Below are positions 1 through 61,050 of a stretch of DNA of 61,050 nucleotides, piece by piece. The position numbers and the translations under genes are program-made. The stretch comes from Candidatus Gastranaerophilales bacterium. Lineage in GTDB: Bacteria; Cyanobacteriota; Vampirovibrionia; Gastranaerophilales; Gastranaerophilaceae. Position 1 is the stretch's first letter, and the number at the start of each line of letters is the position of its first letter. The notes below the pieces were generated by a model. It was not told where the DNA came from. It searched no databases and worked only from the letters and a program-made list of their open reading frames with translations. The DNA lies in assembly GCA_944322755.1 (NCBI GenBank), contig CALUPY010000014.1, forward strand, positions 1 through 61,050, read 5' to 3'.

Positions 1-258
1 CAGTTGCCGTATAAATGGTTTACAAAATTCTTAAACCGTCATAACTTACCCAAAATAACATTTCACCAACTCCGCCATACTAACGCAAGCCTGCTGATTT
101 CATCGGGTGAAGATATTGTAACCGTAAGCGGAAGATTAGGACACGCAGATAAAAATGTAACCCTGAATACTTACTCACATATAATTAAATCCAAAGAAGC
201 ACAGGTCGCAAATAAAATGGATGAGTTTTATGCAGGGTTAAAAGGCAGGAACTATTAG
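1..258 (+). CDS. Tyrosine recombinase/integrase, C-terminal part
   Basis: The gene is cut by the left window edge, and only the last 85 codons are present. They contain the end of the phage-integrase catalytic domain: the box HQLRH (HxxR), LGHA with the conserved histidine, and TYSH with the tyrosine nucleophile. These residues cut and rejoin DNA during site-specific recombination. The reading frame is open from base 1 to the TAG at 256. About 110 bp separate it from the methyltransferase gene on the same strand. It is the probable integrase of the element that ends near 5302. The family is clear but the specificity cannot be told. Confidence 0.85.
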   Translation, partial: QLPYKWFTKFLNRHNLPKITFHQLRHTNASLLISSGEDIVTVSGRLGHADKNVTLNTYSHIIKSKEAQVANKMDEFYAGLKGRNY

Positions 259-321
259 AAAAAATACAAAAATAAAATTTTGTCAAGTTCTTATATAAAT
301 TTTTTACTTTTTATGTTATAT

Positions 322-339
322 TAGTTCTGTACAGAACTA
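322..339. promoter_or_regulatory. 18-bp perfect palindrome, probable operator
   Basis: The sequence TAGTTCTGTACAGAACTA is its own reverse complement. It lies 33 bp before the ATG of the methyltransferase, just after an AT-rich stretch with -10-like hexamers (TATATT at 317-322). A dimeric repressor bound here would block transcription of the methyltransferase/nuclease pair. Restriction-modification operons are often controlled this way by a C protein, but no such regulator is visible in the window. The role as an operator is inferred. Confidence 0.5.
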
Positions 340-371
340 TCTTAATGATGGTCAAAATTAATTAGGAAGAT

Positions 372-3323
372 ATGACAAGTAATTTAGAAAAGTTATATAA
401 CGATTTAAACCTTGTTGGTAAGAAAGAGTTTATTCGATTAGATAAAATAGAACAATATCCTCTTAACAATATTTCTTTGCGTTATAAAAATGCTATTGAT
501 GAAATGAAACCTGAATCCATTTTTTGTATGGAAAATGAACCTTTGATCTTATTTTTCAATTTAGAAAATGAACATAATAGTCAAGATAAAATAAAAAATA
601 TTCAAAAACAAACTTGGAATTTCGATAAAGCACCCATTATTGTTGTATCAACGTCAAATGAAATTGTTTTTTACAATGCTTTTGATTTTGATACTAACAA
701 TCATAAGTTATCTATTTTAACAAAATCAGTAAAAGATTTTCAAAATTTTTCATATGAAAATCTTTATACGGGCAAAATTTTTTCTAAATATAGAAATAAG
801 TTTACAGATAAAAATAGAGTTAACACTTTATTATTTCAACACATAATTAGTTATAGACAAGCCTTAATAAAAAAAGGAATGCATCCATCTTTTGCTACAA
901 AATTGCTATCCAGAATTATTTTCCTTAAATATTTAAAAGATAGAAAGATATCTGTAAATAAGGATAATTCTAATATGATAGAGAATTCTTTTGAAAATAA
1001 AGATTCATTATATGAATTATTTCGTTACTTAAAAAAAGAGTTTAATGGTGATTTATTTGATATAGAAAAAAATGAAAACACTTTATTATCAGATGAATAT
1101 ATGGATATTATTAAAGGTTTCTTTTATGATAGCGATATTAATGGACAATTAAGATTATTTATTCCATTTGATTTTTCTATAATTCCAATAGAACTGGTAA
1201 GTAGTATTTATGAGAATTTTTTGAATTATAAACAATATGAGAATAAAGCATATTATACACCGACATTTTTGGTTGATTATATAATTAATACAACAGTATC
1301 TCCTTTTTTAAATGATAAAAATAAAAATAACAGTAACTGTAAAATTTTGGACCCTGCTTGTGGTTCAGGGATATTCCTAATTGAATCTTTAAGAAAAATT
1401 ATCTATAAAGAAGAAAATATAACTCAAAATAAGATTAGTCCTGAAAGGTTAAAAGAGTTAGTTGAAAACAATATTTTTGGAATAGACAAAGATGAAGATG
1501 CAATAAATATAGCAATATTTTCTTTATACATAACTTTATTAGATTACCAAGATCCACGCAGTATTTTAAATTTTAAGTTTCCGCATTTAAAAGATAATAA
1601 TTTTTTTGTAAATGATTTTTTTGATGAATCAAATTGTTTTAATAATAAAATAAAGAATCTTGATTTCATTTTATCAAATCCGCCTTATGGTGATATAAAA
1701 GAAGGCTTACATAACAACTGGTACAAAAAAAATAATATTCCAGTAAATGATAACCAAATTGCAGAAAGTTTTATGGCAAGGGTAAAAGATTTTTGTAATA
1801 AACAAACAGTTGTTTCAATGGTTATTACTAGTAAAATTTTTTATAATATGAAGGCTTGTAATTATAGAAAATATTTTTTAAGTAATTTTACAATAAAACA
1901 AATACTTGAGTTATCTCCTGTAAGAAAGCAAATATTTAATGCAGCTATTCCTCCAGTATCTATTCTTACATATTCGTATTGTCCAGGGAATAAGAAAACA
2001 GATAATAATATTATATATACAAGTATAAAGCCTAATTTATACTTTAAATATTTTAAAATTTTATTAATTGAAAAAAATGATATTAAGTATATTCGACAAA
2101 GTTTATTTTGTAAATATGATTGGCTTTGGAAAGTAATTTTGTATGGGAGCATTTTAGACTTTTATTTTATAAAAAGACTTATTGAAGAGTATGAGTTTTT
2201 AAATAAACAAAAAAATCAGCTTATTTGTGGTGAAGGAATTCAATTAAGTGGCAGTAGTAAAATGTCTGCTGAATTATTAAATGGGAAGCTTTATTTAGAT
2301 ACAAAGAAGAAACAATTAAAACCATTTTGTATTGAGTATAATGAATTAAAACCTTTCAATGCTGATAATTTGCATAGAAATAAAGCAAATAAAATGGAAT
2401 TATTTAAGGCTCCTATGGTTTTGATAAAAAAAGGAAACTCTCCTGACTTATCTTGTGTTTCTGCTGTTGCAATTAAAGATATGGTTTATACAGATTCGGT
2501 ATCTTCTATTAAATTCAAGGATTATGATGAAGATAAGGTATTTAATTTATGTGGTTTGTTTAATTCTTCGTTTTTTACCTATTATATTATGAATACTTCA
2601 TCATCAGTAGCAGTAGAAAGAAACCAAATTCATATTTCTGAGTATTTAAAAGTTCCTTATCAATTTGATAAAGAATTGGCTAATTATGTAAAAGAAATGC
2701 ATGAATTATGTTCCTCTTGTAGAGCAAATACTATTTTTGATAGTTTAGAAGATAATCAAAATAAGAAATTATTAAAAGAAAGTTTGATGGTAGCTATAAA
2801 TCATCAAATAAAAAAGATATATAATATTTCAAAAACAGAAGAGGATTTAATAGATTATGCTATAAATATTTCAATTCCTATTTGGCGATTTGGGGATAGT
2901 ACTTCTCAAATTCAAGAACCAATACCTTTTAAAAGGGTCTCAAAAAAACAATTAAAAGAATATGCAAATATATTTATTGAAGAATTTGCAGAGCAATATG
3001 AAAATTTTAGTGTTGATATATATCCTTTCCAATACTGTACCTTAATCAATTTTAAAGCTAGAGCAGAACAAATGGAAAAACCGCCAATAACATTTTATGA
3101 AAATAAAGAAATTGAAAATATTATAAAAATTGTTTCAGATGTTTCAATAAATGATATTACAAACGAAATTTATATAAAGAAAGAAATAAAAGGTTTTAAT
3201 GAAAATTCATTTTTTGTTATAAAAACAAATGAATATAAGAATTGGCATAAAGCCATTGCCAGATTAGATGTTAACGAATTTTCAAATGCTATATGGGAGG
3301 CTGAACTTGAACTCCCTGAATAA
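372..3323 (+). CDS. N-6 adenine DNA methyltransferase (Eco57I/TaqI-like)
   Basis: This 983-residue protein is a class I SAM-dependent DNA methyltransferase. The SAM-binding motif DPACGSG starts at residue 327 and the catalytic NPPY motif is at 436-439, the pattern of adenine-N6 enzymes. About 300 residues precede the catalytic domain and about 450 follow it. The C-terminal half contains stretches such as FFTYYIMNTSSS that resemble TaqI-type target-recognition domains. I see no nuclease motif in the protein itself, but a PD-(D/E)xK protein is encoded directly downstream with overlapping ends, so the two probably form one restriction-modification system. It would methylate host DNA at a site that cannot be predicted here. 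The base composition is much more AT-rich than the core genes further right, which fits horizontal transfer. Confidence 0.85.
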   Translation: MTSNLEKLYNDLNLVGKKEFIRLDKIEQYPLNNISLRYKNAIDEMKPESIFCMENEPLILFFNLENEHNSQDKIKNIQKQTWNFDKAPIIVVSTSNEIVFYNAFDFDTNNHKLSILTKSVKDFQNFSYENLYTGKIFSKYRNKFTDKNRVNTLLFQHIISYRQALIKKGMHPSFATKLLSRIIFLKYLKDRKISVNKDNSNMIENSFENKDSLYELFRYLKKEFNGDLFDIEKNENTLLSDEYMDIIKGFFYDSDINGQLRLFIPFDFSIIPIELVSSIYENFLNYKQYENKAYYTPTFLVDYIINTTVSPFLNDKNKNNSNCKILDPACGSGIFLIESLRKIIYKEENITQNKISPERLKELVENNIFGIDKDEDAINIAIFSLYITLLDYQDPRSILNFKFPHLKDNNFFVNDFFDESNCFNNKIKNLDFILSNPPYGDIKEGLHNNWYKKNNIPVNDNQIAESFMARVKDFCNKQTVVSMVITSKIFYNMKACNYRKYFLSNFTIKQILELSPVRKQIFNAAIPPVSILTYSYCPGNKKTDNNIIYTSIKPNLYFKYFKILLIEKNDIKYIRQSLFCKYDWLWKVILYGSILDFYFIKRLIEEYEFLNKQKNQLICGEGIQLSGSSKMSAELLNGKLYLDTKKKQLKPFCIEYNELKPFNADNLHRNKANKMELFKAPMVLIKKGNSPDLSCVSAVAIKDMVYTDSVSSIKFKDYDEDKVFNLCGLFNSSFFTYYIMNTSSSVAVERNQIHISEYLKVPYQFDKELANYVKEMHELCSSCRANTIFDSLEDNQNKKLLKESLMVAINHQIKKIYNISKTEEDLIDYAINISIPIWRFGDSTSQIQEPIPFKRVSKKQLKEYANIFIEEFAEQYENFSVDIYPFQYCTLINFKARAEQMEKPPITFYENKEIENIIKIVSDVSINDITNEIYIKKEIKGFNENSFFVIKTNEYKNWHKAIARLDVNEFSNAIWEAELELPE

Positions 3324-3987
3324 GTTGTCTGCTAAAAAGTTTGTAAGGAATAAAACTTATAAACTTCAATTTAATAAAATACTCACCGCTTGTGTAAAAG
3401 CTCATTTTAAATTGGTTGAAAGTGAAAAAAAATTAGAAGGATTAGAGGAAGAAATATTAAGAAACAAATTACTTAAATACATAAAAAATAATCAAGGTAC
3501 TTATGGAATTGCAAAATATGTTTTTGATGCAGAATCTGCAGAAATTGATGAAACTACAGATAAAACGGTTGGTTATTGTGATATAAAAATCACAATACCT
3601 TGTTCTTCAAATTTTTCTACAAAAGAACAAAACAAATTCATTATTGAATGTAAAAGATTAGATGGTTTTGCAACAAAAAACAAAGCATATATAGAAAATG
3701 GGATGAATCGTTTTATATCTGAAAAATATGTATGTAGGTTGGATGTTTGTGGGATGATTGGTTTTATAGAAAAATCGAACAAAGTTTATAAAACTGACAA
3801 AATAGCTGAAATTGTAAATGATATTAATGATAAACTTATTAATGTATATAAAAAGAATGAAACAGAAAAATTACAAACGAGTACAAATATAGACGAATAT
3901 AATAATAGCTATACTTCCACACATATTAGAGAGAAGTGTCAATTACCATTGCATATTTCACATTTATTTTTAGATATGAATACTTAA
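3307..3987 (+). CDS. PD-(D/E)xK nuclease-like protein, probable restriction subunit
   Basis: The best start is TTG at 3307, six bases after GGGAGG (3295-3300). An ATG at 3268 in the same frame lacks a good ribosome site. The 226-residue product overlaps the methyltransferase by 17 bp and is probably translationally coupled to it. Residues 87-118 contain VGYCDIKITIP and then FIIECKRL. D92, E114 and K116 match the D-(D/E)xK active site of the restriction-endonuclease fold. No other domain is visible. Partnering with the upstream methyltransferase makes a role as the cutting subunit likely. A modification-dependent or accessory nuclease role is possible. The catalytic-site call rests on the motif and context, not on close family recognition. 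Confidence 0.7.
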   Translation: MNSLNKLSAKKFVRNKTYKLQFNKILTACVKAHFKLVESEKKLEGLEEEILRNKLLKYIKNNQGTYGIAKYVFDAESAEIDETTDKTVGYCDIKITIPCSSNFSTKEQNKFIIECKRLDGFATKNKAYIENGMNRFISEKYVCRLDVCGMIGFIEKSNKVYKTDKIAEIVNDINDKLINVYKKNETEKLQTSTNIDEYNNSYTSTHIREKCQLPLHISHLFLDMNT

Positions 3988-4010
3988 TTAAATAATGGGA
4001 TATATTATAG

Positions 4011-5107
4011 TTATTCATCTTCATAGTTATTATGCCAACCAGCATGTCCTTCACAAAATTCACACCCTGCTTCAAAACTATATTCTAAATCTCCTCCAAG
4101 CTGACCTTCACTACACCATTCACAATATTCAATATTATCGTCATATTCTAAACAATTAAGACATATATACTTATCATTATGTTCAACTACGCTATGATAG
4201 CCACCACAATAACTACAATTTATTGGGAATTTTTCAAAATAATTATCTTTTGTTGGTGGATTAGAATCCATTATATTTAACAAATCATCTTTTGTTAAAA
4301 TATGTTTGCAATTTTCACAAAGTATTGAATCTTGTTCAATATTATTTTCATTAACTATTATTTCATTATCACATTCAGGACAATTTATTTTTAATAATGT
4401 CATTTTTTTATCACAAACCCAACAATGTCCTTTATATATATATTTTCTGATACATTTTCTTCGAGCATTGATAAGTATGAACAGGTTGGACAATTTATAA
4501 ATATACTGCCTTCTTTTTGCTTTCTATTTATTTCATCTTTTAATTTCTCAAATTTTGCTTGTAAATATTTTTGACGATTTGCTTTTTGCATTTCTTTATC
4601 TAAATTGTCAATTTTATTTGCATACTTAGAAAAAATAAAATTCCAAGTTGCAAAAAGCTGTTTTAAATGTATCCACACTCTGCATTGTTCAATTACAATC
4701 TTTTCAATATCATCTGTGGTAGAGTCCGAGTTAGTAATAGCATGATAAAAATGAACCATTTTATTCCTGTGTGTTGCTAAATTTGCAAAACATTTTTGTG
4801 CATCTGGATGGATATTTTCATTTGTAATATTTTTTATTGCAGGAATTAAGTCTACAAAATTTATGGATTTAAAATCCCCTTTAAGAAATTCATCCATTTT
4901 AGGATTTTTAGCTACAACTAAAGCCCAATGCTCTTTTAATAGCCTTGCTTTTAAAAATAGTTCAACGGCGGAACAAAAATTTATCACAGAGTATTTGGGC
5001 TCATGTTCAAATTGTTCTATCCCTCGTTCAAGAAAATCAAAGGCATTTTCAAGTAAACATTGTAAAACAATCTCATTGTTTATAGTTTTTTGTTTTGTTT
5101 CAACCAT
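4011..5107 (-). pseudogene. HEPN domain-multi-zinc-ribbon protein, split by a TA-repeat frameshift
   Basis: Two leftward reading frames overlap: 5107-4400 (235 codons) and 4493-4011. Removing one TA unit from the TATATATATA run at 4433-4442 joins them into a protein of 364 residues. The first part is helical and contains the HEPN ribonuclease motif as RNKMVH (R114, H119). The second part is a chain of CxxC pairs, eight in all, forming about four zinc ribbons. The first ribbon needs CPTC from one frame and CWVC from the other, so the two frames were clearly one gene. HEPN proteins are commonly RNases in toxin and phage-defence systems, and this gene converges on a restriction-modification pair. 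It may be dead, phase-variable through repeat slippage, or affected by a sequencing error. Confidence 0.75.
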
Positions 5108-5147
5108 TTTAAATATCCCTATTTATTTAATACTAACATAAAAATAG

Positions 5148-5183
5148 GGGACTAAAAAGGGACTAATTTTACAAATAGTCCCT
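5148..5183. repeat. GGGACTAA direct repeats plus an inverted copy
   Basis: GGGACTAA occurs at 5148-5155 and 5159-5166, eleven bases (one helical turn) apart. An inverted copy, TAGTCCC, lies at 5176-5182. The second and third copies form an 8-bp hairpin (AGGGACTA/TAGTCCCT). Repeats in this phase next to a tRNA attachment site resemble integrase or excisionase arm-binding sites. The alternative is an operator for the HEPN gene, which starts at 5107 and reads leftward. The functional reading is inferred. Confidence 0.5.
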
Positions 5184-5281
5184 AAAAATTATTAAAAACT
5201 GCCAAAAGTAAGAACTTTCAAGATTAAACAATACTGGAGATTACGGGATAAAATTTTAAACTACAAAAAGCAGAAATATTT

Positions 5282-5302
5282 GTTCGAATCCCACCTCCTC
5301 CT
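5282..5302 (+). other. tRNA 3'-end fragment, probable integration site (attR)
   Basis: GTTCGAATCCCACCTCCTCC has the T-loop signature TTCGAAT followed by a plausible T-stem and acceptor 3' strand. Nothing upstream can supply the rest of a tRNA: the sequence before it does not pair. Four bases downstream begins a strong terminator. This is the layout expected when an element recombines with the 3' part of a tRNA gene and leaves a short duplicate. The acceptor strand CTCCTCC would pair with GGAGGAG, which is reminiscent of tRNA-Ser, but the identity is not certain. Confidence 0.65.
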
Positions 5303-5305
5303 AAT

Positions 5306-5340
5306 AAAAACGGGCTGAGTTTTCTCAGACCCGTTTTTAT
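5306..5340 (+). terminator. Intrinsic terminator after the tRNA fragment
   Basis: The arms AAAAACGGGCTGAG and CTCAGaCCCGTTTTT flank a short T loop and are followed by more T. The hairpin is strong on the + strand and probably served the original tRNA gene. It also works on the other strand for the decayed methylase gene that ends at 5337. Confidence 0.8.
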
Positions 5341-6164
5341 TTTGTGTAGTGAGGATGAGAAATCACATTTAGGTGGTATATTTTCTCGTCCACTTTGAGA
5401 AAAACAGCCAGTTTGAGATTTTTGCTATTCAAACAATCGGATATTTCGCTTACCCATTTTATAAAATTATCAATAGCTTCTTGATTTTCCGTGGAATTCA
5501 TTTTGATTTCATCATTTACTTGCCATAATAATTCTATTTTTTGATTTTCTTTTTGGCTGTCTTTTAACTCTCTTTTAAGTGTTGATTTTATGCAAGTTTT
5601 AAAGGTTTCATAATCCATACCTGCTGTTAAAGGGGCTTGAAACCTTTTCGAAACCAGTGCACACGCTGTAAATATCATACGATGATACAAATTCTTAATA
5701 CCAAATTCACTATGTAAACAGTTATTAATACGTGCTGTTAAAGTGTAAATACGTTCTTTATCAATACATTCTTCTGTGAACAATTTAAAATAATCTTCTT
5801 TATCTTGAAGTTCATTGGTAACATCAATAGGAATATTATTTTTAAACCCTAAAGTTTTATAACCATTGTGAAGCAAGCCGATGACATGAGTATACCCGGC
5901 ATCCATAACAATTTGACAATTCTGTTTTATTTCATTAATCCATTTTTTCTTACCAATATCCTCGTTACTGTTTTTGTTTCAAGAATAATAGCAATAGCAC
6001 CCTTGTCTTTAGGCAAATACCACCCGTCCGGTTTCTTATATACCCAATTGATTAAAAGTTGTTATTTGTCCAACACCGCATTGTACATTTTTTATCTTTG
6101 TAAAACCTAATATTTTACAGGCTGTTTCTCTAACTTCATCTTCTGTTAAATATTCAACCAGCAT
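5337..6164 (-). pseudogene. Type I restriction-modification methylase (HsdM-like), N-terminal remnant
   Basis: Leftward fragments in different frames read as the N-terminal half of an N-6 methylase of type I systems. The first piece starts at ATG 6164 (MLVEYLTEDEVRE), overlapping the end of the neighbouring ATPase, and meets a stop. A second frame then gives KPDGWYLPKDKGAIAIILET. The third piece (5906-5337) contains CIDKERIYTLTARINNCLH and TENQEAIDNFIKWVSEISD, typical of the region before the SAM domain. The SAM-binding domain is missing. The frame instead ends with about 25 unrelated residues (LAVFLKVDEKIYHLNVISHP). At least two frameshifts and a 3' deletion make this a broken gene. Confidence 0.7.
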
Positions 6165-7472
6165 CTACCATCCTTTAATATTTCATCAAACTTACTTGCC
6201 ATATACAACGGAATATTATAAAGACCATTGTTTATTTCAAAATCCGCAAGTAAAGTTCTTATACTTATCTCGGGTTCAAATTTTTCTCGATAAACCTTAA
6301 GACTTTTGGCTTGTAAGTTTGTATTTGCTTTCACTTCAACAGGAATTACATAACCGTCAGTTTGAATAATGAAATCAAGTTTTGCATTACCGGATTTACT
6401 TATCCAGTATACAACTTCCATATCTTCAAAAACTTTTAGTTGTTGTAAAACATATTGCTCTGCCAGTGCATCATTGAATTCTGTAAAAATTTTATCTCCT
6501 TCAATTAAAGTTCTTGCCGGAAGTTTACTCAATGCACATAGCAAACCGACATCCAGAATAAAAAGTTTAAAAGCCTTTGTATCTTCATAAGCCTTAATTG
6601 GTAAAGCAGGTTTTGTTATTCGATTAATTTTATAAACAAGTCCACAATTTATAAGCCAAGATAGTGCTTCTTCAAATTCATCTGCTCTTGCTCCCGATTT
6701 CATTTTTTTTATAAACAAACTTTTTGTTTTCTTGAGTAAGCTGGTTTGGAATAGATTCCCAAAGTAAATCAATTTTTAATTTACCTGTAGAAGATATGTG
6801 TTTTGAAAAATCCCTTGTATACGCTTCTAAAATATTTTCCTGAACCTTTCGAACTTTTTGAAAATCGTTTGTTTCAAGAAATGTACTGACTACTTCCGGC
6901 ATACCGCCTATGTAATAATATTTTTTTAGCCATTCAATATATTTTTCTTTAAAAACTTTTATATTTGGTGATTTGGGATTATTTAGTAATTCTATAAAAT
7001 TACTCTCTCCTATTGCATCAAGAAATTCCATAAATGATAAAGGATACAAATCAAGAAAATCTACTTTCCCAACTGGAAAAGAACTATTTTCATGAAGTGC
7101 AACACCTAATAAACTTCCGGCTGCAACTATATTATATTCCGGAGCATTTTCGTAAAAATATTTAAGGGACGTTAGTGCTTTCGGACATTCTTGAATTTCA
7201 TCAAGTATTATTAGGGTATTTGTGGTATTAATTTTAGAATGAGTTAACTCTAAACCTTCAATAATTCTTTTTGTATTGAAGTCTATCGAAAATAAATCAC
7301 ACATGAGCTTATCTAACTCAAAATTTATATAAATAACCTTTTTGTATTCTGTTTTTCCAAACTCTTTCATTAGCCAGGTTTTCCCGACTTGGCGTGCTCC
7401 TCTGATTATCAAAGGTTTTCAATTAGAATCATTCTTCCATTCTATAAGTTTGTTTATTGCATATCGTTTCAT
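6146..7472 (-). pseudogene. AAA ATPase with DUF4143 domain, broken by a stop and a frameshift
   Basis: The original start is ATG 7472 (MKRYAINKLIEWKND). After 17 codons an in-frame TGA interrupts the stretch before KPLIIRGARQVGKTW, the Walker A region. The ATPase part runs on through Walker B (LIILDEIQE) and AGSLLGVALHE. It then loses frame in a run of eight A at about 6703-6710. Reading seven A restores the C-terminal DUF4143 part (ARADEFEEALSWL, then a nuclease-like CGNAKLDF/PVEVKA segment) down to 6146. Proteins of this family are abundant in archaea and anaerobic bacteria and their role is poorly known. Two independent lesions indicate an inactive gene rather than one sequencing error. 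Confidence 0.8.
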
Positions 7473-7712
7473 ATAATTTTTCTCAAATTATATCTTATCA
7501 AAACTTAATACTAAAACAAACAACACATTTATACGACATTTTTACAATGGACTTTTTGTATCATTATCACATTTATTCAAATGACTTTTATGACAATTAC
7601 TGCATTATTTCGAGCCATATTTTATAAAAAATTAAGTCAAATAAAATAAAATTTTTCCAAAATTTATAAGCTATGCAACAAAAAATGAGTTAATCCCGAC
7701 TCAGTAAAGATC
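7473..7712. other. AT-rich intergenic stretch
   Basis: No gene, repeat or clear hairpin is visible in this 240-bp gap between the helicase gene and the decayed ATPase gene, both of which read leftward. Confidence 0.6.
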
Positions 7713-10700
7713 TTAAATTTTAACAGTTATGCTATCTTGCGCTCGTTGAACTTGTTCGGGAATATTGCCTAAAAAATAATTTTCAATATAATTCCAGATA
7801 GTTGCGCTATCAAAATTGTTCTGGTACAAGAATGTGAGCATAGCAACAGATATTTTGTGTCTTTGTGCTACTTTTTCCAACAATTTATTATTGTAATATT
7901 GCGGTTTTCTTATGACTTCTTCCATTGTTTTAGTTTGGTTGACATAAATATAAATTTGACTGTTTAGACCTCCGCTTGCTTTAAATTTCAGGTAGTTTAT
8001 TGCTTCCAAGTACCCCAGTGCTGTTATTATTTCTTTAATATCTTTCTCCCCTTTGTTCTTAACTATATAAAGAATGCCATCTTTTTCATTAGTATGTATA
8101 AATTTTTTCATAGAACATATCCAATTTATAAAATTTTCAATAGGTCGATTGAAAGTGTATGATTCTAGGCCATCTTGAGTTATTCGTGTTTTCATTATTT
8201 CCGCGTTCATTGTTCTATTGTAATTTCTGACATAGTTCTTTATCGTAGCAATCAGTATATTTGCAATACTAGTAGCTCTAAATGATGATATAGCAGTTCT
8301 TTTGCTTATATAATTTGCAATATTTTTGAATTTGTCCTTTTCATTTTTGTCAAATTCAACTTTTAAATAAGAACCTGTATCTGCCGAATTTCTTAAGATG
8401 AAATCAATTGCGTTTTGTATGTGAGCACAGTTTTCATTTTCTGTAAATTCAAGTTGAATACAGGTTGCGGGAATCATTTTGTTCAGGTTAAATTTATCCA
8501 ATTCTTTATCTGCCGAGTATAGCAAAAATTTAAATTTAGGAAATGAAAGATTTTTGCTAAAATCTTTTTCCCATATCTTTTGCAAATTTACGGTATATAT
8601 ATTTTCTGCATTAGGACATTCTCTAAAACAAGAAAGTCCATATCTTTTTATTAACCCATCAATAAAATCTCCGGAAATTTCAAAAAATCCCTGAGCAAAC
8701 AATGTTGAAGGCCTCATCGCAAAAGGAGAAAACCCCATTTTTGATGTATAGTCTTTTTGGATTAGCAAAAGGGCTGTTTTAACCTTTGCAATTAATTCTT
8801 CTTGTGAAGATTCACGTGGACCTTCGAAAATATATGTGAAATTTTCTGCATCTACAAGCATTTCGTTTCGTTTTTTTGATAAGCGGGAGTGTATTAAGTT
8901 TTCTGAATTTAATTTGATATTAAACAATTCATTAACTTTTTGTATAACTTTAATCAATTGATACTTTTTAACTGTAGATAATCCATGCAGTCTGTTAATA
9001 TGTTGAAAATCATTACGCATGTGTGAATAAATAGCTTCTCCTTTTATATTTGGATCTCTCGCTGCCCTGCCAATTTCTTGAACATAGTCACACACATTAC
9101 CAGTTGGGGCAAAGTGACAAACTATTGATATGTCTTTAATATCAATGCCCATTCCAAACGCCTTAGTCGCAAGCATAACTCGTTTTTCTCCGGTTTTAAA
9201 TAATTCAGCACTTTCTTTTTTATCCTCACTGTTCATAGGACCATAATATTTGGCTATATAATTAGATTTTTCTAAAGTTTTACAATAATTGTAAAAAGAC
9301 TCTATTAGCGGAATATTGGGAAAATAAATCAAAGTCTTTTTATTCATAATTATTGCTCGGTCAACAGTTTTAAGAAGATCTTCAAATTTTTCTAATTGAT
9401 ACTGTCCTCGTTGTCTTCTTGTTTCTATTTCCGAGATTTTAATATCTATATCATCACGTTTAACATATCCTAAGTATGTTATTGTTTTTCTCATATTTAA
9501 ACTATCTAACGTCTCTGAATACATATCTTCAACACCGTGATATATAGCTGTTGCCGTAAATGTAGCGATTATAAACGGATGTGAGTTTAAAGACTGCTTT
9601 TTCCTTAATTTCTTTATATAATCACCTAAATACCAGTAATCAGGTCTAAATTGTTTGCCCCAGGTTGTTACTATATGAGCTTCATCAATTACAATCAAAC
9701 CTATCTGTCTATCTCCTATAATTTGGGATATATCACTTCTTGCCAGTAGAGCTTCCGGTGAAAGATACAATATGTGACACTTTCCGTCTTTTATATCTTG
9801 CATAATCTCTTCTTTCTCTATTTGAGAAATATCGGAGTTAATTGTTTTTGCATGTTTATATGATAATTTTTCTAAATTTGATACTTGATCATTCATAAGA
9901 CCTATTAATGGAGAAATGACCAGTGTTACTAAATTGTATTTTTCAGCAAGATATATTGCAGGAATAAGAAACATCGCAGATTTGCCAGCTCCTGTCGGTG
10001 CTGTTACAAAGACATCCGAATAATCAAACTCTGCCTTGTTTACTACAGATTCCACTTGAAAAGCTATATCATTTATAATATCTTCTTGTGAAATTTCTTT
10101 GACAGTTTTTGTTCCGTTTTGTATATTGTCAATATCATACACTTTTAAAGATCGAAAAGAATCATGTCCCCAATATTGTTTTAAAATATTTTTAAATTCT
10201 GGATTATATTCTAATTTTTGTTTGATTTTTGTAATTTTTAGTATTTTTAAGTTCTTATTATATTTTTGCAATAAAGACAGTTTTTCGATGAGTGTTTCTT
10301 TATTACCTGTATAACTATCTATATTTGTATAGACAAAATTTTGATTTTGATTAAATAAAATATCTAACAAATTCAGATAATCATCAGGTTCTTGAAGATA
10401 CAATATTTTATTTTTTGAATATTCCTGATTTTCGTCTATTATTTCTAGTGTATTTTTATTATCAGTATCAAATATGTTTATTGTTTTAATTGCAGAATTA
10501 TATATCTCTGATTCATCATTGTATCTAACCCAGTAGGAATTGTTTATTTTCTTTAAATTTGAATAAATCTTTGTATATTTTTCACCATCATAAACTTGAA
10601 TGTCTGAAACAGTGTCATCTGTTTCGTGATCAAAGAAATCGGCAAGCTGCATTTTTGTTTCCAAAGCCAAATCAACATTAAGAGGGTAGAAATTATTAAA

Positions 10701-10961
10701 TATGTTGTTGTTTACTATATAAATATGATCAAACTCTGAAATTATAAAATTATATAAAAACAAAAATTCTTCATAATAAATTATTCTACGCTTAGAATCG
10801 TATAAATCCAACCAACTTTTTGTGTTACTTTTGTTAAACAAATCTTGTAAATTTATTTTCGGTAAATGTTGATCCTCAATCCCTTTTAAAACTATTATTG
10901 TATTTTCTTTCAAGAGATCAGATATTACAATCTGTACATTATCTCTAATTGTTTTTATCAT
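7713..10961 (-). CDS. RecQ-like DEAH-box DNA helicase with long N- and C-terminal extensions
   Basis: The protein has 1082 residues. The superfamily 2 core occupies about residues 300-660: Walker A APTGAGKS with K327, DEAH at 426-429, the TATA motif (FTATA), a second RecA lobe with GMGIDIKDI, and motif VI QEIGRAARD from residue 628. This order and spacing fit RecQ helicases, which unwind DNA 3' to 5'. The usual RecQ zinc-binding and HRDC domains are not evident. About 300 residues precede the core and 420 follow it, none of which I recognise. Its start overlaps the end of the sigma-factor gene by 17 bp, so the two are translationally coupled. It lies in a defence-type island. A role in repair, transcription or defence is open. 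Confidence 0.8.
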   Translation of the reverse strand: MIKTIRDNVQIVISDLLKENTIIVLKGIEDQHLPKINLQDLFNKSNTKSWLDLYDSKRRIIYYEEFLFLYNFIISEFDHIYIVNNNIFNNFYPLNVDLALETKMQLADFFDHETDDTVSDIQVYDGEKYTKIYSNLKKINNSYWVRYNDESEIYNSAIKTINIFDTDNKNTLEIIDENQEYSKNKILYLQEPDDYLNLLDILFNQNQNFVYTNIDSYTGNKETLIEKLSLLQKYNKNLKILKITKIKQKLEYNPEFKNILKQYWGHDSFRSLKVYDIDNIQNGTKTVKEISQEDIINDIAFQVESVVNKAEFDYSDVFVTAPTGAGKSAMFLIPAIYLAEKYNLVTLVISPLIGLMNDQVSNLEKLSYKHAKTINSDISQIEKEEIMQDIKDGKCHILYLSPEALLARSDISQIIGDRQIGLIVIDEAHIVTTWGKQFRPDYWYLGDYIKKLRKKQSLNSHPFIIATFTATAIYHGVEDMYSETLDSLNMRKTITYLGYVKRDDIDIKISEIETRRQRGQYQLEKFEDLLKTVDRAIIMNKKTLIYFPNIPLIESFYNYCKTLEKSNYIAKYYGPMNSEDKKESAELFKTGEKRVMLATKAFGMGIDIKDISIVCHFAPTGNVCDYVQEIGRAARDPNIKGEAIYSHMRNDFQHINRLHGLSTVKKYQLIKVIQKVNELFNIKLNSENLIHSRLSKKRNEMLVDAENFTYIFEGPRESSQEELIAKVKTALLLIQKDYTSKMGFSPFAMRPSTLFAQGFFEISGDFIDGLIKRYGLSCFRECPNAENIYTVNLQKIWEKDFSKNLSFPKFKFLLYSADKELDKFNLNKMIPATCIQLEFTENENCAHIQNAIDFILRNSADTGSYLKVEFDKNEKDKFKNIANYISKRTAISSFRATSIANILIATIKNYVRNYNRTMNAEIMKTRITQDGLESYTFNRPIENFINWICSMKKFIHTNEKDGILYIVKNKGEKDIKEIITALGYLEAINYLKFKASGGLNSQIYIYVNQTKTMEEVIRKPQYYNNKLLEKVAQRHKISVAMLTFLYQNNFDSATIWNYIENYFLGNIPEQVQRAQDSITVKI

Positions 10962-12276
10962 TCATTTCTCCTTTTATTCGTTTTATTTTGTTTATTATTT
11001 CGTTATGAGAAAAAGAATTATCCTCATATGAATTTTGTTCTAAACATTCAAGAACCTTACTGTATAAAATTTCGTAGTCACTTTCGGTTTTATTTAAATT
11101 GAGAATTCTACGAATAATCGTATAAATATCAGGAACATAAGAAATATCATTCATTTTAAAATTGTATTGCGGATTATTTTTTTTGATTTCAGGCAACTTA
11201 TCATCAAAGAAATCTATCATGTCAGGGTTAAAATTTTTTCTTAATTTACGTAACGCTTTTTCTTCTATCTGTCGTATTCTTTCTCTCGTAACCCCGAACA
11301 GCACCCCGATCCCATCGAGTGTATATCTTTTTTGTTTATCCAATCCGTAACGCTTTATTATAACTTCTCTTTCCCGAGGAGATAATATAGCCAAATTTTT
11401 ATTGACATGATACACAATTTCTTTTTCCGAAAAATAATCTTCCGGCCGTTTTATTTGACTACAAAAGCAGTTTACACTGTTTGAAATCGTATCTATAATA
11501 TTTAGATCTTGATTTTCTCCTATATATGCATCTAAATATTCAGGATTTAAATAATAGTTTTTCAAAATCTTCAGTTTTTTATATTTTTCTTGTTCTTTAT
11601 CAGAAATTTTGTCAGTATCATCATCTTCTAATTTAGCGAGCATTTTGCTTGCTTTTTTTATATCTTCCCACTTGTGAACCGGGAGCCTGATTAAAAAACC
11701 TGTGTTAATAATTTCTCTTTGTATTGCCTGGCTTATCCAGAAAGTGGCATAAGTCAATAAGTTATAGCCTTTAGAACAATCAAATTTTTGACATCCTTTT
11801 ATAAACCCAATCGTTGCTATCTGAAATAAGTCTTCATCATCTAATTTATGATTATAAAAAAAGCTCTTTTTATTGGCTTGTTTATGAATATACTTCTCAT
11901 TTTTCTGTATTAACACCTGTAATACATTTTTATTTTTTGTCTTTTGGTATAATTCGACTAAATATTCGTTTGATTCTATAAAAAAAGTGTTTTTAGTTTT
12001 ATTCAAAGATTTTTTAACGGATCTACTGGTGCTATCTTTCACTGTAACAATAATACTTTCGTGTGGTTCTTCCTGTGTCTTTTTACTTTCTGGAGCTGCT
12101 TCATCTGAGTCTTTATCATCAACAAGTTCCACACCGATAGAAAATAATAATTCGCTTACCTGATACTGTTCTTTTCGTTCCAAAAAAGAAAAGATCTTTT
12201 CAAAATCAGAGTATAAAAGTTCTTTTCTTACATTTAAATACGGCTTAATATTCTTTATAATTAAATCTTTATTCAT
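10945..12276 (-). CDS. RpoD-like sigma-70 factor with C-terminal extension
   Basis: This 443-residue protein looks like a primary-type sigma factor. Residues 1-53 resemble region 1.1, ending in IGVELVDD. Region 2 covers about 104-200, with DLFQIATIGFIKGCQKFD and YATFWISQAIQREI. Region 4 covers 296-347, with the helix-turn-helix TLDGIGVLFGVTRERIRQIEEKALRKLR. Regions 2.3-2.4 are diverged from the usual TYATWWIRQAI. About 95 extra residues follow region 4, where housekeeping sigma factors end. It is the first gene of an operon with the RecQ-like helicase, overlapping it by 17 bp. A second RpoD-type sigma factor on an accessory island implies altered promoter choice for island or phage genes, but no target promoter is identified. 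TATAAT hexamers lie 25-60 bp upstream. Confidence 0.88.
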   Translation of the reverse strand: MNKDLIIKNIKPYLNVRKELLYSDFEKIFSFLERKEQYQVSELLFSIGVELVDDKDSDEAAPESKKTQEEPHESIIVTVKDSTSRSVKKSLNKTKNTFFIESNEYLVELYQKTKNKNVLQVLIQKNEKYIHKQANKKSFFYNHKLDDEDLFQIATIGFIKGCQKFDCSKGYNLLTYATFWISQAIQREIINTGFLIRLPVHKWEDIKKASKMLAKLEDDDTDKISDKEQEKYKKLKILKNYYLNPEYLDAYIGENQDLNIIDTISNSVNCFCSQIKRPEDYFSEKEIVYHVNKNLAILSPREREVIIKRYGLDKQKRYTLDGIGVLFGVTRERIRQIEEKALRKLRKNFNPDMIDFFDDKLPEIKKNNPQYNFKMNDISYVPDIYTIIRRILNLNKTESDYEILYSKVLECLEQNSYEDNSFSHNEIINKIKRIKGEMNDKNN

Positions 12277-12456
12277 TTCTAATTTTCAAATATTACTAAT
12301 TATACTACTAATGAGAATTATAAAGTATTGTAGAAATCAATATTTTACGCAATTGAAACAATTAGAAATAATATCCGGCCAACTCACCTTTCAGGTTTTA
12401 GTACAAACAACCCCACCCTCAAAAAAACGCATAAAAACTTCTTGCCCAAAGAAAAA

Positions 12457-12999
12457 TCACGAAAGCGCAGGAGTTTGCTGATTAAAAAATTTTTCCATTA
12501 AAGAATCATATTTGCCCGTACTTTTTAAAATAAAATCACACATCTGCCGAACTGCACCGCGTCCGCCGTTTTTTGTACAAATAAATTCAGCAACTCCCAA
12601 AACTTCTTCCACAGCATCTGCAGGTGCACAAGAGAGTCCTACTGTTTTTAAAACGCAAATATCAGGTAAATCGTCACCCATATATGCAATTTCTTCCGGT
12701 TTTAAATTAAATTCTTCCATAAAAGCCTGCAGCGCAGCTATCTTATTTTTCTGTCCTTCATAGAGTTTCGTCATGCCGAGATTTTCAAATCTGTGTCTTA
12801 CGGTACCGTTTTGTCTGGCAGTTATGATTGCGGTAACGAAGCCGGCTCTGTTTAACATTACAATCCCCTGCCCGTCTTTTGCGTTAAAGGTTTTGTATTC
12901 GACACCGTTTTCGTCAAAAGTAAGCGAGCCGTCAGTCATTACTCCGTCTACATCAAAAACAACAGCTTTTATTTTAGACGCTTTGTATTTCAAATCCAT
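12457..12999 (-). CDS. kdsC: 3-deoxy-D-manno-octulosonate 8-phosphate phosphatase
   Basis: KdsC removes phosphate from Kdo-8-phosphate in the cytoplasm, giving Kdo for the inner core of LPS. The 180-residue protein is a small HAD phosphatase without a cap domain, the normal KdsC length. The first catalytic motif is DVDGVMTDG (nucleophile D16, acid/base D18), followed by IITAR and the metal-binding GDDLPD. It follows the arabinose-5-phosphate isomerase gene with a TAATG overlap, so both Kdo steps are made from one message. The pair implies an LPS outer membrane. It marks the start of core sequence to the right of the island. Confidence 0.92.
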   Translation of the reverse strand: MDLKYKASKIKAVVFDVDGVMTDGSLTFDENGVEYKTFNAKDGQGIVMLNRAGFVTAIITARQNGTVRHRFENLGMTKLYEGQKNKIAALQAFMEEFNLKPEEIAYMGDDLPDICVLKTVGLSCAPADAVEEVLGVAEFICTKNGGRGAVRQMCDFILKSTGKYDSLMEKFFNQQTPALS

Positions 13000-13985
13000 T
13001 ACGCAACACCCGCTTTCAACAAATCATGAATATGAATCATACCCTCCGGATGATTTTCTTCATCACAAACAACAAGCGATGTAATAGAATGTTTTTCCAT
13101 TATATTCAGGGCTTTAGCCGCAAGGTCATTTTTCTTAATTGTTTTAGGGTTTCTTGTCATAACATCTTTTGCGAGCAGACCTGATGTATTTTCATATTTC
13201 AAAAGTATACGTCTAATATCACCGTCTGTCAGAACTCCTGTCATTTCACCGGAATTGTTAATAATAATAGCGGTACCGAGTTTTTTCTCAGATATGATAG
13301 CAATTGTTTTTTGGAAAGTCGTATTTTCCTCTACTATTGGCAGCGCATCTCCGACTATCATCATGTCAGAAACTTTATACAGTACGCCTTTTCCAAGTGC
13401 ACCTGAAGGGTGGAACATAAGAAAGTCTTCTTCAGTAAAACCGCGTTTTTTCAAAAGACAAATTGCGACAGCATCACCCATTGCCAGAGTGGCTGTAGTG
13501 CTCGCAGTCGGAGCTTTCCCGAGCGGACAGGCTTCTTTTTCCACCGAAATATCAAGAACAACCTCGCTTTTTTGGGCAAGTGTTGAATTTAATTTGCCTG
13601 TCATTGCAATCATAGGCACACCGAACCTTTCAATCAACGGCAAAAGGTTCAACAGTTCTGCAGTTTCACCGCTGTTAGATATTGCAACAACAACATCATC
13701 ACGTGTTATCAATCCTGAATCCCCATGGGTGCTTTCAGCCGGATGCAGAAAATAAGACGGAGTTCCGGTAGATGAAAGTGTAGCGGCAATTTTTCTGCCA
13801 ATATGTCCGGATTTACCCATACCGGTAATAATAACTCTGCCTCTGCAGTTATATAAAATATCTATAGCTCTGTCAAAATCTGCGCCTATTCTGTCTTTTA
13901 ACTTCATAATAGATTGTGCTTCTATATCGAGCACTTCTTTTGCAAGTTCTTCAATTGAGCTTATTTTGTTTAAAGTTTGCAGCAT
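12999..13985 (-). CDS. kdsD: D-arabinose-5-phosphate isomerase (KdsD/KpsF family)
   Basis: The enzyme converts ribulose-5-phosphate to arabinose-5-phosphate, the first step to Kdo. The 328-residue protein has a SIS sugar-isomerase domain (about 40-175) with GMGKSGHIGRK, the ESTHGDSG segment and SNSGET. Two CBS domains follow (about 205-328), containing TDGDIRR and the terminal MIHIHDLLKAG. This is the standard KdsD/KpsF/GutQ layout and length. The gene overlaps kdsC by one base (TAATG) and is transcribed first. I choose the ATG at 13985 because it gives the full family N-terminus. KpsF and GutQ are close paralogues, but the partner gene makes the Kdo role most likely. Confidence 0.92.
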   Translation of the reverse strand: MLQTLNKISSIEELAKEVLDIEAQSIMKLKDRIGADFDRAIDILYNCRGRVIITGMGKSGHIGRKIAATLSSTGTPSYFLHPAESTHGDSGLITRDDVVVAISNSGETAELLNLLPLIERFGVPMIAMTGKLNSTLAQKSEVVLDISVEKEACPLGKAPTASTTATLAMGDAVAICLLKKRGFTEEDFLMFHPSGALGKGVLYKVSDMMIVGDALPIVEENTTFQKTIAIISEKKLGTAIIINNSGEMTGVLTDGDIRRILLKYENTSGLLAKDVMTRNPKTIKKNDLAAKALNIMEKHSITSLVVCDEENHPEGMIHIHDLLKAGVA

Positions 13986-14042
13986 ATAATTACCCTCTTT
14001 TTTCTTAATTATACGACAACATATAATGTATTTACAATAAAA

Positions 14043-14063
14043 AGCCTCTGAAATTCAGAGGCG
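14043..14063 (-). terminator. Hairpin with downstream T tract (leftward)
   Basis: GCCTCTG and CAGAGGC flank AAATT. On the minus strand the hairpin is followed by TTTTTATT. It lies about 150 bp beyond another leftward terminator (14212-14242), so it may be a backup or may end a short unrecognised transcript between them. Confidence 0.6.
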
Positions 14064-14211
14064 AAATCGGTTAGTAGTTTGGTAGTTAGGTTTTATAGAG
14101 TTAGTTGTTTAAAAAATAGGAACGTATTTTTGTTTAGGAATTTCTGATTGTATAAAGCTGCTCAATACAAAAAATTTACTATCCCATTCCTGTTTTTTAC
14201 AAATTTTAACA

Positions 14212-14242
14212 ATAAAAAACGCACCCGATAAAGTGCGTCTTT
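14212..14242 (-). terminator. Intrinsic terminator of the 193-residue protein gene
   Basis: ACGCAC and GTGCGT pair across an 8-base loop. On the minus strand the hairpin is followed by TTTTTTATT. It begins only a few bases after the stop codon of the gene at 14249-14830. Confidence 0.75.
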
Positions 14243-14248
14243 TATTGT

Positions 14249-14830
14249 TTAGTAATATCTTTGATAATTTATTGCCCTGTCAGGCATTTCATCAATCATC
14301 TTCACCACTTTATTATACATATTTTCCTGAAATTCTTTAATTTCTTCCGGCGTAAAGACTTCGTTTTTATCTTCGGTTTTGGAAAAGACCATGACCGAAC
14401 TCGTGGGCTTTTTTAACAATTCCATCATAACCGGATCATTATTGTTCAATTCACGAATTTGTCTCTTATAAAGGAACGGATTTTCTGCTTCTATATCCAA
14501 TATTTTCTTCTTAATCTGTTCAGCCGGAATCAAATATTTGAGTTCTACTCTCATGCCTTCTTTTGGAACCAAAAACAAATAGTCCAGAAAATACAATTTC
14601 CATCTGACGCCCCTCAGGGTTATTTCAAATTCATCAGAAAGCTTTTGAAGCCGCGGTTCCAGATTAGCAGCAATATTCCATAATTTATATCCGTTTTGTT
14701 TGCATTTCATAAAAGAATCTCTGTCAATGACGACTTTTGCTTTAAAAGACGGAACATTCTGCTGTTTTTTTAATGTAGTATTATTTGTTCTGTACAGGTT
14801 TGGTGACGGGGAGATGTTTCTGACTTGCAT
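14249..14830 (-). CDS. Lineage-specific hypothetical protein with N-terminal SFKA motif
   Basis: I do not recognise a function. The 193-residue product starts MQVRNISPSPNLY and has PSFKAKV at residues 27-33. The rest is charged and helical, with no membrane segment or catalytic motif. The opening MQV, a Ser/Pro/Asn-rich leader and an SFKA/SFKG motif recur in the Ski2-like helicase of this window (25053-27428), whose main domain is unrelated, so the leader may be a shared sorting or lineage feature. It stands alone between kdsD and speE, with a terminator after it. Confidence 0.7.
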   Translation of the reverse strand: MQVRNISPSPNLYRTNNTTLKKQQNVPSFKAKVVIDRDSFMKCKQNGYKLWNIAANLEPRLQKLSDEFEITLRGVRWKLYFLDYLFLVPKEGMRVELKYLIPAEQIKKKILDIEAENPFLYKRQIRELNNNDPVMMELLKKPTSSVMVFSKTEDKNEVFTPEEIKEFQENMYNKVVKMIDEMPDRAINYQRYY

Positions 14831-14974
14831 AATAAAAATTTTTCCTGTGTATTAACCATTCTTTGACTGTTATTTTTATATGTATCATAAAAATATATCA
14901 AATGGTATAAGTTCATTTGATATACTTTTATAATTTGTTACAATTTTAGTTTTAAACTTTAATTTCCTGCCGGA

Positions 14975-15814
14975 TTATTTCACGAGTTCTTTAACAAAAT
15001 TCGGCAGAGCAAAACGTGCAAGATGATAGTCTTTGTTGTAAATCTTACACTGGTTCGCAATTTTTTCCGCTCTTTTTTCATCAATATAACTCAGAGGTTT
15101 CACTGTCTCAGAACAGAAACACCAGCTCCAGTATCCGCCGGGATATGAAGGAATAGGCCCTGTGAATGTATCAACAATCGGAAAAACTTTTCTTAGAAGC
15201 GGGTACATTTTTTTCATTTCTGCCTGATTTATAAACGGAGATTCAGACTGCGCTGACATAATCCCGCCTTCTTTAAGGGCTTCTTTTACATTCGTATAAA
15301 ATTCCTCAGTGAACAAACCTTCACCGGGTCCCATAGGATCGGTCGAGTCTATTAATATAATATCGTACTGTGCTTTTTTATCTTTTATAAACTCTATTGC
15401 ATCTTCAATTCTGACTTCCACTTTAGGGTTATCCAGTTCACATCCTATAGTAGGCAGATATTTTTTGCAGGCCTCAACGACCATTCCGTCAATTTCGCAT
15501 AATACAACTTTTTTTACAGTATCATGTTTTAAAACTTCTCTGATGGTACCGCCGTCTCCGCCGCCTATCACAAGCACTGATTCAGGATTTTTGTGATTCA
15601 TCATAGGAATATGAGAAATCATTTCGTGGTAATAAAACTCATCTCTCTCTGTTGTCATCATCAAACCGTCGAGAGTTAAAACCCGGCCCATTGATTCTGT
15701 ATCAAAAATATCAACTTTTTGAAAATCAGACTGACCGCTGAACAAAGTCTCCTTAACTGTCATACAGCAGCCGAATCCGTCTTTGCTCAATTCACAGTAT
15801 CTCATATCCAACAT
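14975..15814 (-). CDS. speE: Spermidine synthase (polyamine aminopropyltransferase)
   Basis: SpeE transfers the aminopropyl group of decarboxylated SAM to putrescine in the cytoplasm. The 279-residue protein has the N-terminal beta domain (SMGRVLTLDGLMMTTERDEF) and the Rossmann methyltransferase-like domain. The motif GGGDGG is at 84-89, the ligand acidic residue is in LCEIDG, and the catalytic region is IDSTDPMGPGEGLF. The length is normal. The ATG at 15814 is preferred, as the typical N-terminus follows within a few residues. No other polyamine genes lie next to it. The paralogous thermospermine or other aminopropyl transferases cannot be excluded from sequence alone. Confidence 0.92.
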   Translation of the reverse strand: MLDMRYCELSKDGFGCCMTVKETLFSGQSDFQKVDIFDTESMGRVLTLDGLMMTTERDEFYYHEMISHIPMMNHKNPESVLVIGGGDGGTIREVLKHDTVKKVVLCEIDGMVVEACKKYLPTIGCELDNPKVEVRIEDAIEFIKDKKAQYDIILIDSTDPMGPGEGLFTEEFYTNVKEALKEGGIMSAQSESPFINQAEMKKMYPLLRKVFPIVDTFTGPIPSYPGGYWSWCFCSETVKPLSYIDEKRAEKIANQCKIYNKDYHLARFALPNFVKELVK

Positions 15815-15871
15815 AATTTTTTCCTCTTCTTAACTTTTAACGAACGTTTATTATATCACACAAAAATTTGG

Positions 15872-15900
15872 CAGGGGCAATTAATTTTGCCCCTGTTTTT
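15872..15900 (-). terminator. Intrinsic terminator downstream of the OPA transporter
   Basis: CAGGGGCAA and TTGCCCCTG form a GC-rich stem around a short loop, directly after the stop codon of the leftward transporter gene. T runs lie on both sides, so it could work on either strand. Confidence 0.75.
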
Positions 15901-17360
15901 TATGCGTTTTGTTTCTTCTTAAAGCACATAGGCAGACAAATTGCCGCACATATAAATGCCGACACACCCCAGAATGCCAGTGCACCGTTCCAGCCGAATT
16001 TGTCCACAACAAAACCGGTGCCAAGCCCGGAAAGCATTGCTCCAATGTATCCGAAGGTTCCGGTAAAGCCGGTTACCGCAGAGGCAACCTTTTTTGAACT
16101 GGACTCAATTGCACATACACCGCCTATAAGCATTTGCGGGCCGTAGGTAAAAAATCCGGAAAAGCCTATCAATAAAATATCGATTACCCCAGAGCCGTTA
16201 ATTTTAAAGACTTCTTCAAGCTGCTTTCCTGTAAGCGAATAGAAAGCACTGTCTATAAAGTTTGTACCCGTACCGTTAATATAAAGTCCGAGCATACAAA
16301 TAATTACACCTATCAAAAATATAACATTAATCGGTGCTCTCTGACCTTTAAAGATTTTATCAGAAATCAATCCCGCAGATATCGTACCAAAAAATCCAAA
16401 CAAAGGCAGACACGCAAGTTTCATAGAAGCAAGCTCGAGTGAATTGTCTTTTGCTTCTACGAGATATTTTATAATCCAGTCCTCTGTGCCGAATCTGATT
16501 ACATAAACAAAGACATAAGCAAGAGCAAGAGCCCAGACAGCTTTGTTCGTCAGTACATTTTTTACAAGAATCTGAATATATGACATACCGTCATCTTCTG
16601 ATTCAATTTTTGCAGACTCTTTTGCTTTTTCAGACTCTCTGTATTCTTCAACATCAGGCAGTCCGATTGTCTGGGGTTTATCTCTGAGTCTGTTGAACAG
16701 CCATAAAGCAACAAGAATTGCCATAATACCCGGGATATAAAAAGCTGCCTGCCATCCGAATCTCGCTATCAAAAATCCGGAAATAATAACAGCAAGAAAA
16801 GTTCCTGTCTGGTGTGATGTTGACCACATTGCCCATTTTGTCGCACGTTCAGAGTTAGAAAACCAATAAGTTAAACTCTTTGCAACAGGAGGAAATCCCA
16901 TTGACTGAAACCATCCGTTGCAACCCCAGAAAAAGGCAAATACCCACAGCAGAATCGTAGCAGAGGGCAAGCCGAAGAAAGTAAATTTACCCGGAGTAAA
17001 AACAAAAAAGCTCAACGCAAAACATATATTAGCAAGACCGGCAAGAATCAAACCCGTGGGTAAAAATTTTCTCACATCAGACCGGTCCGCAATCATTCCG
17101 TTTACAAATTTTCCTATTGCATAAGTAAGATACAAAGAACTGCCGATGACGCCCAGTTCAAGATTCGAATATCCGAGCTCCGTGCTCATTGACGGAAGTG
17201 CTGCAGCAATATTCTTTTTGCACAAATAAAACATTGCATACCCGATAAAACAAGAATAGAACATTCTCCATCTGAAATGTGCATATTTCTTGTCAATCTC
17301 GGATTTGTCCTGTATAGGCTCAATTGGTGCAGGTTCTTTAAAAAATCCTAATATACTCAT
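15900..17360 (-). CDS. MFS organophosphate:phosphate antiporter (GlpT/UhpT-like)
   Basis: The 486-residue protein is an inner-membrane transporter of the OPA branch of the major facilitator superfamily. It would exchange a sugar phosphate or glycerol-3-phosphate for inorganic phosphate. About twelve hydrophobic segments are visible. The family signature region FYLCKKNIAAALPSM after the first helix and the ADRSDVRKFLPTG loop match the OPA group. A charged central loop (REDSEKAKESAKIESEDD-like) separates the two six-helix halves. I cannot choose between GlpT- and UhpT-type substrates. The gene stands alone and ends at a terminator. Confidence 0.87.
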   Translation of the reverse strand: MSILGFFKEPAPIEPIQDKSEIDKKYAHFRWRMFYSCFIGYAMFYLCKKNIAAALPSMSTELGYSNLELGVIGSSLYLTYAIGKFVNGMIADRSDVRKFLPTGLILAGLANICFALSFFVFTPGKFTFFGLPSATILLWVFAFFWGCNGWFQSMGFPPVAKSLTYWFSNSERATKWAMWSTSHQTGTFLAVIISGFLIARFGWQAAFYIPGIMAILVALWLFNRLRDKPQTIGLPDVEEYRESEKAKESAKIESEDDGMSYIQILVKNVLTNKAVWALALAYVFVYVIRFGTEDWIIKYLVEAKDNSLELASMKLACLPLFGFFGTISAGLISDKIFKGQRAPINVIFLIGVIICMLGLYINGTGTNFIDSAFYSLTGKQLEEVFKINGSGVIDILLIGFSGFFTYGPQMLIGGVCAIESSSKKVASAVTGFTGTFGYIGAMLSGLGTGFVVDKFGWNGALAFWGVSAFICAAICLPMCFKKKQNA

Positions 17361-17722
17361 ATCTTCTCCACTATACTTTAACAGCTGCTTTAATTATCAC
17401 AAAAGCAATCTGCAAATACAATAGAATGTAATGTTTTATAATTATATTTTTCTCGCACATATTTAACTAATGCTCAAATATCAAATCTGACATAATATTA
17501 ATTAAGAAACGGATAATATTGCGTTTGTATATAAAAATCACGATTTAATACACAAATCGTGATTTTTGCTACAAATTTAGCAATGACAACCTTTTTCACC
17601 GCGTTTAAAGAGGGTTTTGAGTATATACAGTTTTAAAAATTGTAAAAATTACACAATTAATATGAACATGACTTTAGATTTTTGTGTTTATATATATGTA
17701 AGTATGGAAAGTGAAGGTGTTC
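17361..17722. other. Intergenic stretch with a 14-bp-stem hairpin
   Basis: This 360-bp gap holds the promoter side of the OPA transporter gene and the upstream side of a small rightward gene. Its only strong feature is a hairpin at 17533-17567, listed separately. I see no convincing gene with a start codon here. Confidence 0.5.
17533..17567. terminator. Bidirectional hairpin terminator
   Basis: AAAAATCACGATTT pairs perfectly with AAATCGTGATTTTT over a 7-base loop. The A and T ends give a U tract in either direction. It lies away from any recognised gene end, so it may insulate the neighbouring units or end a small unrecognised transcript. Confidence 0.6.
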
Positions 17723-17866
17723 ATGTTTAGTCCCGAATTTATGAAGTTCTTAATTGGTCGAGACATTAATGATTACGTAGTTGTAGAAAAAGAAGAAAAC
17801 AACAAAGAAAATAAAATCTTTCGCTATTCTAAATTAGCAACCATCCCCATTGAAATTAAAGAATAG
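17723..17866 (+). CDS. Small 47-residue protein of unknown function
   Basis: The frame runs from ATG 17723 to TAG 17864 and encodes 47 residues beginning MFSPEFMKFLIGRDINDYVV. The sequence GAAGGTG just before the ATG is a plausible ribosome site. A strong intrinsic terminator follows 20 bp after the stop, so this looks like a complete one-gene unit. The product is highly charged in the middle (EKEENNKENK), with no membrane segment or cysteine. I recognise no family. Its isolated position between a transporter gene and a DUF1858 gene gives no functional hint. Confidence 0.6.
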   Translation: MFSPEFMKFLIGRDINDYVVVEKEENNKENKIFRYSKLATIPIEIKE

Positions 17867-17886
17867 TTAAATAAAAAAATAAGTAC

Positions 17887-17922
17887 AAAAAAACTCACGT
17901 ATCAGTGAAGGTGAGTTTTTTT
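17887..17922 (+). terminator. Intrinsic terminator of the small gene
   Basis: AAAAAAACTCAC and GTGAGTTTTTTT pair over a 12-base loop. The hairpin lies 20 bp after the stop of the 47-codon gene and could also end the leftward DUF1858 region's neighbour on the other strand. Confidence 0.8.
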
Positions 17923-17962
17923 GTTACATTAGGTTTGTTTTCAAAACCGGCCGGCTTATATT

Positions 17963-18163
17963 TTAGCCAATCAGTGCATTTATTTCAGCGACCATTTCAT
18001 CAGGGTCAAAGCCATGGACTTTTGCACCTGCTTCAAGGTTTTCAAATTTTGCAGCAGCACAACCTATACAGCCCATTCCGTATCTTGCAAAAACTTCCAG
18101 AGACTCGGGATATCTTTGCACAATATCTATTATGCTCATATCCTTGGTTACTTTTTCTGACAT
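17963..18163 (-). CDS. DUF1858 domain protein
   Basis: The 66-residue protein consists of one DUF1858 domain (ScdA-N-like, hybrid-cluster-associated). It begins MSEKVTKDMSIIDIVQRYPE and has the conserved GMGCIGC motif, whose two cysteines (CxxC) are the likely redox or metal site. Members occur alone or fused to proteins of iron-sulfur and anaerobic metabolism, but their biochemical role is not settled. The gene is monocistronic here. The length and motif fit single-domain members exactly. Confidence 0.88.
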   Translation of the reverse strand: MSEKVTKDMSIIDIVQRYPESLEVFARYGMGCIGCAAAKFENLEAGAKVHGFDPDEMVAEINALIG

Positions 18164-18459
18164 AATTTAGTCCTTTCCTACATTGATTTTCTTTTTTATA
18201 TCGTTAATAAGTATTATACATGAAAAACTTACATTTTTACAGAAGAATATTAATACGCTTTGTCAGACAACTCGCTGCAATGAAAAAACACTGCATAAAT
18301 TTTATATGCAAATTTGACAATGACGAAACGCCGATAGGACTGACCTCATTAGGACTGCAGGTTAATTATTTTGACAGAATATACAAAAACCGATTTAGTA
18401 AAAACCGGTTTTTGCATTCTATATCTTCACCAGTGCGAGAACCGCACTATTTTAACTGA
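18164..18459. other. Intergenic stretch with a terminator
   Basis: Apart from the hairpin at 18384-18414, which terminates the leftward permease gene, I see no gene or repeat in this gap. Confidence 0.5.
18384..18414 (-). terminator. Hairpin downstream of the APC permease
   Basis: CAAAAACCG and CGGTTTTTG form a 9-bp stem about 45 bp after the permease stop codon. The arms supply a U-rich end on the minus strand. Confidence 0.6.
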
Positions 18460-20091
18460 TTATTTTCCAGAAGAAGCAGCGGCTTTTGCTCTTGCTTCAC
18501 GGTTTGCACGTTTTTTGTCTTCTATTACTTCCATACGACGGTTGCGTTTATATCCATAAGAGAAGTATATTGCAAGCCCTATACAAAGCCACAGCGGGAA
18601 GAGCAAAGCTGTTTTGCCCATACTGATTACTGCAACAACCATCAACGTACCGCATAAAAGTATACCCAGTGCAGGAAATAACGGCGAGCACGGAACTCTG
18701 AACGGTCTCGGTCTGTCCGGATCGGTTTTTCTCAGTATTAAAACACCAATACAAACAATTATGAATGATGTAAAGACACTGAAGATACAAAGACTTGCGG
18801 CAAGGTTTAAGTCAAGGAATAAACATCCGATGACCATTGCAATCCCGACAACCCATGTAATTACATGCGGAGTTTTGTAAACAGGATGAACCTTTTTCAA
18901 AACACTCGGGAAAAAATTGTCTCTGGCCATAGAGAACAAAATTCTTGTTGCAGCGAGCTGCATAACAAGCAGCACCGAAGTCAAACCTGTCAATGCACCA
19001 ACTGAAATCAGACCGGCAACCCATCCCTGACCAGTAACCTGCATTGCATGGGCAATCGGAGCATGGATATTTATCATATCCCATCTGACAACACCTGTTA
19101 ATACAAGTGCTACGAAGATATAAACAACCGTACACAAAACAAGTGTGCCTATAATACCTATCGGAATATCTCTCTGCGGATTTTTCGTTTCCTCGGCAGC
19201 AGTCGAGATTGCATCAAAACCTGTGTATGCAAAGAAAATAGTAAATGCACTAATCAATACACTGCCCAGCCCGTTAGGCATAAACGGAGTCCAGTTTCCG
19301 GGTTTTACATAAAACATTCCGACACCGATGAACAAACCGATTACCACAAGTTTTATGATAACCATTATTCCTGCCATATTTTTTGATTCCGAAATACCTT
19401 TGACAAGAATTGCTGTTACAAGCAGTATCATTAATATTGCAGGCACATTGACAGATATCGGTATCAGACCGAACAAATGAGGAATGTGATCTGCCGGATT
19501 TAATCCCATTTTTAAATATGCAGCCTTCGCCGTTCCATAATCACTGACAAGCCACAACGGGGGATACATTATATGATGGGCAATACCTTGCAAAAATGCA
19601 GGAAGATGAGCAGTATACGGCTCAAATCCTCGTAGAAACTGCAGCAAATATCCTGTCCAGCTGCATGCCACTGCAATATTACCGATTGTGTATTGGAGCA
19701 TCAAAACCCAGCCTACAATCCATGCAGCAAGCTCGCCCATTGTTGCAAAAGTATATGTGTATACACCGCCAGAAACAGGAATCATTGAAGCAAATTCCGC
19801 ATAACATAATGCAGAAAATATACACGCAATTGCTGCAATAATCATAGATATGACAAGCGCAGGCCCTGCGCCTGGATGCGCAGCCGTACCTACAACTGCA
19901 GAACCGACCATTGAAAAAATACCGGCACCAATTACTGCACCAATACCCAGTATAATCAAATCAACCCAGTTCAGTGTTTTCTTAAGTCCTGTTTGTGCGG
20001 ATTGAGCAAGCATATCATCAGGATTTTTCGTTTTCAACAATTTTGAAACGAAATGCTCAACCAGCCCTACTTCTGTTACGTCTTGGCTCAT
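18460..20091 (-). CDS. APC-family amino acid permease (cationic amino acid transporter type)
   Basis: The 543-residue inner-membrane protein has 12 or more hydrophobic helices. The APC signature appears at the first helix (ILGIGAVIGAGIFSMVG), with PVSGGVYTYTFATMGE in the third and FFAYTGFDAISTAAEETKNPQRDIP in the eighth, the latter typical of the CAT subgroup that carries cationic or branched amino acids. The C-terminal tail is basic (KRNRRMEVIEDKKRANREAR). The start at 20091 is 16 bp downstream of the glyQ stop, so the two are probably co-transcribed. Substrate specificity cannot be read from the sequence. Confidence 0.9.
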   Translation of the reverse strand: MSQDVTEVGLVEHFVSKLLKTKNPDDMLAQSAQTGLKKTLNWVDLIILGIGAVIGAGIFSMVGSAVVGTAAHPGAGPALVISMIIAAIACIFSALCYAEFASMIPVSGGVYTYTFATMGELAAWIVGWVLMLQYTIGNIAVACSWTGYLLQFLRGFEPYTAHLPAFLQGIAHHIMYPPLWLVSDYGTAKAAYLKMGLNPADHIPHLFGLIPISVNVPAILMILLVTAILVKGISESKNMAGIMVIIKLVVIGLFIGVGMFYVKPGNWTPFMPNGLGSVLISAFTIFFAYTGFDAISTAAEETKNPQRDIPIGIIGTLVLCTVVYIFVALVLTGVVRWDMINIHAPIAHAMQVTGQGWVAGLISVGALTGLTSVLLVMQLAATRILFSMARDNFFPSVLKKVHPVYKTPHVITWVVGIAMVIGCLFLDLNLAASLCIFSVFTSFIIVCIGVLILRKTDPDRPRPFRVPCSPLFPALGILLCGTLMVVAVISMGKTALLFPLWLCIGLAIYFSYGYKRNRRMEVIEDKKRANREARAKAAASSGK

Positions 20092-20107
20092 GTAAATTTG
20101 TCCTTTA

Positions 20108-20983
20108 CTATTTTTTTAATAAGGGGAAACCCAGTTTTTCTCTCTGTTCTACATATAATTTAGCTACCATCGCAGCCATTCTTCTTACCCTGTTTATGAA
20201 ATTTATTCTTTCATCTTTGCTGATAACACCGCGTGCATCAAGCAGATTGAAAGTATGGGAACATTTTAGAACATAGTCGTATGCGGGGAGTACAAGACTG
20301 TTTTCCACGCAATTTTCTACTTCTTCCTGAAAGATATCAAACATCTTGAACAGTCTTTCAGCGCTTGATACCTCAAAATTATACTTAGACTGTTCAATTT
20401 CGTTTTGCAGATAAATTTCACCATACTTTAATTCTTTATTCCACATAACGTCATAAACAGAGTTTACGTTTTGCAGATACATTGCAATTCTCTCAAGTCC
20501 GTATGTCAATTCCAGTGCAACCGGTCTGATTTCCAAACCGCCGACCTGCTGAAAATACGTGAACTGAGTAATTTCCATTCCATCCAGCCATACTTCCCAG
20601 CCGACACCTGCCGCACCGAGAGTAGGAGATTCCCAGTTGTCTTCCACAAATCTGACATCATGTTTTGATAAATCGATGCCCATTGCCTCAAGACTCTTCA
20701 GGTACAATTCCTGTGCATTATCAGGAGAAGGTTTTAGAATAACCTGATACTGAAAATAATGTCCGAGCCTGTTTGGATTTTCTCCATATCTGGCGTCAGT
20801 CGGCCTTCTGCAGGGTTCAACCATTGCAGTATTCCATGGTTCCGGCCCCAGTGAACGTAAAAACGTTGCCGGATTCATGGTACTTGCGCCTTTTTCTATA
20901 TCGTAAGGCTGTTGAATTATACATCCATAGTCTGACCAAAATTTAGATAAATTTAAAATTAATTCCTGAAATGTTAAAGCCAA
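20108..20983 (-). CDS. glyQ: Glycyl-tRNA synthetase alpha subunit
   Basis: GlyQ is the catalytic subunit of the bacterial alpha2beta2 glycyl-tRNA synthetase and charges tRNA-Gly in the cytoplasm. The 291-residue length is standard. The start [16 protein letters not shown] and the class II motifs ([26 protein letters not shown] in motif 2 region, and [19 protein letters not shown] near motif 3) are characteristic. The beta subunit gene glyS, often adjacent, is not in this window. The permease gene follows directly, so the two probably share a transcript. Confidence 0.96.
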
Positions 20984-21127
20984 TTTATTCTCTATTCCTA
21001 CACGTTTAGCTCTAATATTATATAATAATAAATTTTATTTTACAAACCATTGTTATAAATAGTTTGTAATTTATGTAACATTCAAGACGCATGCAATACG
21101 TGTTTTTCGCCTTTATAACAATTAATT

Positions 21128-21148
21128 TGCTATGATTGTACCATAGCA
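21128..21148. promoter_or_regulatory. Inverted repeat between glyQ and spmA
   Basis: TGCTATG and CATAGCA surround ATTGTAC in the divergent intergenic region, 62 bp before the spmA start. The site could bind a dimeric regulator of either gene. No regulator is identified. Confidence 0.35.
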
Positions 21149-21209
21149 TTTAAATTGTAACAAAATTCATGTTTTTGCAAATTACTTTTTGTTTTGTCAT
21201 GATAAAAAA

Positions 21210-21827
21210 ATGAATTACATCTGGTTTTTATTAATTTTAATTTCAATAATTTCTGCGGCAATAACAGGCAGAATGGAATATTTGATAAACGCGGTATTGA
21301 ACAGTGCGCACAAAGCAATAGAAGTTGCCATCTACTTAGCGGGCATAATGGCTTTCTGGCTCGGCATCATGCGCATTGCGGAAAAATCAAAACTCGTAAA
21401 TATAATATCAAAATTTCTCGCCCCTGCCGCAAAATTCCTATTCCCGTCAGTTCCGAAAGACAGTCCTGTTATCGGCGACATCGCAATGAATTTTACGGCA
21501 AACGCAATCGGGGTTACAAACGCAGCCACTCCGATGGGAATTCAGGCGCTAAAAGGATTGCAAAAACTCAACAAAGATAAAAACTCGGCATCGAATGACA
21601 TGTGTATGCTTGTCGGAATGAACACGGCTTCTTTTCAGCTCGTTCCGGCCGCTGTTATTGCCGTTCTTGCGGCAAACGGTGCAAAAAATCCGACTGAAAT
21701 AGTTTTTCCGACTCTCATTGTTACAACAATTTCATTTTTATCCGCAATTATAATTGCCAAAATTCTTGAAAAAATCATGCCTGCACAAAATATAAAAAAT
21801 ACAGAGCAAGCCGGAGGTGAAAAATGA
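21210..21827 (+). CDS. spmA: Nucleoside-recognition/gate domain membrane protein (SpmA family)
   Basis: The ATG at 21210 gives MNYIWFLLILISI, the usual SpmA start. An in-frame TTG at 21189 has no support. The 205-residue protein has several hydrophobic helices and the conserved stretch MNFTANAIGVTNAATPMGIQA followed by MNTASFQLVPAAVIAVLAA, typical of the nucleoside-recognition (Gate) domain. Its stop overlaps the start of spmB as ATGA. SpmA and SpmB were named for spore maturation in Bacillus but occur widely in non-sporulating bacteria, where they are thought to form a membrane transporter or channel pair. The substrate is unknown. Confidence 0.88.
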   Translation: MNYIWFLLILISIISAAITGRMEYLINAVLNSAHKAIEVAIYLAGIMAFWLGIMRIAEKSKLVNIISKFLAPAAKFLFPSVPKDSPVIGDIAMNFTANAIGVTNAATPMGIQALKGLQKLNKDKNSASNDMCMLVGMNTASFQLVPAAVIAVLAANGAKNPTEIVFPTLIVTTISFLSAIIIAKILEKIMPAQNIKNTEQAGGEK

Positions 21828-22363
21828 CGCTGAAAGCAGTTATGGATGTCATTTCAATCTGGCTGATTCCGTTAATTATAGTTTCAGTATTGACGTTCGG
21901 TTTGATAAAAAAAATTCCTATATACGAAACTTTTATTGACGGAGCAAAAGACGGACTAAAAGTCACCGTCGAAATTGTTCCCTACCTGCTTGCCATAATG
22001 GTGGCTGTGGGAATGCTCAGAGCGTCCGGCGCAATTGAACTTTTGCAATCAATTTTAGGCGGAATACTGAACAGATTCGACATTCCCGTTGATGTTCTGC
22101 CGGTTATGATAGTGCGTTCACTTTCAGGCAGCGCGGTTTTGGGATTGTTTTCCGATATTGCAAGCCAGCACGATGTGGAATCTTACACAACAAAACTTGC
22201 TGCAATAATGGTCGGCAGTTCAGAAACCACATTTTATATTCTTGCTGTATATTTCGGTGCAGTGGGAATTAAAAAAATCAGACATGCACTTTTAACAGGA
22301 ATACTTTCTGACTGTGTAGGGATAATTGCGGCTATTGCTGTTGCACGATGGTTATTTTTATAA
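21824..22363 (+). CDS. spmB: Nucleoside-recognition/gate domain membrane protein (SpmB family)
   Basis: The 179-residue protein is the second half of the SpmA/SpmB pair, and its ATG overlaps the spmA stop by four bases. It has four or five hydrophobic segments with the Gate-domain stretches VPYLLAIMVAVGMLRASGAIE and MIVRSLSGSAVLGLFSDI, followed by GSSETTFYILAVYFGAVGIKK. These conserved polar residues within helices are typical of the family. Both proteins sit in the inner membrane. There are no sporulation genes in the window, so I do not infer a sporulation role. Confidence 0.88.
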   Translation: MTLKAVMDVISIWLIPLIIVSVLTFGLIKKIPIYETFIDGAKDGLKVTVEIVPYLLAIMVAVGMLRASGAIELLQSILGGILNRFDIPVDVLPVMIVRSLSGSAVLGLFSDIASQHDVESYTTKLAAIMVGSSETTFYILAVYFGAVGIKKIRHALLTGILSDCVGIIAAIAVARWLFL

Positions 22364-22403
22364 TATCTGTTAAAATAAATATATAATAAGGATTAATTTA
22401 TAT

Positions 22404-23237
22404 ATGATAAAAAAAGTACTTCTCGGCTTTATGATGTTTTCTGTTTTTCTGCTATGCGGCTGCGGAAAAAAAGAAGAACAACAGCCTGACAAACTTGCTC
22501 AGATAAAAGAACGCGGACACCTCATTGTCGGTGTAAAATATGACACAAAGCCTTTTGGTTTTGTAGACAGCGACAATGTTTTAAAAGGCTATGACATAGA
22601 CCTTGCCAGAGCCATTGCCGGAAAAATTTTCGGAAATGAAAAAAAAGTGGTTTTCAAACAGGTTTACCCGCACAACAGAATTTCAAAATTAAATTCCGGT
22701 GAAGTGGATTTATTGATTGCAACGATGACCATAACCCCCCAGCGTGAAGAAGTGGTAAGATTTTCAAAACCGTATTACACAGTAGGACAGGCTATTATGG
22801 TGCCAAAAGGAAGTCCGATTGAAACCATAGCAAACCTCAACGGAAAACGAACCATAGTAGTACTCGGTACTACCGGTGAAAAAAACTTAAGAAGATTTGC
22901 ACCGGAAGCCCGTGTTTTAGGATACAAAACTTATGAACAGGGATTTCAGGCGCTTCGTGAAAAAAGAGCAATGGCTTTCACAACAGATGACACGATTCTC
23001 TCCGGATTTGCACAGGATTATCCGGAATTTATAATTTTGCCGCAAAGATACACAAAAGAAGGATACGCCATTGCTATGCAAAAAGGTGAAGCAACAGACT
23101 CGCTTGCTTTGGACATAAATCATATACTGGATGATATGACTAGAGACGGAACACTTGTCGCTTTGAAACATAAATGGGTTCCGTCAGAGTCCGACAAAAA
23201 AATTCTTTCCAAAAGAATTAAAAGAAAAATAAAATGA
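22404..23237 (+). CDS. ABC transporter substrate-binding lipoprotein, amino-acid family (SBP3)
   Basis: The 277-residue protein starts with a lipoprotein signal (VLLGFMMFSVFLLCGCGKKEE), so it is anchored by an N-terminal lipid-modified cysteine after export. The mature part is a family 3 solute-binding fold of the GlnH/HisJ type: GVKYDTKPFGFVDSDNVLKGYDIDLARAIA, DLLIATMTITPQREEVVRFSKPYY and GTTGEKNL. It probably binds a polar amino acid for an ABC importer. No permease or ATPase gene is adjacent, so the partner is elsewhere. Its stop overlaps the next small gene by four bases. Confidence 0.9.
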   Translation: MIKKVLLGFMMFSVFLLCGCGKKEEQQPDKLAQIKERGHLIVGVKYDTKPFGFVDSDNVLKGYDIDLARAIAGKIFGNEKKVVFKQVYPHNRISKLNSGEVDLLIATMTITPQREEVVRFSKPYYTVGQAIMVPKGSPIETIANLNGKRTIVVLGTTGEKNLRRFAPEARVLGYKTYEQGFQALREKRAMAFTTDDTILSGFAQDYPEFIILPQRYTKEGYAIAMQKGEATDSLALDINHILDDMTRDGTLVALKHKWVPSESDKKILSKRIKRKIK

Positions 23238-23524
23238 GGTCTTTTAGTATGCAAAAAATTTTAGGAATTTTATTCTTGCTTTTTCTGATTGTTCCGGCAG
23301 TGCAGGCAGAAAACTACGTTCCCTCGTCAGCAGAATACCCTGCAGACGGAACTGTCGTAGTTAAAGAGTATGACGAACAAATGCAGGCTGCAGACGAAGA
23401 AACACAAAAAGCAAAATCTAAAAAATCAAAGAAAAAATTTCCCAGAATAATCAGACCTGCAATATACAATCCTCAGGACTTAAATGCTGGAAGCTATTAC
23501 AAAAGACGCTATGTCGGATATTAA
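23234..23524 (+). CDS. Small secreted protein of unknown function
   Basis: The ATG at 23234 overlaps the stop of the binding-protein gene (ATGA), so the two are probably coupled. The 96-residue product has a signal peptide ending VQA|ENYVPS, with a hydrophobic core LGILFLLFLIVPAV. The mature part is about 68 residues, with a lysine-rich segment (KAKSKKSKKKFPR) and a tyrosine-rich end (SYYKRRYVGY). I recognise no family. It could be a small periplasmic or cell-surface protein. A functional link to the amino-acid-binding protein is suggested only by the operon. Confidence 0.7.
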   Translation: MRSFSMQKILGILFLLFLIVPAVQAENYVPSSAEYPADGTVVVKEYDEQMQAADEETQKAKSKKSKKKFPRIIRPAIYNPQDLNAGSYYKRRYVGY

Positions 23525-23527
23525 TTA

Positions 23528-24454
23528 TTAATTGTTTCCGATGGCTATTTCCGAAAGAATATCTTTGTAGTTCTTAACCAAAACCTCGGCAAAGTCGAGC
23601 GGATCAATCTGAGTGATAACAGCCGCAAGAAAATCGTCCGGAAGTTCCTGTACCATCTTAATCAAATCTTCCGGCTCAAGTTTGTTCATTGCTTTTACAA
23701 TATCGGGTTTGTCCATTTGTTTGAGCGGGAAAATGAGCGCGTCTTTTGAAAATTCAGTGAAAAGTTTTGGGTCTTCTTTTGTGAGATAAAGAATTATTCC
23801 CATCTTTTCTTCTTTTTCAAAACATTTTAACGCTTCTTTAAAATGATCGGGTTTTAAATTATCTAAAAATTGAAAAATCTGTTCCGGCTCCATTTCCAGA
23901 TTTTCCATCTTTTTACCAGTCATTTTCTTTATGAACTTTTGCATCATTTTATTTAATTTATCAGGGTCGATTGTTTTGATATAGTCCATGATTTTGTCTT
24001 TGTCGAGTTTGTCGGAATCAAAAAATTTGTTTATCTCTTTTTCCGGAATCATTTTCAAAAATCTCTCTGGAGAAATTTTGTTAAACAAAATTTTAGCCAT
24101 TTTTTCTTTTGGCAATTTATATATAAGATTCAGCAGTTTCTCTTTTGTAAAAAACATCAGCCCCATAAGCAAATCCTGCTGATCCAAATACTGAAGCAGA
24201 TAAATTAAATCCGCAGTATTCATATTTCTCAAAATACGATATCTGTTTTCTGCACTGGCAAGTTTGAACAATTTAAGCAGTTCACGGGGATTGTTCAAAA
24301 CATCCATCTCAAAATCAGCAGCCTGAGTGTTTCCCTGAGCAGCTTCAGCTTCCATTATCTGGTCAATCGTCTTGTATGTATACTGATTTATACGAGACGT
24401 GCCTATTTGATAATTATTTGCAAGATAGCTTAAATCTATGTCTAATCTAATCAT
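23528..24454 (-). CDS. Helical-repeat protein resembling MgtE-N/FliG-middle superhelices
   Basis: The 308-residue protein has no signal peptide or membrane segment. From about residue 50 it is a chain of short helix pairs. Units such as NTADLIYLLQYLDQQDLL, KEKLLNLIYKLPKEKMAKIL, SPERFLKMIPEKEINKFF and EPEDLIKMVQELPDDFLAAV repeat a pattern of loop, aspartate/glutamate and leucine-rich helix. This is the style of MgtE intracellular domains and the middle domain of FliG. Nothing catalytic is visible. It converges on the small secreted gene, three bases away. It may be a scaffold. A link to the divergent flagellar-type cluster at 29-36 kb is speculative. Confidence 0.6.
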   Translation of the reverse strand: MIRLDIDLSYLANNYQIGTSRINQYTYKTIDQIMEAEAAQGNTQAADFEMDVLNNPRELLKLFKLASAENRYRILRNMNTADLIYLLQYLDQQDLLMGLMFFTKEKLLNLIYKLPKEKMAKILFNKISPERFLKMIPEKEINKFFDSDKLDKDKIMDYIKTIDPDKLNKMMQKFIKKMTGKKMENLEMEPEQIFQFLDNLKPDHFKEALKCFEKEEKMGIILYLTKEDPKLFTEFSKDALIFPLKQMDKPDIVKAMNKLEPEDLIKMVQELPDDFLAAVITQIDPLDFAEVLVKNYKDILSEIAIGNN

Positions 24455-25052
24455 TGATGCTCGCCCTGCTTATTGTTTTTCTGCCGGATACATCCAGCCT
24501 ATCCTCGACCGCAATACGCCGGATGTTTCTATAATAATAAAAACATTTATATACAAAGTATTTAAACAATTTTAGAAATTGTAACCTTTCGTAACAAATA
24601 TAAAAACTTTTATAAAAAATTAAGAAATGTAAAAACAATATCCTCCGGACGTTAAAAAAAAATCTGTACGAACTTCATGCACTAAAAAATGTCCGAGAAA
24701 AATTTGTGATAAGCATCTGCCGAACAAAACAATCCTGTGAATTGTTTTGTGAGAGGTAAGTGACGTGAACGAATTTTTACGCAAAGCGAAGCGAGCAGTA
24801 GTGAGCCTGTCTTTGAAACGCAGGACAGGTAAACGACCATTGAAAATGTGAGCAGATGCCTGTGGCGTTGAGCGAAATCTGACGGGCACGCCGTGTGGGG
24901 CAAAACAAAACCCGGTACCCTGCGCAGGCGGGCGATGGAACTGAGAAATTCGCAGAATTTCGAAGTGAAATACAAGACCGACAAAGCACAGACATTTCAA
25001 AAAAGCCTGCGGCAGCTGCGACACTAGATTAGATTGAAAAAGGAAGCTTTTT
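24455..25052. other. 600-bp gene-free region with a hairpin-rich GC-richer core
   Basis: Reverse-strand open frames here start without ribosome sites and have atypical composition, so I do not call genes. The direct repeat GCCGGAT occurs around 24482 and 24520. From about 24690 to 25020 the sequence is richer in GC than its surroundings and dense in inverted repeats, described as a separate entry. It lies between the divergent starts of the helical-repeat gene and the Ski2-like helicase gene. Confidence 0.6.
24690..25022. ncRNA. Candidate structured RNA or degenerate palindromic repeat
   Basis: Several perfect inverted repeats are nested here. GCATCTGC (24713-24720) pairs with GCAGATGC (24852-24859) and encloses CAAAACAAT/ATTGTTTTG (24725-24749) and CCTGTC/GACAGG (24806-24829). 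Further right, GAAATTC/GAATTTC forms a tight hairpin near 24945-24961. A 13-base word, GTGAGCAGATGCC (24848-24860), occurs on the opposite strand at the 3' end of the RNA candidate at 38490-38660. I cannot assign an RNA class or strand. A repeat element shared between genomic loci is the main alternative. Confidence 0.35.
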
Positions 25053-27428
25053 ATGCAAGTTCAAAAAATTTTATTTTACCCCCAGATAAAAAATCAAAAT
25101 TCTACCCCCAAAACATCATCAAAAAACAGTGTTCAAGCACCCTCAATTTCCCCATCTCTTCCCCCCGTTTCTGCGAACAATCTTCATGGCTACACGCTCC
25201 CTTTGAGCTTTAAAGGTTTCGATTTTCAAAAAACAGTGGACACAAATTATTTTCAGCTGCCTCCCGGTACAAAACCGGATATATTTCAAAAAGCAGCCGC
25301 AGAAAATCTTTATCTCGGCAACGATGTAATTGTGACTGCGCCTACCGGTACCGGAAAAACTGCAATTGCACACTATATAATCACAAAGAATCTTGAAGAA
25401 GGCAAAAAAACTTTCTATACAACTCCGCTAAAAGCTCTGAGCAACGAAAAATTTAAAGACTTTCAGCGTACTTACGGAAAAAATAATGTCGGACTCTTAA
25501 CCGGCGATGTAAAAATGAATATCAATGCGCCTATTGTACTTATGACTACAGAAATTTACAGAAACATGGTTTTTGGCAACAATTTCAAAGACAGAAATGA
25601 AATGCTCAAAAATCTTAAAACCGTAGTCTTTGATGAATTGCACTATCTTGGGGATGTTGACAGAGGCGGAATATGGGAACAGTCCATAATATTATCCGAC
25701 CCCAATACCCAGCTTCTTTCGCTATCGGCTACAGTTGGAAATAAAAAAGACGTTGCTGCCTGGATGTCAGAATTAAGACCGCAGGGAAAACTCGAAATAG
25801 TTGCGCTGAAAAACGCTGATGACAAATACAATGCTGACATCTCCGCACCTAAGCATACTGTCCTCATAGATGTCCCCTCTGAAAACAGACACGTCGAGCT
25901 GGAAATAAATCACCTTCGTACAGAAGCAAAATCACACGAATTTACCCAATTATTTTCAAATTCCATAAACAACAAAACCAATAAGCCAAAAGAACTCACT
26001 GCAAACTACAACACTCCTCCGTCAATGGAGGCCTACTCCAGAATTGTTCAAAAATTACAAAATGAAGACAAACTTCCGTCTATTATATTTATATTCAGTA
26101 AAAAAGGCTGCAATGCAGTTATGAAATATCTGACAGAATTCGGCCCCGAACTCACCTCAGAAGAGGACAAGAAAGAAATAGAATCCACAATTACAAAATA
26201 CAGAAGCCAGGGCAAATATCTCGGAGAATCCCTGAACTTTAAAGCACTGTCAAAAGGCTATGCAATGCACAACTCGGGACTTCTCCCCACACAAAAAGAA
26301 CTCATAGAAGAACTGTTCCAGAAAAAACTTATAAAAATTGTTTTCGCTACAGAAACACTTTCCGCTGGTATTAACATGCCCGCAAGGACAACAATAATCA
26401 CCGCTGTACGCAAACCTACAGAAACACCAGACAGCACAGACGGCAAACGTTTTCTAACCCCAAATGAATTTCATCAGATGGCAGGACGGGCAGGAAGACG
26501 CGGGATTGACAAAAAAGGTTACAGCTATGCTCTGAGTGTCAATGACGCACAGCAGGAAAAATTTGATGAACTTATAAACGCTCCGAGCAATGACCTCAAA
26601 AGCGCATTCAAGCCCGACTACTCATTCATTGCCGGCTACTATGATTTTACGCAGGATGATGAATATATAAAACAGCTTTTTGAAAAATCTTTCTTTGCTT
26701 ACAATGAAGATAAAAATACACAGGCTGCTAATGCCGAACGGCTTCTCAAATTATTTAATACAAGAAAGGGTATACTCAGGAGAACGAATTTTCTAAAACC
26801 TGACAATACACTCACACAAAAAGGGAAAATGCTTACCCGTCTCAACGGTTACGAGCAGATACCCATAGTTAATGCAATTTATAATAAGGATTTACAGAAT
26901 TTTAATGCAATAGAGCTTGCGTCTATTGCAGCAGCATTTGCGAATATAGAACCGCAGGCAACAGATAAGGAAGAAAGTAAAAAAGAACGCCAGAATACGG
27001 TATTTAAAAGCAAAGACCAGAAACTGGAAAAATATATCTTAGAATTTCAAAAAACACTTTCTGATTACAACGGTTCAATGAAAAAACTCGATAAAAAATT
27101 TAAAAAATGTGCAATGAACAAAGACGCCATCACACATGTCTATGAATGGGCAGAATCCAACTCAATTTTCAAAGATTCACGCGAAAACTGGAACAGATTA
27201 TATTTTGGATCCTCCAGAGACACCATCAGAGATGAAGGCTCTATGTTTAAAGAAATCACAATGACTGCCGACCTTCTGCGACAAATGGCCGACATCGCAA
27301 AAACAGGTGAAGAAACGTCAAAATCAAAAGACGACATTCTGTATTACAAAAAACTTCAAAATACCCTGAAAGAAGCAGAAAAACTTATTAGCAAAGAGCC
27401 GGTTGCTGACTCAAGGACTGTAAAATAA
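25053..27428 (+). CDS. Ski2/Mtr4-like superfamily 2 helicase with N-terminal SFKG leader
   Basis: The 791-residue protein opens with a Ser/Pro/Asn-rich leader of about 50 residues and SFKGFDF at 52-58, then a helicase core. Walker A is APTGTGKT, followed by TTPLKALSNEK, the DELH box (VVFDELHYLGD), LSATVGN, FATETLSAGINMPA and motif VI HQMAGRAGRRGID. These are the motifs of Ski2-like helicases, which act on RNA or DNA. The C-terminal 250 residues are charged and lack a recognisable domain. RBS AAGGAAGC precedes the ATG. The leader is shared in style with the protein at 14249-14830. The gene stands alone upstream of eno. Confidence 0.87.
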   Translation: MQVQKILFYPQIKNQNSTPKTSSKNSVQAPSISPSLPPVSANNLHGYTLPLSFKGFDFQKTVDTNYFQLPPGTKPDIFQKAAAENLYLGNDVIVTAPTGTGKTAIAHYIITKNLEEGKKTFYTTPLKALSNEKFKDFQRTYGKNNVGLLTGDVKMNINAPIVLMTTEIYRNMVFGNNFKDRNEMLKNLKTVVFDELHYLGDVDRGGIWEQSIILSDPNTQLLSLSATVGNKKDVAAWMSELRPQGKLEIVALKNADDKYNADISAPKHTVLIDVPSENRHVELEINHLRTEAKSHEFTQLFSNSINNKTNKPKELTANYNTPPSMEAYSRIVQKLQNEDKLPSIIFIFSKKGCNAVMKYLTEFGPELTSEEDKKEIESTITKYRSQGKYLGESLNFKALSKGYAMHNSGLLPTQKELIEELFQKKLIKIVFATETLSAGINMPARTTIITAVRKPTETPDSTDGKRFLTPNEFHQMAGRAGRRGIDKKGYSYALSVNDAQQEKFDELINAPSNDLKSAFKPDYSFIAGYYDFTQDDEYIKQLFEKSFFAYNEDKNTQAANAERLLKLFNTRKGILRRTNFLKPDNTLTQKGKMLTRLNGYEQIPIVNAIYNKDLQNFNAIELASIAAAFANIEPQATDKEESKKERQNTVFKSKDQKLEKYILEFQKTLSDYNGSMKKLDKKFKKCAMNKDAITHVYEWAESNSIFKDSRENWNRLYFGSSRDTIRDEGSMFKEITMTADLLRQMADIAKTGEETSKSKDDILYYKKLQNTLKEAEKLISKEPVADSRTVK

Positions 27429-27511
27429 AAATGCTTTATTAAATTAATTCTGATATCCCAGACGGAATTTTAAAACAAATAATTTTTAACATTTTTATAA
27501 TGTTTAAATTC

Positions 27512-27540
27512 TTGTAAATTCTTTTTTCTCGTGGGATAAT
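27512..27540 (+). promoter_or_regulatory. Sigma-70-type promoter of eno
   Basis: TTGTAA (27512-27517) and GATAAT (27535-27540) are separated by exactly 17 bp. The ATG of eno follows 49 bp downstream, with a GGAG ribosome site between. Confidence 0.7.
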
Positions 27541-27550
27541 CTGACTATAG

Positions 27551-28900
<1,350 letters not shown>

Positions 28901-28920
28901 TTGATTGTTAATAAAAATCA

Positions 28921-28957
28921 AAAAACGGAATCTGATTTTTCAGGTTCCGTTTTTTCT
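28921..28957 (+). terminator. Intrinsic terminator of eno
   Basis: AAAAACGGAA and TTCCGTTTTTT pair over a 14-base loop, 20 bp after the eno stop codon, with a T tail. Confidence 0.85.
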
Positions 28958-29047
28958 AAAACATGACTATTTTAAAATTTTCATTAAACAAATAACAGAA
29001 AATCTCCTCCAAAAGTATGAAATAATTCTCTAAAGCCAAATCAAAAG

Positions 29048-29076
29048 TTAACTTATACCGTAATTGATAGTATAAT
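29048..29076 (+). promoter_or_regulatory. Promoter of the flagellar-type cluster
   Basis: TTAACT (29048-29053) and TATAAT (29071-29076) are 17 bp apart, 28 bp before the fliF start. The perfect -10 suggests housekeeping sigma control rather than a FliA or sigma-54 promoter. Confidence 0.55.
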
Positions 29077-29104
29077 CTTTAATATAGGCAGGTAAAATTT
29101 ACAG

Positions 29105-30727
29105 ATGAATTTTAAGGATATCTTAAACAACAAGCCATTACTGTACGGGATAATAGGGGCACTGGTATTGTCGGTTGCGCTTATTATAACCATCGGGTTT
29201 GCAATATCCGCAAAATCAGGCGACGGTCCAAAAGCTGTAAAAGAAAAAGTTATAAAAGAAAATCTCGACCTGCTTACAACAGATAATCTGGGCAAAGCCA
29301 TAGAAATACAAGCTCTGCTTGCAAGAGAAGGCATAAACATCCAAAGACGTGTGGATGGTACAAAATCCACTCTTTATCTGCAAAATTACACTATGTCAGA
29401 AAGAGACAGAGTGCTTCTTGCTATTGTAAAAAGCGGATTGATGGATCAGAACGTCGGACTTGAAATATTTGATAAAGGCGACTTTACCTCAACAAAAGAA
29501 GACAAAAGAATCCGCCTTGCAAGGGCAATAAACGGCGAATTATCAAGACTCATCAGAAAAATTCCGCCTATTGAAAATGCTTCGGTATTCATTTCAATCC
29601 CTGAGCAGACTATGTTTTCCGCTGACCAAAAACCGATAACAGCAACCGTCCAGGTCGTTATGCCCAGCGGTGAAAAGCTTGACCCGATGAAAATTAAAGC
29701 TATAAGAAACCTGCTTCTGGGCTCTATTAACGGTCTGACCTCAGAAAATATTTCGATAACAGATACAAACGGCAATGTCTATGACAGCATAATAACTGCC
29801 GAAGATGATATACTGCAAAAATTGCAGGAAAACGATGCTTACATGCAGCAAAAAGTCAGCAAACAGTTAGATAAACTTGTCGGCAAAGGAAATTATGTAG
29901 CGACAGTAAGCACGTATTTAAGAGAATCTCCTATGGACAGGTCGACCATAGACTTTGACCCGAACAAAAAGACCGCTGTAACCGAACAGACCTTCTCGGA
30001 AGGGCTCGGAGACCAGACCCGGGATTCTAACAAAGGCATAAATGCAGTGAGCGTCTACCTGCCTAACGGACTGCCCGCGAGCAATGCCGACTCATCCCAG
30101 GACAGAAGCTACTCAAGAACAGCACGAGAAACCCAGTATGGTGTTGCAAAAGTTCAGACCAACGAATTTTTGAAACCCGGTGTTGTTGAAGACATCTCTA
30201 TTGCTGTAACCCTTGAAGAAAGCGCAATTCCTCCGAATACAACTCTTGAAGAAATGAAAGTCTTAATTGCAAATGCAGCTTCTCCAAAAGCTTCTCCTGA
30301 TAATGTCCAGATTGCATTCTCAGACACAATTGACCCGTTCCTTGCCGGGGACAAACCGGAAGCACTGCCTAAACCCGATGCAACCGGAAACCCGTGGTGG
30401 ATTGCTATTGCGCTTATTGCAATAGGGCTGCTTGGCAGTTTAAAATTCCTTTCTGACAAGGTAAAACAGGCACAGGAAAAGCAAAGACAAGAAATAGAAA
30501 TGCTCAGGGAAAAAGCTCTCGAGCAGGAAAAACAGCTCAGAGACGTAAACCTCAAAGCAGCAGAACTTATCGAAAAACAGGCGCAAATGTCACAGGGGCT
30601 TCTTGAACAGAGAAACCAGTCACTGCCCGAGATAAATTCTGTTCTGGAAGAGTTGAGCGATGAAATGGAAGACATTGACGATGAAGATATAGCAGAACAT
30701 GTAAAAAGCTGGATAGAAAAAGCTTAA
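29105..30727 (+). CDS. fliF: Flagellar MS-ring protein FliF
   Basis: FliF forms the membrane ring at the base of the flagellum and its export gate. The 540-residue protein has a first membrane helix at about 13-36 (LLYGIIGALVLSVALIITIG). Next comes the periplasmic ring-building part with ALLAREGINIQ, RRVDGTKSTLYLQN and ENASVFISIPEQT, matching the secretin-like domains, then a second helix (NPWWIAIALIAIGLLG). A cytoplasmic coiled coil ends in DIAEHVKSWIEKA. The final residues resemble the FliG-binding tail of FliF. It is the first gene of a five-gene operon with fliH, flhA and fliI. Confidence 0.9.
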   Translation: MNFKDILNNKPLLYGIIGALVLSVALIITIGFAISAKSGDGPKAVKEKVIKENLDLLTTDNLGKAIEIQALLAREGINIQRRVDGTKSTLYLQNYTMSERDRVLLAIVKSGLMDQNVGLEIFDKGDFTSTKEDKRIRLARAINGELSRLIRKIPPIENASVFISIPEQTMFSADQKPITATVQVVMPSGEKLDPMKIKAIRNLLLGSINGLTSENISITDTNGNVYDSIITAEDDILQKLQENDAYMQQKVSKQLDKLVGKGNYVATVSTYLRESPMDRSTIDFDPNKKTAVTEQTFSEGLGDQTRDSNKGINAVSVYLPNGLPASNADSSQDRSYSRTARETQYGVAKVQTNEFLKPGVVEDISIAVTLEESAIPPNTTLEEMKVLIANAASPKASPDNVQIAFSDTIDPFLAGDKPEALPKPDATGNPWWIAIALIAIGLLGSLKFLSDKVKQAQEKQRQEIEMLREKALEQEKQLRDVNLKAAELIEKQAQMSQGLLEQRNQSLPEINSVLEELSDEMEDIDDEDIAEHVKSWIEKA

Positions 30728-30752
30728 AATAAGACAACAGGGAGAGGGATAA

Positions 30753-31733
30753 ATGCCTATAGAAGGATTTGATTACAAAGAGTTTGCGAAGAATCTTGCA
30801 GAACAAGCAGGACAGGTTATCCCTGGGGATATTTCAGACCCTGACAAACAATACATTGTAAACATTGTCTACAATTTCAGCTATATGGCCGGCGAAGCTC
30901 TGTTCAACGATGCAAACCTGAACTTTAACGCGCAGCAGGCAATGCTAGTCACCCAGTTTATCGGCGAATGGTCATTCCACAAGTCAATCGACGTTATAAG
31001 AAGCGGTATAAACCCGCAATTCAGAGACGGAATAATGCAAAAAATTGCATTCACTGTTTTTGAAATAGCAAAACAGGCTATTCTAAAAAATATGACGCAG
31101 GATGATACGATTAATATCGTTGAATTTCACGTCAAAAAAGCCTATGTAGAGGCACTGCAGGAATTAAAAAATAAAGGCGTCATAAACGAAGAACAGTGCG
31201 CAAATGCCGAAAAACTTTCGAACATCGATGATATGGCACAGCAGGTGCAGGAACAAGCCGCAGCCGCCGCAGAAGCCGGAGGCGGAGGAGAAGTTGAGGA
31301 TGAATATGTCAAAAACATGAGTGACAATAAAATCCTGAAACTCGCAACGCTTGCTATGGTGCTAAAAAGACTTCCCGAAAATAAACGCGCTGCAGTTCTT
31401 AAAAAAATAAGTCAGGAAGACAAAGGTGTGCTTGAAGAATATGCGCAGATGGATGATTTAGAAAGCAAAATTGACCGCGGCATTACGGCAAGATGTGCCA
31501 GAGACCTGAAAGACAGTCTGCCTGAGCCTAAAAATATAAACCCTAAAAAAGTCTATGACAGATTATATAAAATTGTAAAAAATTCGGATATTTCAAAACT
31601 TTCTAATATTATAAAAAAAGAGCGTGAATGCGTAAAAAGACTGATTTCCGGAGTTTACGAAGCGGAGGATCCGGAAGTTCCGCCGAGAGTAGTTGAAATA
31701 ATCTGCGACCATCTGGAAGAAAAACTGCAATGA
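30753..31733 (+). CDS. Protein in the fliG position, divergent or replacement switch component
   Basis: In standard operons fliG lies between fliF and fliH, and this gene takes that place. Its 326 residues do not show the usual FliG features (no AAILLLSLG start, no EHPQ or C-terminal charged helix pattern). An N-terminal helical region (1-150), an Ala/Gly-rich linker (QEQAAAAAEAGGGGEVEDE) and a C-terminal helical region starting ILKLATLAMVLKRLPENKRAAVLKKIS are visible. The latter faintly resembles FliG/MgtE-type helices. Its stop codon region overlaps the fliH start (TGATAAT). I infer that it binds FliF and replaces or is a highly diverged FliG. This is unproven. Confidence 0.6.
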   Translation: MPIEGFDYKEFAKNLAEQAGQVIPGDISDPDKQYIVNIVYNFSYMAGEALFNDANLNFNAQQAMLVTQFIGEWSFHKSIDVIRSGINPQFRDGIMQKIAFTVFEIAKQAILKNMTQDDTINIVEFHVKKAYVEALQELKNKGVINEEQCANAEKLSNIDDMAQQVQEQAAAAAEAGGGGEVEDEYVKNMSDNKILKLATLAMVLKRLPENKRAAVLKKISQEDKGVLEEYAQMDDLESKIDRGITARCARDLKDSLPEPKNINPKKVYDRLYKIVKNSDISKLSNIIKKERECVKRLISGVYEAEDPEVPPRVVEIICDHLEEKLQ

Positions 31734-32767
31734 TAATAAAAAAGAAAAACGCACAACCAAAACCCAAGCCTATACAAACGGAGACACCAAAACCCAAAAT
31801 ACCTGCTCCGCAGCCGGCTCCTGCCCAAATTCCGGATTCCAGCCCCATGCCTGTGCAACCCGGGCCAATTCAAGAGCCTGAATCCGAACAAAATACTGCT
31901 TTAGAAAATCTTGAAACAGAAATTCTAAATGATATTGAAGAACCCCAAACCTCTCCGGTTTCACAAGATGATATAATACCAGAACCGCAGCCGGAACCGG
32001 AACCTGAGCCCGAACCGGAGCCTGAGCCGGAAGAAGAAGTTATAGATTTATTTGAAGGGTTTGATTTACAGAATATTGATTTCACTCAGAGACAGGAAAG
32101 AAGACGCGGAGACCGCAGACGCGGTTACAGAAGGGTTGATGACAGAAATCTTGTTTCCCGCGCACAGGCAGAAGCTATTGCGATAAAAGAAAAAGCCTAT
32201 CAGGACGGTTATAATAACGGACTTGTGAATGCGCAGGATACGATAGATGATTTAAAGGACAGTATTGCTGAATTTATGGGTTACAAACATGAAATTTATG
32301 AAAAAATGTGCGACCATTTTCTAGATTTATCTGTCAAAATTGCGGAAAAAATCATAAAAAAAGAAGTAAAATCGAGCAAAAGCGTTCTAAAAAACATAAT
32401 AATGGGCGCACTCGAAGATATTGCCAAAGGTGAAACTAAAATTATACTTAAAGTAGCACCTTCGGATGTAGAATACACGAAAGAACTCGTACCGGGTATT
32501 TTGTCAACCGGACAAATCGAAGCTAAAATCTATGTAACAGGCGATGATGATGTTGAAGATGGTAGCGTAATCATTGAAACATCAAACGGTCTAATTGACG
32601 CAAACATAGATACCCAGCTCGAGGTAATAAAAGAATCTTTCAAACAAATTTCATCACCTGACTCATCTTCAGAAAATCCCGATGAGGATGACTATGACGA
32701 CGAAGAAGACATAGAAGAAGTTGACGATGAGGATGAAATAGAAGAAGACACGGACGAAGAACCGTAA
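31730..32767 (+). CDS. fliH: Flagellar export ATPase regulator FliH-like
   Basis: FliH links the export ATPase FliI to the export gate. The 345-residue protein has a long proline- and glutamate-rich N-terminal region (about 1-110) with an uninterrupted EP repeat, and a basic patch (RQERRRGDRRRGYRR). A FliH/HrpE-type region follows, with AIKEKAYQDGYNNGLVNAQ, a coiled coil and LSVKIAEKIIKKEVKSS. The C-terminal tail is extremely acidic (DEDDYDDEEDIEEVDDEDE). The family is normally 200-280 residues, so both extensions are unusual. It overlaps the preceding gene by four bases and is followed closely by flhA. Confidence 0.8.
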   Translation: MIIKKKNAQPKPKPIQTETPKPKIPAPQPAPAQIPDSSPMPVQPGPIQEPESEQNTALENLETEILNDIEEPQTSPVSQDDIIPEPQPEPEPEPEPEPEPEEEVIDLFEGFDLQNIDFTQRQERRRGDRRRGYRRVDDRNLVSRAQAEAIAIKEKAYQDGYNNGLVNAQDTIDDLKDSIAEFMGYKHEIYEKMCDHFLDLSVKIAEKIIKKEVKSSKSVLKNIIMGALEDIAKGETKIILKVAPSDVEYTKELVPGILSTGQIEAKIYVTGDDDVEDGSVIIETSNGLIDANIDTQLEVIKESFKQISSPDSSSENPDEDDYDDEEDIEEVDDEDEIEEDTDEEP

Positions 32768-32784
32768 AATAAAGGAGCTAAAAC

Positions 32785-34899
32785 TTGGCAAACCAGCAGG
32801 CAGGCGGAGTAAATCCTATAAGCGAAATTTCATTGGCAATATTTGTAATAATGCTGATACTTATCCTGCTTATTGAAATGCCTACCTGGATTATCAATTT
32901 TTCAATAAGCTTGAATATCACAATCGGTATTGTCTTGCTTATGATATCTCTGTATGTTCAAAAACCGCTTGAACTTGCAGCATTTCCGTCCATTATTCTT
33001 ATTGGTACAATGTTTCGTCTTGTGCTCAGTATTGCTTCGACAAGACTTATTCTAGCAAAAGGAGAAGCCGGCGAAGTAATCCACGCGTTCGGGACATTCG
33101 TCACAGGCGGTAACTTAATCGTAGGCGGTGTTATATTTATAATCATCACTATCGTTCAGTTCATGGTAATCACAAAAGGTGCTGAACGTATAGCAGAGGT
33201 CTCGGCAAGGTTTGCACTGGACGCGATGCCCGGTAAACAAATGACTATCGACGCGGATTTTAATGCCGGATTGATTTCACCTGAAGAAGCGGTAAAACGA
33301 AGAGAGGATCTACAAAGAGAATCAGCGCTGTTCGGTTCTATGGACGGTGCCATGAAATTCGTAAAAGGTGATACGATTGCCGGTATAATTATCGTAATCA
33401 TAAACATCATAGGCGGTTTGTGTATCGGTGTTTTGATGAACGGAATGCCGGCTGCCGACGCTGTTTCAAAATATACCGTATTAACAGTCGGTGACGGTCT
33501 TGCGTCACAGGTTCCGTCGCTTTTGATGTCAATCTCAGCCGGTATCGTAATGACCCGTTCATCTGCAGCAAGCGCCAGCTTAGGCGGAGACCTTGCGGCA
33601 CAGATTATGAACAAACCCTACAGCTTGTTTTTCACATGCGGATTTTTGCTTTTGATTGCGGCAACAAGCAGTATAACCGGTCTGCCCTGGTTCCCGTTTG
33701 TTGTATTTACCATAATTATTGCAATAGCCGGATTTTCTGTACTGGTCAATCAGGATGTACAGGCTCAACTCGGACAACTTGAACACGTACGCCAGAACAT
33801 GCAAGACCTTGTTAACCCGAATAAGATGTATGAACGTCTCGGCGTTGATGTATTGAGTTTACAGGTAGGCTCAGGCTTGTTGCCGATTGCAGACCCTGAT
33901 CAGGAAGGTCAGCTGCTTGCCAAAATTGCTGCCCTAAGACAGCGTGTAACAGACGAACTCGGATACATTATACCAAACATAAGAATTATGGACTCGTCAG
34001 CACTGGATGCTAACGAATATTTGATAGCAATAAGAGGAAACACTGTTGCGACAGGTTTTGTATACCCCGGGAAATACATGATTATTGCCGACCAGTGGGA
34101 CAGCACCGGAAAGCCTACCCCTGCCGATGCAATCGTAAATATCGACCCGACATATCAGGCGCAGGCATACTGGGTTTCTCAGGATGATATAGACCCCAAC
34201 GACGGACTCACTGCCGTAGACTCCGTTGACGTAATCGTTACCCATCTGCAAGAATGTGTAAGAAAATACGTTGATGAAGTTATGACAAAAACCGATGTAC
34301 TGAAACTCATGGAACTTGTAAAAAGCCAAGACCCGACGCTTGTTAATGACCTTATCCCGACAATTATTTCAACAAGCGACCTCAGAAAGATTTTTGTTAA
34401 CCTGATACGTGAAAAAGTTTCAATAAAAGATATTATATTTATATTCGAACGACTTTGCGATTATGCAAGATTTTCAAAAGAGCCTGATATCCTTTCAGAG
34501 CGTATCAGAGCGGCTCTTGGCAGACAGATATGTCTGGCACACACCACAGAGGACAAAGTTCTTTACGCACTGACACTTTCTTCAGAATGGGAAAAAACAC
34601 TTGATGACAGCTGCCAGAGAACAGAGCTGGGGACAATGTTCCTTTTGAATCCTATGCAGGTGCAGGATTTGATTGAAACAACAGCCTCCACTCTTATGAG
34701 AGCACACCAGACAGTAGGCAGACAACCGGTTATCCTTTGCTCTCCGAGAATAAGACTGCCCTTGTACCAGCTTCTTGAACGTCATATTCCGACGATTGTG
34801 GTTATTTCCTACAGTGAATTGATTACGGATATCAAAGTTGAAGCAGTAGACACAATCGGCGAAACCTATGCACAGGAATATGATATGGGAGGCGGCTAA
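32785..34899 (+). CDS. flhA: Flagellar export gate protein FlhA
   Basis: FlhA is the large membrane component of the flagellar type III export gate. The 704-residue product starts at TTG 32785, nine bases after AAAGGAG. About eight membrane helices occupy residues 15-310. The family signature is seen as MFRLVLSIASTRLILAKGEAG and later ITKGAERIAEVSARFALDAMPGKQM with DADFNAGLI. A cytoplasmic domain of about 370 residues follows and binds chaperones and FliI. The C-terminal part ends VDTIGETYAQEYDMGGG. Its stop overlaps the fliI start by one base (TAATG). A non-flagellar type III system (SctV) is possible, but the fliF neighbour favours flagella. Confidence 0.93.
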   Translation: MANQQAGGVNPISEISLAIFVIMLILILLIEMPTWIINFSISLNITIGIVLLMISLYVQKPLELAAFPSIILIGTMFRLVLSIASTRLILAKGEAGEVIHAFGTFVTGGNLIVGGVIFIIITIVQFMVITKGAERIAEVSARFALDAMPGKQMTIDADFNAGLISPEEAVKRREDLQRESALFGSMDGAMKFVKGDTIAGIIIVIINIIGGLCIGVLMNGMPAADAVSKYTVLTVGDGLASQVPSLLMSISAGIVMTRSSAASASLGGDLAAQIMNKPYSLFFTCGFLLLIAATSSITGLPWFPFVVFTIIIAIAGFSVLVNQDVQAQLGQLEHVRQNMQDLVNPNKMYERLGVDVLSLQVGSGLLPIADPDQEGQLLAKIAALRQRVTDELGYIIPNIRIMDSSALDANEYLIAIRGNTVATGFVYPGKYMIIADQWDSTGKPTPADAIVNIDPTYQAQAYWVSQDDIDPNDGLTAVDSVDVIVTHLQECVRKYVDEVMTKTDVLKLMELVKSQDPTLVNDLIPTIISTSDLRKIFVNLIREKVSIKDIIFIFERLCDYARFSKEPDILSERIRAALGRQICLAHTTEDKVLYALTLSSEWEKTLDDSCQRTELGTMFLLNPMQVQDLIETTASTLMRAHQTVGRQPVILCSPRIRLPLYQLLERHIPTIVVISYSELITDIKVEAVDTIGETYAQEYDMGGG

Positions 34900-36248
34900 T
34901 GATAGTACAAAGCACTGAACGCTCAATTGAATACTTAAAAGCCAGAGCTTATGAAATTTTGAATAACACACCTCTGTATCAGTACAAAGGCTCTGTATCA
35001 AAGCTTCTGGGATTAACAGTAGAAGTCCAGCTTCCGGGGCTGAAAATCGGCGACCTGTGTTTTATTGAAACCTATAACGGCGAAAAAAAACCTGCAGAAG
35101 TTGTTGCCTTCAAAGGCGATACTGCCCAGCTTCTGCTTTTATACGACGGTTCCGGTATCGGACAGGGAAGTCTTGTACAAACAACAGGCACACCTATTAT
35201 GATTCCGGTCGGAGATTTCCTGCTCGGCAGATTGATAAACCCTATGGGTGAACCAATAGACGGCAGACCTCTCGATACTGCCGGTGCAAATTTTGTATCC
35301 ATAGACGGTCCTGCGCCGAGTCCTTTTGACAGACCGATTATCAGTACAATGTTTTCAACAGGTGTCCGGGCAATAGATGCGGCAATGACAATGGGCGCAG
35401 GCCAGCGTATGGGGCTGTTTGCAGGCTCAGGAGTCGGTAAAAGTACAATGCTGGGTATGATTGCAAGAAACTCTGATGCGGATGTAAACGTTGTTGCACT
35501 GATAGGAGAACGCGGCAGAGAAGTCAAAGAGTTTATAGAAGATTCTCTCGGCGAAGAGGGTATGAAAAAATCCGTTCTCGTATGCTCAACAGGAGACCAG
35601 CCGCCTTTGATTCGTCAAAAATGTCTGCAAGCAGCGACTTCTGTCTGTGAATATTTCAGAGACCAGGGGAAAAAGGTGTTCCTCATGACAGATACAGTAA
35701 CCCGTTGTGCAATGGCAGGGCGTGAAGTCGGACTGTCTATCGGAGAACCGCCTACAATGAAAGGCTATCCGCCTTCTATTTTTTCCTGGCTGCAAAAAGT
35801 TCTTGAACGTGCAGGAAACAGTCCTAAAGGTTCTATTACCGCGCTTTACACCGTACTTATGGAAGGTGACGATATAAACGACCCGATTGTCGACACAGTC
35901 AGAGGTATCACGGACGGGCACATCTTTTTAAGCCGTAAAGTTGCAGAAATGAACCACTATCCGGCAATCGACGTGCTGGGAAGCATTTCAAGGCTTATGT
36001 CCGCTATAGCGACTCCCGAGCACAAAGAAGCCGCAGCAAAAATGCGCCGCACAATGGCACTGTACAGAGAAAACAAAGACTTGATTGACGTAGGTATGTA
36101 TGTGGCAGGTTCTAATCCGAGACTGGACACGGCAATTCAGCTTATGCCACAGATAAACGCATTCCTGCAGCAACGCGTAACAGATACAGTCAGTATGGAT
36201 ACTACTATAAATACACTCATTGACATGATGTCAGGTGTGGATATATAA
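34899..36248 (+). CDS. fliI: Flagellar export ATPase FliI
   Basis: FliI is the hexameric F1-like ATPase that energises and unfolds flagellar export substrates. The 449-residue protein has the P-loop GLFAGSGVGKSTM, then ALIGERGREVKEF and TDTVTRCAMAGREVGLSIGEPPTMKGYPPS, the diagnostic segment for FliI/SctN ATPases, followed by DDINDPIVDTVRGITDGHIFLSRK. It closes the operon with fliF, the fliG-position gene, fliH and flhA. Downstream lies the first copy of the dispersed repeat. FliJ and the FliPQR gate proteins are not in the window. Confidence 0.94.
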   Translation: MIVQSTERSIEYLKARAYEILNNTPLYQYKGSVSKLLGLTVEVQLPGLKIGDLCFIETYNGEKKPAEVVAFKGDTAQLLLLYDGSGIGQGSLVQTTGTPIMIPVGDFLLGRLINPMGEPIDGRPLDTAGANFVSIDGPAPSPFDRPIISTMFSTGVRAIDAAMTMGAGQRMGLFAGSGVGKSTMLGMIARNSDADVNVVALIGERGREVKEFIEDSLGEEGMKKSVLVCSTGDQPPLIRQKCLQAATSVCEYFRDQGKKVFLMTDTVTRCAMAGREVGLSIGEPPTMKGYPPSIFSWLQKVLERAGNSPKGSITALYTVLMEGDDINDPIVDTVRGITDGHIFLSRKVAEMNHYPAIDVLGSISRLMSAIATPEHKEAAAKMRRTMALYRENKDLIDVGMYVAGSNPRLDTAIQLMPQINAFLQQRVTDTVSMDTTINTLIDMMSGVDI

Positions 36249-36272
36249 AAATATTTAAAAAATTTTTATATA

Positions 36273-36440
36273 GTCAACTGACTCAGACTGCTTATTGATC
36301 CTGTGCAAGAATCAATTTCTGTTCATCACGAACAAGTCCGACACAGGCAACAAGTGCATGGTGGCACTCGCACAAAATACCAGCTCCGGCGCTATTCTCA
36401 CTCCGTGTAAACATCTACAAGCGAAGTCACACCTCAACAA
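36273..36440 (+). repeat. Dispersed intergenic repeat, copy A
   Basis: This copy follows fliI. It shares with copies at 41040 and 45718 the ordered words GACT, ATCAA, GTTCATCAC, AACAAGT, GGCAACAAGTGC and TACAAGCGAAGTCACA, with substitutions and small gaps. In it TGTTC/GAACA and AGTGC/GCACT form short hairpins. No protein reading frame runs through it. It lies between convergent genes. Confidence 0.7.
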
Positions 36441-36477
36441 TTTTCATATACATGCCTGTTGAGTGGATATTTTACGA

Positions 36478-38322
36478 TTATATTATTCCAACCTGATTTC
36501 TGCCATTTTCTTTTGCTTTATAAAGACCGTCATCAGAATGTTTTATCAAATCAGCCGGTGTTTCTCCGTTTTCAGGATATGTTGCAACCCCGAGACTGAT
36601 AGTCACATGTTTTTCTATACCGTTGCCGAGTTTAAAAGGTTTTGCGGCTACTGCATCACAGATTTTTTGTGCAGTCACAATAGCGTCCTGTTTATTTGTA
36701 TTTGTAAGAATTATAGACATTTCTTCACCGCCGTATCTGCATACAACGTCTGTTGAGCGGACATTTTTCTTTAACACCTGTGCAACTTGTCTCAAAACTG
36801 CATCTCCGGCTTGATGTCCGTATGTATCATTGAATTTTTTAAAGAAGTCGATGTCTATTAAAATCAGAGAAAATTCAGAGTTATATCTTTTGCATGTTGC
36901 AACGTTCTGCACCATCTGTTCCTGAAAATATCTGTGATTGTACAATTCAGTCAGACCGTCAGTTGTCGCAAGCGCATATGTATAATCAAAATCTCTGGAT
37001 TTTATAATATATTTTGCGATATAAACGGCAATAAACACGAGCACAACCGATGCAAGAGGCAGCACAAGCCCTATCCACAAATTGAAATATTTCATTATCA
37101 AATAGTTAATAACAATGTATATTATGGTAGTTAAAAGCGCTGTTACAGAAGATATAAATGTTGAACGTACACGGATGACCAGTATTCCCACAAAAAGGCT
37201 GAGTATTAAGCTAATCATTATATCAGTTTTTGTATCACTTCTTTTTATAAAATTCTGGTCAAGAAAATTGTTGAGCAGAGTCGTGTGTATTTCGACGCCG
37301 GGAAGCTTGTCGTCAGTGGGAACACTTTTTATATCAAAAAGCGATGTTGCACTTGTCCCGATATAAACGATTTTGTTTCTGAAAAAGTCATCAAGCAAAA
37401 GATGTTCACCCTCGTACATCTCCCGCTCTATCTTCCACATCGGGATAGTAATGAACGCAGATGGCTCGGTTTTATTCGCTTTGCCGTACCAGTTGAGGAT
37501 TACTCTCCCGTCAACAGTGAGGGGAATTTTTTTGTCTCCTATCAAAAGGTTTCTGTTCTCATCCACAACGAATTTTTCAGATATATTCTGCCCCTGTCTC
37601 TCCAAATATTTTTGGGCAACTTTAACGGCAAGATAGGGATAATAATCTTTTTTATACATTGCAAAAACCGGAACATCTCTGGTGATTCCGTCCTCTGCGC
37701 GCATAATATTTATCTGCCCGATATTCGGAGTAGATTTCATTATATCATCGATGATTACACGGCAGTTCGGATATGCAAATGTAACCAGAGGAATATCCGC
37801 ATTATTAACTATTTTTGCCTTTAAATATTCAGGCAAATCCGCAGGTTTTCTCAATGTTTCTTCCAAATCGTCAAAATTTATTGCAGTAAAGACGTTGTCA
37901 TATTTTGAGATACTTTTTGCAAGTTTTGCATCATCATTATTGCTGCTTTTTATGGACTTAACAAACATTAAATCAAATGCAATGACAGCCGGCTTTTGTG
38001 CCTGCAGATATTCAATCATATCCGCATAAATACCGCGGGAAATCGGCCATTCGCCATATTTTCCGAGAAGATATTCATAACTCGCATCGTCTACTGTAAT
38101 AACGGTAATATCTTTATTCGTAAATCTTTTATTTGCAGCAATATTCTGACGTACATCAAAGGTTTTGTTCTCAATGGTTGTGAAAAAACCTCTGACGTGT
38201 TTCTCGCCGAAAACGAATATGAACAAAGCAAACGTTATCAGGATATATATTGAATACCAGAAATATCTTTTAAAAGAATCTTTTTTTATAAAATCCAAAA
38301 ATCTGTGCAATAAATTACTCAT
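36478..38322 (-). CDS. CHASE2-GGDEF protein, probable diguanylate cyclase
   Basis: The protein has about 614 residues. It starts at ATG 38322, two bases after the stop of a small upstream frame. The GTG at 38328 is an alternative. It has an N-terminal membrane helix, an extracytoplasmic CHASE2 sensor domain (about 45-330, with FDVRQNIAANKRFTNKDITVITVDD and RGIYADMIEYLQAQKPAVIAFDLMF), three membrane helices (about 355-440) and a C-terminal GGDEF domain. The active-site loop reads GGEEM instead of GGEEF, and the DIDFFKKFNDTYGHQAGD segment is intact. It probably makes cyclic di-GMP. It lies beside the flagellar-type cluster, which fits a motility or surface role. Confidence 0.9.
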   Translation of the reverse strand: MSNLLHRFLDFIKKDSFKRYFWYSIYILITFALFIFVFGEKHVRGFFTTIENKTFDVRQNIAANKRFTNKDITVITVDDASYEYLLGKYGEWPISRGIYADMIEYLQAQKPAVIAFDLMFVKSIKSSNNDDAKLAKSISKYDNVFTAINFDDLEETLRKPADLPEYLKAKIVNNADIPLVTFAYPNCRVIIDDIMKSTPNIGQINIMRAEDGITRDVPVFAMYKKDYYPYLAVKVAQKYLERQGQNISEKFVVDENRNLLIGDKKIPLTVDGRVILNWYGKANKTEPSAFITIPMWKIEREMYEGEHLLLDDFFRNKIVYIGTSATSLFDIKSVPTDDKLPGVEIHTTLLNNFLDQNFIKRSDTKTDIMISLILSLFVGILVIRVRSTFISSVTALLTTIIYIVINYLIMKYFNLWIGLVLPLASVVLVFIAVYIAKYIIKSRDFDYTYALATTDGLTELYNHRYFQEQMVQNVATCKRYNSEFSLILIDIDFFKKFNDTYGHQAGDAVLRQVAQVLKKNVRSTDVVCRYGGEEMSIILTNTNKQDAIVTAQKICDAVAAKPFKLGNGIEKHVTISLGVATYPENGETPADLIKHSDDGLYKAKENGRNQVGII

Positions 38323-38324
38323 AA

Positions 38325-38462
38325 TCACAACACTTCACAATTAGTTCTGCAAACAGTGTTCTCAGATATAAGACTGTTAAAATCCAATAATATATCAGTC
38401 AGGTTAAATAACTCATCAGGATTTTGCAAATATTTCAACAGACATTCTTCATTCAGATTCAT
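38325..38462 (-). CDS. Small 45-residue protein upstream of the diguanylate cyclase
   Basis: The leftward frame from ATG 38462 to TGA 38325 encodes 45 residues beginning MNLNEECLLKYLQNPDELFN. The stop is two bases before the ATG of the cyclase gene, as in translationally coupled operons. The product is acidic, with three cysteines and no membrane segment. The ribosome site is weak (GAGTGAG), so a chance frame cannot be excluded. It may be a leader peptide or small regulator of the cyclase. I recognise no family. Confidence 0.4.
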   Translation of the reverse strand: MNLNEECLLKYLQNPDELFNLTDILLDFNSLISENTVCRTNCEVL

Positions 38463-38476
38463 GAAAACACTCACTC

Positions 38477-38482
38477 TATAAT
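38477..38482 (+). promoter_or_regulatory. -10 element of the RNA candidate
   Basis: A perfect TATAAT lies eight bases before the first G of the structured RNA candidate at 38490, the correct distance for a start site. The -35 region is weak (TTCAGA around 38452). It points right, divergent from the cyclase gene. Confidence 0.5.
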
Positions 38483-38489
38483 CTAATTT

Positions 38490-38660
38490 GGTGCCGCAGA
38501 ATGTCTGTGAATCCAGTCCTTGTCATAGACGGTTTTGACAGCCGGAAACGTTACACCTCTGACTAGGAGAATTAATCGTTCCCGTTCCCCAATAACGGGG
38601 AGTGGAGCTAAATTGTCAGCCTGACCGGATTTTGGTAAGTAAAACCGGCATCTGCTCACC
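38490..38660 (+). ncRNA. Probable structured non-coding RNA of about 170 nt
   Basis: The two ends pair. GGTGccGCAGAaTG (38490-38503) matches CATCTGCtCACC (38649-38660), an 11-bp interrupted stem closing the whole element. Inside are TGACA/TGTCA, a hairpin TCCCC/GGGGA (around 38586-38601) and CCGGaTTTT/AAAACCGG near the 3' end. A TATAAT box precedes the 5' end at promoter distance. No protein frame fits. The size and end-pairing recall 6S-like RNAs, but I cannot assign a class. It lies between the cyclase and trpS genes. A trpS leader is less likely, as 200 bp separate them. Confidence 0.45.
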
Positions 38661-38862
38661 AATTACTTTACAATTGTGCCAGAATATGCCCGTTCATAAA
38701 TCAACCTAACGGTGAATTTTAAAGGTTTAAACCATACATCAAAAAGAGTAAAAAAATTAAAAAACTCAATCGTATTCAGTATATAGAAATTTAATGCTAT
38801 AGTTTGTTATATAATATTTTTATAGAAAACATGAAATATAGAAGTACGCAGGTGTTTTAATT
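38661..38862. other. Intergenic stretch before trpS
   Basis: This gap holds no gene. A -10-like TATAAT lies about 50 bp before the trpS ATG, which probably has its own promoter. I see no T-box signature. Confidence 0.5.
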
Positions 38863-39873
38863 ATGAGTCAAAAACAAAGAATAGTATCAGGTATGCGCCC
38901 GACAGGAAAACTTCATCTAGGGCATTATCTAGGAGTTTTAACGAATTTTGTTAAACTTCAGGAGGACTACGAATGCTTTTTCTTTGTTGCGGACTGGCAT
39001 GCCCTCACTACTAAATCACAGGAAACTGAATCTCTGAAAGAGAATGTCCTAAATGTTGTGCTTGACTGGCTTGCTGCGGGTGTTGACCCGGAAAAAGCGG
39101 TAATATATGTCCAATCCCGGGTGCCCCAAATCGCAGAACTCCATATTTATCTCAGCATGATTACACCCCAGAACTGGGTAGAAAGAGACCCGACCCTTAA
39201 AGACCTTGCGAAAATGGTCAGAACAGGACAGGATGACAATAAGTCCGGCATAAGCTACGGACTGCTGGGTTATCCGGTGCTTATGGCCGCTGATATAATG
39301 ATGTTCAATGTCGATGCTATACCTGTCGGAATTGATCAGGTTGCGCATATTGAAATAGAAAGAGACATAGCAAGAAGGTTTAACAATATTTATAAAACTG
39401 ATTTGTTCAAAGAAGCAGTGCCGAAACTTACCGAAGTTCCGCTGCTAAAAGGTCTGGACGGCAACAAAATGGGCAAATCGTTCAATAATGATATAAAAAT
39501 ATCAGATGATGAAGAAACTACCGCAAAAAAAATAATGACAGCTATCACTGACCGCAGCCGTGCAAGAAAAGATGACCCCGGTCATCCTGACAAATGCGAA
39601 GTTGCATTCACATACTGGCAGGCTTTTGCTGACAAAGAAACCTTAAAAACCGTTGAAGAAGAGTGCAAAGCAGGAAAACGCGGCTGTGCCGACTGCAAAA
39701 GACAGCTAGGATGTCTTGTTAATGAAAAACTTAGACCCTTACGAGAAAGAAGAAAATACTACGAAAACCATATTGAGCTCGTTCATAAAATCCTTGAAGA
39801 AGGCTCGGAAAAAGCCAGAATTGAAGCGGAAAAAGTACTAAAAGAAGTAAGAAAAGCCGTTAAAATGTACTAA
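38863..39873 (+). CDS. trpS: Tryptophanyl-tRNA synthetase
   Basis: TrpS charges tRNA-Trp in the cytoplasm. The 336-residue class I synthetase has MRPTGKLHLGHYLG with the HIGH-type box HLGH at 18-21, FVADWHALTT, and the KMSKS-type loop as KMGKS within GLDGNKMGKSFNNDI. GHPDKCEVAFTYW and a Cys-rich stretch (CKAGKRGCADCKRQLGC) follow. These cysteines could bind a metal, as in some TrpS subgroups. The length is normal. It is followed by pheS, which has its own promoter. Confidence 0.95.
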   Translation: MSQKQRIVSGMRPTGKLHLGHYLGVLTNFVKLQEDYECFFFVADWHALTTKSQETESLKENVLNVVLDWLAAGVDPEKAVIYVQSRVPQIAELHIYLSMITPQNWVERDPTLKDLAKMVRTGQDDNKSGISYGLLGYPVLMAADIMMFNVDAIPVGIDQVAHIEIERDIARRFNNIYKTDLFKEAVPKLTEVPLLKGLDGNKMGKSFNNDIKISDDEETTAKKIMTAITDRSRARKDDPGHPDKCEVAFTYWQAFADKETLKTVEEECKAGKRGCADCKRQLGCLVNEKLRPLRERRKYYENHIELVHKILEEGSEKARIEAEKVLKEVRKAVKMY

Positions 39874-39924
39874 TAATGCATTTTGTACATTTTTTACAAC
39901 TGATATACCTTTATCAGGTGTCAA

Positions 39925-39954
39925 TTGTCCATTAATTTTTTCTCGTTGTATAAT
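39925..39954 (+). promoter_or_regulatory. Promoter of pheS
   Basis: TTGTCC (39925-39930) and TATAAT (39949-39954) are 18 bp apart, 33 bp before the pheS ATG. It implies that pheS is transcribed separately from trpS. Confidence 0.65.
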
Positions 39955-39987
39955 AGTTTTAAGAAATAATAAACAAAGGAAAAATCA

Positions 39988-41022
39988 ATGCAACAGACAT
40001 TAGAAACAATTCGTACGAATGCTATTTCTGCTATTGACTCTGCAGACAGCACATCAAAACTTGAAGAAATCAGAAATGAATACCTCAGCAGAAAAAGCGA
40101 GCTTACCAATATAAAGAAAAATTTGAAAGATTTATCCAATGAGGAAAAAAGAATCATCGGCCCGCTTGCAAACAGTGTTTCTTCTGATATTGAAACGAAA
40201 CTAAATGAAAAATACAATGTTTTATACAAAAAAGAACTTAATGAAAAACTTGAAAAAGACAGAGTAGATGTTACTCTCCCGGGTTCATTCGTTCCCTACG
40301 GAAAAGTTCATCCCCTGACGAGAACAATTGACGAAATTGTTGAAATCTTTCAGGGTATGGGATTTTCACTTGTTCATAACGAAAATTCGCCGGAAGTTGA
40401 AACAGAATATTTCAATTTCGATATGCTGAATACGCCCAAAGACCATCCGGCAAGAGATATGCAGGATACATTCTATACAAAAGTTGCCCCGAATGTTGTC
40501 CTGAGAAGCCAGACCTCCGGTGCCCAAATCCACCAGATGCTGACAAGCAAACCGCCTATCAGGGTAATTTCTCCCGGCCGTGTTTACAGAAAAGAATCCG
40601 TAAGTGCAAGAAAAAATAATCTCTTTCACCAGATAGAAGGTCTTATTGTCGATAAAGACACGACTTTTGCTGATTTGAAAGGCGTGATGAACGAGTTTTT
40701 AAGATTGTACTTTGGCGCCTCAAGACCGACAAGATTCAGAAGCAGTTTTTTCCCGTTTACAGAACCGTCAGCAGAGGTCGATGTACAATGTATAATGTGC
40801 GAAGGCAAAGGCTGCCGCACTTGTTCCGGAACAGGCTGGCTTGAAATTCTCGGCTGCGGAATGGTTGACCCTAATGTATTGAAAAATGTCGGAGTTGACC
40901 CGGAAGTGTATTCCGGATTCGCATTCGGAATGGGAGTTGAGCGTCTTTCAATGCTGAAATGGGGTATTGATGACATCAGGCTGTTCTTCAACAATGATAT
41001 ACGTTTCCTTAAACAATTCTAA
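39988..41022 (+). CDS. pheS: Phenylalanyl-tRNA synthetase alpha subunit
   Basis: PheS is the catalytic subunit of the alpha2beta2 phenylalanyl-tRNA synthetase. The 344-residue protein has the N-terminal coiled coil that contacts tRNA-Phe (about 1-95) and a class II core with HPLTRTIDEIVEIFQGMGF, DMQDTFYT, LRSQTSGAQIHQM, VYRKESVSARKNNLFHQIEG and the motif 3 region FGMGVERLSMLKWGIDDIR. A CxxC-rich insert (CIMCEGKGCRTCSGTGW) is typical of many bacterial PheS. The start fits the AAAGGA ribosome site. pheT is not adjacent. Confidence 0.96.
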   Translation: MQQTLETIRTNAISAIDSADSTSKLEEIRNEYLSRKSELTNIKKNLKDLSNEEKRIIGPLANSVSSDIETKLNEKYNVLYKKELNEKLEKDRVDVTLPGSFVPYGKVHPLTRTIDEIVEIFQGMGFSLVHNENSPEVETEYFNFDMLNTPKDHPARDMQDTFYTKVAPNVVLRSQTSGAQIHQMLTSKPPIRVISPGRVYRKESVSARKNNLFHQIEGLIVDKDTTFADLKGVMNEFLRLYFGASRPTRFRSSFFPFTEPSAEVDVQCIMCEGKGCRTCSGTGWLEILGCGMVDPNVLKNVGVDPEVYSGFAFGMGVERLSMLKWGIDDIRLFFNNDIRFLKQF

Positions 41023-41036
41023 AATTTTCATATAGT

Positions 41037-41195
41037 AACCGGCTCCGACTACTTGTTGAACCTGTACATGAATCAAGTCCGTTCATCACTAACACGGCAA
41101 TAAGTGCATGGGAGTTATTCCGCAAAATGCGAAACTCGCATTCGTACTCTGTATACACTCCTGCAAGCGAAGTTACACTCAAACATCTAAAAGTT
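41037..41195 (+). repeat. Dispersed intergenic repeat, copy B
   Basis: This copy follows pheS. It matches copies A and C through CGACTACTTGTTGAACCTGT, ATGAATCAAGTCCGTTCATC, AACACGGCAATAAGTGCATG and CAAGCGAAGTTACACTCAAA. ATGAA/TTCAT can form a small hairpin, as in copy C. It lies between convergent genes. Confidence 0.75.
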
Positions 41196-41271
41196 TTTAA
41201 ATAAAAAAGAGGTCAGTTCATAAATATAAAACTGACTTCTTTTTATTATTGCATTATATTGTTTTATTCAT

Positions 41272-43296
41272 CTATAATTTCAGCCATAACGCGTCATACG
41301 GCCGCAAACGAACTGAAAGTTTTTTGTTCTGAACCCGGGTTCGAATCATCTTATCAGACAGCAAATCTTTCATATAAACGTCTTTTGTTTTCTTTCCAAA
41401 ATCATCATCAGTAAAGTTAATCACAGCTTTTACCCTGTCATTTGATAAGTTATTTATAACAACAACCCTGTCATTTCCGTATGCTCTGACATAAGCAAAA
41501 ATTTCAGGAGAGTCAGTTTTTATTTCCGTAAAATCGCCTCTGGACATTACCGGATACTGTTTTCTCACTTTAATAAGTTTTTGTACCCGTTCGTAGACTT
41601 TGTGATTGTTAGAATTTCCGGGTTTTGCCGCATCATACAGGGTTTTCTTCTTTATAGGACCGCGGTTAATGTCACGGCTGTCAAAATAACTCAGCATTTT
41701 AACTTTATTTTTAGGATTAGATTTTTGTTTCTGTTCACGAATTTTTGCACTTTTCTTTGCATTTGCAAAATTGTTCTGCGCGCCGATTTCATCCCCGTAA
41801 TAGATGATAGGCACTCCTTTTAAAGAAAGCAGAATGGAAAACGCCATTCCGATTCTGTCAGGGTCATTATCCAGAAAATTCGCAAGACGTCCGCTTACTC
41901 CATATCCCTTTCTGAATGCAGCTCCTTTAGGTGCCAACCCGTCAAACAGCAGCTCTCTTGTTTTTTCATTAACCATTTCAAGAGTAAGCTCGTCATGCAC
42001 TCTTAAAAATATAGCCCATGACGCAGAATCAGGTATCTTCGGAGTCTGTTTATAGGCTTTCCAGAAATAAGAATTGTCCGCAGTAACCAAAGATGCCCAA
42101 ATAGCAGGCATATAAGGAAAATGATAAGCAATCTGGACTTCATCAGTACGGGTTATTGGTTTTTTCTGGCCCAAAATTTCATGTTCAACTGTTCTTTCCG
42201 TTCCAAAGTAAGGAAGAATCTGCTTGGGCTGCTGGCAGGCTTCTGCCTGAATAACGGAACGAGGTGCTACAGTCTGTAAAAATGCACTCAAAAGCTGGAT
42301 TATCTGATGTGTTTTTGGCAGGTTTTCCGCCGTAGTACCCTCTTCTTTTATAAAATATGGAATTGCATCCATTCTGAAAATATCGACCCCTATATTTGCC
42401 CAGAAAGCAATTGTTTCAAGCATGTAGTACAAAACTTCTGGATTTTCCCAGTTTACATCAAGTTGAAACGGATAAAACGTATGATAAACATAGTAGTCTT
42501 TACCTTTAATCGTGACTTTTCTGTAGTGATTGTTGTTTATTTCAGGGAAAATAAGTCTGCGCTTCGTTACAGTTCCGTCTTTTTCCTTGTATTCAACCAT
42601 ATAGCCTTTCTTTTCATCTTTATATTGACGAAATTCAGGCATATCTTCCCTTGCAATGAAATAATGGAGTTTATCAATATCACCTTTTTGTGCCTGCAAA
42701 AACCATTCATGCTGGTCTGAAAAATGATTCAATATCAAATCAGCTTTTATTTTCAAACCGCGTTTTCTTGCTTCTGACATAAACTCTTTGAATTCCGGCA
42801 TTCCGCCCAAATCCGCACGCACATTTCTCGGGTCTCTGACATCAAAACCGGAGTCACCCATCGGTGAATCCGCAAACGGAAGTACATATATAGTCGTAAC
42901 GCCCAGTTCTTTTAAATAATCGAGCATCCCTATCAGCGTTTTAAAAGTAGCCGGTTTTCCGTTTTCATCCACACCATACTGATCCGGATAAAACATATAA
43001 ATAACTTCGTCCTTGTACCATTCGGATTGTCTGTTTAAATCCTCCTGAACCAGCCCCTCGTCTCTTTCTGCTTTAGCCTTTTCTACTATTTTTAAAATTT
43101 CAGCATATATTGGCTCGACGCTATCTTTTCCGTATATATGCGCAATCGATGATTTCATTGTAGTTTCCAGCTTTGCAGGAACAATATCCTCATCATTATG
43201 TTTTTTAGAAATTGCACAAAGCGAACCAAGCGCTGAAAAATGGAGAAACGTAAAAAGCGCTAAAACCAGTGAAAATATTCGTTTTATCATAGTCAT
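41272..43296 (-). CDS. Secreted GH13 alpha-glucosidase/trehalose-synthase-like enzyme
   Basis: The best start is ATG 43296 (MTMIKRIFSLVLAL), giving a Sec signal peptide and a 674-residue product. An upstream TTG at 43341 would bury it. The catalytic (beta/alpha)8 barrel begins WYKDEVIYMFYPDQYG and has the GH13 regions: DLILNH, GVDIFRMDAIP with the aspartate nucleophile, IQAEAC with the acid, and FLRVHDE with the transition-state aspartate. A C-terminal beta domain ends LSVRLRPYDALWLKL. The nearest families I recognise are trehalose synthase and related alpha-glucan enzymes. An exported form suggests action on dietary or envelope alpha-glucans. The exact substrate is open. Confidence 0.85.
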   Translation of the reverse strand: MTMIKRIFSLVLALFTFLHFSALGSLCAISKKHNDEDIVPAKLETTMKSSIAHIYGKDSVEPIYAEILKIVEKAKAERDEGLVQEDLNRQSEWYKDEVIYMFYPDQYGVDENGKPATFKTLIGMLDYLKELGVTTIYVLPFADSPMGDSGFDVRDPRNVRADLGGMPEFKEFMSEARKRGLKIKADLILNHFSDQHEWFLQAQKGDIDKLHYFIAREDMPEFRQYKDEKKGYMVEYKEKDGTVTKRRLIFPEINNNHYRKVTIKGKDYYVYHTFYPFQLDVNWENPEVLYYMLETIAFWANIGVDIFRMDAIPYFIKEEGTTAENLPKTHQIIQLLSAFLQTVAPRSVIQAEACQQPKQILPYFGTERTVEHEILGQKKPITRTDEVQIAYHFPYMPAIWASLVTADNSYFWKAYKQTPKIPDSASWAIFLRVHDELTLEMVNEKTRELLFDGLAPKGAAFRKGYGVSGRLANFLDNDPDRIGMAFSILLSLKGVPIIYYGDEIGAQNNFANAKKSAKIREQKQKSNPKNKVKMLSYFDSRDINRGPIKKKTLYDAAKPGNSNNHKVYERVQKLIKVRKQYPVMSRGDFTEIKTDSPEIFAYVRAYGNDRVVVINNLSNDRVKAVINFTDDDFGKKTKDVYMKDLLSDKMIRTRVQNKKLSVRLRPYDALWLKL

Positions 43297-43566
43297 TAAT
43301 CTTTCGTTATGTTTGATATAATGTATTATTGTTTGCCACAAAATATGAAGTCAAGATTTATTAACTTATTTGACAAAGATTCTGAAAAAATAGCCCAGCT
43401 GGGTAAAATATCAAATCCACTGTCAAAATTCCCGAAGGCAGCTATTCTCTGCTGTAATAGCTGCAGGAAGGCAGAGTATTCCTTATAACAAATTTTTTGA
43501 ACATAATAATTGTATTTAAAATTATTATTTGATAAAATATCAAAGTTAATTAGACTGGGGATAGAT
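43297..43566. other. Divergent intergenic region with a pseudoknot-like element
   Basis: This 270-bp gap separates the starts of the GH13 and PBP genes. Its main feature is the hairpin and complementary tail at 43438-43476, listed separately. CCCAGCTGGG at 43394-43403 is a 10-bp palindrome and could be an operator. Confidence 0.55.
43438..43476. promoter_or_regulatory. Hairpin with loop-tail complementarity (possible pseudoknot)
   Basis: GCAGCTATT pairs perfectly with AATAGCTGC around a 9-base loop. The loop contains CTCTGC (43447-43452), which is complementary to GCAGAG at 43471-43476 just downstream. An H-type pseudoknot is possible on either strand, upstream of the PBP gene on the + strand. 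It does not match a riboswitch I know. Confidence 0.4.
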
Positions 43567-45645
43567 ATGTCTGAATTTTATACACCACGGAGAATAAGAA
43601 ATCCGAAAAAGAACAATCCGTTTAAGCAATTTTTAATAATAGTATTTTCAATTGCGCTCGCTTCCTTCATCGGAGTGAATCTGTATTTAAACTCTCTGCC
43701 GCCGATTCAGAACCTTGATGGCTTCAAACCAAATATTGTCACAAAATTCTACTCATCCGACGATGAAGTAATCAAAACCTTTACCGCATACAGGTTTGAA
43801 AAAGTTGATATAGAAAAAGTTCCTGAGGATTTAAAAAACGCAATCATTGCAACAGAAGACAAAAATTTCTATCACCACCACGGATATGACCCGATAGGAC
43901 TTGTACGTTCTACATTGGTAAACCTCAAAGCGGGAAGTTTTGTTCAGGGTGCAAGTACTATTACACAGCAGCTCGCAAGAATTCTTTTCCTTAGCAATGA
44001 AAAAACTTTTGACAGAAAGATAAAAGAATTCATCGTTGCCGCAAGAATAGAAAAAACAATAGACAAAGACCAGATTCTTGAGATGTATTTGAATAATGTC
44101 TATCTCGGCTCCGGTGCATACGGTGTTGCAGGTGCGGCACAAATATATTTTAATAAGCCTCTGAATGAATTGACTCTGGCTGAATGCGCACTGATTGCAG
44201 GTCTGCCCCAGGCACCGTCTGTGTACTCTCCTTTTAACAACAAAAAGCTGGCAATAGAAAGAAGAAACCAGGTTCTTCTCCGCATGCTGAAAATGAGATA
44301 CATTACAAAAGAACAGTATGAAAAAGCCTTGAACGAAAAACTGCACTTAAATTCAAATCCGAATATTTATTCACTGAACAGAGCTCCTTATTTCGTTGAT
44401 TTTGCAATGCAAGAACTTGAGGAACTCGGATTTGACGAAACAGAAATTTCCCAGGGCGGTTATAAAATTGTAACAACATTGAACTACGCTGCCCAAAGAG
44501 CCGCAGAAAATTCAATGAACAAAAATCTTGCCCCCTACGGCTCAAAAACACAGGCCGCTGTATTTTCCTTCTCGCCAATAACAGGAGAGATATACGTATA
44601 TGTAGGCGGACGTGACTATGGTAAAAGCCAGTACGACAGAATAACACAGGCTGTAAGGCCCCCGGGCTCCGCATTTAAACCGTTTGTTTACGCAGCGGCA
44701 ATTGAAAAGGGCTGGGGACCAAATGACTATCTTGAAGATACTCCGATAAATATAAACGGATGGTCGCCCAAAAACTACGGCAACAGATACAGAGGCCAAT
44801 TACCATTATATGCAGGTTTGACCATTTCATCGAACGTCATGGCTGTACGTCTTATCAAAGAGGTCGGAGTACGCTCCGTAATCGGTATTGCCCGTTCTCT
44901 TGGTATTACTACCCCTCTTGAATATGACCTCACCATTGCACTCGGCTCAAACGGTGTAAAACTCTATGAGATGACCATTGCATACGGAACCTTTGCTAAC
45001 GGAGGCTTTAAAGTAAAACCTTACGCAATTGAAAGAATAGAAACTTCAAGAGGAAAAATAATCTATCAGGCGCCCAAAACAAGGGTTATGAAAGTTCTTA
45101 ATCTTAACACAGCTGCAGTTTTGACATCAATGCTTGAAACAGTAATTGAATCAGGTACTGCAAAAAGAGCAAATATAGGAAAACCTGCTGCAGCTAAAAC
45201 AGGAACAACCGATGACAACAAAGATGCTTCTTTCTACGGATACACTCCGGATGTAGTTACGGGAATCTGGGTCGGACGTGACGATAATACAAAAACAGGC
45301 GGAATATACGGTGGTACTGTTCCTGCTGCGATATGGAAAGATACAATGACTGTTCTGACTGAAAAATTTGGCGCTTCTAAATTCGATTATCCCGAAGTAC
45401 AGCTTAAACGCAACGGAAACATGCCGGCAAAAACAGAAACCCCGTCAGAATCAGACAATGATGAAGAAGCACAACAGGAGGAACAATCACAAAATCCGGA
45501 CTCCGGAACTCCTGAAACGGAAAATCCGCAAAATCAGGCAGAAACAAATCCTAATTCATTCAACAATACGTTTTTAAATAATAATGCAAAACCGCCAACA
45601 CCTCCGACCCCTCCTGCACCGCCATTGAACCCGCTTGGACGATAA
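43567..45645 (+). CDS. Class A penicillin-binding protein (PBP1A family)
   Basis: The ATG at 43567 follows GGGGATAG and gives MSEFYTPRRIR, a short cytoplasmic basic tail and one membrane helix. The 692-residue protein is a bifunctional peptidoglycan synthase. The glycosyltransferase domain has ATEDKNFYHHHGYD, QGASTITQQLAR and EMYLNNVYLGSGAYGV. The transpeptidase domain has PPGSAFKPF (catalytic serine in SxxK), SSN and KTGTT. A Pro/Asn/Gln-rich disordered tail of about 75 residues follows. An upstream in-frame ATG (43510) lacks a ribosome site. It acts at the outer face of the inner membrane. Confidence 0.93.
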   Translation: MSEFYTPRRIRNPKKNNPFKQFLIIVFSIALASFIGVNLYLNSLPPIQNLDGFKPNIVTKFYSSDDEVIKTFTAYRFEKVDIEKVPEDLKNAIIATEDKNFYHHHGYDPIGLVRSTLVNLKAGSFVQGASTITQQLARILFLSNEKTFDRKIKEFIVAARIEKTIDKDQILEMYLNNVYLGSGAYGVAGAAQIYFNKPLNELTLAECALIAGLPQAPSVYSPFNNKKLAIERRNQVLLRMLKMRYITKEQYEKALNEKLHLNSNPNIYSLNRAPYFVDFAMQELEELGFDETEISQGGYKIVTTLNYAAQRAAENSMNKNLAPYGSKTQAAVFSFSPITGEIYVYVGGRDYGKSQYDRITQAVRPPGSAFKPFVYAAAIEKGWGPNDYLEDTPININGWSPKNYGNRYRGQLPLYAGLTISSNVMAVRLIKEVGVRSVIGIARSLGITTPLEYDLTIALGSNGVKLYEMTIAYGTFANGGFKVKPYAIERIETSRGKIIYQAPKTRVMKVLNLNTAAVLTSMLETVIESGTAKRANIGKPAAAKTGTTDDNKDASFYGYTPDVVTGIWVGRDDNTKTGGIYGGTVPAAIWKDTMTVLTEKFGASKFDYPEVQLKRNGNMPAKTETPSESDNDEEAQQEEQSQNPDSGTPETENPQNQAETNPNSFNNTFLNNNAKPPTPPTPPAPPLNPLGR

Positions 45646-45671
45646 AAAACCAACGGAAAATAAAAAAAAAT

Positions 45672-45710
45672 AAAAAAGCTGTTCTTATTGATTGGACAGC
45701 TTTTTTTGTA
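45672..45710 (+). terminator. Intrinsic terminator of the PBP gene
   Basis: AAAAAAGCTGT and ACAGCTTTTTTT pair over a 13-base loop, 27 bp after the stop codon. Confidence 0.8.
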
Positions 45711-45717
45711 AAAATAT

Positions 45718-45885
45718 GACTCTGACTACTTTGTTGAACCCGTGTATGAATCAAGTCTATTCATCACTAACAAGTCTGGCACTGGCAACAAGTGCTTTAA
45801 GCCACTTACTCAAATGCTAAACTCAGCGCCATTCGCACTTCTTGTACACCACTACAAGCGAAATCACACTCAAATAATTGTAGTA
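45718..45885 (+). repeat. Dispersed intergenic repeat, copy C
   Basis: This copy follows the PBP terminator. It aligns with copies A and B through GACTACTTTGTTGAACC, ATGAATCAAGTC, TTCATCACTAACAAGTC, GGCAACAAGTGC and CTACAAGCGAAATCACACTC. AAGTG/CACTT and CTTGTA/TACAAG form hairpins where copy A has different but still pairing bases, a hint of conserved RNA or DNA structure. Confidence 0.75.
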
Positions 45886-45954
45886 TATTTTGCCTTTCGC
45901 CAGCCCGAAAACTCTTTATATATAAGCTTTTTAGCCATAAAAAATTGAAATTTT

Positions 45955-46025
45955 CGCCCAATAACAAGAATATATATATATATATTTATATAATATTATA
46001 TTATTGTTATTCTTGTTATTGGGCG
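45955..46025. repeat. 71-bp inverted repeat with 18-bp perfect arms
   Basis: CGCCCAATAACAAGAATA and its exact reverse complement bracket 35 bp of alternating A and T that can itself fold. The word GGGCGAAATTTTA reappears at about 46068, close to the reverse complement of the left flank (GAAATTTTCGCCC). The arms carry no T run typical of a terminator. It may be a cruciform site, a MITE-like element or a protein-binding site between the PBP and accC genes. Confidence 0.7.
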
Positions 46026-46264
46026 GTCATTTTGCCTCAAAGCCTCTGTACACAAGGGTAAAACCTGGGCGAAATTTTACAGGGTCATTGTAAAAAAAGC
46101 CTTCAACCCTTATATAGCAATGGATTTCAGAGTTTTTAAATATTTTATAGTTTTTTTATAATTTATAAAATTTACAATGTTAATCTAAAAAAATATAAAA
46201 TATATGTAAAATAAAAAATTTGAGATAAAATATCATTATCTATAGACCACTGGGGAAAAGAATA
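46026..46264. other. AT-rich region before accC
   Basis: No gene is visible. TTGAGA and TATAGA near 46219-46245 are a possible promoter for accC, with non-ideal spacing (15 bp). The rest is A/T-rich and without repeats. Confidence 0.45.
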
Positions 46265-47644
46265 ATGATAAAAAAAGTTTTAATAGCAAACAGGGGCGAA
46301 ATTGCCATCAGAATAATAAGAGCCTGCAAGGAACTGGGTATTCAGACTGTAGCGGTATATTCACAGGCAGATGCAGATTCTTTGCATGTCAGCCTTGCGG
46401 ATGAGGCTTACTGTATAGGGCCTGCACAGAGCGCAAAAAGTTATCTGAACATACCGGCAATAATCTCCGTAGCACTGACCAGCGGAGCAGATGCAATTCA
46501 CCCGGGTTACGGATTTATGTCAGAACGCGCGGATTTTGTAGATATTTGTTCTGACCATGGTATAAAATTCATCGGGCCAACAGCAGAAGCAATGCGAAAA
46601 ATGGGAGACAAAGCCACTGCCAGAAAAACAATGATTGCACATAATGTACCGGTTACACCCGGCACGGATATTGTTGATGACCTTGACGCAGCAAAAGAAT
46701 TTGCAAGAACAGCAGGATATCCTGTTATCGTTAAAGCTACCGCAGGCGGCGGCGGGAAAGGCATGAGAATAGCAAACAGCGCGGAAGAGCTTGAAGAAGC
46801 TATCACTCTCTGCCAGACAGAAGCACAGAATGCATTCGGAAATGCCGGTGTTTACATAGAAAAATATATCATCAATCCAAGACACATTGAAGTCCAGATA
46901 ATTGCCGACCAGTACGGCAATGTTGTACACCTCGGCGAAAGAGACTGCTCCGTTCAAAGAAGACATCAGAAGCTGCTGGAAGAAGCTCCATCTCCTGCAA
47001 TTGATGAAAAAACAAGAAAAGCAATGGGCGAAGCAGCTGTTACTGCCGCTAAATCAATAAACTATGAAGGAGCCGGCACTATAGAATTTCTGCTCGACCA
47101 CGACGGCAGCTGGTATTTTATGGAAATGAATACAAGAATACAGGTTGAGCACTGTGTTTCTGAAATGATTTCTAGCATAGACTTAGTGAAAGAGCAAATC
47201 AGAGTTGCCTGCGGCGAAAAATTATCTTTCACTCAGGACGATGTGCAGCTCAGAGGACATGCAATCGAATGCCGTATAAATGCAGAAGATGCAGACAAAG
47301 ACTTTATGCCGTGTCCCGGAGAAATAAAAGGCTACATTGCTCCAGGCGGCTTCGGAGTAAGAGTAGATTCTCACTCCTATACCGGCTACAAAATCCCTCC
47401 GTATTACGATTCTATGATAGGCAAACTCATCTGCTGGGGCAAAGACAGAGAAGATGCCAGAAAAAGAATGCTCCGGGCACTTAGTGAATATGTCATTACG
47501 GGCATAAAAACCACTATCCCGTATCACAAGAAAATTTTGACCAATGATGTATTTATCTCCGGCAATTTTAACACAGGCTTTATTGCAGAACATATGACTC
47601 CGCAAAAAGAAGAAAATATGCCTGCAAACCCAGCCAATGTTTAA
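46265..47644 (+). CDS. accC: Biotin carboxylase subunit of acetyl-CoA carboxylase
   Basis: AccC carboxylates biotin on the carrier protein AccB with ATP and bicarbonate, the first half-reaction of malonyl-CoA synthesis. The 459-residue protein starts [25 protein letters not shown] and has [13 protein letters not shown], the ATP-grasp loop [12 protein letters not shown], the active-site region [20 protein letters not shown] and [14 protein letters not shown]. The length is normal. A GGGGAAAAG ribosome site precedes the ATG. accB is not adjacent. A strong terminator follows, so it is a single-gene unit. Confidence 0.95.
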
Positions 47645-47667
47645 AAATTGAAGATTATTTTGAACTT

Positions 47668-47703
47668 AACAAGCTTAACATATCGTTAAGCTTGTTTGTT
47701 TTT
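47668..47703 (+). terminator. Intrinsic terminator of accC
   Basis: AACAAGCTTAAC and GTTAAGCTTGTT pair perfectly (12 bp) over ATATC and are followed by TGTTTTTT. Confidence 0.9.
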
Positions 47704-47946
47704 TAAAAATAAGAGATTAAAAATCCGCAAAACGTGGTAATAAGTAATCAGACGCAATTGTAAATGAAGGATATTAATAGGAAAATTCGTAACAAAACTT
47801 AATAAAGAATAAAAATTTTAGCACTTTTTTTGTCATTTTCGTGTTTTTTAATTCATCAGTGTAGAAAATCTCTAGGACACAGTTATGTGCAAATAGGCGC
47901 TAGTGATATTTTTATTATTTATAAAGCCAAGATAAAGGAGAAAAAA

Positions 47947-49800
47947 ATGACTAATGGTATTAACTCTTTCGACAACAACGATGCAAACATTAAAAAGCTG
48001 GGCAAACTAAACACAGCTAAAAGTGAAGGCACTCCCCGCTACGTTTATCACAAAGACAACGGCGGTGACTCAGTAGAGTTGTCAACAAAAAATAAAACCA
48101 AAAAAGAAAACCCGATTGCAAAATGGTTTAAAAGCATAGCCCTTGCAACAGCAGTCGCTGCTTCTTCATTAGCTCCGACATCCTGTACTGTTGAAGAAAA
48201 CTTTGAAGGAAAAGATGTTGTTATCACAAACGATGTAACAATTGATATGTCTGTTATTAATGACTTACTGCAAAAGATTATTGACAGACTCGATGAAATG
48301 AACCAGAACATTGTAGTCGGTAACGAAACAATTTCTGCACAACTTACAGAAATATTTGATGAATTACAAAACGGACAAATTGATGACCAGCTGTTCTTCC
48401 AGAAAATTATCGACCTGTTAGGAAATATCAATGAAAACGTGGTAGTCGGCGACGCAACCACTCAGGAACTCTTACAGGCTCTACTCGAACAGTATCAGGC
48501 AGGTGAAATTGATTACAAAGAACTCATGAATCAGATTCTCGGTGTACTGGGCAGCATTAGCTCTTCATTAGACGATCTGCTTGGACAGTTCGGAGACTTT
48601 GTTAACAGCTATAATGAAAACAACGAACAGTATCAGCAGAACTTTGACCAGATGCTTGACTGGATGTCCACAATAAACTCCTCAATTCAGGGCAACCATA
48701 TTGATATGTCCAAGATAGAGGAAATAATCGGCAACATCACAGTAAGCGGCGGTGCTACGCAGGAATCCTTAGACAAGATTCTTCAGGCAATAATTGATGT
48801 TAAGAATTCAACCGAAGCTAACAAACCGATAACAGTAGAAGACCTTGAAAATGTATTGAAACAATACGTTAATGATGATCAGGATTACACAGAAATCCTT
48901 AACACAATCAAAGACCTGCTTGAACAAGGCGGTGTTGGCGGAGGTTCCGGCTCTAATATCACTATTGAACAGTTAGAACAAATTATCAAAGACAATAAAA
49001 CAGACCTCACTAAGGTTACACAGCTGATGAGTGACATCTTAAAAGCTCTTAACAACCTTAACATGGGCGGCTCAGGCGGCGGAGACGGCACAATCAACGT
49101 TGACCTCTCAACCATCGAAGGACTGTTGACTGACTTGATTAACAAATATGACCAGGGCAGACTTGATGAAAACGAATTGCTCGAAGAAATCAACGGTAAA
49201 TTAGACAATATGGTTACAGCTGAAGATCTCGACGCACTTCTCGGCAAATACTACGACCAGCTCAAAGCTGACAATGACAAATACACAGCTGATATCTTAG
49301 ACGCAATAAAAGATGTAACTATCTCAGGCGGTTCAGGCGTAGATATGGATGCTCTCGAACAACTGATTGCAAAATACGCAAACAATAATGACGAAGTCGT
49401 TGACGCACTTGACAAAATCTATGAAAAAATGGACGAACTCGCTCAGACAGGCGGCGGCGATGGCTCAGGCATCACTATCAGAGATCTTGAAAACCTTATC
49501 AAACAGTACTACAAAGATCCTACCCCTATCCTGACTGAAATCAAAACACTTCTTGAAGATTTAGGTTCAGGTGACAGAATTACAATGGAAGAACTGGAAC
49601 AGCTCATTAAGGAAAACAAAACAGACCTGACAAAAGTTACACAGTTGATGAGTGATATCCTTAAAGCTCTCCAGAACAATTCCAACAACGGTGTTGATAT
49701 GAGCGGTATAGAAAATACTCTCAACTCCTTAATCAAAGACTACAATAACGGCAAGTCCGATATTCTCTCCACTCTTGAAAAAATACTTGACCAGCTATAA
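47947..49800 (+). CDS. Large repetitive coiled-coil envelope protein, possible lipoprotein
   Basis: The ATG at 47947 follows AAAGGAG and is preferred over an upstream frame. The 617-residue product has a polar N-terminal region of 60 residues, a hydrophobic segment (62-76) ending in APTSC with Cys80, and then about 530 residues of acidic helices broken by glycine-rich linkers (GGVGGGSGS, GGSGGGDG, GGSGV). The segment IEQLEQIIKDNKTDLTKVTQ near residue 340 recurs near 547 with few changes. The hydrophobic segment followed by cysteine suggests export as a lipoprotein, though the long polar leader is unusual. I recognise no family. It looks like a surface or adhesin-like fibre protein. Confidence 0.65.
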   Translation: MTNGINSFDNNDANIKKLGKLNTAKSEGTPRYVYHKDNGGDSVELSTKNKTKKENPIAKWFKSIALATAVAASSLAPTSCTVEENFEGKDVVITNDVTIDMSVINDLLQKIIDRLDEMNQNIVVGNETISAQLTEIFDELQNGQIDDQLFFQKIIDLLGNINENVVVGDATTQELLQALLEQYQAGEIDYKELMNQILGVLGSISSSLDDLLGQFGDFVNSYNENNEQYQQNFDQMLDWMSTINSSIQGNHIDMSKIEEIIGNITVSGGATQESLDKILQAIIDVKNSTEANKPITVEDLENVLKQYVNDDQDYTEILNTIKDLLEQGGVGGGSGSNITIEQLEQIIKDNKTDLTKVTQLMSDILKALNNLNMGGSGGGDGTINVDLSTIEGLLTDLINKYDQGRLDENELLEEINGKLDNMVTAEDLDALLGKYYDQLKADNDKYTADILDAIKDVTISGGSGVDMDALEQLIAKYANNNDEVVDALDKIYEKMDELAQTGGGDGSGITIRDLENLIKQYYKDPTPILTEIKTLLEDLGSGDRITMEELEQLIKENKTDLTKVTQLMSDILKALQNNSNNGVDMSGIENTLNSLIKDYNNGKSDILSTLEKILDQL

Positions 49801-49822
49801 TCTCAAGAGCCAAAACAAATTA

Positions 49823-49856
49823 AAAAGCCCTCTGCAAAACAGAGGGCTTTTGTTTG
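49823..49856 (+). terminator. Bidirectional intrinsic terminator
   Basis: AAAAGCCCTCTG and CAGAGGGCTTTT pair perfectly over CAAAA. It lies between the convergent repetitive-protein gene and carB and can end both transcripts. Confidence 0.9.
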
Positions 49857-49898
49857 TATAATAGCTGAAACTGTCAGTTTTTCAAAGTTAACAAACGA

Positions 49899-52800
49899 CT
49901 AAATACACTCTTTTACCTTTCTATACATATCAATACTGTCGTATGTCAGTTCAGGATGTACTATATAGTATTTCATTGCTTTTAAGTATGCCCGTGCAGT
50001 ATCAATCGAAGTAAAACACGGCGTAGAGTACATTTCCGCAATCGTTCTTATCAAAAATCCTCTGTTTTCCGAACCGACCCTCGCTGAATTTGCGTTAGAA
50101 GTCGGAGTGTTTATAACAAAACAGAGTTTTTTCTTTTTCATAGACTCCTGTATTTTTTCCATATCAAAATTTTCAATCTCTTTTGACTGAATACCCTGTG
50201 ATTCAAGATAGTTATGAGTTCCTGTTGTCGCAATAATTCGATATCCCAGCTCGACCAAAGTTCTTGCGATATCCTCTGACTGGGGCTTGTTGTGATTGTT
50301 CAATGACAGCAGTACATCTCCTCTTCTTTCCGGAAATGAATATCCGGCTGCCAGAAAGCCTTTAACGAGTGCTTTTTCAAAAGAGGTGTCAACACCAAGG
50401 ACCTCTCCTGTTGACTTCATCTCAGGCGCGAGAGCAGGGTCTATGCGATTCAATTTCTGGAACGAGAAAACAGGAACTTTAACACAAACCAGCGAGGTCT
50501 TTTCAACAAGTCCGGGTTTGTACCCCTGTTCAATGATCGACTTACCGAGAGCGGCATTTATGCCTATTTCTACCATTGGTGTATTTGTGACCTTGCTCAT
50601 AATAGGCACCGTTCTGGACGCACGGGGATTTACCTCAATGACATAAGCTATATCGTCTTTTAAGACAAACTGTATATTCATCAAGCCCTTTATTTTTAAC
50701 GCCCTTGCGATTTTATTCGTATAATCAACAAGATTTTCAATAACTTCGGGCTTAACTTTCTGAGTCGGATATATAGCCATACTGTCACCGGAATGAACTC
50801 CGGCACGCTCGATATGCTCTGTAATACCAGGTATTAGAACATTTTCGCCGTCTGAAATTGCATCGAGTTCAACCTCCTTGCCCTCAATGTACTGGTCAAT
50901 CAAAACAGGATGCTCATCAGAAAACTTGAGGGCAGAGTTGAAGTATGTGAGCATTTCATCTTCATTATAAACAACCTGCATACCGCGCCCGCCTATAACA
51001 TAAGAAGGACGGACAAGAAGCGGAAATCCGAGTTCCTGATGTGCTTTTATGGCGTCTTCGACCTTTCTTACAGCACGGCCTTTTGGCTGCGGTATATTCA
51101 AATCCCTCAATAATTTTTCAAACAGTTTTCTGTCTTCTGCAATATTTATTGATTCAAGAGAGGTACCGATTATTTCAACCCCTCTCTCTTTGAGCTTCGG
51201 CGCAAGATTTATTGCCGTCTGACCGCCAAACTGAACCATAACCCCTTTCGGCTTTTCCGAATCAATTATATTCATAATATATTCAATGTTCATTGGCTCG
51301 AAAAATAGTTTATCCGCAACGTCAAAGTCTGTGGAAAGTGTTTCGGGGTTTGAGTTTACAATCAAAGACTTGTACCCGTTATCCCTGACTGCCCATGCCG
51401 CATGTACTGAGCAGTAATCAAATTCAATTCCCTGTCCGATTCTGATGGGACCGGAACCGAGTATCAGTATACCTTCACGGTCTTTGTCGATTGTGTTCTC
51501 GTCATACTCTCCGTATGTTGAATAGTAATAAGGCGTATACGCTTGAAATTCCGCAGCACACGTGTCTACGATTTTAAACGACGCCTTAACTCCTGCTTCT
51601 TCCTTGATTTTTTCAACATCTGAAAGCTTTTTCTTTGAAAAAACGGCAATTTCAGCATCAAGAAAACCTTTTTCTTTAGCTTCTTTATATAACGCAGGTG
51701 TCAAAATCTCGCCTTTGAGCCTTTGTTCAAAATCAACCAGATTTTTAATTTTGTAAATAAACCACTTATCAATTTTTGTTATATGGTTTATCTCATCAAC
51801 GCTTATACGCCTTGTCAAAGCTTCCGCAACTCTGAATATCCTTCTGTCATCCTGCACATGGAGCAGTGCTTTAAGTTCATCGTCACTAAGCTGCATATAT
51901 TTTCTTCTGACAAGTCCGGTATTTTTGTCTTCCATCGCAGTTACAGCTTTTTTAAAGGAACTTTCAAACGTGCGCCCTATTGCCATAACTTCGCCGGTTG
52001 CTTTCATCTTTGTACCCAGAAGTCTGTCACCCTGTGCAAATTTGTCAAAAGGCCACTTCGGAATTTTTGTGACAACATAATCCAATGCCGGCTCAAACGC
52101 CGCCACAGTCTTTTTTGTAATTGCATTCGATATCTCATGCAGATAATACCCTATTGCAATTTTTGTCGTCACTTTCGCAATCGGAAAACCGGTAGCCTTT
52201 GACGCAAGTGCTGATGAACGGCTTACTCTCGGATTTACCTCAATAACGTAGTACTGGTTGCTCTTTGTATCAAGGGCATATTGAACGTTACAGCCGCCTT
52301 CGATTTTTAATGCCCTAATGATTTTAAGTGCTGACGTCCTTAACATCTGGTATTCTTTGTTCGTCAATGTCTGTGACGGCGCAACGACAAAACTGTCGCC
52401 TGTGTGTATACCAATCGGGTCAATATTTTCCATATTACAGATTGCAATTGCCGTATCGTTTGCGTCACGCATAACCTCGTATTCAATCTCTTTATAACCG
52501 GCAATACTTTTTTCAATAAGCACCTGAGAAATAGGACTTCTTAACAATCCCGAATGCACAATATCTTCAAACTCCTGCCGGTTTGAAGCAATACCGCCAC
52601 CCGAACCGCCTAAAGTAAAAGCCGGACGGATAATAAGAGGAAACCCGATTTCTCCTGCAAAATCCAACGCTTCCGCCAGAGTTGAAACAGTTCTGCTGGC
52701 AGGAATAGGCTCCCCTATTTCAATCATCAACTCTTTAAAAAGCTCTCTGTCCTCTGCGTTTTTAATTGCGTCTATTTTTGTACCAAGAAGTTTAACGCCA

Positions 52801-53132
52801 TACTTGTCCAAAATGCCTTTTTCATAAAGACTGACTGCAAGATTAAGACCGGTTTGCCCGCCAAGACTGGCAATAAGCCCGTCCGGACGTTCTTTATTTA
52901 TAATATACTCAAATGCTTCTATCGTAAGCGGTTCGATATAGACCTTATCGGCAATATGCTCGTCCGTCATAATGGTTGCAGGATTTGAGTTTACAAGAAC
53001 AACATTTATGCCCTCCTCTTTAAGTGCTCTGCATGCCTGCACACCCGCATAGTCAAACTCCGCCGCCTGACCTATAACAATCGGACCCGAGCCTATTACT
53101 AAAACCTTTTTTATATCATTATTTTTTGGCAT
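49899..53132 (-). CDS. carB: Carbamoyl-phosphate synthase large subunit
   Basis: CarB makes carbamoyl phosphate from bicarbonate, two ATP and ammonia delivered by CarA. The 1077-residue protein has two homologous ATP-grasp halves, each starting with a GSGPIVIGQ/GSGPIRIGQ motif, with RPAFTLGGSGGG in the first and RPSYVIGGRGMQ in the second. An oligomerisation linker lies between them, and a C-terminal MGS-like regulatory domain (ATTGTHNYLESQGI) follows. The length is standard. It overlaps carA by 14 bp and is the last gene of the pyr operon. The shared transcript couples it to pyrimidine synthesis. Confidence 0.97.
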   Translation of the reverse strand: MPKNNDIKKVLVIGSGPIVIGQAAEFDYAGVQACRALKEEGINVVLVNSNPATIMTDEHIADKVYIEPLTIEAFEYIINKERPDGLIASLGGQTGLNLAVSLYEKGILDKYGVKLLGTKIDAIKNAEDRELFKELMIEIGEPIPASRTVSTLAEALDFAGEIGFPLIIRPAFTLGGSGGGIASNRQEFEDIVHSGLLRSPISQVLIEKSIAGYKEIEYEVMRDANDTAIAICNMENIDPIGIHTGDSFVVAPSQTLTNKEYQMLRTSALKIIRALKIEGGCNVQYALDTKSNQYYVIEVNPRVSRSSALASKATGFPIAKVTTKIAIGYYLHEISNAITKKTVAAFEPALDYVVTKIPKWPFDKFAQGDRLLGTKMKATGEVMAIGRTFESSFKKAVTAMEDKNTGLVRRKYMQLSDDELKALLHVQDDRRIFRVAEALTRRISVDEINHITKIDKWFIYKIKNLVDFEQRLKGEILTPALYKEAKEKGFLDAEIAVFSKKKLSDVEKIKEEAGVKASFKIVDTCAAEFQAYTPYYYSTYGEYDENTIDKDREGILILGSGPIRIGQGIEFDYCSVHAAWAVRDNGYKSLIVNSNPETLSTDFDVADKLFFEPMNIEYIMNIIDSEKPKGVMVQFGGQTAINLAPKLKERGVEIIGTSLESINIAEDRKLFEKLLRDLNIPQPKGRAVRKVEDAIKAHQELGFPLLVRPSYVIGGRGMQVVYNEDEMLTYFNSALKFSDEHPVLIDQYIEGKEVELDAISDGENVLIPGITEHIERAGVHSGDSMAIYPTQKVKPEVIENLVDYTNKIARALKIKGLMNIQFVLKDDIAYVIEVNPRASRTVPIMSKVTNTPMVEIGINAALGKSIIEQGYKPGLVEKTSLVCVKVPVFSFQKLNRIDPALAPEMKSTGEVLGVDTSFEKALVKGFLAAGYSFPERRGDVLLSLNNHNKPQSEDIARTLVELGYRIIATTGTHNYLESQGIQSKEIENFDMEKIQESMKKKKLCFVINTPTSNANSARVGSENRGFLIRTIAEMYSTPCFTSIDTARAYLKAMKYYIVHPELTYDSIDMYRKVKECI

Positions 53133-54261
53133 TTTCTTTACCTCTGCTAAGTTTTTCCATGATTTCTTTAATACTGAATTTTGAGAAAAATCCTTTGCTT
53201 TTTTTGCGCTCTATTATCTGTTCAACCCATTGGTTAATAATGAGATTTGCATCCGAGGGACCTGGTGCAGCCTCGGGATGGAACTGAACAGCTTCAATCT
53301 CAAGCTCCGGACATCTAAACCCTTCAAGAGTGTCATCATTCAGATTTTTGTAAGTGGCAATACAGTTTGACGGCAAAGTCGTTACGTCTGTCGCATAGCC
53401 GTGATTCTGTGAAGTGATGAAAACCTTGTTTGTTTCAAGGTTAATAACAGGGTGATTTGCGCCTCTGTGACCATATTTCAGTTTATAGGTCTTAGCACCA
53501 AGCACAATGGATAAAATCTGATACCCGAGACATATACCGTATAAAGGAACCTTGCCGATAAGTTCTTTAACAGTGTTTATTGTAGTTATGGCATCCTGCG
53601 GGTCTCCGGGACCGTTTGAAATAACCACCGCATCAAAATTCTGTTTCAATATTTCATCAGCCGAAACATCACCCGGATAAATAGTCAAATCACAGTCGTG
53701 TATCCTGAAATTGTCGATAATGCTTTTCTTTACTCCAACATCTATAAGACCTATCCTCGGGCCTTTTCCTGATAAGTGTTCAATATTTTTTCTCGAAACA
53801 TTGAGCGCAACATCCTTACTCATCGAATATTTTTTAAGCTGCTCTTTAAGTTCCTCTGTAATTTCACCGGTAGTTATAACGCAGTTCATTGCACCCGCTT
53901 CTCTTATAACCGTCGTCAATTCTCTTGTATCAACATCTGAAATCGCAACAATACCATTCTTTTTCAAATAATCACTTAAGGTAATCGAGCTTTTATAGTG
54001 GCTTTCTTTTTCACAGTAATTTTTTATCACAAATCCTGTTGCGTTCACTCTCGGGCATTCAAAATCGTCCTTATTCAATCCGTAGTTGCCGATTTCAGGA
54101 TAAGTCATTACAATAACCTGTTCAGCATAAGACGGATCTGTCAATATCTCCTGATAACCCGCCATTGAGGTATTAAAGCAAATTTCCCCAAACGATGTGC
54201 CATCTGCACCTATTGACATTCCTTCAAAAACCCTTCCATTGTCCAGTAGTAATTTTGCCAT
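53119..54261 (-). CDS. carA: Carbamoyl-phosphate synthase small subunit (glutaminase)
   Basis: CarA is the class I glutamine amidotransferase that feeds ammonia to CarB. The 380-residue protein starts MAKLLLDNGRVFEG and has the N-terminal domain with CFNTSMAGYQEILTDPSY. The glutaminase triad is seen as GICLGYQ (nucleophile cysteine) and HPEAAPGP (histidine and glutamate). The C-terminus has an added lysine-rich stretch beyond the catalytic domain. It begins immediately after the pyrF stop and overlaps carB by 14 bp. Confidence 0.97.
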   Translation of the reverse strand: MAKLLLDNGRVFEGMSIGADGTSFGEICFNTSMAGYQEILTDPSYAEQVIVMTYPEIGNYGLNKDDFECPRVNATGFVIKNYCEKESHYKSSITLSDYLKKNGIVAISDVDTRELTTVIREAGAMNCVITTGEITEELKEQLKKYSMSKDVALNVSRKNIEHLSGKGPRIGLIDVGVKKSIIDNFRIHDCDLTIYPGDVSADEILKQNFDAVVISNGPGDPQDAITTINTVKELIGKVPLYGICLGYQILSIVLGAKTYKLKYGHRGANHPVINLETNKVFITSQNHGYATDVTTLPSNCIATYKNLNDDTLEGFRCPELEIEAVQFHPEAAPGPSDANLIINQWVEQIIERKKSKGFFSKFSIKEIMEKLSRGKENAKK

Positions 54262-54996
54262 TTATATTACCTTTTCTATTTCATCATAAATCTTTTTCAT
54301 CGCATCCAGCCTGTTCTCCGCTGCCGTGACAGCACGTCCTATAACAAGCCAATCCGCACCTTGTTCAATTGCATAAGCGGGTGTTGCCGGTCTTTTCTGG
54401 TCGCCTTTCACTGACCACTCGGGACGAATACCCGGACATAAAACTTTAAAGTCATTGCCGCATACTTCTTTTATTCTCTTTGCTTCGTTAACGGAAGCCA
54501 CAACTCCTGTCATGCCGCTGTCTTTAGCAAGTTTAGCCAGCGTTGCGACATAATCAAGCGAATTAAAGGGAATTTTTAGCTGATTATTCAAAACATCATC
54601 ATTTATACTTGTAAGTACCGTAACAGCCAATATAACCGGCATCTGCGCCCCGATTTCCGCTGCAGCAGCTTGTGCACCTTCAACAGACTGCCTCATCATT
54701 TCAGCACCGCCGAGTGCATGGAGGTTATAGAAGCTTGCACCGCTTCTTACAATGTTTTCTGACGCTTTTTTTACGGTGTTTGGAATATCAAGAAGCTTTA
54801 CATCAAAGAAAAACTTTGCACCGATATCTTTCATGAACTCAAATACTTCACCGCCATTAGCCGTGTAAAACTGTAATCCCACCTTAAACACGCCAACATA
54901 GTCTTTGAGTTCCGTTATGAGTTCTTTTGCCTGTCGTACTGTATCAACATCGAGCGCAAGAACGATTTTTTCTTTGATTTTAGGGTTAATTGTCAT
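54262..54996 (-). CDS. pyrF: Orotidine-5'-phosphate decarboxylase
   Basis: PyrF decarboxylates OMP to UMP, the last step of the pathway. The 244-residue beta/alpha-barrel protein has the start IVLALDVDTVRQAKEL, the catalytic FFDVKLLDIPNTVKKA (the DxKxxDIPNT motif with the lysine), VTVLTS and the phosphate-binding PGIRPEW with DWLVIGRAVT. It is the group 1 bacterial type. It overlaps the upstream pyrC gene by 11 bp and abuts carA. Confidence 0.96.
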   Translation of the reverse strand: MTINPKIKEKIVLALDVDTVRQAKELITELKDYVGVFKVGLQFYTANGGEVFEFMKDIGAKFFFDVKLLDIPNTVKKASENIVRSGASFYNLHALGGAEMMRQSVEGAQAAAAEIGAQMPVILAVTVLTSINDDVLNNQLKIPFNSLDYVATLAKLAKDSGMTGVVASVNEAKRIKEVCGNDFKVLCPGIRPEWSVKGDQKRPATPAYAIEQGADWLVIGRAVTAAENRLDAMKKIYDEIEKVI

Positions 54997-56191
54997 AAAT
55001 TTTATCCTTTATTACTGTCTTAATCACTTTTCCCTGCAATTTCATACCTGTATACGGAGATATTTTGCATTTTGTTTTAAATTTTTCAGGGTCGACAACC
55101 CACTCACAATCAGGGTCAATCACAGCAAAGTAAGCAGGAAATGCCTGCTGAATATGTCCAAAATTATGAAGGTTGAGGATTTTAGCAGGATTCACAGACA
55201 TCTTTTTCACAAGATGAGCAAGGGTCATATAACCTGTTTTCACAAGCTTTGTATAGGCAAGCGAAAATGCCGTCTCAAACCCTGTAATTCCCATTGGCGC
55301 AATATCAAAAGGCATAGTCTTTTCCTCGAAAGTATGCGGCGCATGGTCTGTTGCTATAACGTCTATTACATCCTCAACAAGGCCGTCTTTCACTGCTTTG
55401 ACATCATCTTTCGATCGAAGCGGCGGATTCATTTTGAATCTTGCTTCATTATTCACTATATCGTCCTTTGAAAGTGTGAAATAATGAGGGGCTGTCTCGC
55501 AGGTAACATTCCAGCCGTCTTCTTTCGCTTCTGCAATTAGCTCAAGCGATTCTCTTGTTGATATATGAGCAAAATGCAGCCGCCCGTCAGTTTCTTTTAC
55601 TGCTTCAAGTTCTCTTTTTACAGCCTCATACTCGGAACCGTTGTCATAAGGGGATTTTGAACTGTCTTCTGCGTGGGAAATTATAAGAACATCCTTATCT
55701 TGAGCCTTTTTCAAAGCTTCTTTTAATACTTCCATATCTTCAACCGGCTTTCCGTCGTTTGAAAAAGCAATTGCCCCGAAAGCCTTAAGTCCGTAAAAAT
55801 CTGTAAGTTCCTTGGAAGTAAGATTTTTTGTTACTGCGCATACCGGATAAACACCTATTTTTCCGTTTTTATTTTTTATATATTTAAGAATTTCTGTATT
55901 ATCATTTACCGGCATAGTGTTTGCCATAGGGCAAATTGCAGCATAACCGCCAGCTATTGCCGATTCAACACCGGTGTCGATTGTTTCTTTATCCTCAAAT
56001 CCTGGTTCTCTTAAATGACAGTGCATTTCAACAAATGCCGGCACAATTATTTTTCCGGTCAAATCTATTGTTTCTTCTTTTGCCTTGATTTCCGGCGCAA
56101 TATCCATTATCAGACCGTCGCTTGTTCTGATATCATAAATACCGTTTAAATTGTTTTCCGGACTAATTACTTTTGCGCCTTTAAAAATCAT
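54986..56191 (-). CDS. pyrC: Dihydroorotase
   Basis: PyrC cyclises carbamoyl aspartate to dihydroorotate. The 401-residue amidohydrolase is the long class I type found in many bacteria. The metal-binding HxH is seen as EMHCHLREPGFEDKET, with NTMPVNDN, the metal or catalytic residues in AHIST and ETAPHYFTL, and VIATDHAPHT. An N-terminal small beta domain precedes the barrel. It overlaps pyrB by four bases (ATGA) and pyrF by 11 bp. Confidence 0.95.
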   Translation of the reverse strand: MIFKGAKVISPENNLNGIYDIRTSDGLIMDIAPEIKAKEETIDLTGKIIVPAFVEMHCHLREPGFEDKETIDTGVESAIAGGYAAICPMANTMPVNDNTEILKYIKNKNGKIGVYPVCAVTKNLTSKELTDFYGLKAFGAIAFSNDGKPVEDMEVLKEALKKAQDKDVLIISHAEDSSKSPYDNGSEYEAVKRELEAVKETDGRLHFAHISTRESLELIAEAKEDGWNVTCETAPHYFTLSKDDIVNNEARFKMNPPLRSKDDVKAVKDGLVEDVIDVIATDHAPHTFEEKTMPFDIAPMGITGFETAFSLAYTKLVKTGYMTLAHLVKKMSVNPAKILNLHNFGHIQQAFPAYFAVIDPDCEWVVDPEKFKTKCKISPYTGMKLQGKVIKTVIKDKIYDN

Positions 56192-57114
56192 TCGTCTTTT
56201 TCTCCAAACATTTTATTCAACACTGCCATCCTGACAAAAAGCCCGTTTCTTGCCTGTTCAAGAATTGTCACGCCTTTTGTTGAATCCAGCAGCTCCGACG
56301 TAATCTCGACCTCTCTGTTCACGGGTCCGGGGTGCATAAGAACAGCATTCGGAGCATATTTATTCAGAATTTCAGAAGATAGTTTGTATTTGTCGGAATA
56401 GTTGCCGCACTTTTTAACCGTTTCACTATCCAGTCTTTCGTTTTGAACCCTTAACAGCATTACAACATCAGCACCGGATATTGCTTCTTCCAGATTGTCA
56501 TGCCAGATAACATTAAATTTCTCAGGATTTTCGGGCATAAAGTATTCAGGTGCGCAAAAATGCACCTCCGCCCCAAATTTTTTAAGCAAAGCAAGGTTTG
56601 ATTTTGCAACACGGGAATGTGCAACATCTCCGGCAATTACAATCTTTTTCCCCTCAACACTTCCGATTTTTTCAAGCATTGTCATGTAATCCAGAAGTGC
56701 CTGAGTCGGATGTGCACAGTTTCCGTCTCCTGCGTTTACAAATTTCAGAGGATATGAAATATTTTCAAGTATCCTGTCAATGATTTTATTTTCACTGTGT
56801 CTTAAAATTACTGCATCAACACCTATGAAATAAAGATTTTCAAAAGTATCTTTTATACTTTCGCCCTTAGAAAAAGAACTTGCTCCTATGTCAAAATTCA
56901 AAACATGCATTTTGAGCTTTTTTGCTGCAAGTTCAAATGAACAATGCGTTCTTGTAGAATTTTCAAAAAACATAAGACAAGCGGTTTTTCCTTTTGCACT
57001 TGAGGTAATTGTGTCCTTTTTAAAAGCCTGTGCCGTAGAAATTATATCCGAAATTTCCTCTGTTGAAAGCCTTTCGATATCTATTAAATGATTAAACACC
57101 TGCTTTAACCTCAC
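56188..57114 (-). CDS. pyrB: Aspartate carbamoyltransferase catalytic subunit
   Basis: PyrB condenses carbamoyl phosphate with aspartate. The 308-residue protein has the carbamoyl-phosphate site FFENSTRTHCSFELAAKKL (STRT motif; the usual second arginine is histidine, as in several Gram-positive-type enzymes), HPTQALLDYMTM and HPGPVNREVEI. The start is GTG 57114, and an in-frame GTG at 57099 is an alternative. Both overlap the pyrE end. No pyrI regulatory gene is present, so it is probably a trimer without allosteric chains. Confidence 0.95.
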   Translation of the reverse strand: MRLKQVFNHLIDIERLSTEEISDIISTAQAFKKDTITSSAKGKTACLMFFENSTRTHCSFELAAKKLKMHVLNFDIGASSFSKGESIKDTFENLYFIGVDAVILRHSENKIIDRILENISYPLKFVNAGDGNCAHPTQALLDYMTMLEKIGSVEGKKIVIAGDVAHSRVAKSNLALLKKFGAEVHFCAPEYFMPENPEKFNVIWHDNLEEAISGADVVMLLRVQNERLDSETVKKCGNYSDKYKLSSEILNKYAPNAVLMHPGPVNREVEITSELLDSTKGVTILEQARNGLFVRMAVLNKMFGEKDE

Positions 57115-57676
57115 GGCTTCCGGGTTTTACAAGAGGCAGACCCTGTTTGCAGAGCGGGCAGTTTTCCGGTTCGTAGGTGACAGGCTCGATTTGCATAAGA
57201 GATTTTATATTCAATCCGGTCTTCCCGCAAGTTCTGTCTACGATACAACCAACTGCTGCAACTTCAACTCCGTATTCTTTTGTCGCTTCAATAGTTTCTT
57301 TAATAGTTTTTGCGGTAGTAATTACATCCTCAATAATTACTATTTTTTCGCCTTTTGAAAGCTGGTAGCCGCGTCTTAGCTGCATTACACCGTCTTTTCG
57401 TTCAACAAACAAATTTCTTTTGCCTGACTGTTTAGCGGTTTCATATCCAATTATCAATGCCCCGATAGCCGGTGCAACAATTGTATCAAACTCCACCTCC
57501 TTCAAAGTTTCAGCAAGTTTTTTTGCAATTTTTTCAACTATATCCGGATACTGGTACAATTTTGCACACTGAAAATAAATATCGGAGTGCAGACCTGATG
57601 TCAGACAGAAATGCCCATGCAGCACGCCTTCTGTTTTTTCAAGCAATTCCAAAACTTCATTTGACATATTATTCAC
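57092..57676 (-). CDS. pyrE: Orotate phosphoribosyltransferase
   Basis: PyrE joins orotate and PRPP to give OMP. The 194-residue protein has the PRPP-binding signature as IVIIEDVITTAKTIKET. The N-terminal part (GHFCLTSGLHSDIYFQCAK) and VERKDGVMQLRRGYQL fit the family. A CxxC-like pair in the tail (ENCPLCKQGLPLVKPGSRE) is seen in some bacterial members. It overlaps pyrD by eight bases and pyrB by up to 23 bases. Confidence 0.94.
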   Translation of the reverse strand: MNNMSNEVLELLEKTEGVLHGHFCLTSGLHSDIYFQCAKLYQYPDIVEKIAKKLAETLKEVEFDTIVAPAIGALIIGYETAKQSGKRNLFVERKDGVMQLRRGYQLSKGEKIVIIEDVITTAKTIKETIEATKEYGVEVAAVGCIVDRTCGKTGLNIKSLMQIEPVTYEPENCPLCKQGLPLVKPGSREVKAGV

Positions 57677-58589
57677 CTCTTAACTTTTCTTTCAATTCAT
57701 CTAAAGACTGAAAACCATTGGTTTCCATAAAACCTTTAAGCTCGTTAACAAGCCGTTCACTGATATCCGGATGGGTAAAATTCGCAGTTCCTATTTGCAC
57801 CGCCTCAGCCCCGACGGCAAAAAATTCAAATACATCTTCCAGACTGTAAATTCCGCCTATTCCTATTACAGGAATATCAAGAATTTTCGATATCCGGTTT
57901 ACGACCCCAAGGGCAATCGGTTTTACAGCCTTGCCCGACAATCCGCCCTGTACAGTTTCCTTTTGAAACTTACCATTAATGTAACGGACTTTTATACTCA
58001 AGCCTTTTACTGTATTTATTGCAGATACTGCATCTGCTCCTGCCTCTTGTGCTGCAAGTGCTATTTTTTCAACTGATGTAACATTGGGAGTAAGCTTGAC
58101 TATCAAACATCCTGAAAAAACAGCCCTCACCTGTGAAACAAGACTTTTCAAAACTTTTTCATCCGTTCCGAACTCAAGACAACCTGATTTTACATTGGGA
58201 CATGAAACATTTAATTCCACGGCATTTATTTTATTTTCTTCACAGATTTGTGCAAGTTTTACATACTCGTCAATGCTTGCACCTGCGAGATTTACAATAA
58301 AATTCACATTACCTTTTATCAAAAAAGGAAGTTTTTCTTCAATAAATTTTTTAACTCCGACATTTTCAAGTCCGATAGAATTAATCATACCGCCATATGT
58401 CTCGCAAATCCGCTGCCAATCGTTGCCCGGTCTTGGTTCTAAGGATATAGCTTTTGTGACGATACCACCCAAAGACGCAACATCTACGAACCTTGCGTAT
58501 TCAAAATTATAGCCGAAAGTACCGGAGGCGGTTAATATAGGATTTTTCAGTTTCAATTTACCTTTATTTACGCTCAAATCTACTGCCAT
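57669..58589 (-). CDS. pyrD: Dihydroorotate dehydrogenase, class 1B catalytic subunit
   Basis: PyrD oxidises dihydroorotate to orotate with FMN. The 306-residue protein starts VDLSVNKGKLKLKNPILTASGTFGYNFE. The catalytic cysteine lies in VELNVSCPNVKSGCLEFG, and the FMN-binding GIGGIYSLEDVFEFFAVGAEAVQIGTA is near the C-terminus. This is the class 1B type, which passes electrons to a PyrK partner and on to NAD. The pyrK gene lies immediately upstream with a 10-bp overlap. Confidence 0.95.
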   Translation of the reverse strand: MAVDLSVNKGKLKLKNPILTASGTFGYNFEYARFVDVASLGGIVTKAISLEPRPGNDWQRICETYGGMINSIGLENVGVKKFIEEKLPFLIKGNVNFIVNLAGASIDEYVKLAQICEENKINAVELNVSCPNVKSGCLEFGTDEKVLKSLVSQVRAVFSGCLIVKLTPNVTSVEKIALAAQEAGADAVSAINTVKGLSIKVRYINGKFQKETVQGGLSGKAVKPIALGVVNRISKILDIPVIGIGGIYSLEDVFEFFAVGAEAVQIGTANFTHPDISERLVNELKGFMETNGFQSLDELKEKLRGE

Positions 58590-59356
58590 AAAACTTCGTC
58601 TCCTCTAAATACCGGCCCGTCCTGACAAACAGAAGCGTTAACAGTCGTTCCGTTTTTCTTTAACTTTATTACACATCCCCGACAAACACCGATAGAGCAT
58701 GCCATAACTTTTTCAAGCGCAACAAAAGACGATATGCTATGCCTTTGTGCGATTTCCGTTATTGTTTTTAAAACGATATGCGGTCCGCAAGAATAAATAA
58801 CATCAGGTTTGTATGAAATAATCTCTTGTTCAACATAGTCGAGAATACTGCCTTTTAGCCCTAAAGACCCGTCGTTTGTTGCAATTTCATCGAATGACAT
58901 ACAGGAAGGAACTTCATCTTTTGTCATAAAACCAACGATTAATCTGTTGTCTCCTCCCGCTTTCTCTATCTCTTTTTTCAGGTAATAGACAGGTGCAACG
59001 CCTACACCGGCTCCGATTAACAAAGATTTCTTGTCTTTATCAAATTTAAATCCGTTACCTAAAGCACCAAGAAAATCAATTGTATCACCAATTTTCAAAC
59101 CCGCCATATATTCCGTGCCGCTTCCTTTTTTCTTGAACAAAACCCCTATTTCATTATTTTCAAGACTTGCTATACTAAACGGACGGCGCAAAGTATGATT
59201 TGGACACAATATAGAAACAAACTGACCGGGCTTCGACTCGAACAGAGATTCCGGTTTAAATTTTATATAATACAGAGTTTTGGATACCTGTGATATCTCT
59301 GTAATTTTTGCTTTATGTAACTTTTTCTGTTTTGGAACGACCATTATTTTCTCCAT
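58580..59356 (-). CDS. pyrK: Dihydroorotate dehydrogenase electron-transfer subunit PyrK
   Basis: PyrK carries FAD and a 2Fe-2S cluster and links PyrD to NAD. The protein has up to 258 residues. The FAD region reads RRPFSIAS, the NAD region GAGVGVAPVYYL, and the cluster cysteines are in MACSIGVCRGCVIKL followed by SVCQDGPVF. The ATG at 59356 gives MEKIMVV. A second ATG at 59344, six bases after GGAG, may be the real start. It is the first gene of the operon and follows a terminator-like hairpin, so attenuation is plausible. Confidence 0.93.
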   Translation of the reverse strand: MEKIMVVPKQKKLHKAKITEISQVSKTLYYIKFKPESLFESKPGQFVSILCPNHTLRRPFSIASLENNEIGVLFKKKGSGTEYMAGLKIGDTIDFLGALGNGFKFDKDKKSLLIGAGVGVAPVYYLKKEIEKAGGDNRLIVGFMTKDEVPSCMSFDEIATNDGSLGLKGSILDYVEQEIISYKPDVIYSCGPHIVLKTITEIAQRHSISSFVALEKVMACSIGVCRGCVIKLKKNGTTVNASVCQDGPVFRGDEVLWQ

Positions 59357-59376
59357 TAATGCTGTAAAACAAGTAC

Positions 59377-59406
59377 AAAAAAGGAAAAAGCAAACACTTT
59401 TTCCTT
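59377..59406 (-). promoter_or_regulatory. Hairpin terminator in the pyr operon leader (possible attenuator)
   Basis: AAGGAAAAAG pairs perfectly with CTTTTTCCTT over six bases. On the minus strand the hairpin is followed by TTTTTT. It lies 21 bp before the pyrK ATG and about 210 bp after the neighbouring gene's stop. It either ends that gene or regulates pyr transcription. An upstream stem GCCGT/ACGGC (59479-59510) after a TATTAT box fits a leader RNA. Confidence 0.5.
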
Positions 59407-59613
59407 ATTTAGCACATAAATTTAATTTTTCAAATTTTTTCCAAATCATTTAAACACCACTTTATTTAATCTATCATTGCCGTTAGAACTTCCGCTGACA
59501 GCTAGACGGCATAATATTTTTTATCACGAATTTTTTCAGACAATTTTTAAACATTATACATTAAATTGATATTATATGTGTTAAAAAAATTTTATAATGT
59601 TACAAGAATTTAA
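59407..59613. other. Probable pyr operon leader and promoter
   Basis: The gap contains the imperfect stem GCCGT (59479-59483)/ACGGC (59506-59510). On the minus strand, TATTAT (59512-59517) lies just before it as a possible -10 box. No gene is visible. Confidence 0.4.
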
Positions 59614-60846
59614 TTATGATTTTTTAAAAGATGTCTTGATATGACCAATATTTTCCAATCCAGGCTTCACAAATTTGTTAATAATATATTCATGAACAAA
59701 TTTATCAATAGGAACAGCCAGACATCCCAGCGTAATAAAACCTCCTGCTGTTTTTAGCCAGCCGATTTTCATTTCATTAAATTTCAACAGCTTCCTTAAT
59801 GTTTCTGTTGATCTGCTGACTATTTTCACAAACTCAAAAATCTCTTGTTTTGCTTCGGAAGCCAGTGTCAAAGATTTTAACATCTCGGAACTTGCTTTTT
59901 TGTCTTTCATCAATACCTTTAAATTCAGTCTTACATCTTCACCTTCAAAATGTTTTAGTATATTTTCAGCATATTTCTGATACATCGGATTTTGAGAGTT
60001 TAAAAGTTTTTTAAGAATTAAGGCCGGATTGTTCTCTATAAATTTTTCAGCCTTTTCATCTATCCGTTTAGTGGAATTTTTGTAATATTTTAAAGCCTGT
60101 TTTCCGAGTTTCGAAATATCTTGCGCATTTCCGTTTTCTAAAATTTGTTGAATATCATAAAACATCTTAGCCCTGCTTTCGAGAAAAGCAGCAACATTCT
60201 CTCTTTTTGAAGTTGCAGAGGCAACAGGTTTGCTTGAATGTCCGAAAAATCGTATTATTTTACTTTTTACACTTTCAACACTCAATGAATATCTTGTTTC
60301 ATTTAAATGCTGCTCAAAGCCTTCATCGAGCACTTTCGCTCTTACTCTGTCAAAATTGGTTTTTGTAAATTTATCTTTGTCAAAATCATCAACCAACTTT
60401 TTATACAATTCTTCCTGTGCAGACGCTGTCAAATTAGTACCATCAAATTTTTTGAAATATCCGGTAAGATTTTGTCCGATTTTTATTGCGGCAGTTGGAA
60501 GGAGCACACTCGCAAGCCCTTGAAACGCTGCTTCTTCAACAGCAGTAGTTATAGATGCGCTTGAATAATTTCCCTCTTTGCCTCTTGAATATTTGTCATA
60601 AATATCAGCCCCAAGATACATCAATGCTGGAATCCATAATAACAGCTCGGCTGTTTTGCCCCAGCCCGGCATTGCAGAAAGAGCAACACCTATCTCATTT
60701 GAATACCCAAGCCCGCGTAACGGAAACTTTATCAATGGATCCGACGGATTTTGAATAAGTTCCTTAACCTCCTCGTCATGACTTTTCGGTTTTTTCCAGG
60801 CAATTCTGGGCTGAATATTTGAAAATACTGAGTTTATTTTTTCCAA
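59614..60846 (-). CDS. Lineage-specific membrane-associated hypothetical protein
   Basis: I do not recognise a function. The 410-residue protein begins MEKINSVFSNIQPRIAWKKP. It has a hydrophobic segment near residues 65-80 (LLLWIPALMYLGADIY), another around 110-125 (GLASVLLPTAAIKIG) and one near the C-terminus (TAGGFITLGCLAVPI). The rest is charged and helical, with KKFDGTNLTAS and EDVRLNLKVLMKDKKAS segments. The layout suggests a peripheral or integral inner-membrane scaffold with a cytoplasmic helical body. It lies upstream of the pyr operon on the same strand, 257 bp away, and may not be co-transcribed. Confidence 0.65.
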   Translation of the reverse strand: MEKINSVFSNIQPRIAWKKPKSHDEEVKELIQNPSDPLIKFPLRGLGYSNEIGVALSAMPGWGKTAELLLWIPALMYLGADIYDKYSRGKEGNYSSASITTAVEEAAFQGLASVLLPTAAIKIGQNLTGYFKKFDGTNLTASAQEELYKKLVDDFDKDKFTKTNFDRVRAKVLDEGFEQHLNETRYSLSVESVKSKIIRFFGHSSKPVASATSKRENVAAFLESRAKMFYDIQQILENGNAQDISKLGKQALKYYKNSTKRIDEKAEKFIENNPALILKKLLNSQNPMYQKYAENILKHFEGEDVRLNLKVLMKDKKASSEMLKSLTLASEAKQEIFEFVKIVSRSTETLRKLLKFNEMKIGWLKTAGGFITLGCLAVPIDKFVHEYIINKFVKPGLENIGHIKTSFKKS

Positions 60847-60961
60847 CGCTCTTCTTCCTTATTTTATAGCTCTCAATAATATAAAGAAATATCTAAATTA
60901 TAAAATTTGCGATACTTTTGTTTATTGTATTACAAATTTATACAAAAATTTACAACCGCAA

Positions 60962-61015
60962 CGAGAAGGCGGCCGTACGGTAGGAGCCGGAGTAGTAGAT
61001 AAAATACTCGCATAA
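60962..61015 (+). pseudogene. tuf: Isolated 3' end of an EF-Tu gene
   Basis: The 17 codons REGGRTVGAGVVDKILA and the following TAA match the extreme C-terminus of elongation factor Tu. Immediately upstream the frame reads LQPQ instead of the expected RFAIREGG, so the match breaks abruptly at 60962. It is a fragment without the rest of the gene. It may be the trace of recombination, or of an element that inserted at the 3' end of tuf. The intact gene must be elsewhere. Confidence 0.6.
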
Positions 61016-61050
61016 TTAATATAGCAAAACAATATACAAAACCCCGGACT

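Follow-up and report, generated by a model that had tools for sequence, protein, structure and literature searches.

The usual partners of described defence helicases are nucleases, methyltransferases or ATPases. DpdF, from the Dpd DNA-modification defence system, has a RecQ-like core, and the helicase PsyrT of PsyrTA is partnered by a phosphoribosyltransferase. PADLOC also includes PDLC01089 ("C3a193, poss. alt. Cas3"), a single model labelled without a stated function and with no mention of a sigma partner. On the sigma factor side, mzaA has been named as a sigma factor of the mzaABCDE system (PMC9523054). The window, a 61,050-nucleotide stretch of DNA from a Candidatus Gastranaerophilales bacterium, carries a sigma factor gene and a RecQ-like helicase gene that overlap on the minus strand. 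The features of this region are:

372 to 3323, plus strand: type IIG restriction enzyme-methyltransferase, island neighbour (PADLOC E 6.6e-151; Eco57I Pfam domain)
4400 to 5107, minus strand: DUF3644/HEC-08 candidate defence gene, island neighbour (PADLOC E 2.6e-55)
6146 to 7412, minus strand: AAA_14/DUF4143 ATPase (PADLOC PDC-S01), divided between two overlapping frames that each match half of one model
7713 to 10961, minus strand: RecQ-like SF2 helicase, 1082 aa (Pfam, full-length PDLC01089 match, family alignment); unrecognised N-terminal alpha/beta region ~1-300, SF2 core ~314-640, unrecognised C-terminal region ~640-1082
10945 to 10961, minus strand: last 17 bp of the sigma gene, shared with the start of the helicase gene
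10966 to 10975, minus strand: Shine-Dalgarno-like AAAGGAG of the helicase, within the sigma gene (sequence read directly)
10945 to 12276, minus strand: sigma-70 family factor, 443 aa (Pfam, residue analysis; RpoD_Cterm 157.5 bits and MzaA 155 bits, both far below cut-off); conserved N-terminal domain ~1-58, linker, region 2 ~121-189, region 4 ~295-347, lineage-specific tail 349-443

The open reading frames at 10945-12276 and 7713-10961 confirm the operon-like arrangement and the 17-bp overlap first reported for this pair. Translational coupling of the two genes is plausible, though not the sole route by which the helicase could be translated, since a separate AAAGGAG within the sigma gene precedes the helicase ATG at 10961 by about 8 nt.

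Comparison with described helicases and sigma factors

The helicase has clear DEAD and Helicase_C matches in Pfam and an SF2 core with Walker A, DEAH and motif VI. K327, D426-E427-A428-H429 and Q628-E-I-G-R (628-632) are invariant or nearly so in the family alignment of 22 relatives, while the RecQ zinc-binding, RQC and HRDC domains have no Pfam match at E <= 1; the core described in the initial annotation as complete, and as lacking zinc and HRDC domains, is thus upheld. No nuclease domain is recognised by Pfam. The predicted model of the N-terminus is of middling quality (mean pLDDT 64) and has no clear match, with a best VIA Z of 4.4 and no Foldseek match at E <= 0.001; the C-terminus, with a poor predicted model (mean pLDDT 46), has no match to PDB sequences at E <= 1. 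The C-terminal region ends in a conserved W-x2-IExYFLG motif.

RecQ is the best general match of the helicase, over the SF2 core at 195 bits, but the helicase differs from RecQ in the absent domains and the large unrecognised flanks, and falls below the cut-offs of both TIGR01389 (195 against 640.2 bits) and TIGR00614 (179.9 against 219.8 bits). DpdF shares the RecQ-like core and is matched at 136 bits against a cut-off of 550, while the alignment to PsyrT covers the core only, and the window partner is a sigma factor rather than a phosphoribosyltransferase. No Dpd or PsyrTA partner genes were found among the adjacent genes scanned with PADLOC. PDLC01089 is matched over nearly its whole length (helicase residues 55-1067 to model positions 50-982 of 983, E 2.2e-149). 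As for the Cas3 of its label, the helicase has no Pfam match to an HD nuclease domain, and no CRISPR array was found in positions 1-20000 of the window. Identity as a housekeeping RecQ is rejected by the scores, the absent domains and the patchy distribution described below. Searching the host genome (G000) with the window helicase returned nothing beyond the helicase itself and no second RecQ-like match, so that this genome may be without a housekeeping RecQ.

The sigma factor had been annotated with a region 1.1-like segment and regions 2, 3 and 4. Regions 2 and 4 are clear by Pfam (1e-9 and 4e-15), but region 3 has no Pfam match, and the first segment stands as a real conserved domain of about 58 residues, present across two phyla, whose kinship to sigma region 1.1 is suggestive only. 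Region 1.1 of Bacillus subtilis SigA scored 8.4 bits against this domain, a value reached by 1 of 1000 shuffles, and that of E. coli scored 2.3 bits; the domain's PDB matches at E <= 10 include no sigma factor. Region 1.2 (PF00140) was matched by Pfam in neither the window sigma nor nine other partner sigmas, and among the sigmas scanned occurs only in an unrelated one at locus L083. The 95-residue tail is present in the window sigma as annotated, but it is confined to Gastranaerophilales. Neither L012 within that order nor the Bacillota partners have it, which makes it dispensable to the family.

Residues were compared with an E. coli sigma reference entered from general knowledge. Equivalents of the -35 contacts R584, E585 and R588 and of the -10 contacts T429, Y430, W434 and Q437 are present in 14 of 14 partner sigmas, while those of T440, F427, L402 and E407 are variable. 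At the core-contact positions, D403 and Q406 are mostly kept and L402 and E407 are altered. The partner sigma looks functional but altered, with its promoter-contact residues retained. These residues of regions 2 and 4 are common to the window sigma and RpoD/SigA, from which it differs by having no recognised region 1.2, altered core-contact positions, fast evolution and a separate RpoD in its genome. The host genome encodes ten sigma-70 region 2 ORFs, the window sigma and nine others, with a canonical RpoD (L001) among the latter; the window sigma is therefore rejected as the only or housekeeping rpoD. MzaA is the only defence sigma model that it matches; regions 2-4 align, at 155 bits where the cut-off is 800, only the sigma part of the protein is matched, and no other Mza genes (MutL, Z1, DUF, AIPR) were found among the eight genes scanned with PADLOC. 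In the partner sigma on the Lactiplantibacillus plantarum plasmid (L047, 5824-7197), a DpnI_C (Dam-replacing) winged helix is joined to the protein close to the N-terminus (E 2.4e-18). The corresponding domain of DpnI helps that enzyme to read methylated DNA.

No published description of a sigma-helicase pair was found in the open-access literature, where most subscription papers are missing. Given this, the PADLOC match without a function, the core-only matches to DpdF, PsyrT and RecQ, and the MzaA score below cut-off, the pair is best regarded as a variant, not previously described, among helicase-centred accessory systems, in agreement with the earlier statement that no described system has this pairing.

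Distribution and descent of the pair

Whether the two genes are conserved as neighbours, a question raised by the initial annotation, is answered by 16 loci in which they are adjacent: eight in Gastranaerophilales including the window, five in Bacillota genomes, and three plasmid types of Bacilli.

Gastranaerophilales: window, L009, L010, L011, L012, L017, L018, L105
Bacillota, the second phylum: L078, L079, L080, L081, L106
Plasmid, Lactiplantibacillus plantarum: L047, in four near-identical records
Plasmid, Enterococcus faecium: L077
Plasmid, Exiguobacterium aurantiacum: L046, with the sigma gene spanning the start of the circular record

In 14 of the 16 the genes are in tandem with the sigma gene first, and their spacing varies between overlaps reaching 32 bp (taking the longest frames) and a 20-bp gap. 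In L046 and L078 they are divergent, about 50 bp apart. The sigma gene is split over two frames in L105, while both genes are split in L106, where a BrxC frame in the same assembly is also split. Among 383 genomes of the order, 8 have the family-specific helicase C-terminus, as do 4 of 386 in the phylum sample and 9 of 398 in a sample of the phylum of L013 (a Bacillota MAG). Within the host genus, two of four genomes have the pair, at different sites. By these counts the helicase is an accessory, patchily distributed gene. No sigma-paired copy was found in phage records or viral contigs; a phage-borne pair is rejected on this basis. Sigma-less relatives of the helicase do occur in viral contigs.

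A maximum-likelihood tree of 26 helicases groups all 16 sigma-paired ones in a single clade (100/100). Every bootstrap tree recovers this clade, and the nine sigma-less helicases all fall outside it. The pairing thus has a single origin on the helicase tree, and the adjacency, seen at 16 loci, is more than chance. The sigma tree places the seven Gastranaerophilales partners included and those of L079-L081 in one clade (100/99), with main forks that match the helicase branching; it does not place the plasmid and L078 partners. Pairwise distances of the two proteins are correlated (Mantel r 0.878, p 0.0001). At L083, a sigma gene directly follows a frameshifted helicase relative. This locus was rejected as a true pair and left out of the count because its sigma, which has region 1.2, falls among housekeeping sigmas, and its helicase is not in the paired clade.

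The dN/dS ratios, 0.13-0.27 in the sigma gene and 0.07-0.11 in the helicase gene, show purifying selection on both; they are rough values, with several dS above 1. On the comparative evidence the pair is stable, co-inherited and mobile, over long evolutionary distances and in different sites and plasmids. The sigma nevertheless evolves faster than the helicase; between the window and L009, 45% of sigma residues differ against 22% of helicase residues. This rate, and the alteration of L402 and E407 while the DNA contacts are kept, would suit a sigma that mimics the host sigma as a guard or decoy, so that its binding by phage anti-sigma or sigma-appropriation proteins activates the helicase. Whole-gene dN/dS is well below 1 and so gives no gene-level sign of an arms race, and such a decoy is regarded as very improbable.

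Genomic neighbourhood

The proposed defence-type island is borne out in the window by the type IIG and HEC-08 genes, and elsewhere by association: recognisable defence genes lie near 9 of the 16 paired loci and none were recognised at the other 7, a plain count that describes association and is not a statistic. BREX-3 brxF, brxC and pglX are directly downstream of the pair in L079, brxC is near it in L080, and the same BREX-3 frames are present by inspection in L106. Type I restriction is directly upstream in L077, a type I methyltransferase is near the pair in L011, and a type II methyltransferase and restriction enzyme are directly downstream in L017/L087. PbeA and PbeC are near the pair in L081 and a PDC-M26A gene in L078. 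An HNH endonuclease adjoins the pair in L046. No BREX genes were found beside the window pair among the adjacent genes scanned with PADLOC, which limits the BREX-3 association to some lineages.

In the window, the AAA_14/DUF4143 ATPase at 6146-7412 appears frameshifted or decayed and is probably outside the sigma-helicase module. The gene on the other side of the pair encodes a HAD-family hydrolase (Pfam), which together with the next gene reads like an ordinary kdsC/kdsD pair. In comparison with G033 and G092, genomes of the same genus, the segment of the window beginning at 12482 runs in the opposite orientation to the sequence past about 17525, with the sigma-helicase island at the edge of the inversion.

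If the pair served repair or maintenance and simply built up in variable islands and on plasmids, the seven loci without recognised defence neighbours would be accounted for, and RecQ-like cores are common in repair. The patchy distribution, the plasmid carriage and the recurring restriction or BREX neighbours count against this, and a role outside defence is considered quite unlikely; we infer a defence role for the pair.

The upstream sequences bear on a different proposal, in which the sigma would do no more than drive transcription of its own gene and the helicase gene, for instance to keep the helicase expressed while the housekeeping sigma is seized or blocked by a phage, and the two proteins would never touch. 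This is the simplest reading of a sigma gene heading an operon, and at both divergent loci a common intergenic stretch of about 50 bp separates the two genes. A conserved promoter or operator was rejected, with none found upstream of the sigma genes: the best shared motif covers 3 of 13 sites, and shuffles reach the same 82 of 500 times. Autoregulation is therefore not supported, and overlapping tandem genes with strict co-inheritance exceed the needs of a regulator, leaving a plain dedicated regulator with a low probability.

The partner slot and possible modes of action

Relatives of the helicase outside the paired clade show what else the partner may be. In L013 (7806-13200), L014 (7890-13200) and L076 (5414-10721), the helicase relative is followed directly by a gene of about 576 aa; L013 and L014 have no sigma, and the downstream gene of L013 has UvrD-type helicase domains. 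This arrangement is possibly a second two-gene system, and the presence of a UvrD-type helicase gene in the downstream slot of a sister branch without a sigma suggests that the partner is the exchangeable half of the module. Other sigma-less relatives are beside a HamB-like gene (L082) and beside an OLD-type nuclease (L084). Another lies between type III CRISPR RAMP genes and genes reading as BREX-3 (L107, 780-19000). On a viral contig (L108, 5420-12386), a sigma-less relative lies within an apparent phage structural cluster, beside an ADP-ribosylarginine hydrolase-like gene.

The pair resembles sigma/anti-sigma operons in gene order, with the sigma first and an overlapping partner second, but differs from them in that the partner is a 1082-aa helicase with no known anti-sigma domain by Pfam. 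This order, together with the relatives that have another enzyme instead of a sigma, favours an accessory two-gene module, usually one operon, in which sigma and helicase would be a sensor-output pair against foreign DNA, a reading that is put forward tentatively. In the resting cell, the helicase would bind the sigma in the position of an anti-sigma. Its SF2 motor would engage foreign or abnormal DNA, upon which the helicase would release or activate the sigma, and RNA polymerase would then be redirected by the sigma to the promoter of the module itself, perhaps also to defence genes nearby. Counted for this reading are the adjacency in 16 loci, the single origin, the co-divergence, the purifying selection, the kept contacts, the defence neighbours, the UvrD slot and the DpnI_C domain; the missing shared promoter motif and the seven loci without a recognised defence neighbour are counted against it.

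Part of the same evidence would fit a reversed relationship, in which the sigma, alone or in the holoenzyme, brings the helicase to invader promoters. There the motor would block or strip transcription, or else make the DNA accessible to nucleases encoded nearby. The one-to-one pairing over deep time and in several gene orders, the retained promoter-contact residues, the one sigma with an extra DpnI-type DNA-binding domain and the frequent restriction or BREX neighbours are all consistent with such transcription-targeted interference. It has no visible way to spare host promoters, and the helicase has no recognised nuclease domain; interference of this kind is judged unlikely.

Whether the helicase senses DNA as an anti-sigma, as in the favoured sensor-output reading, or the sigma aims the helicase, the locus may represent an undescribed class of two-gene defence system in which the sigma is a working part and RNA polymerase joins the immune response, although this is held as somewhat doubtful. 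If the defence role and a sigma-based mechanism were both true, the pair would be a new class. A helicase with a stable sigma partner across distant lineages would link immunity to the transcription machinery, and would open to direct test the question of whether foreign DNA is sensed by a motor and answered by re-aiming RNA polymerase.
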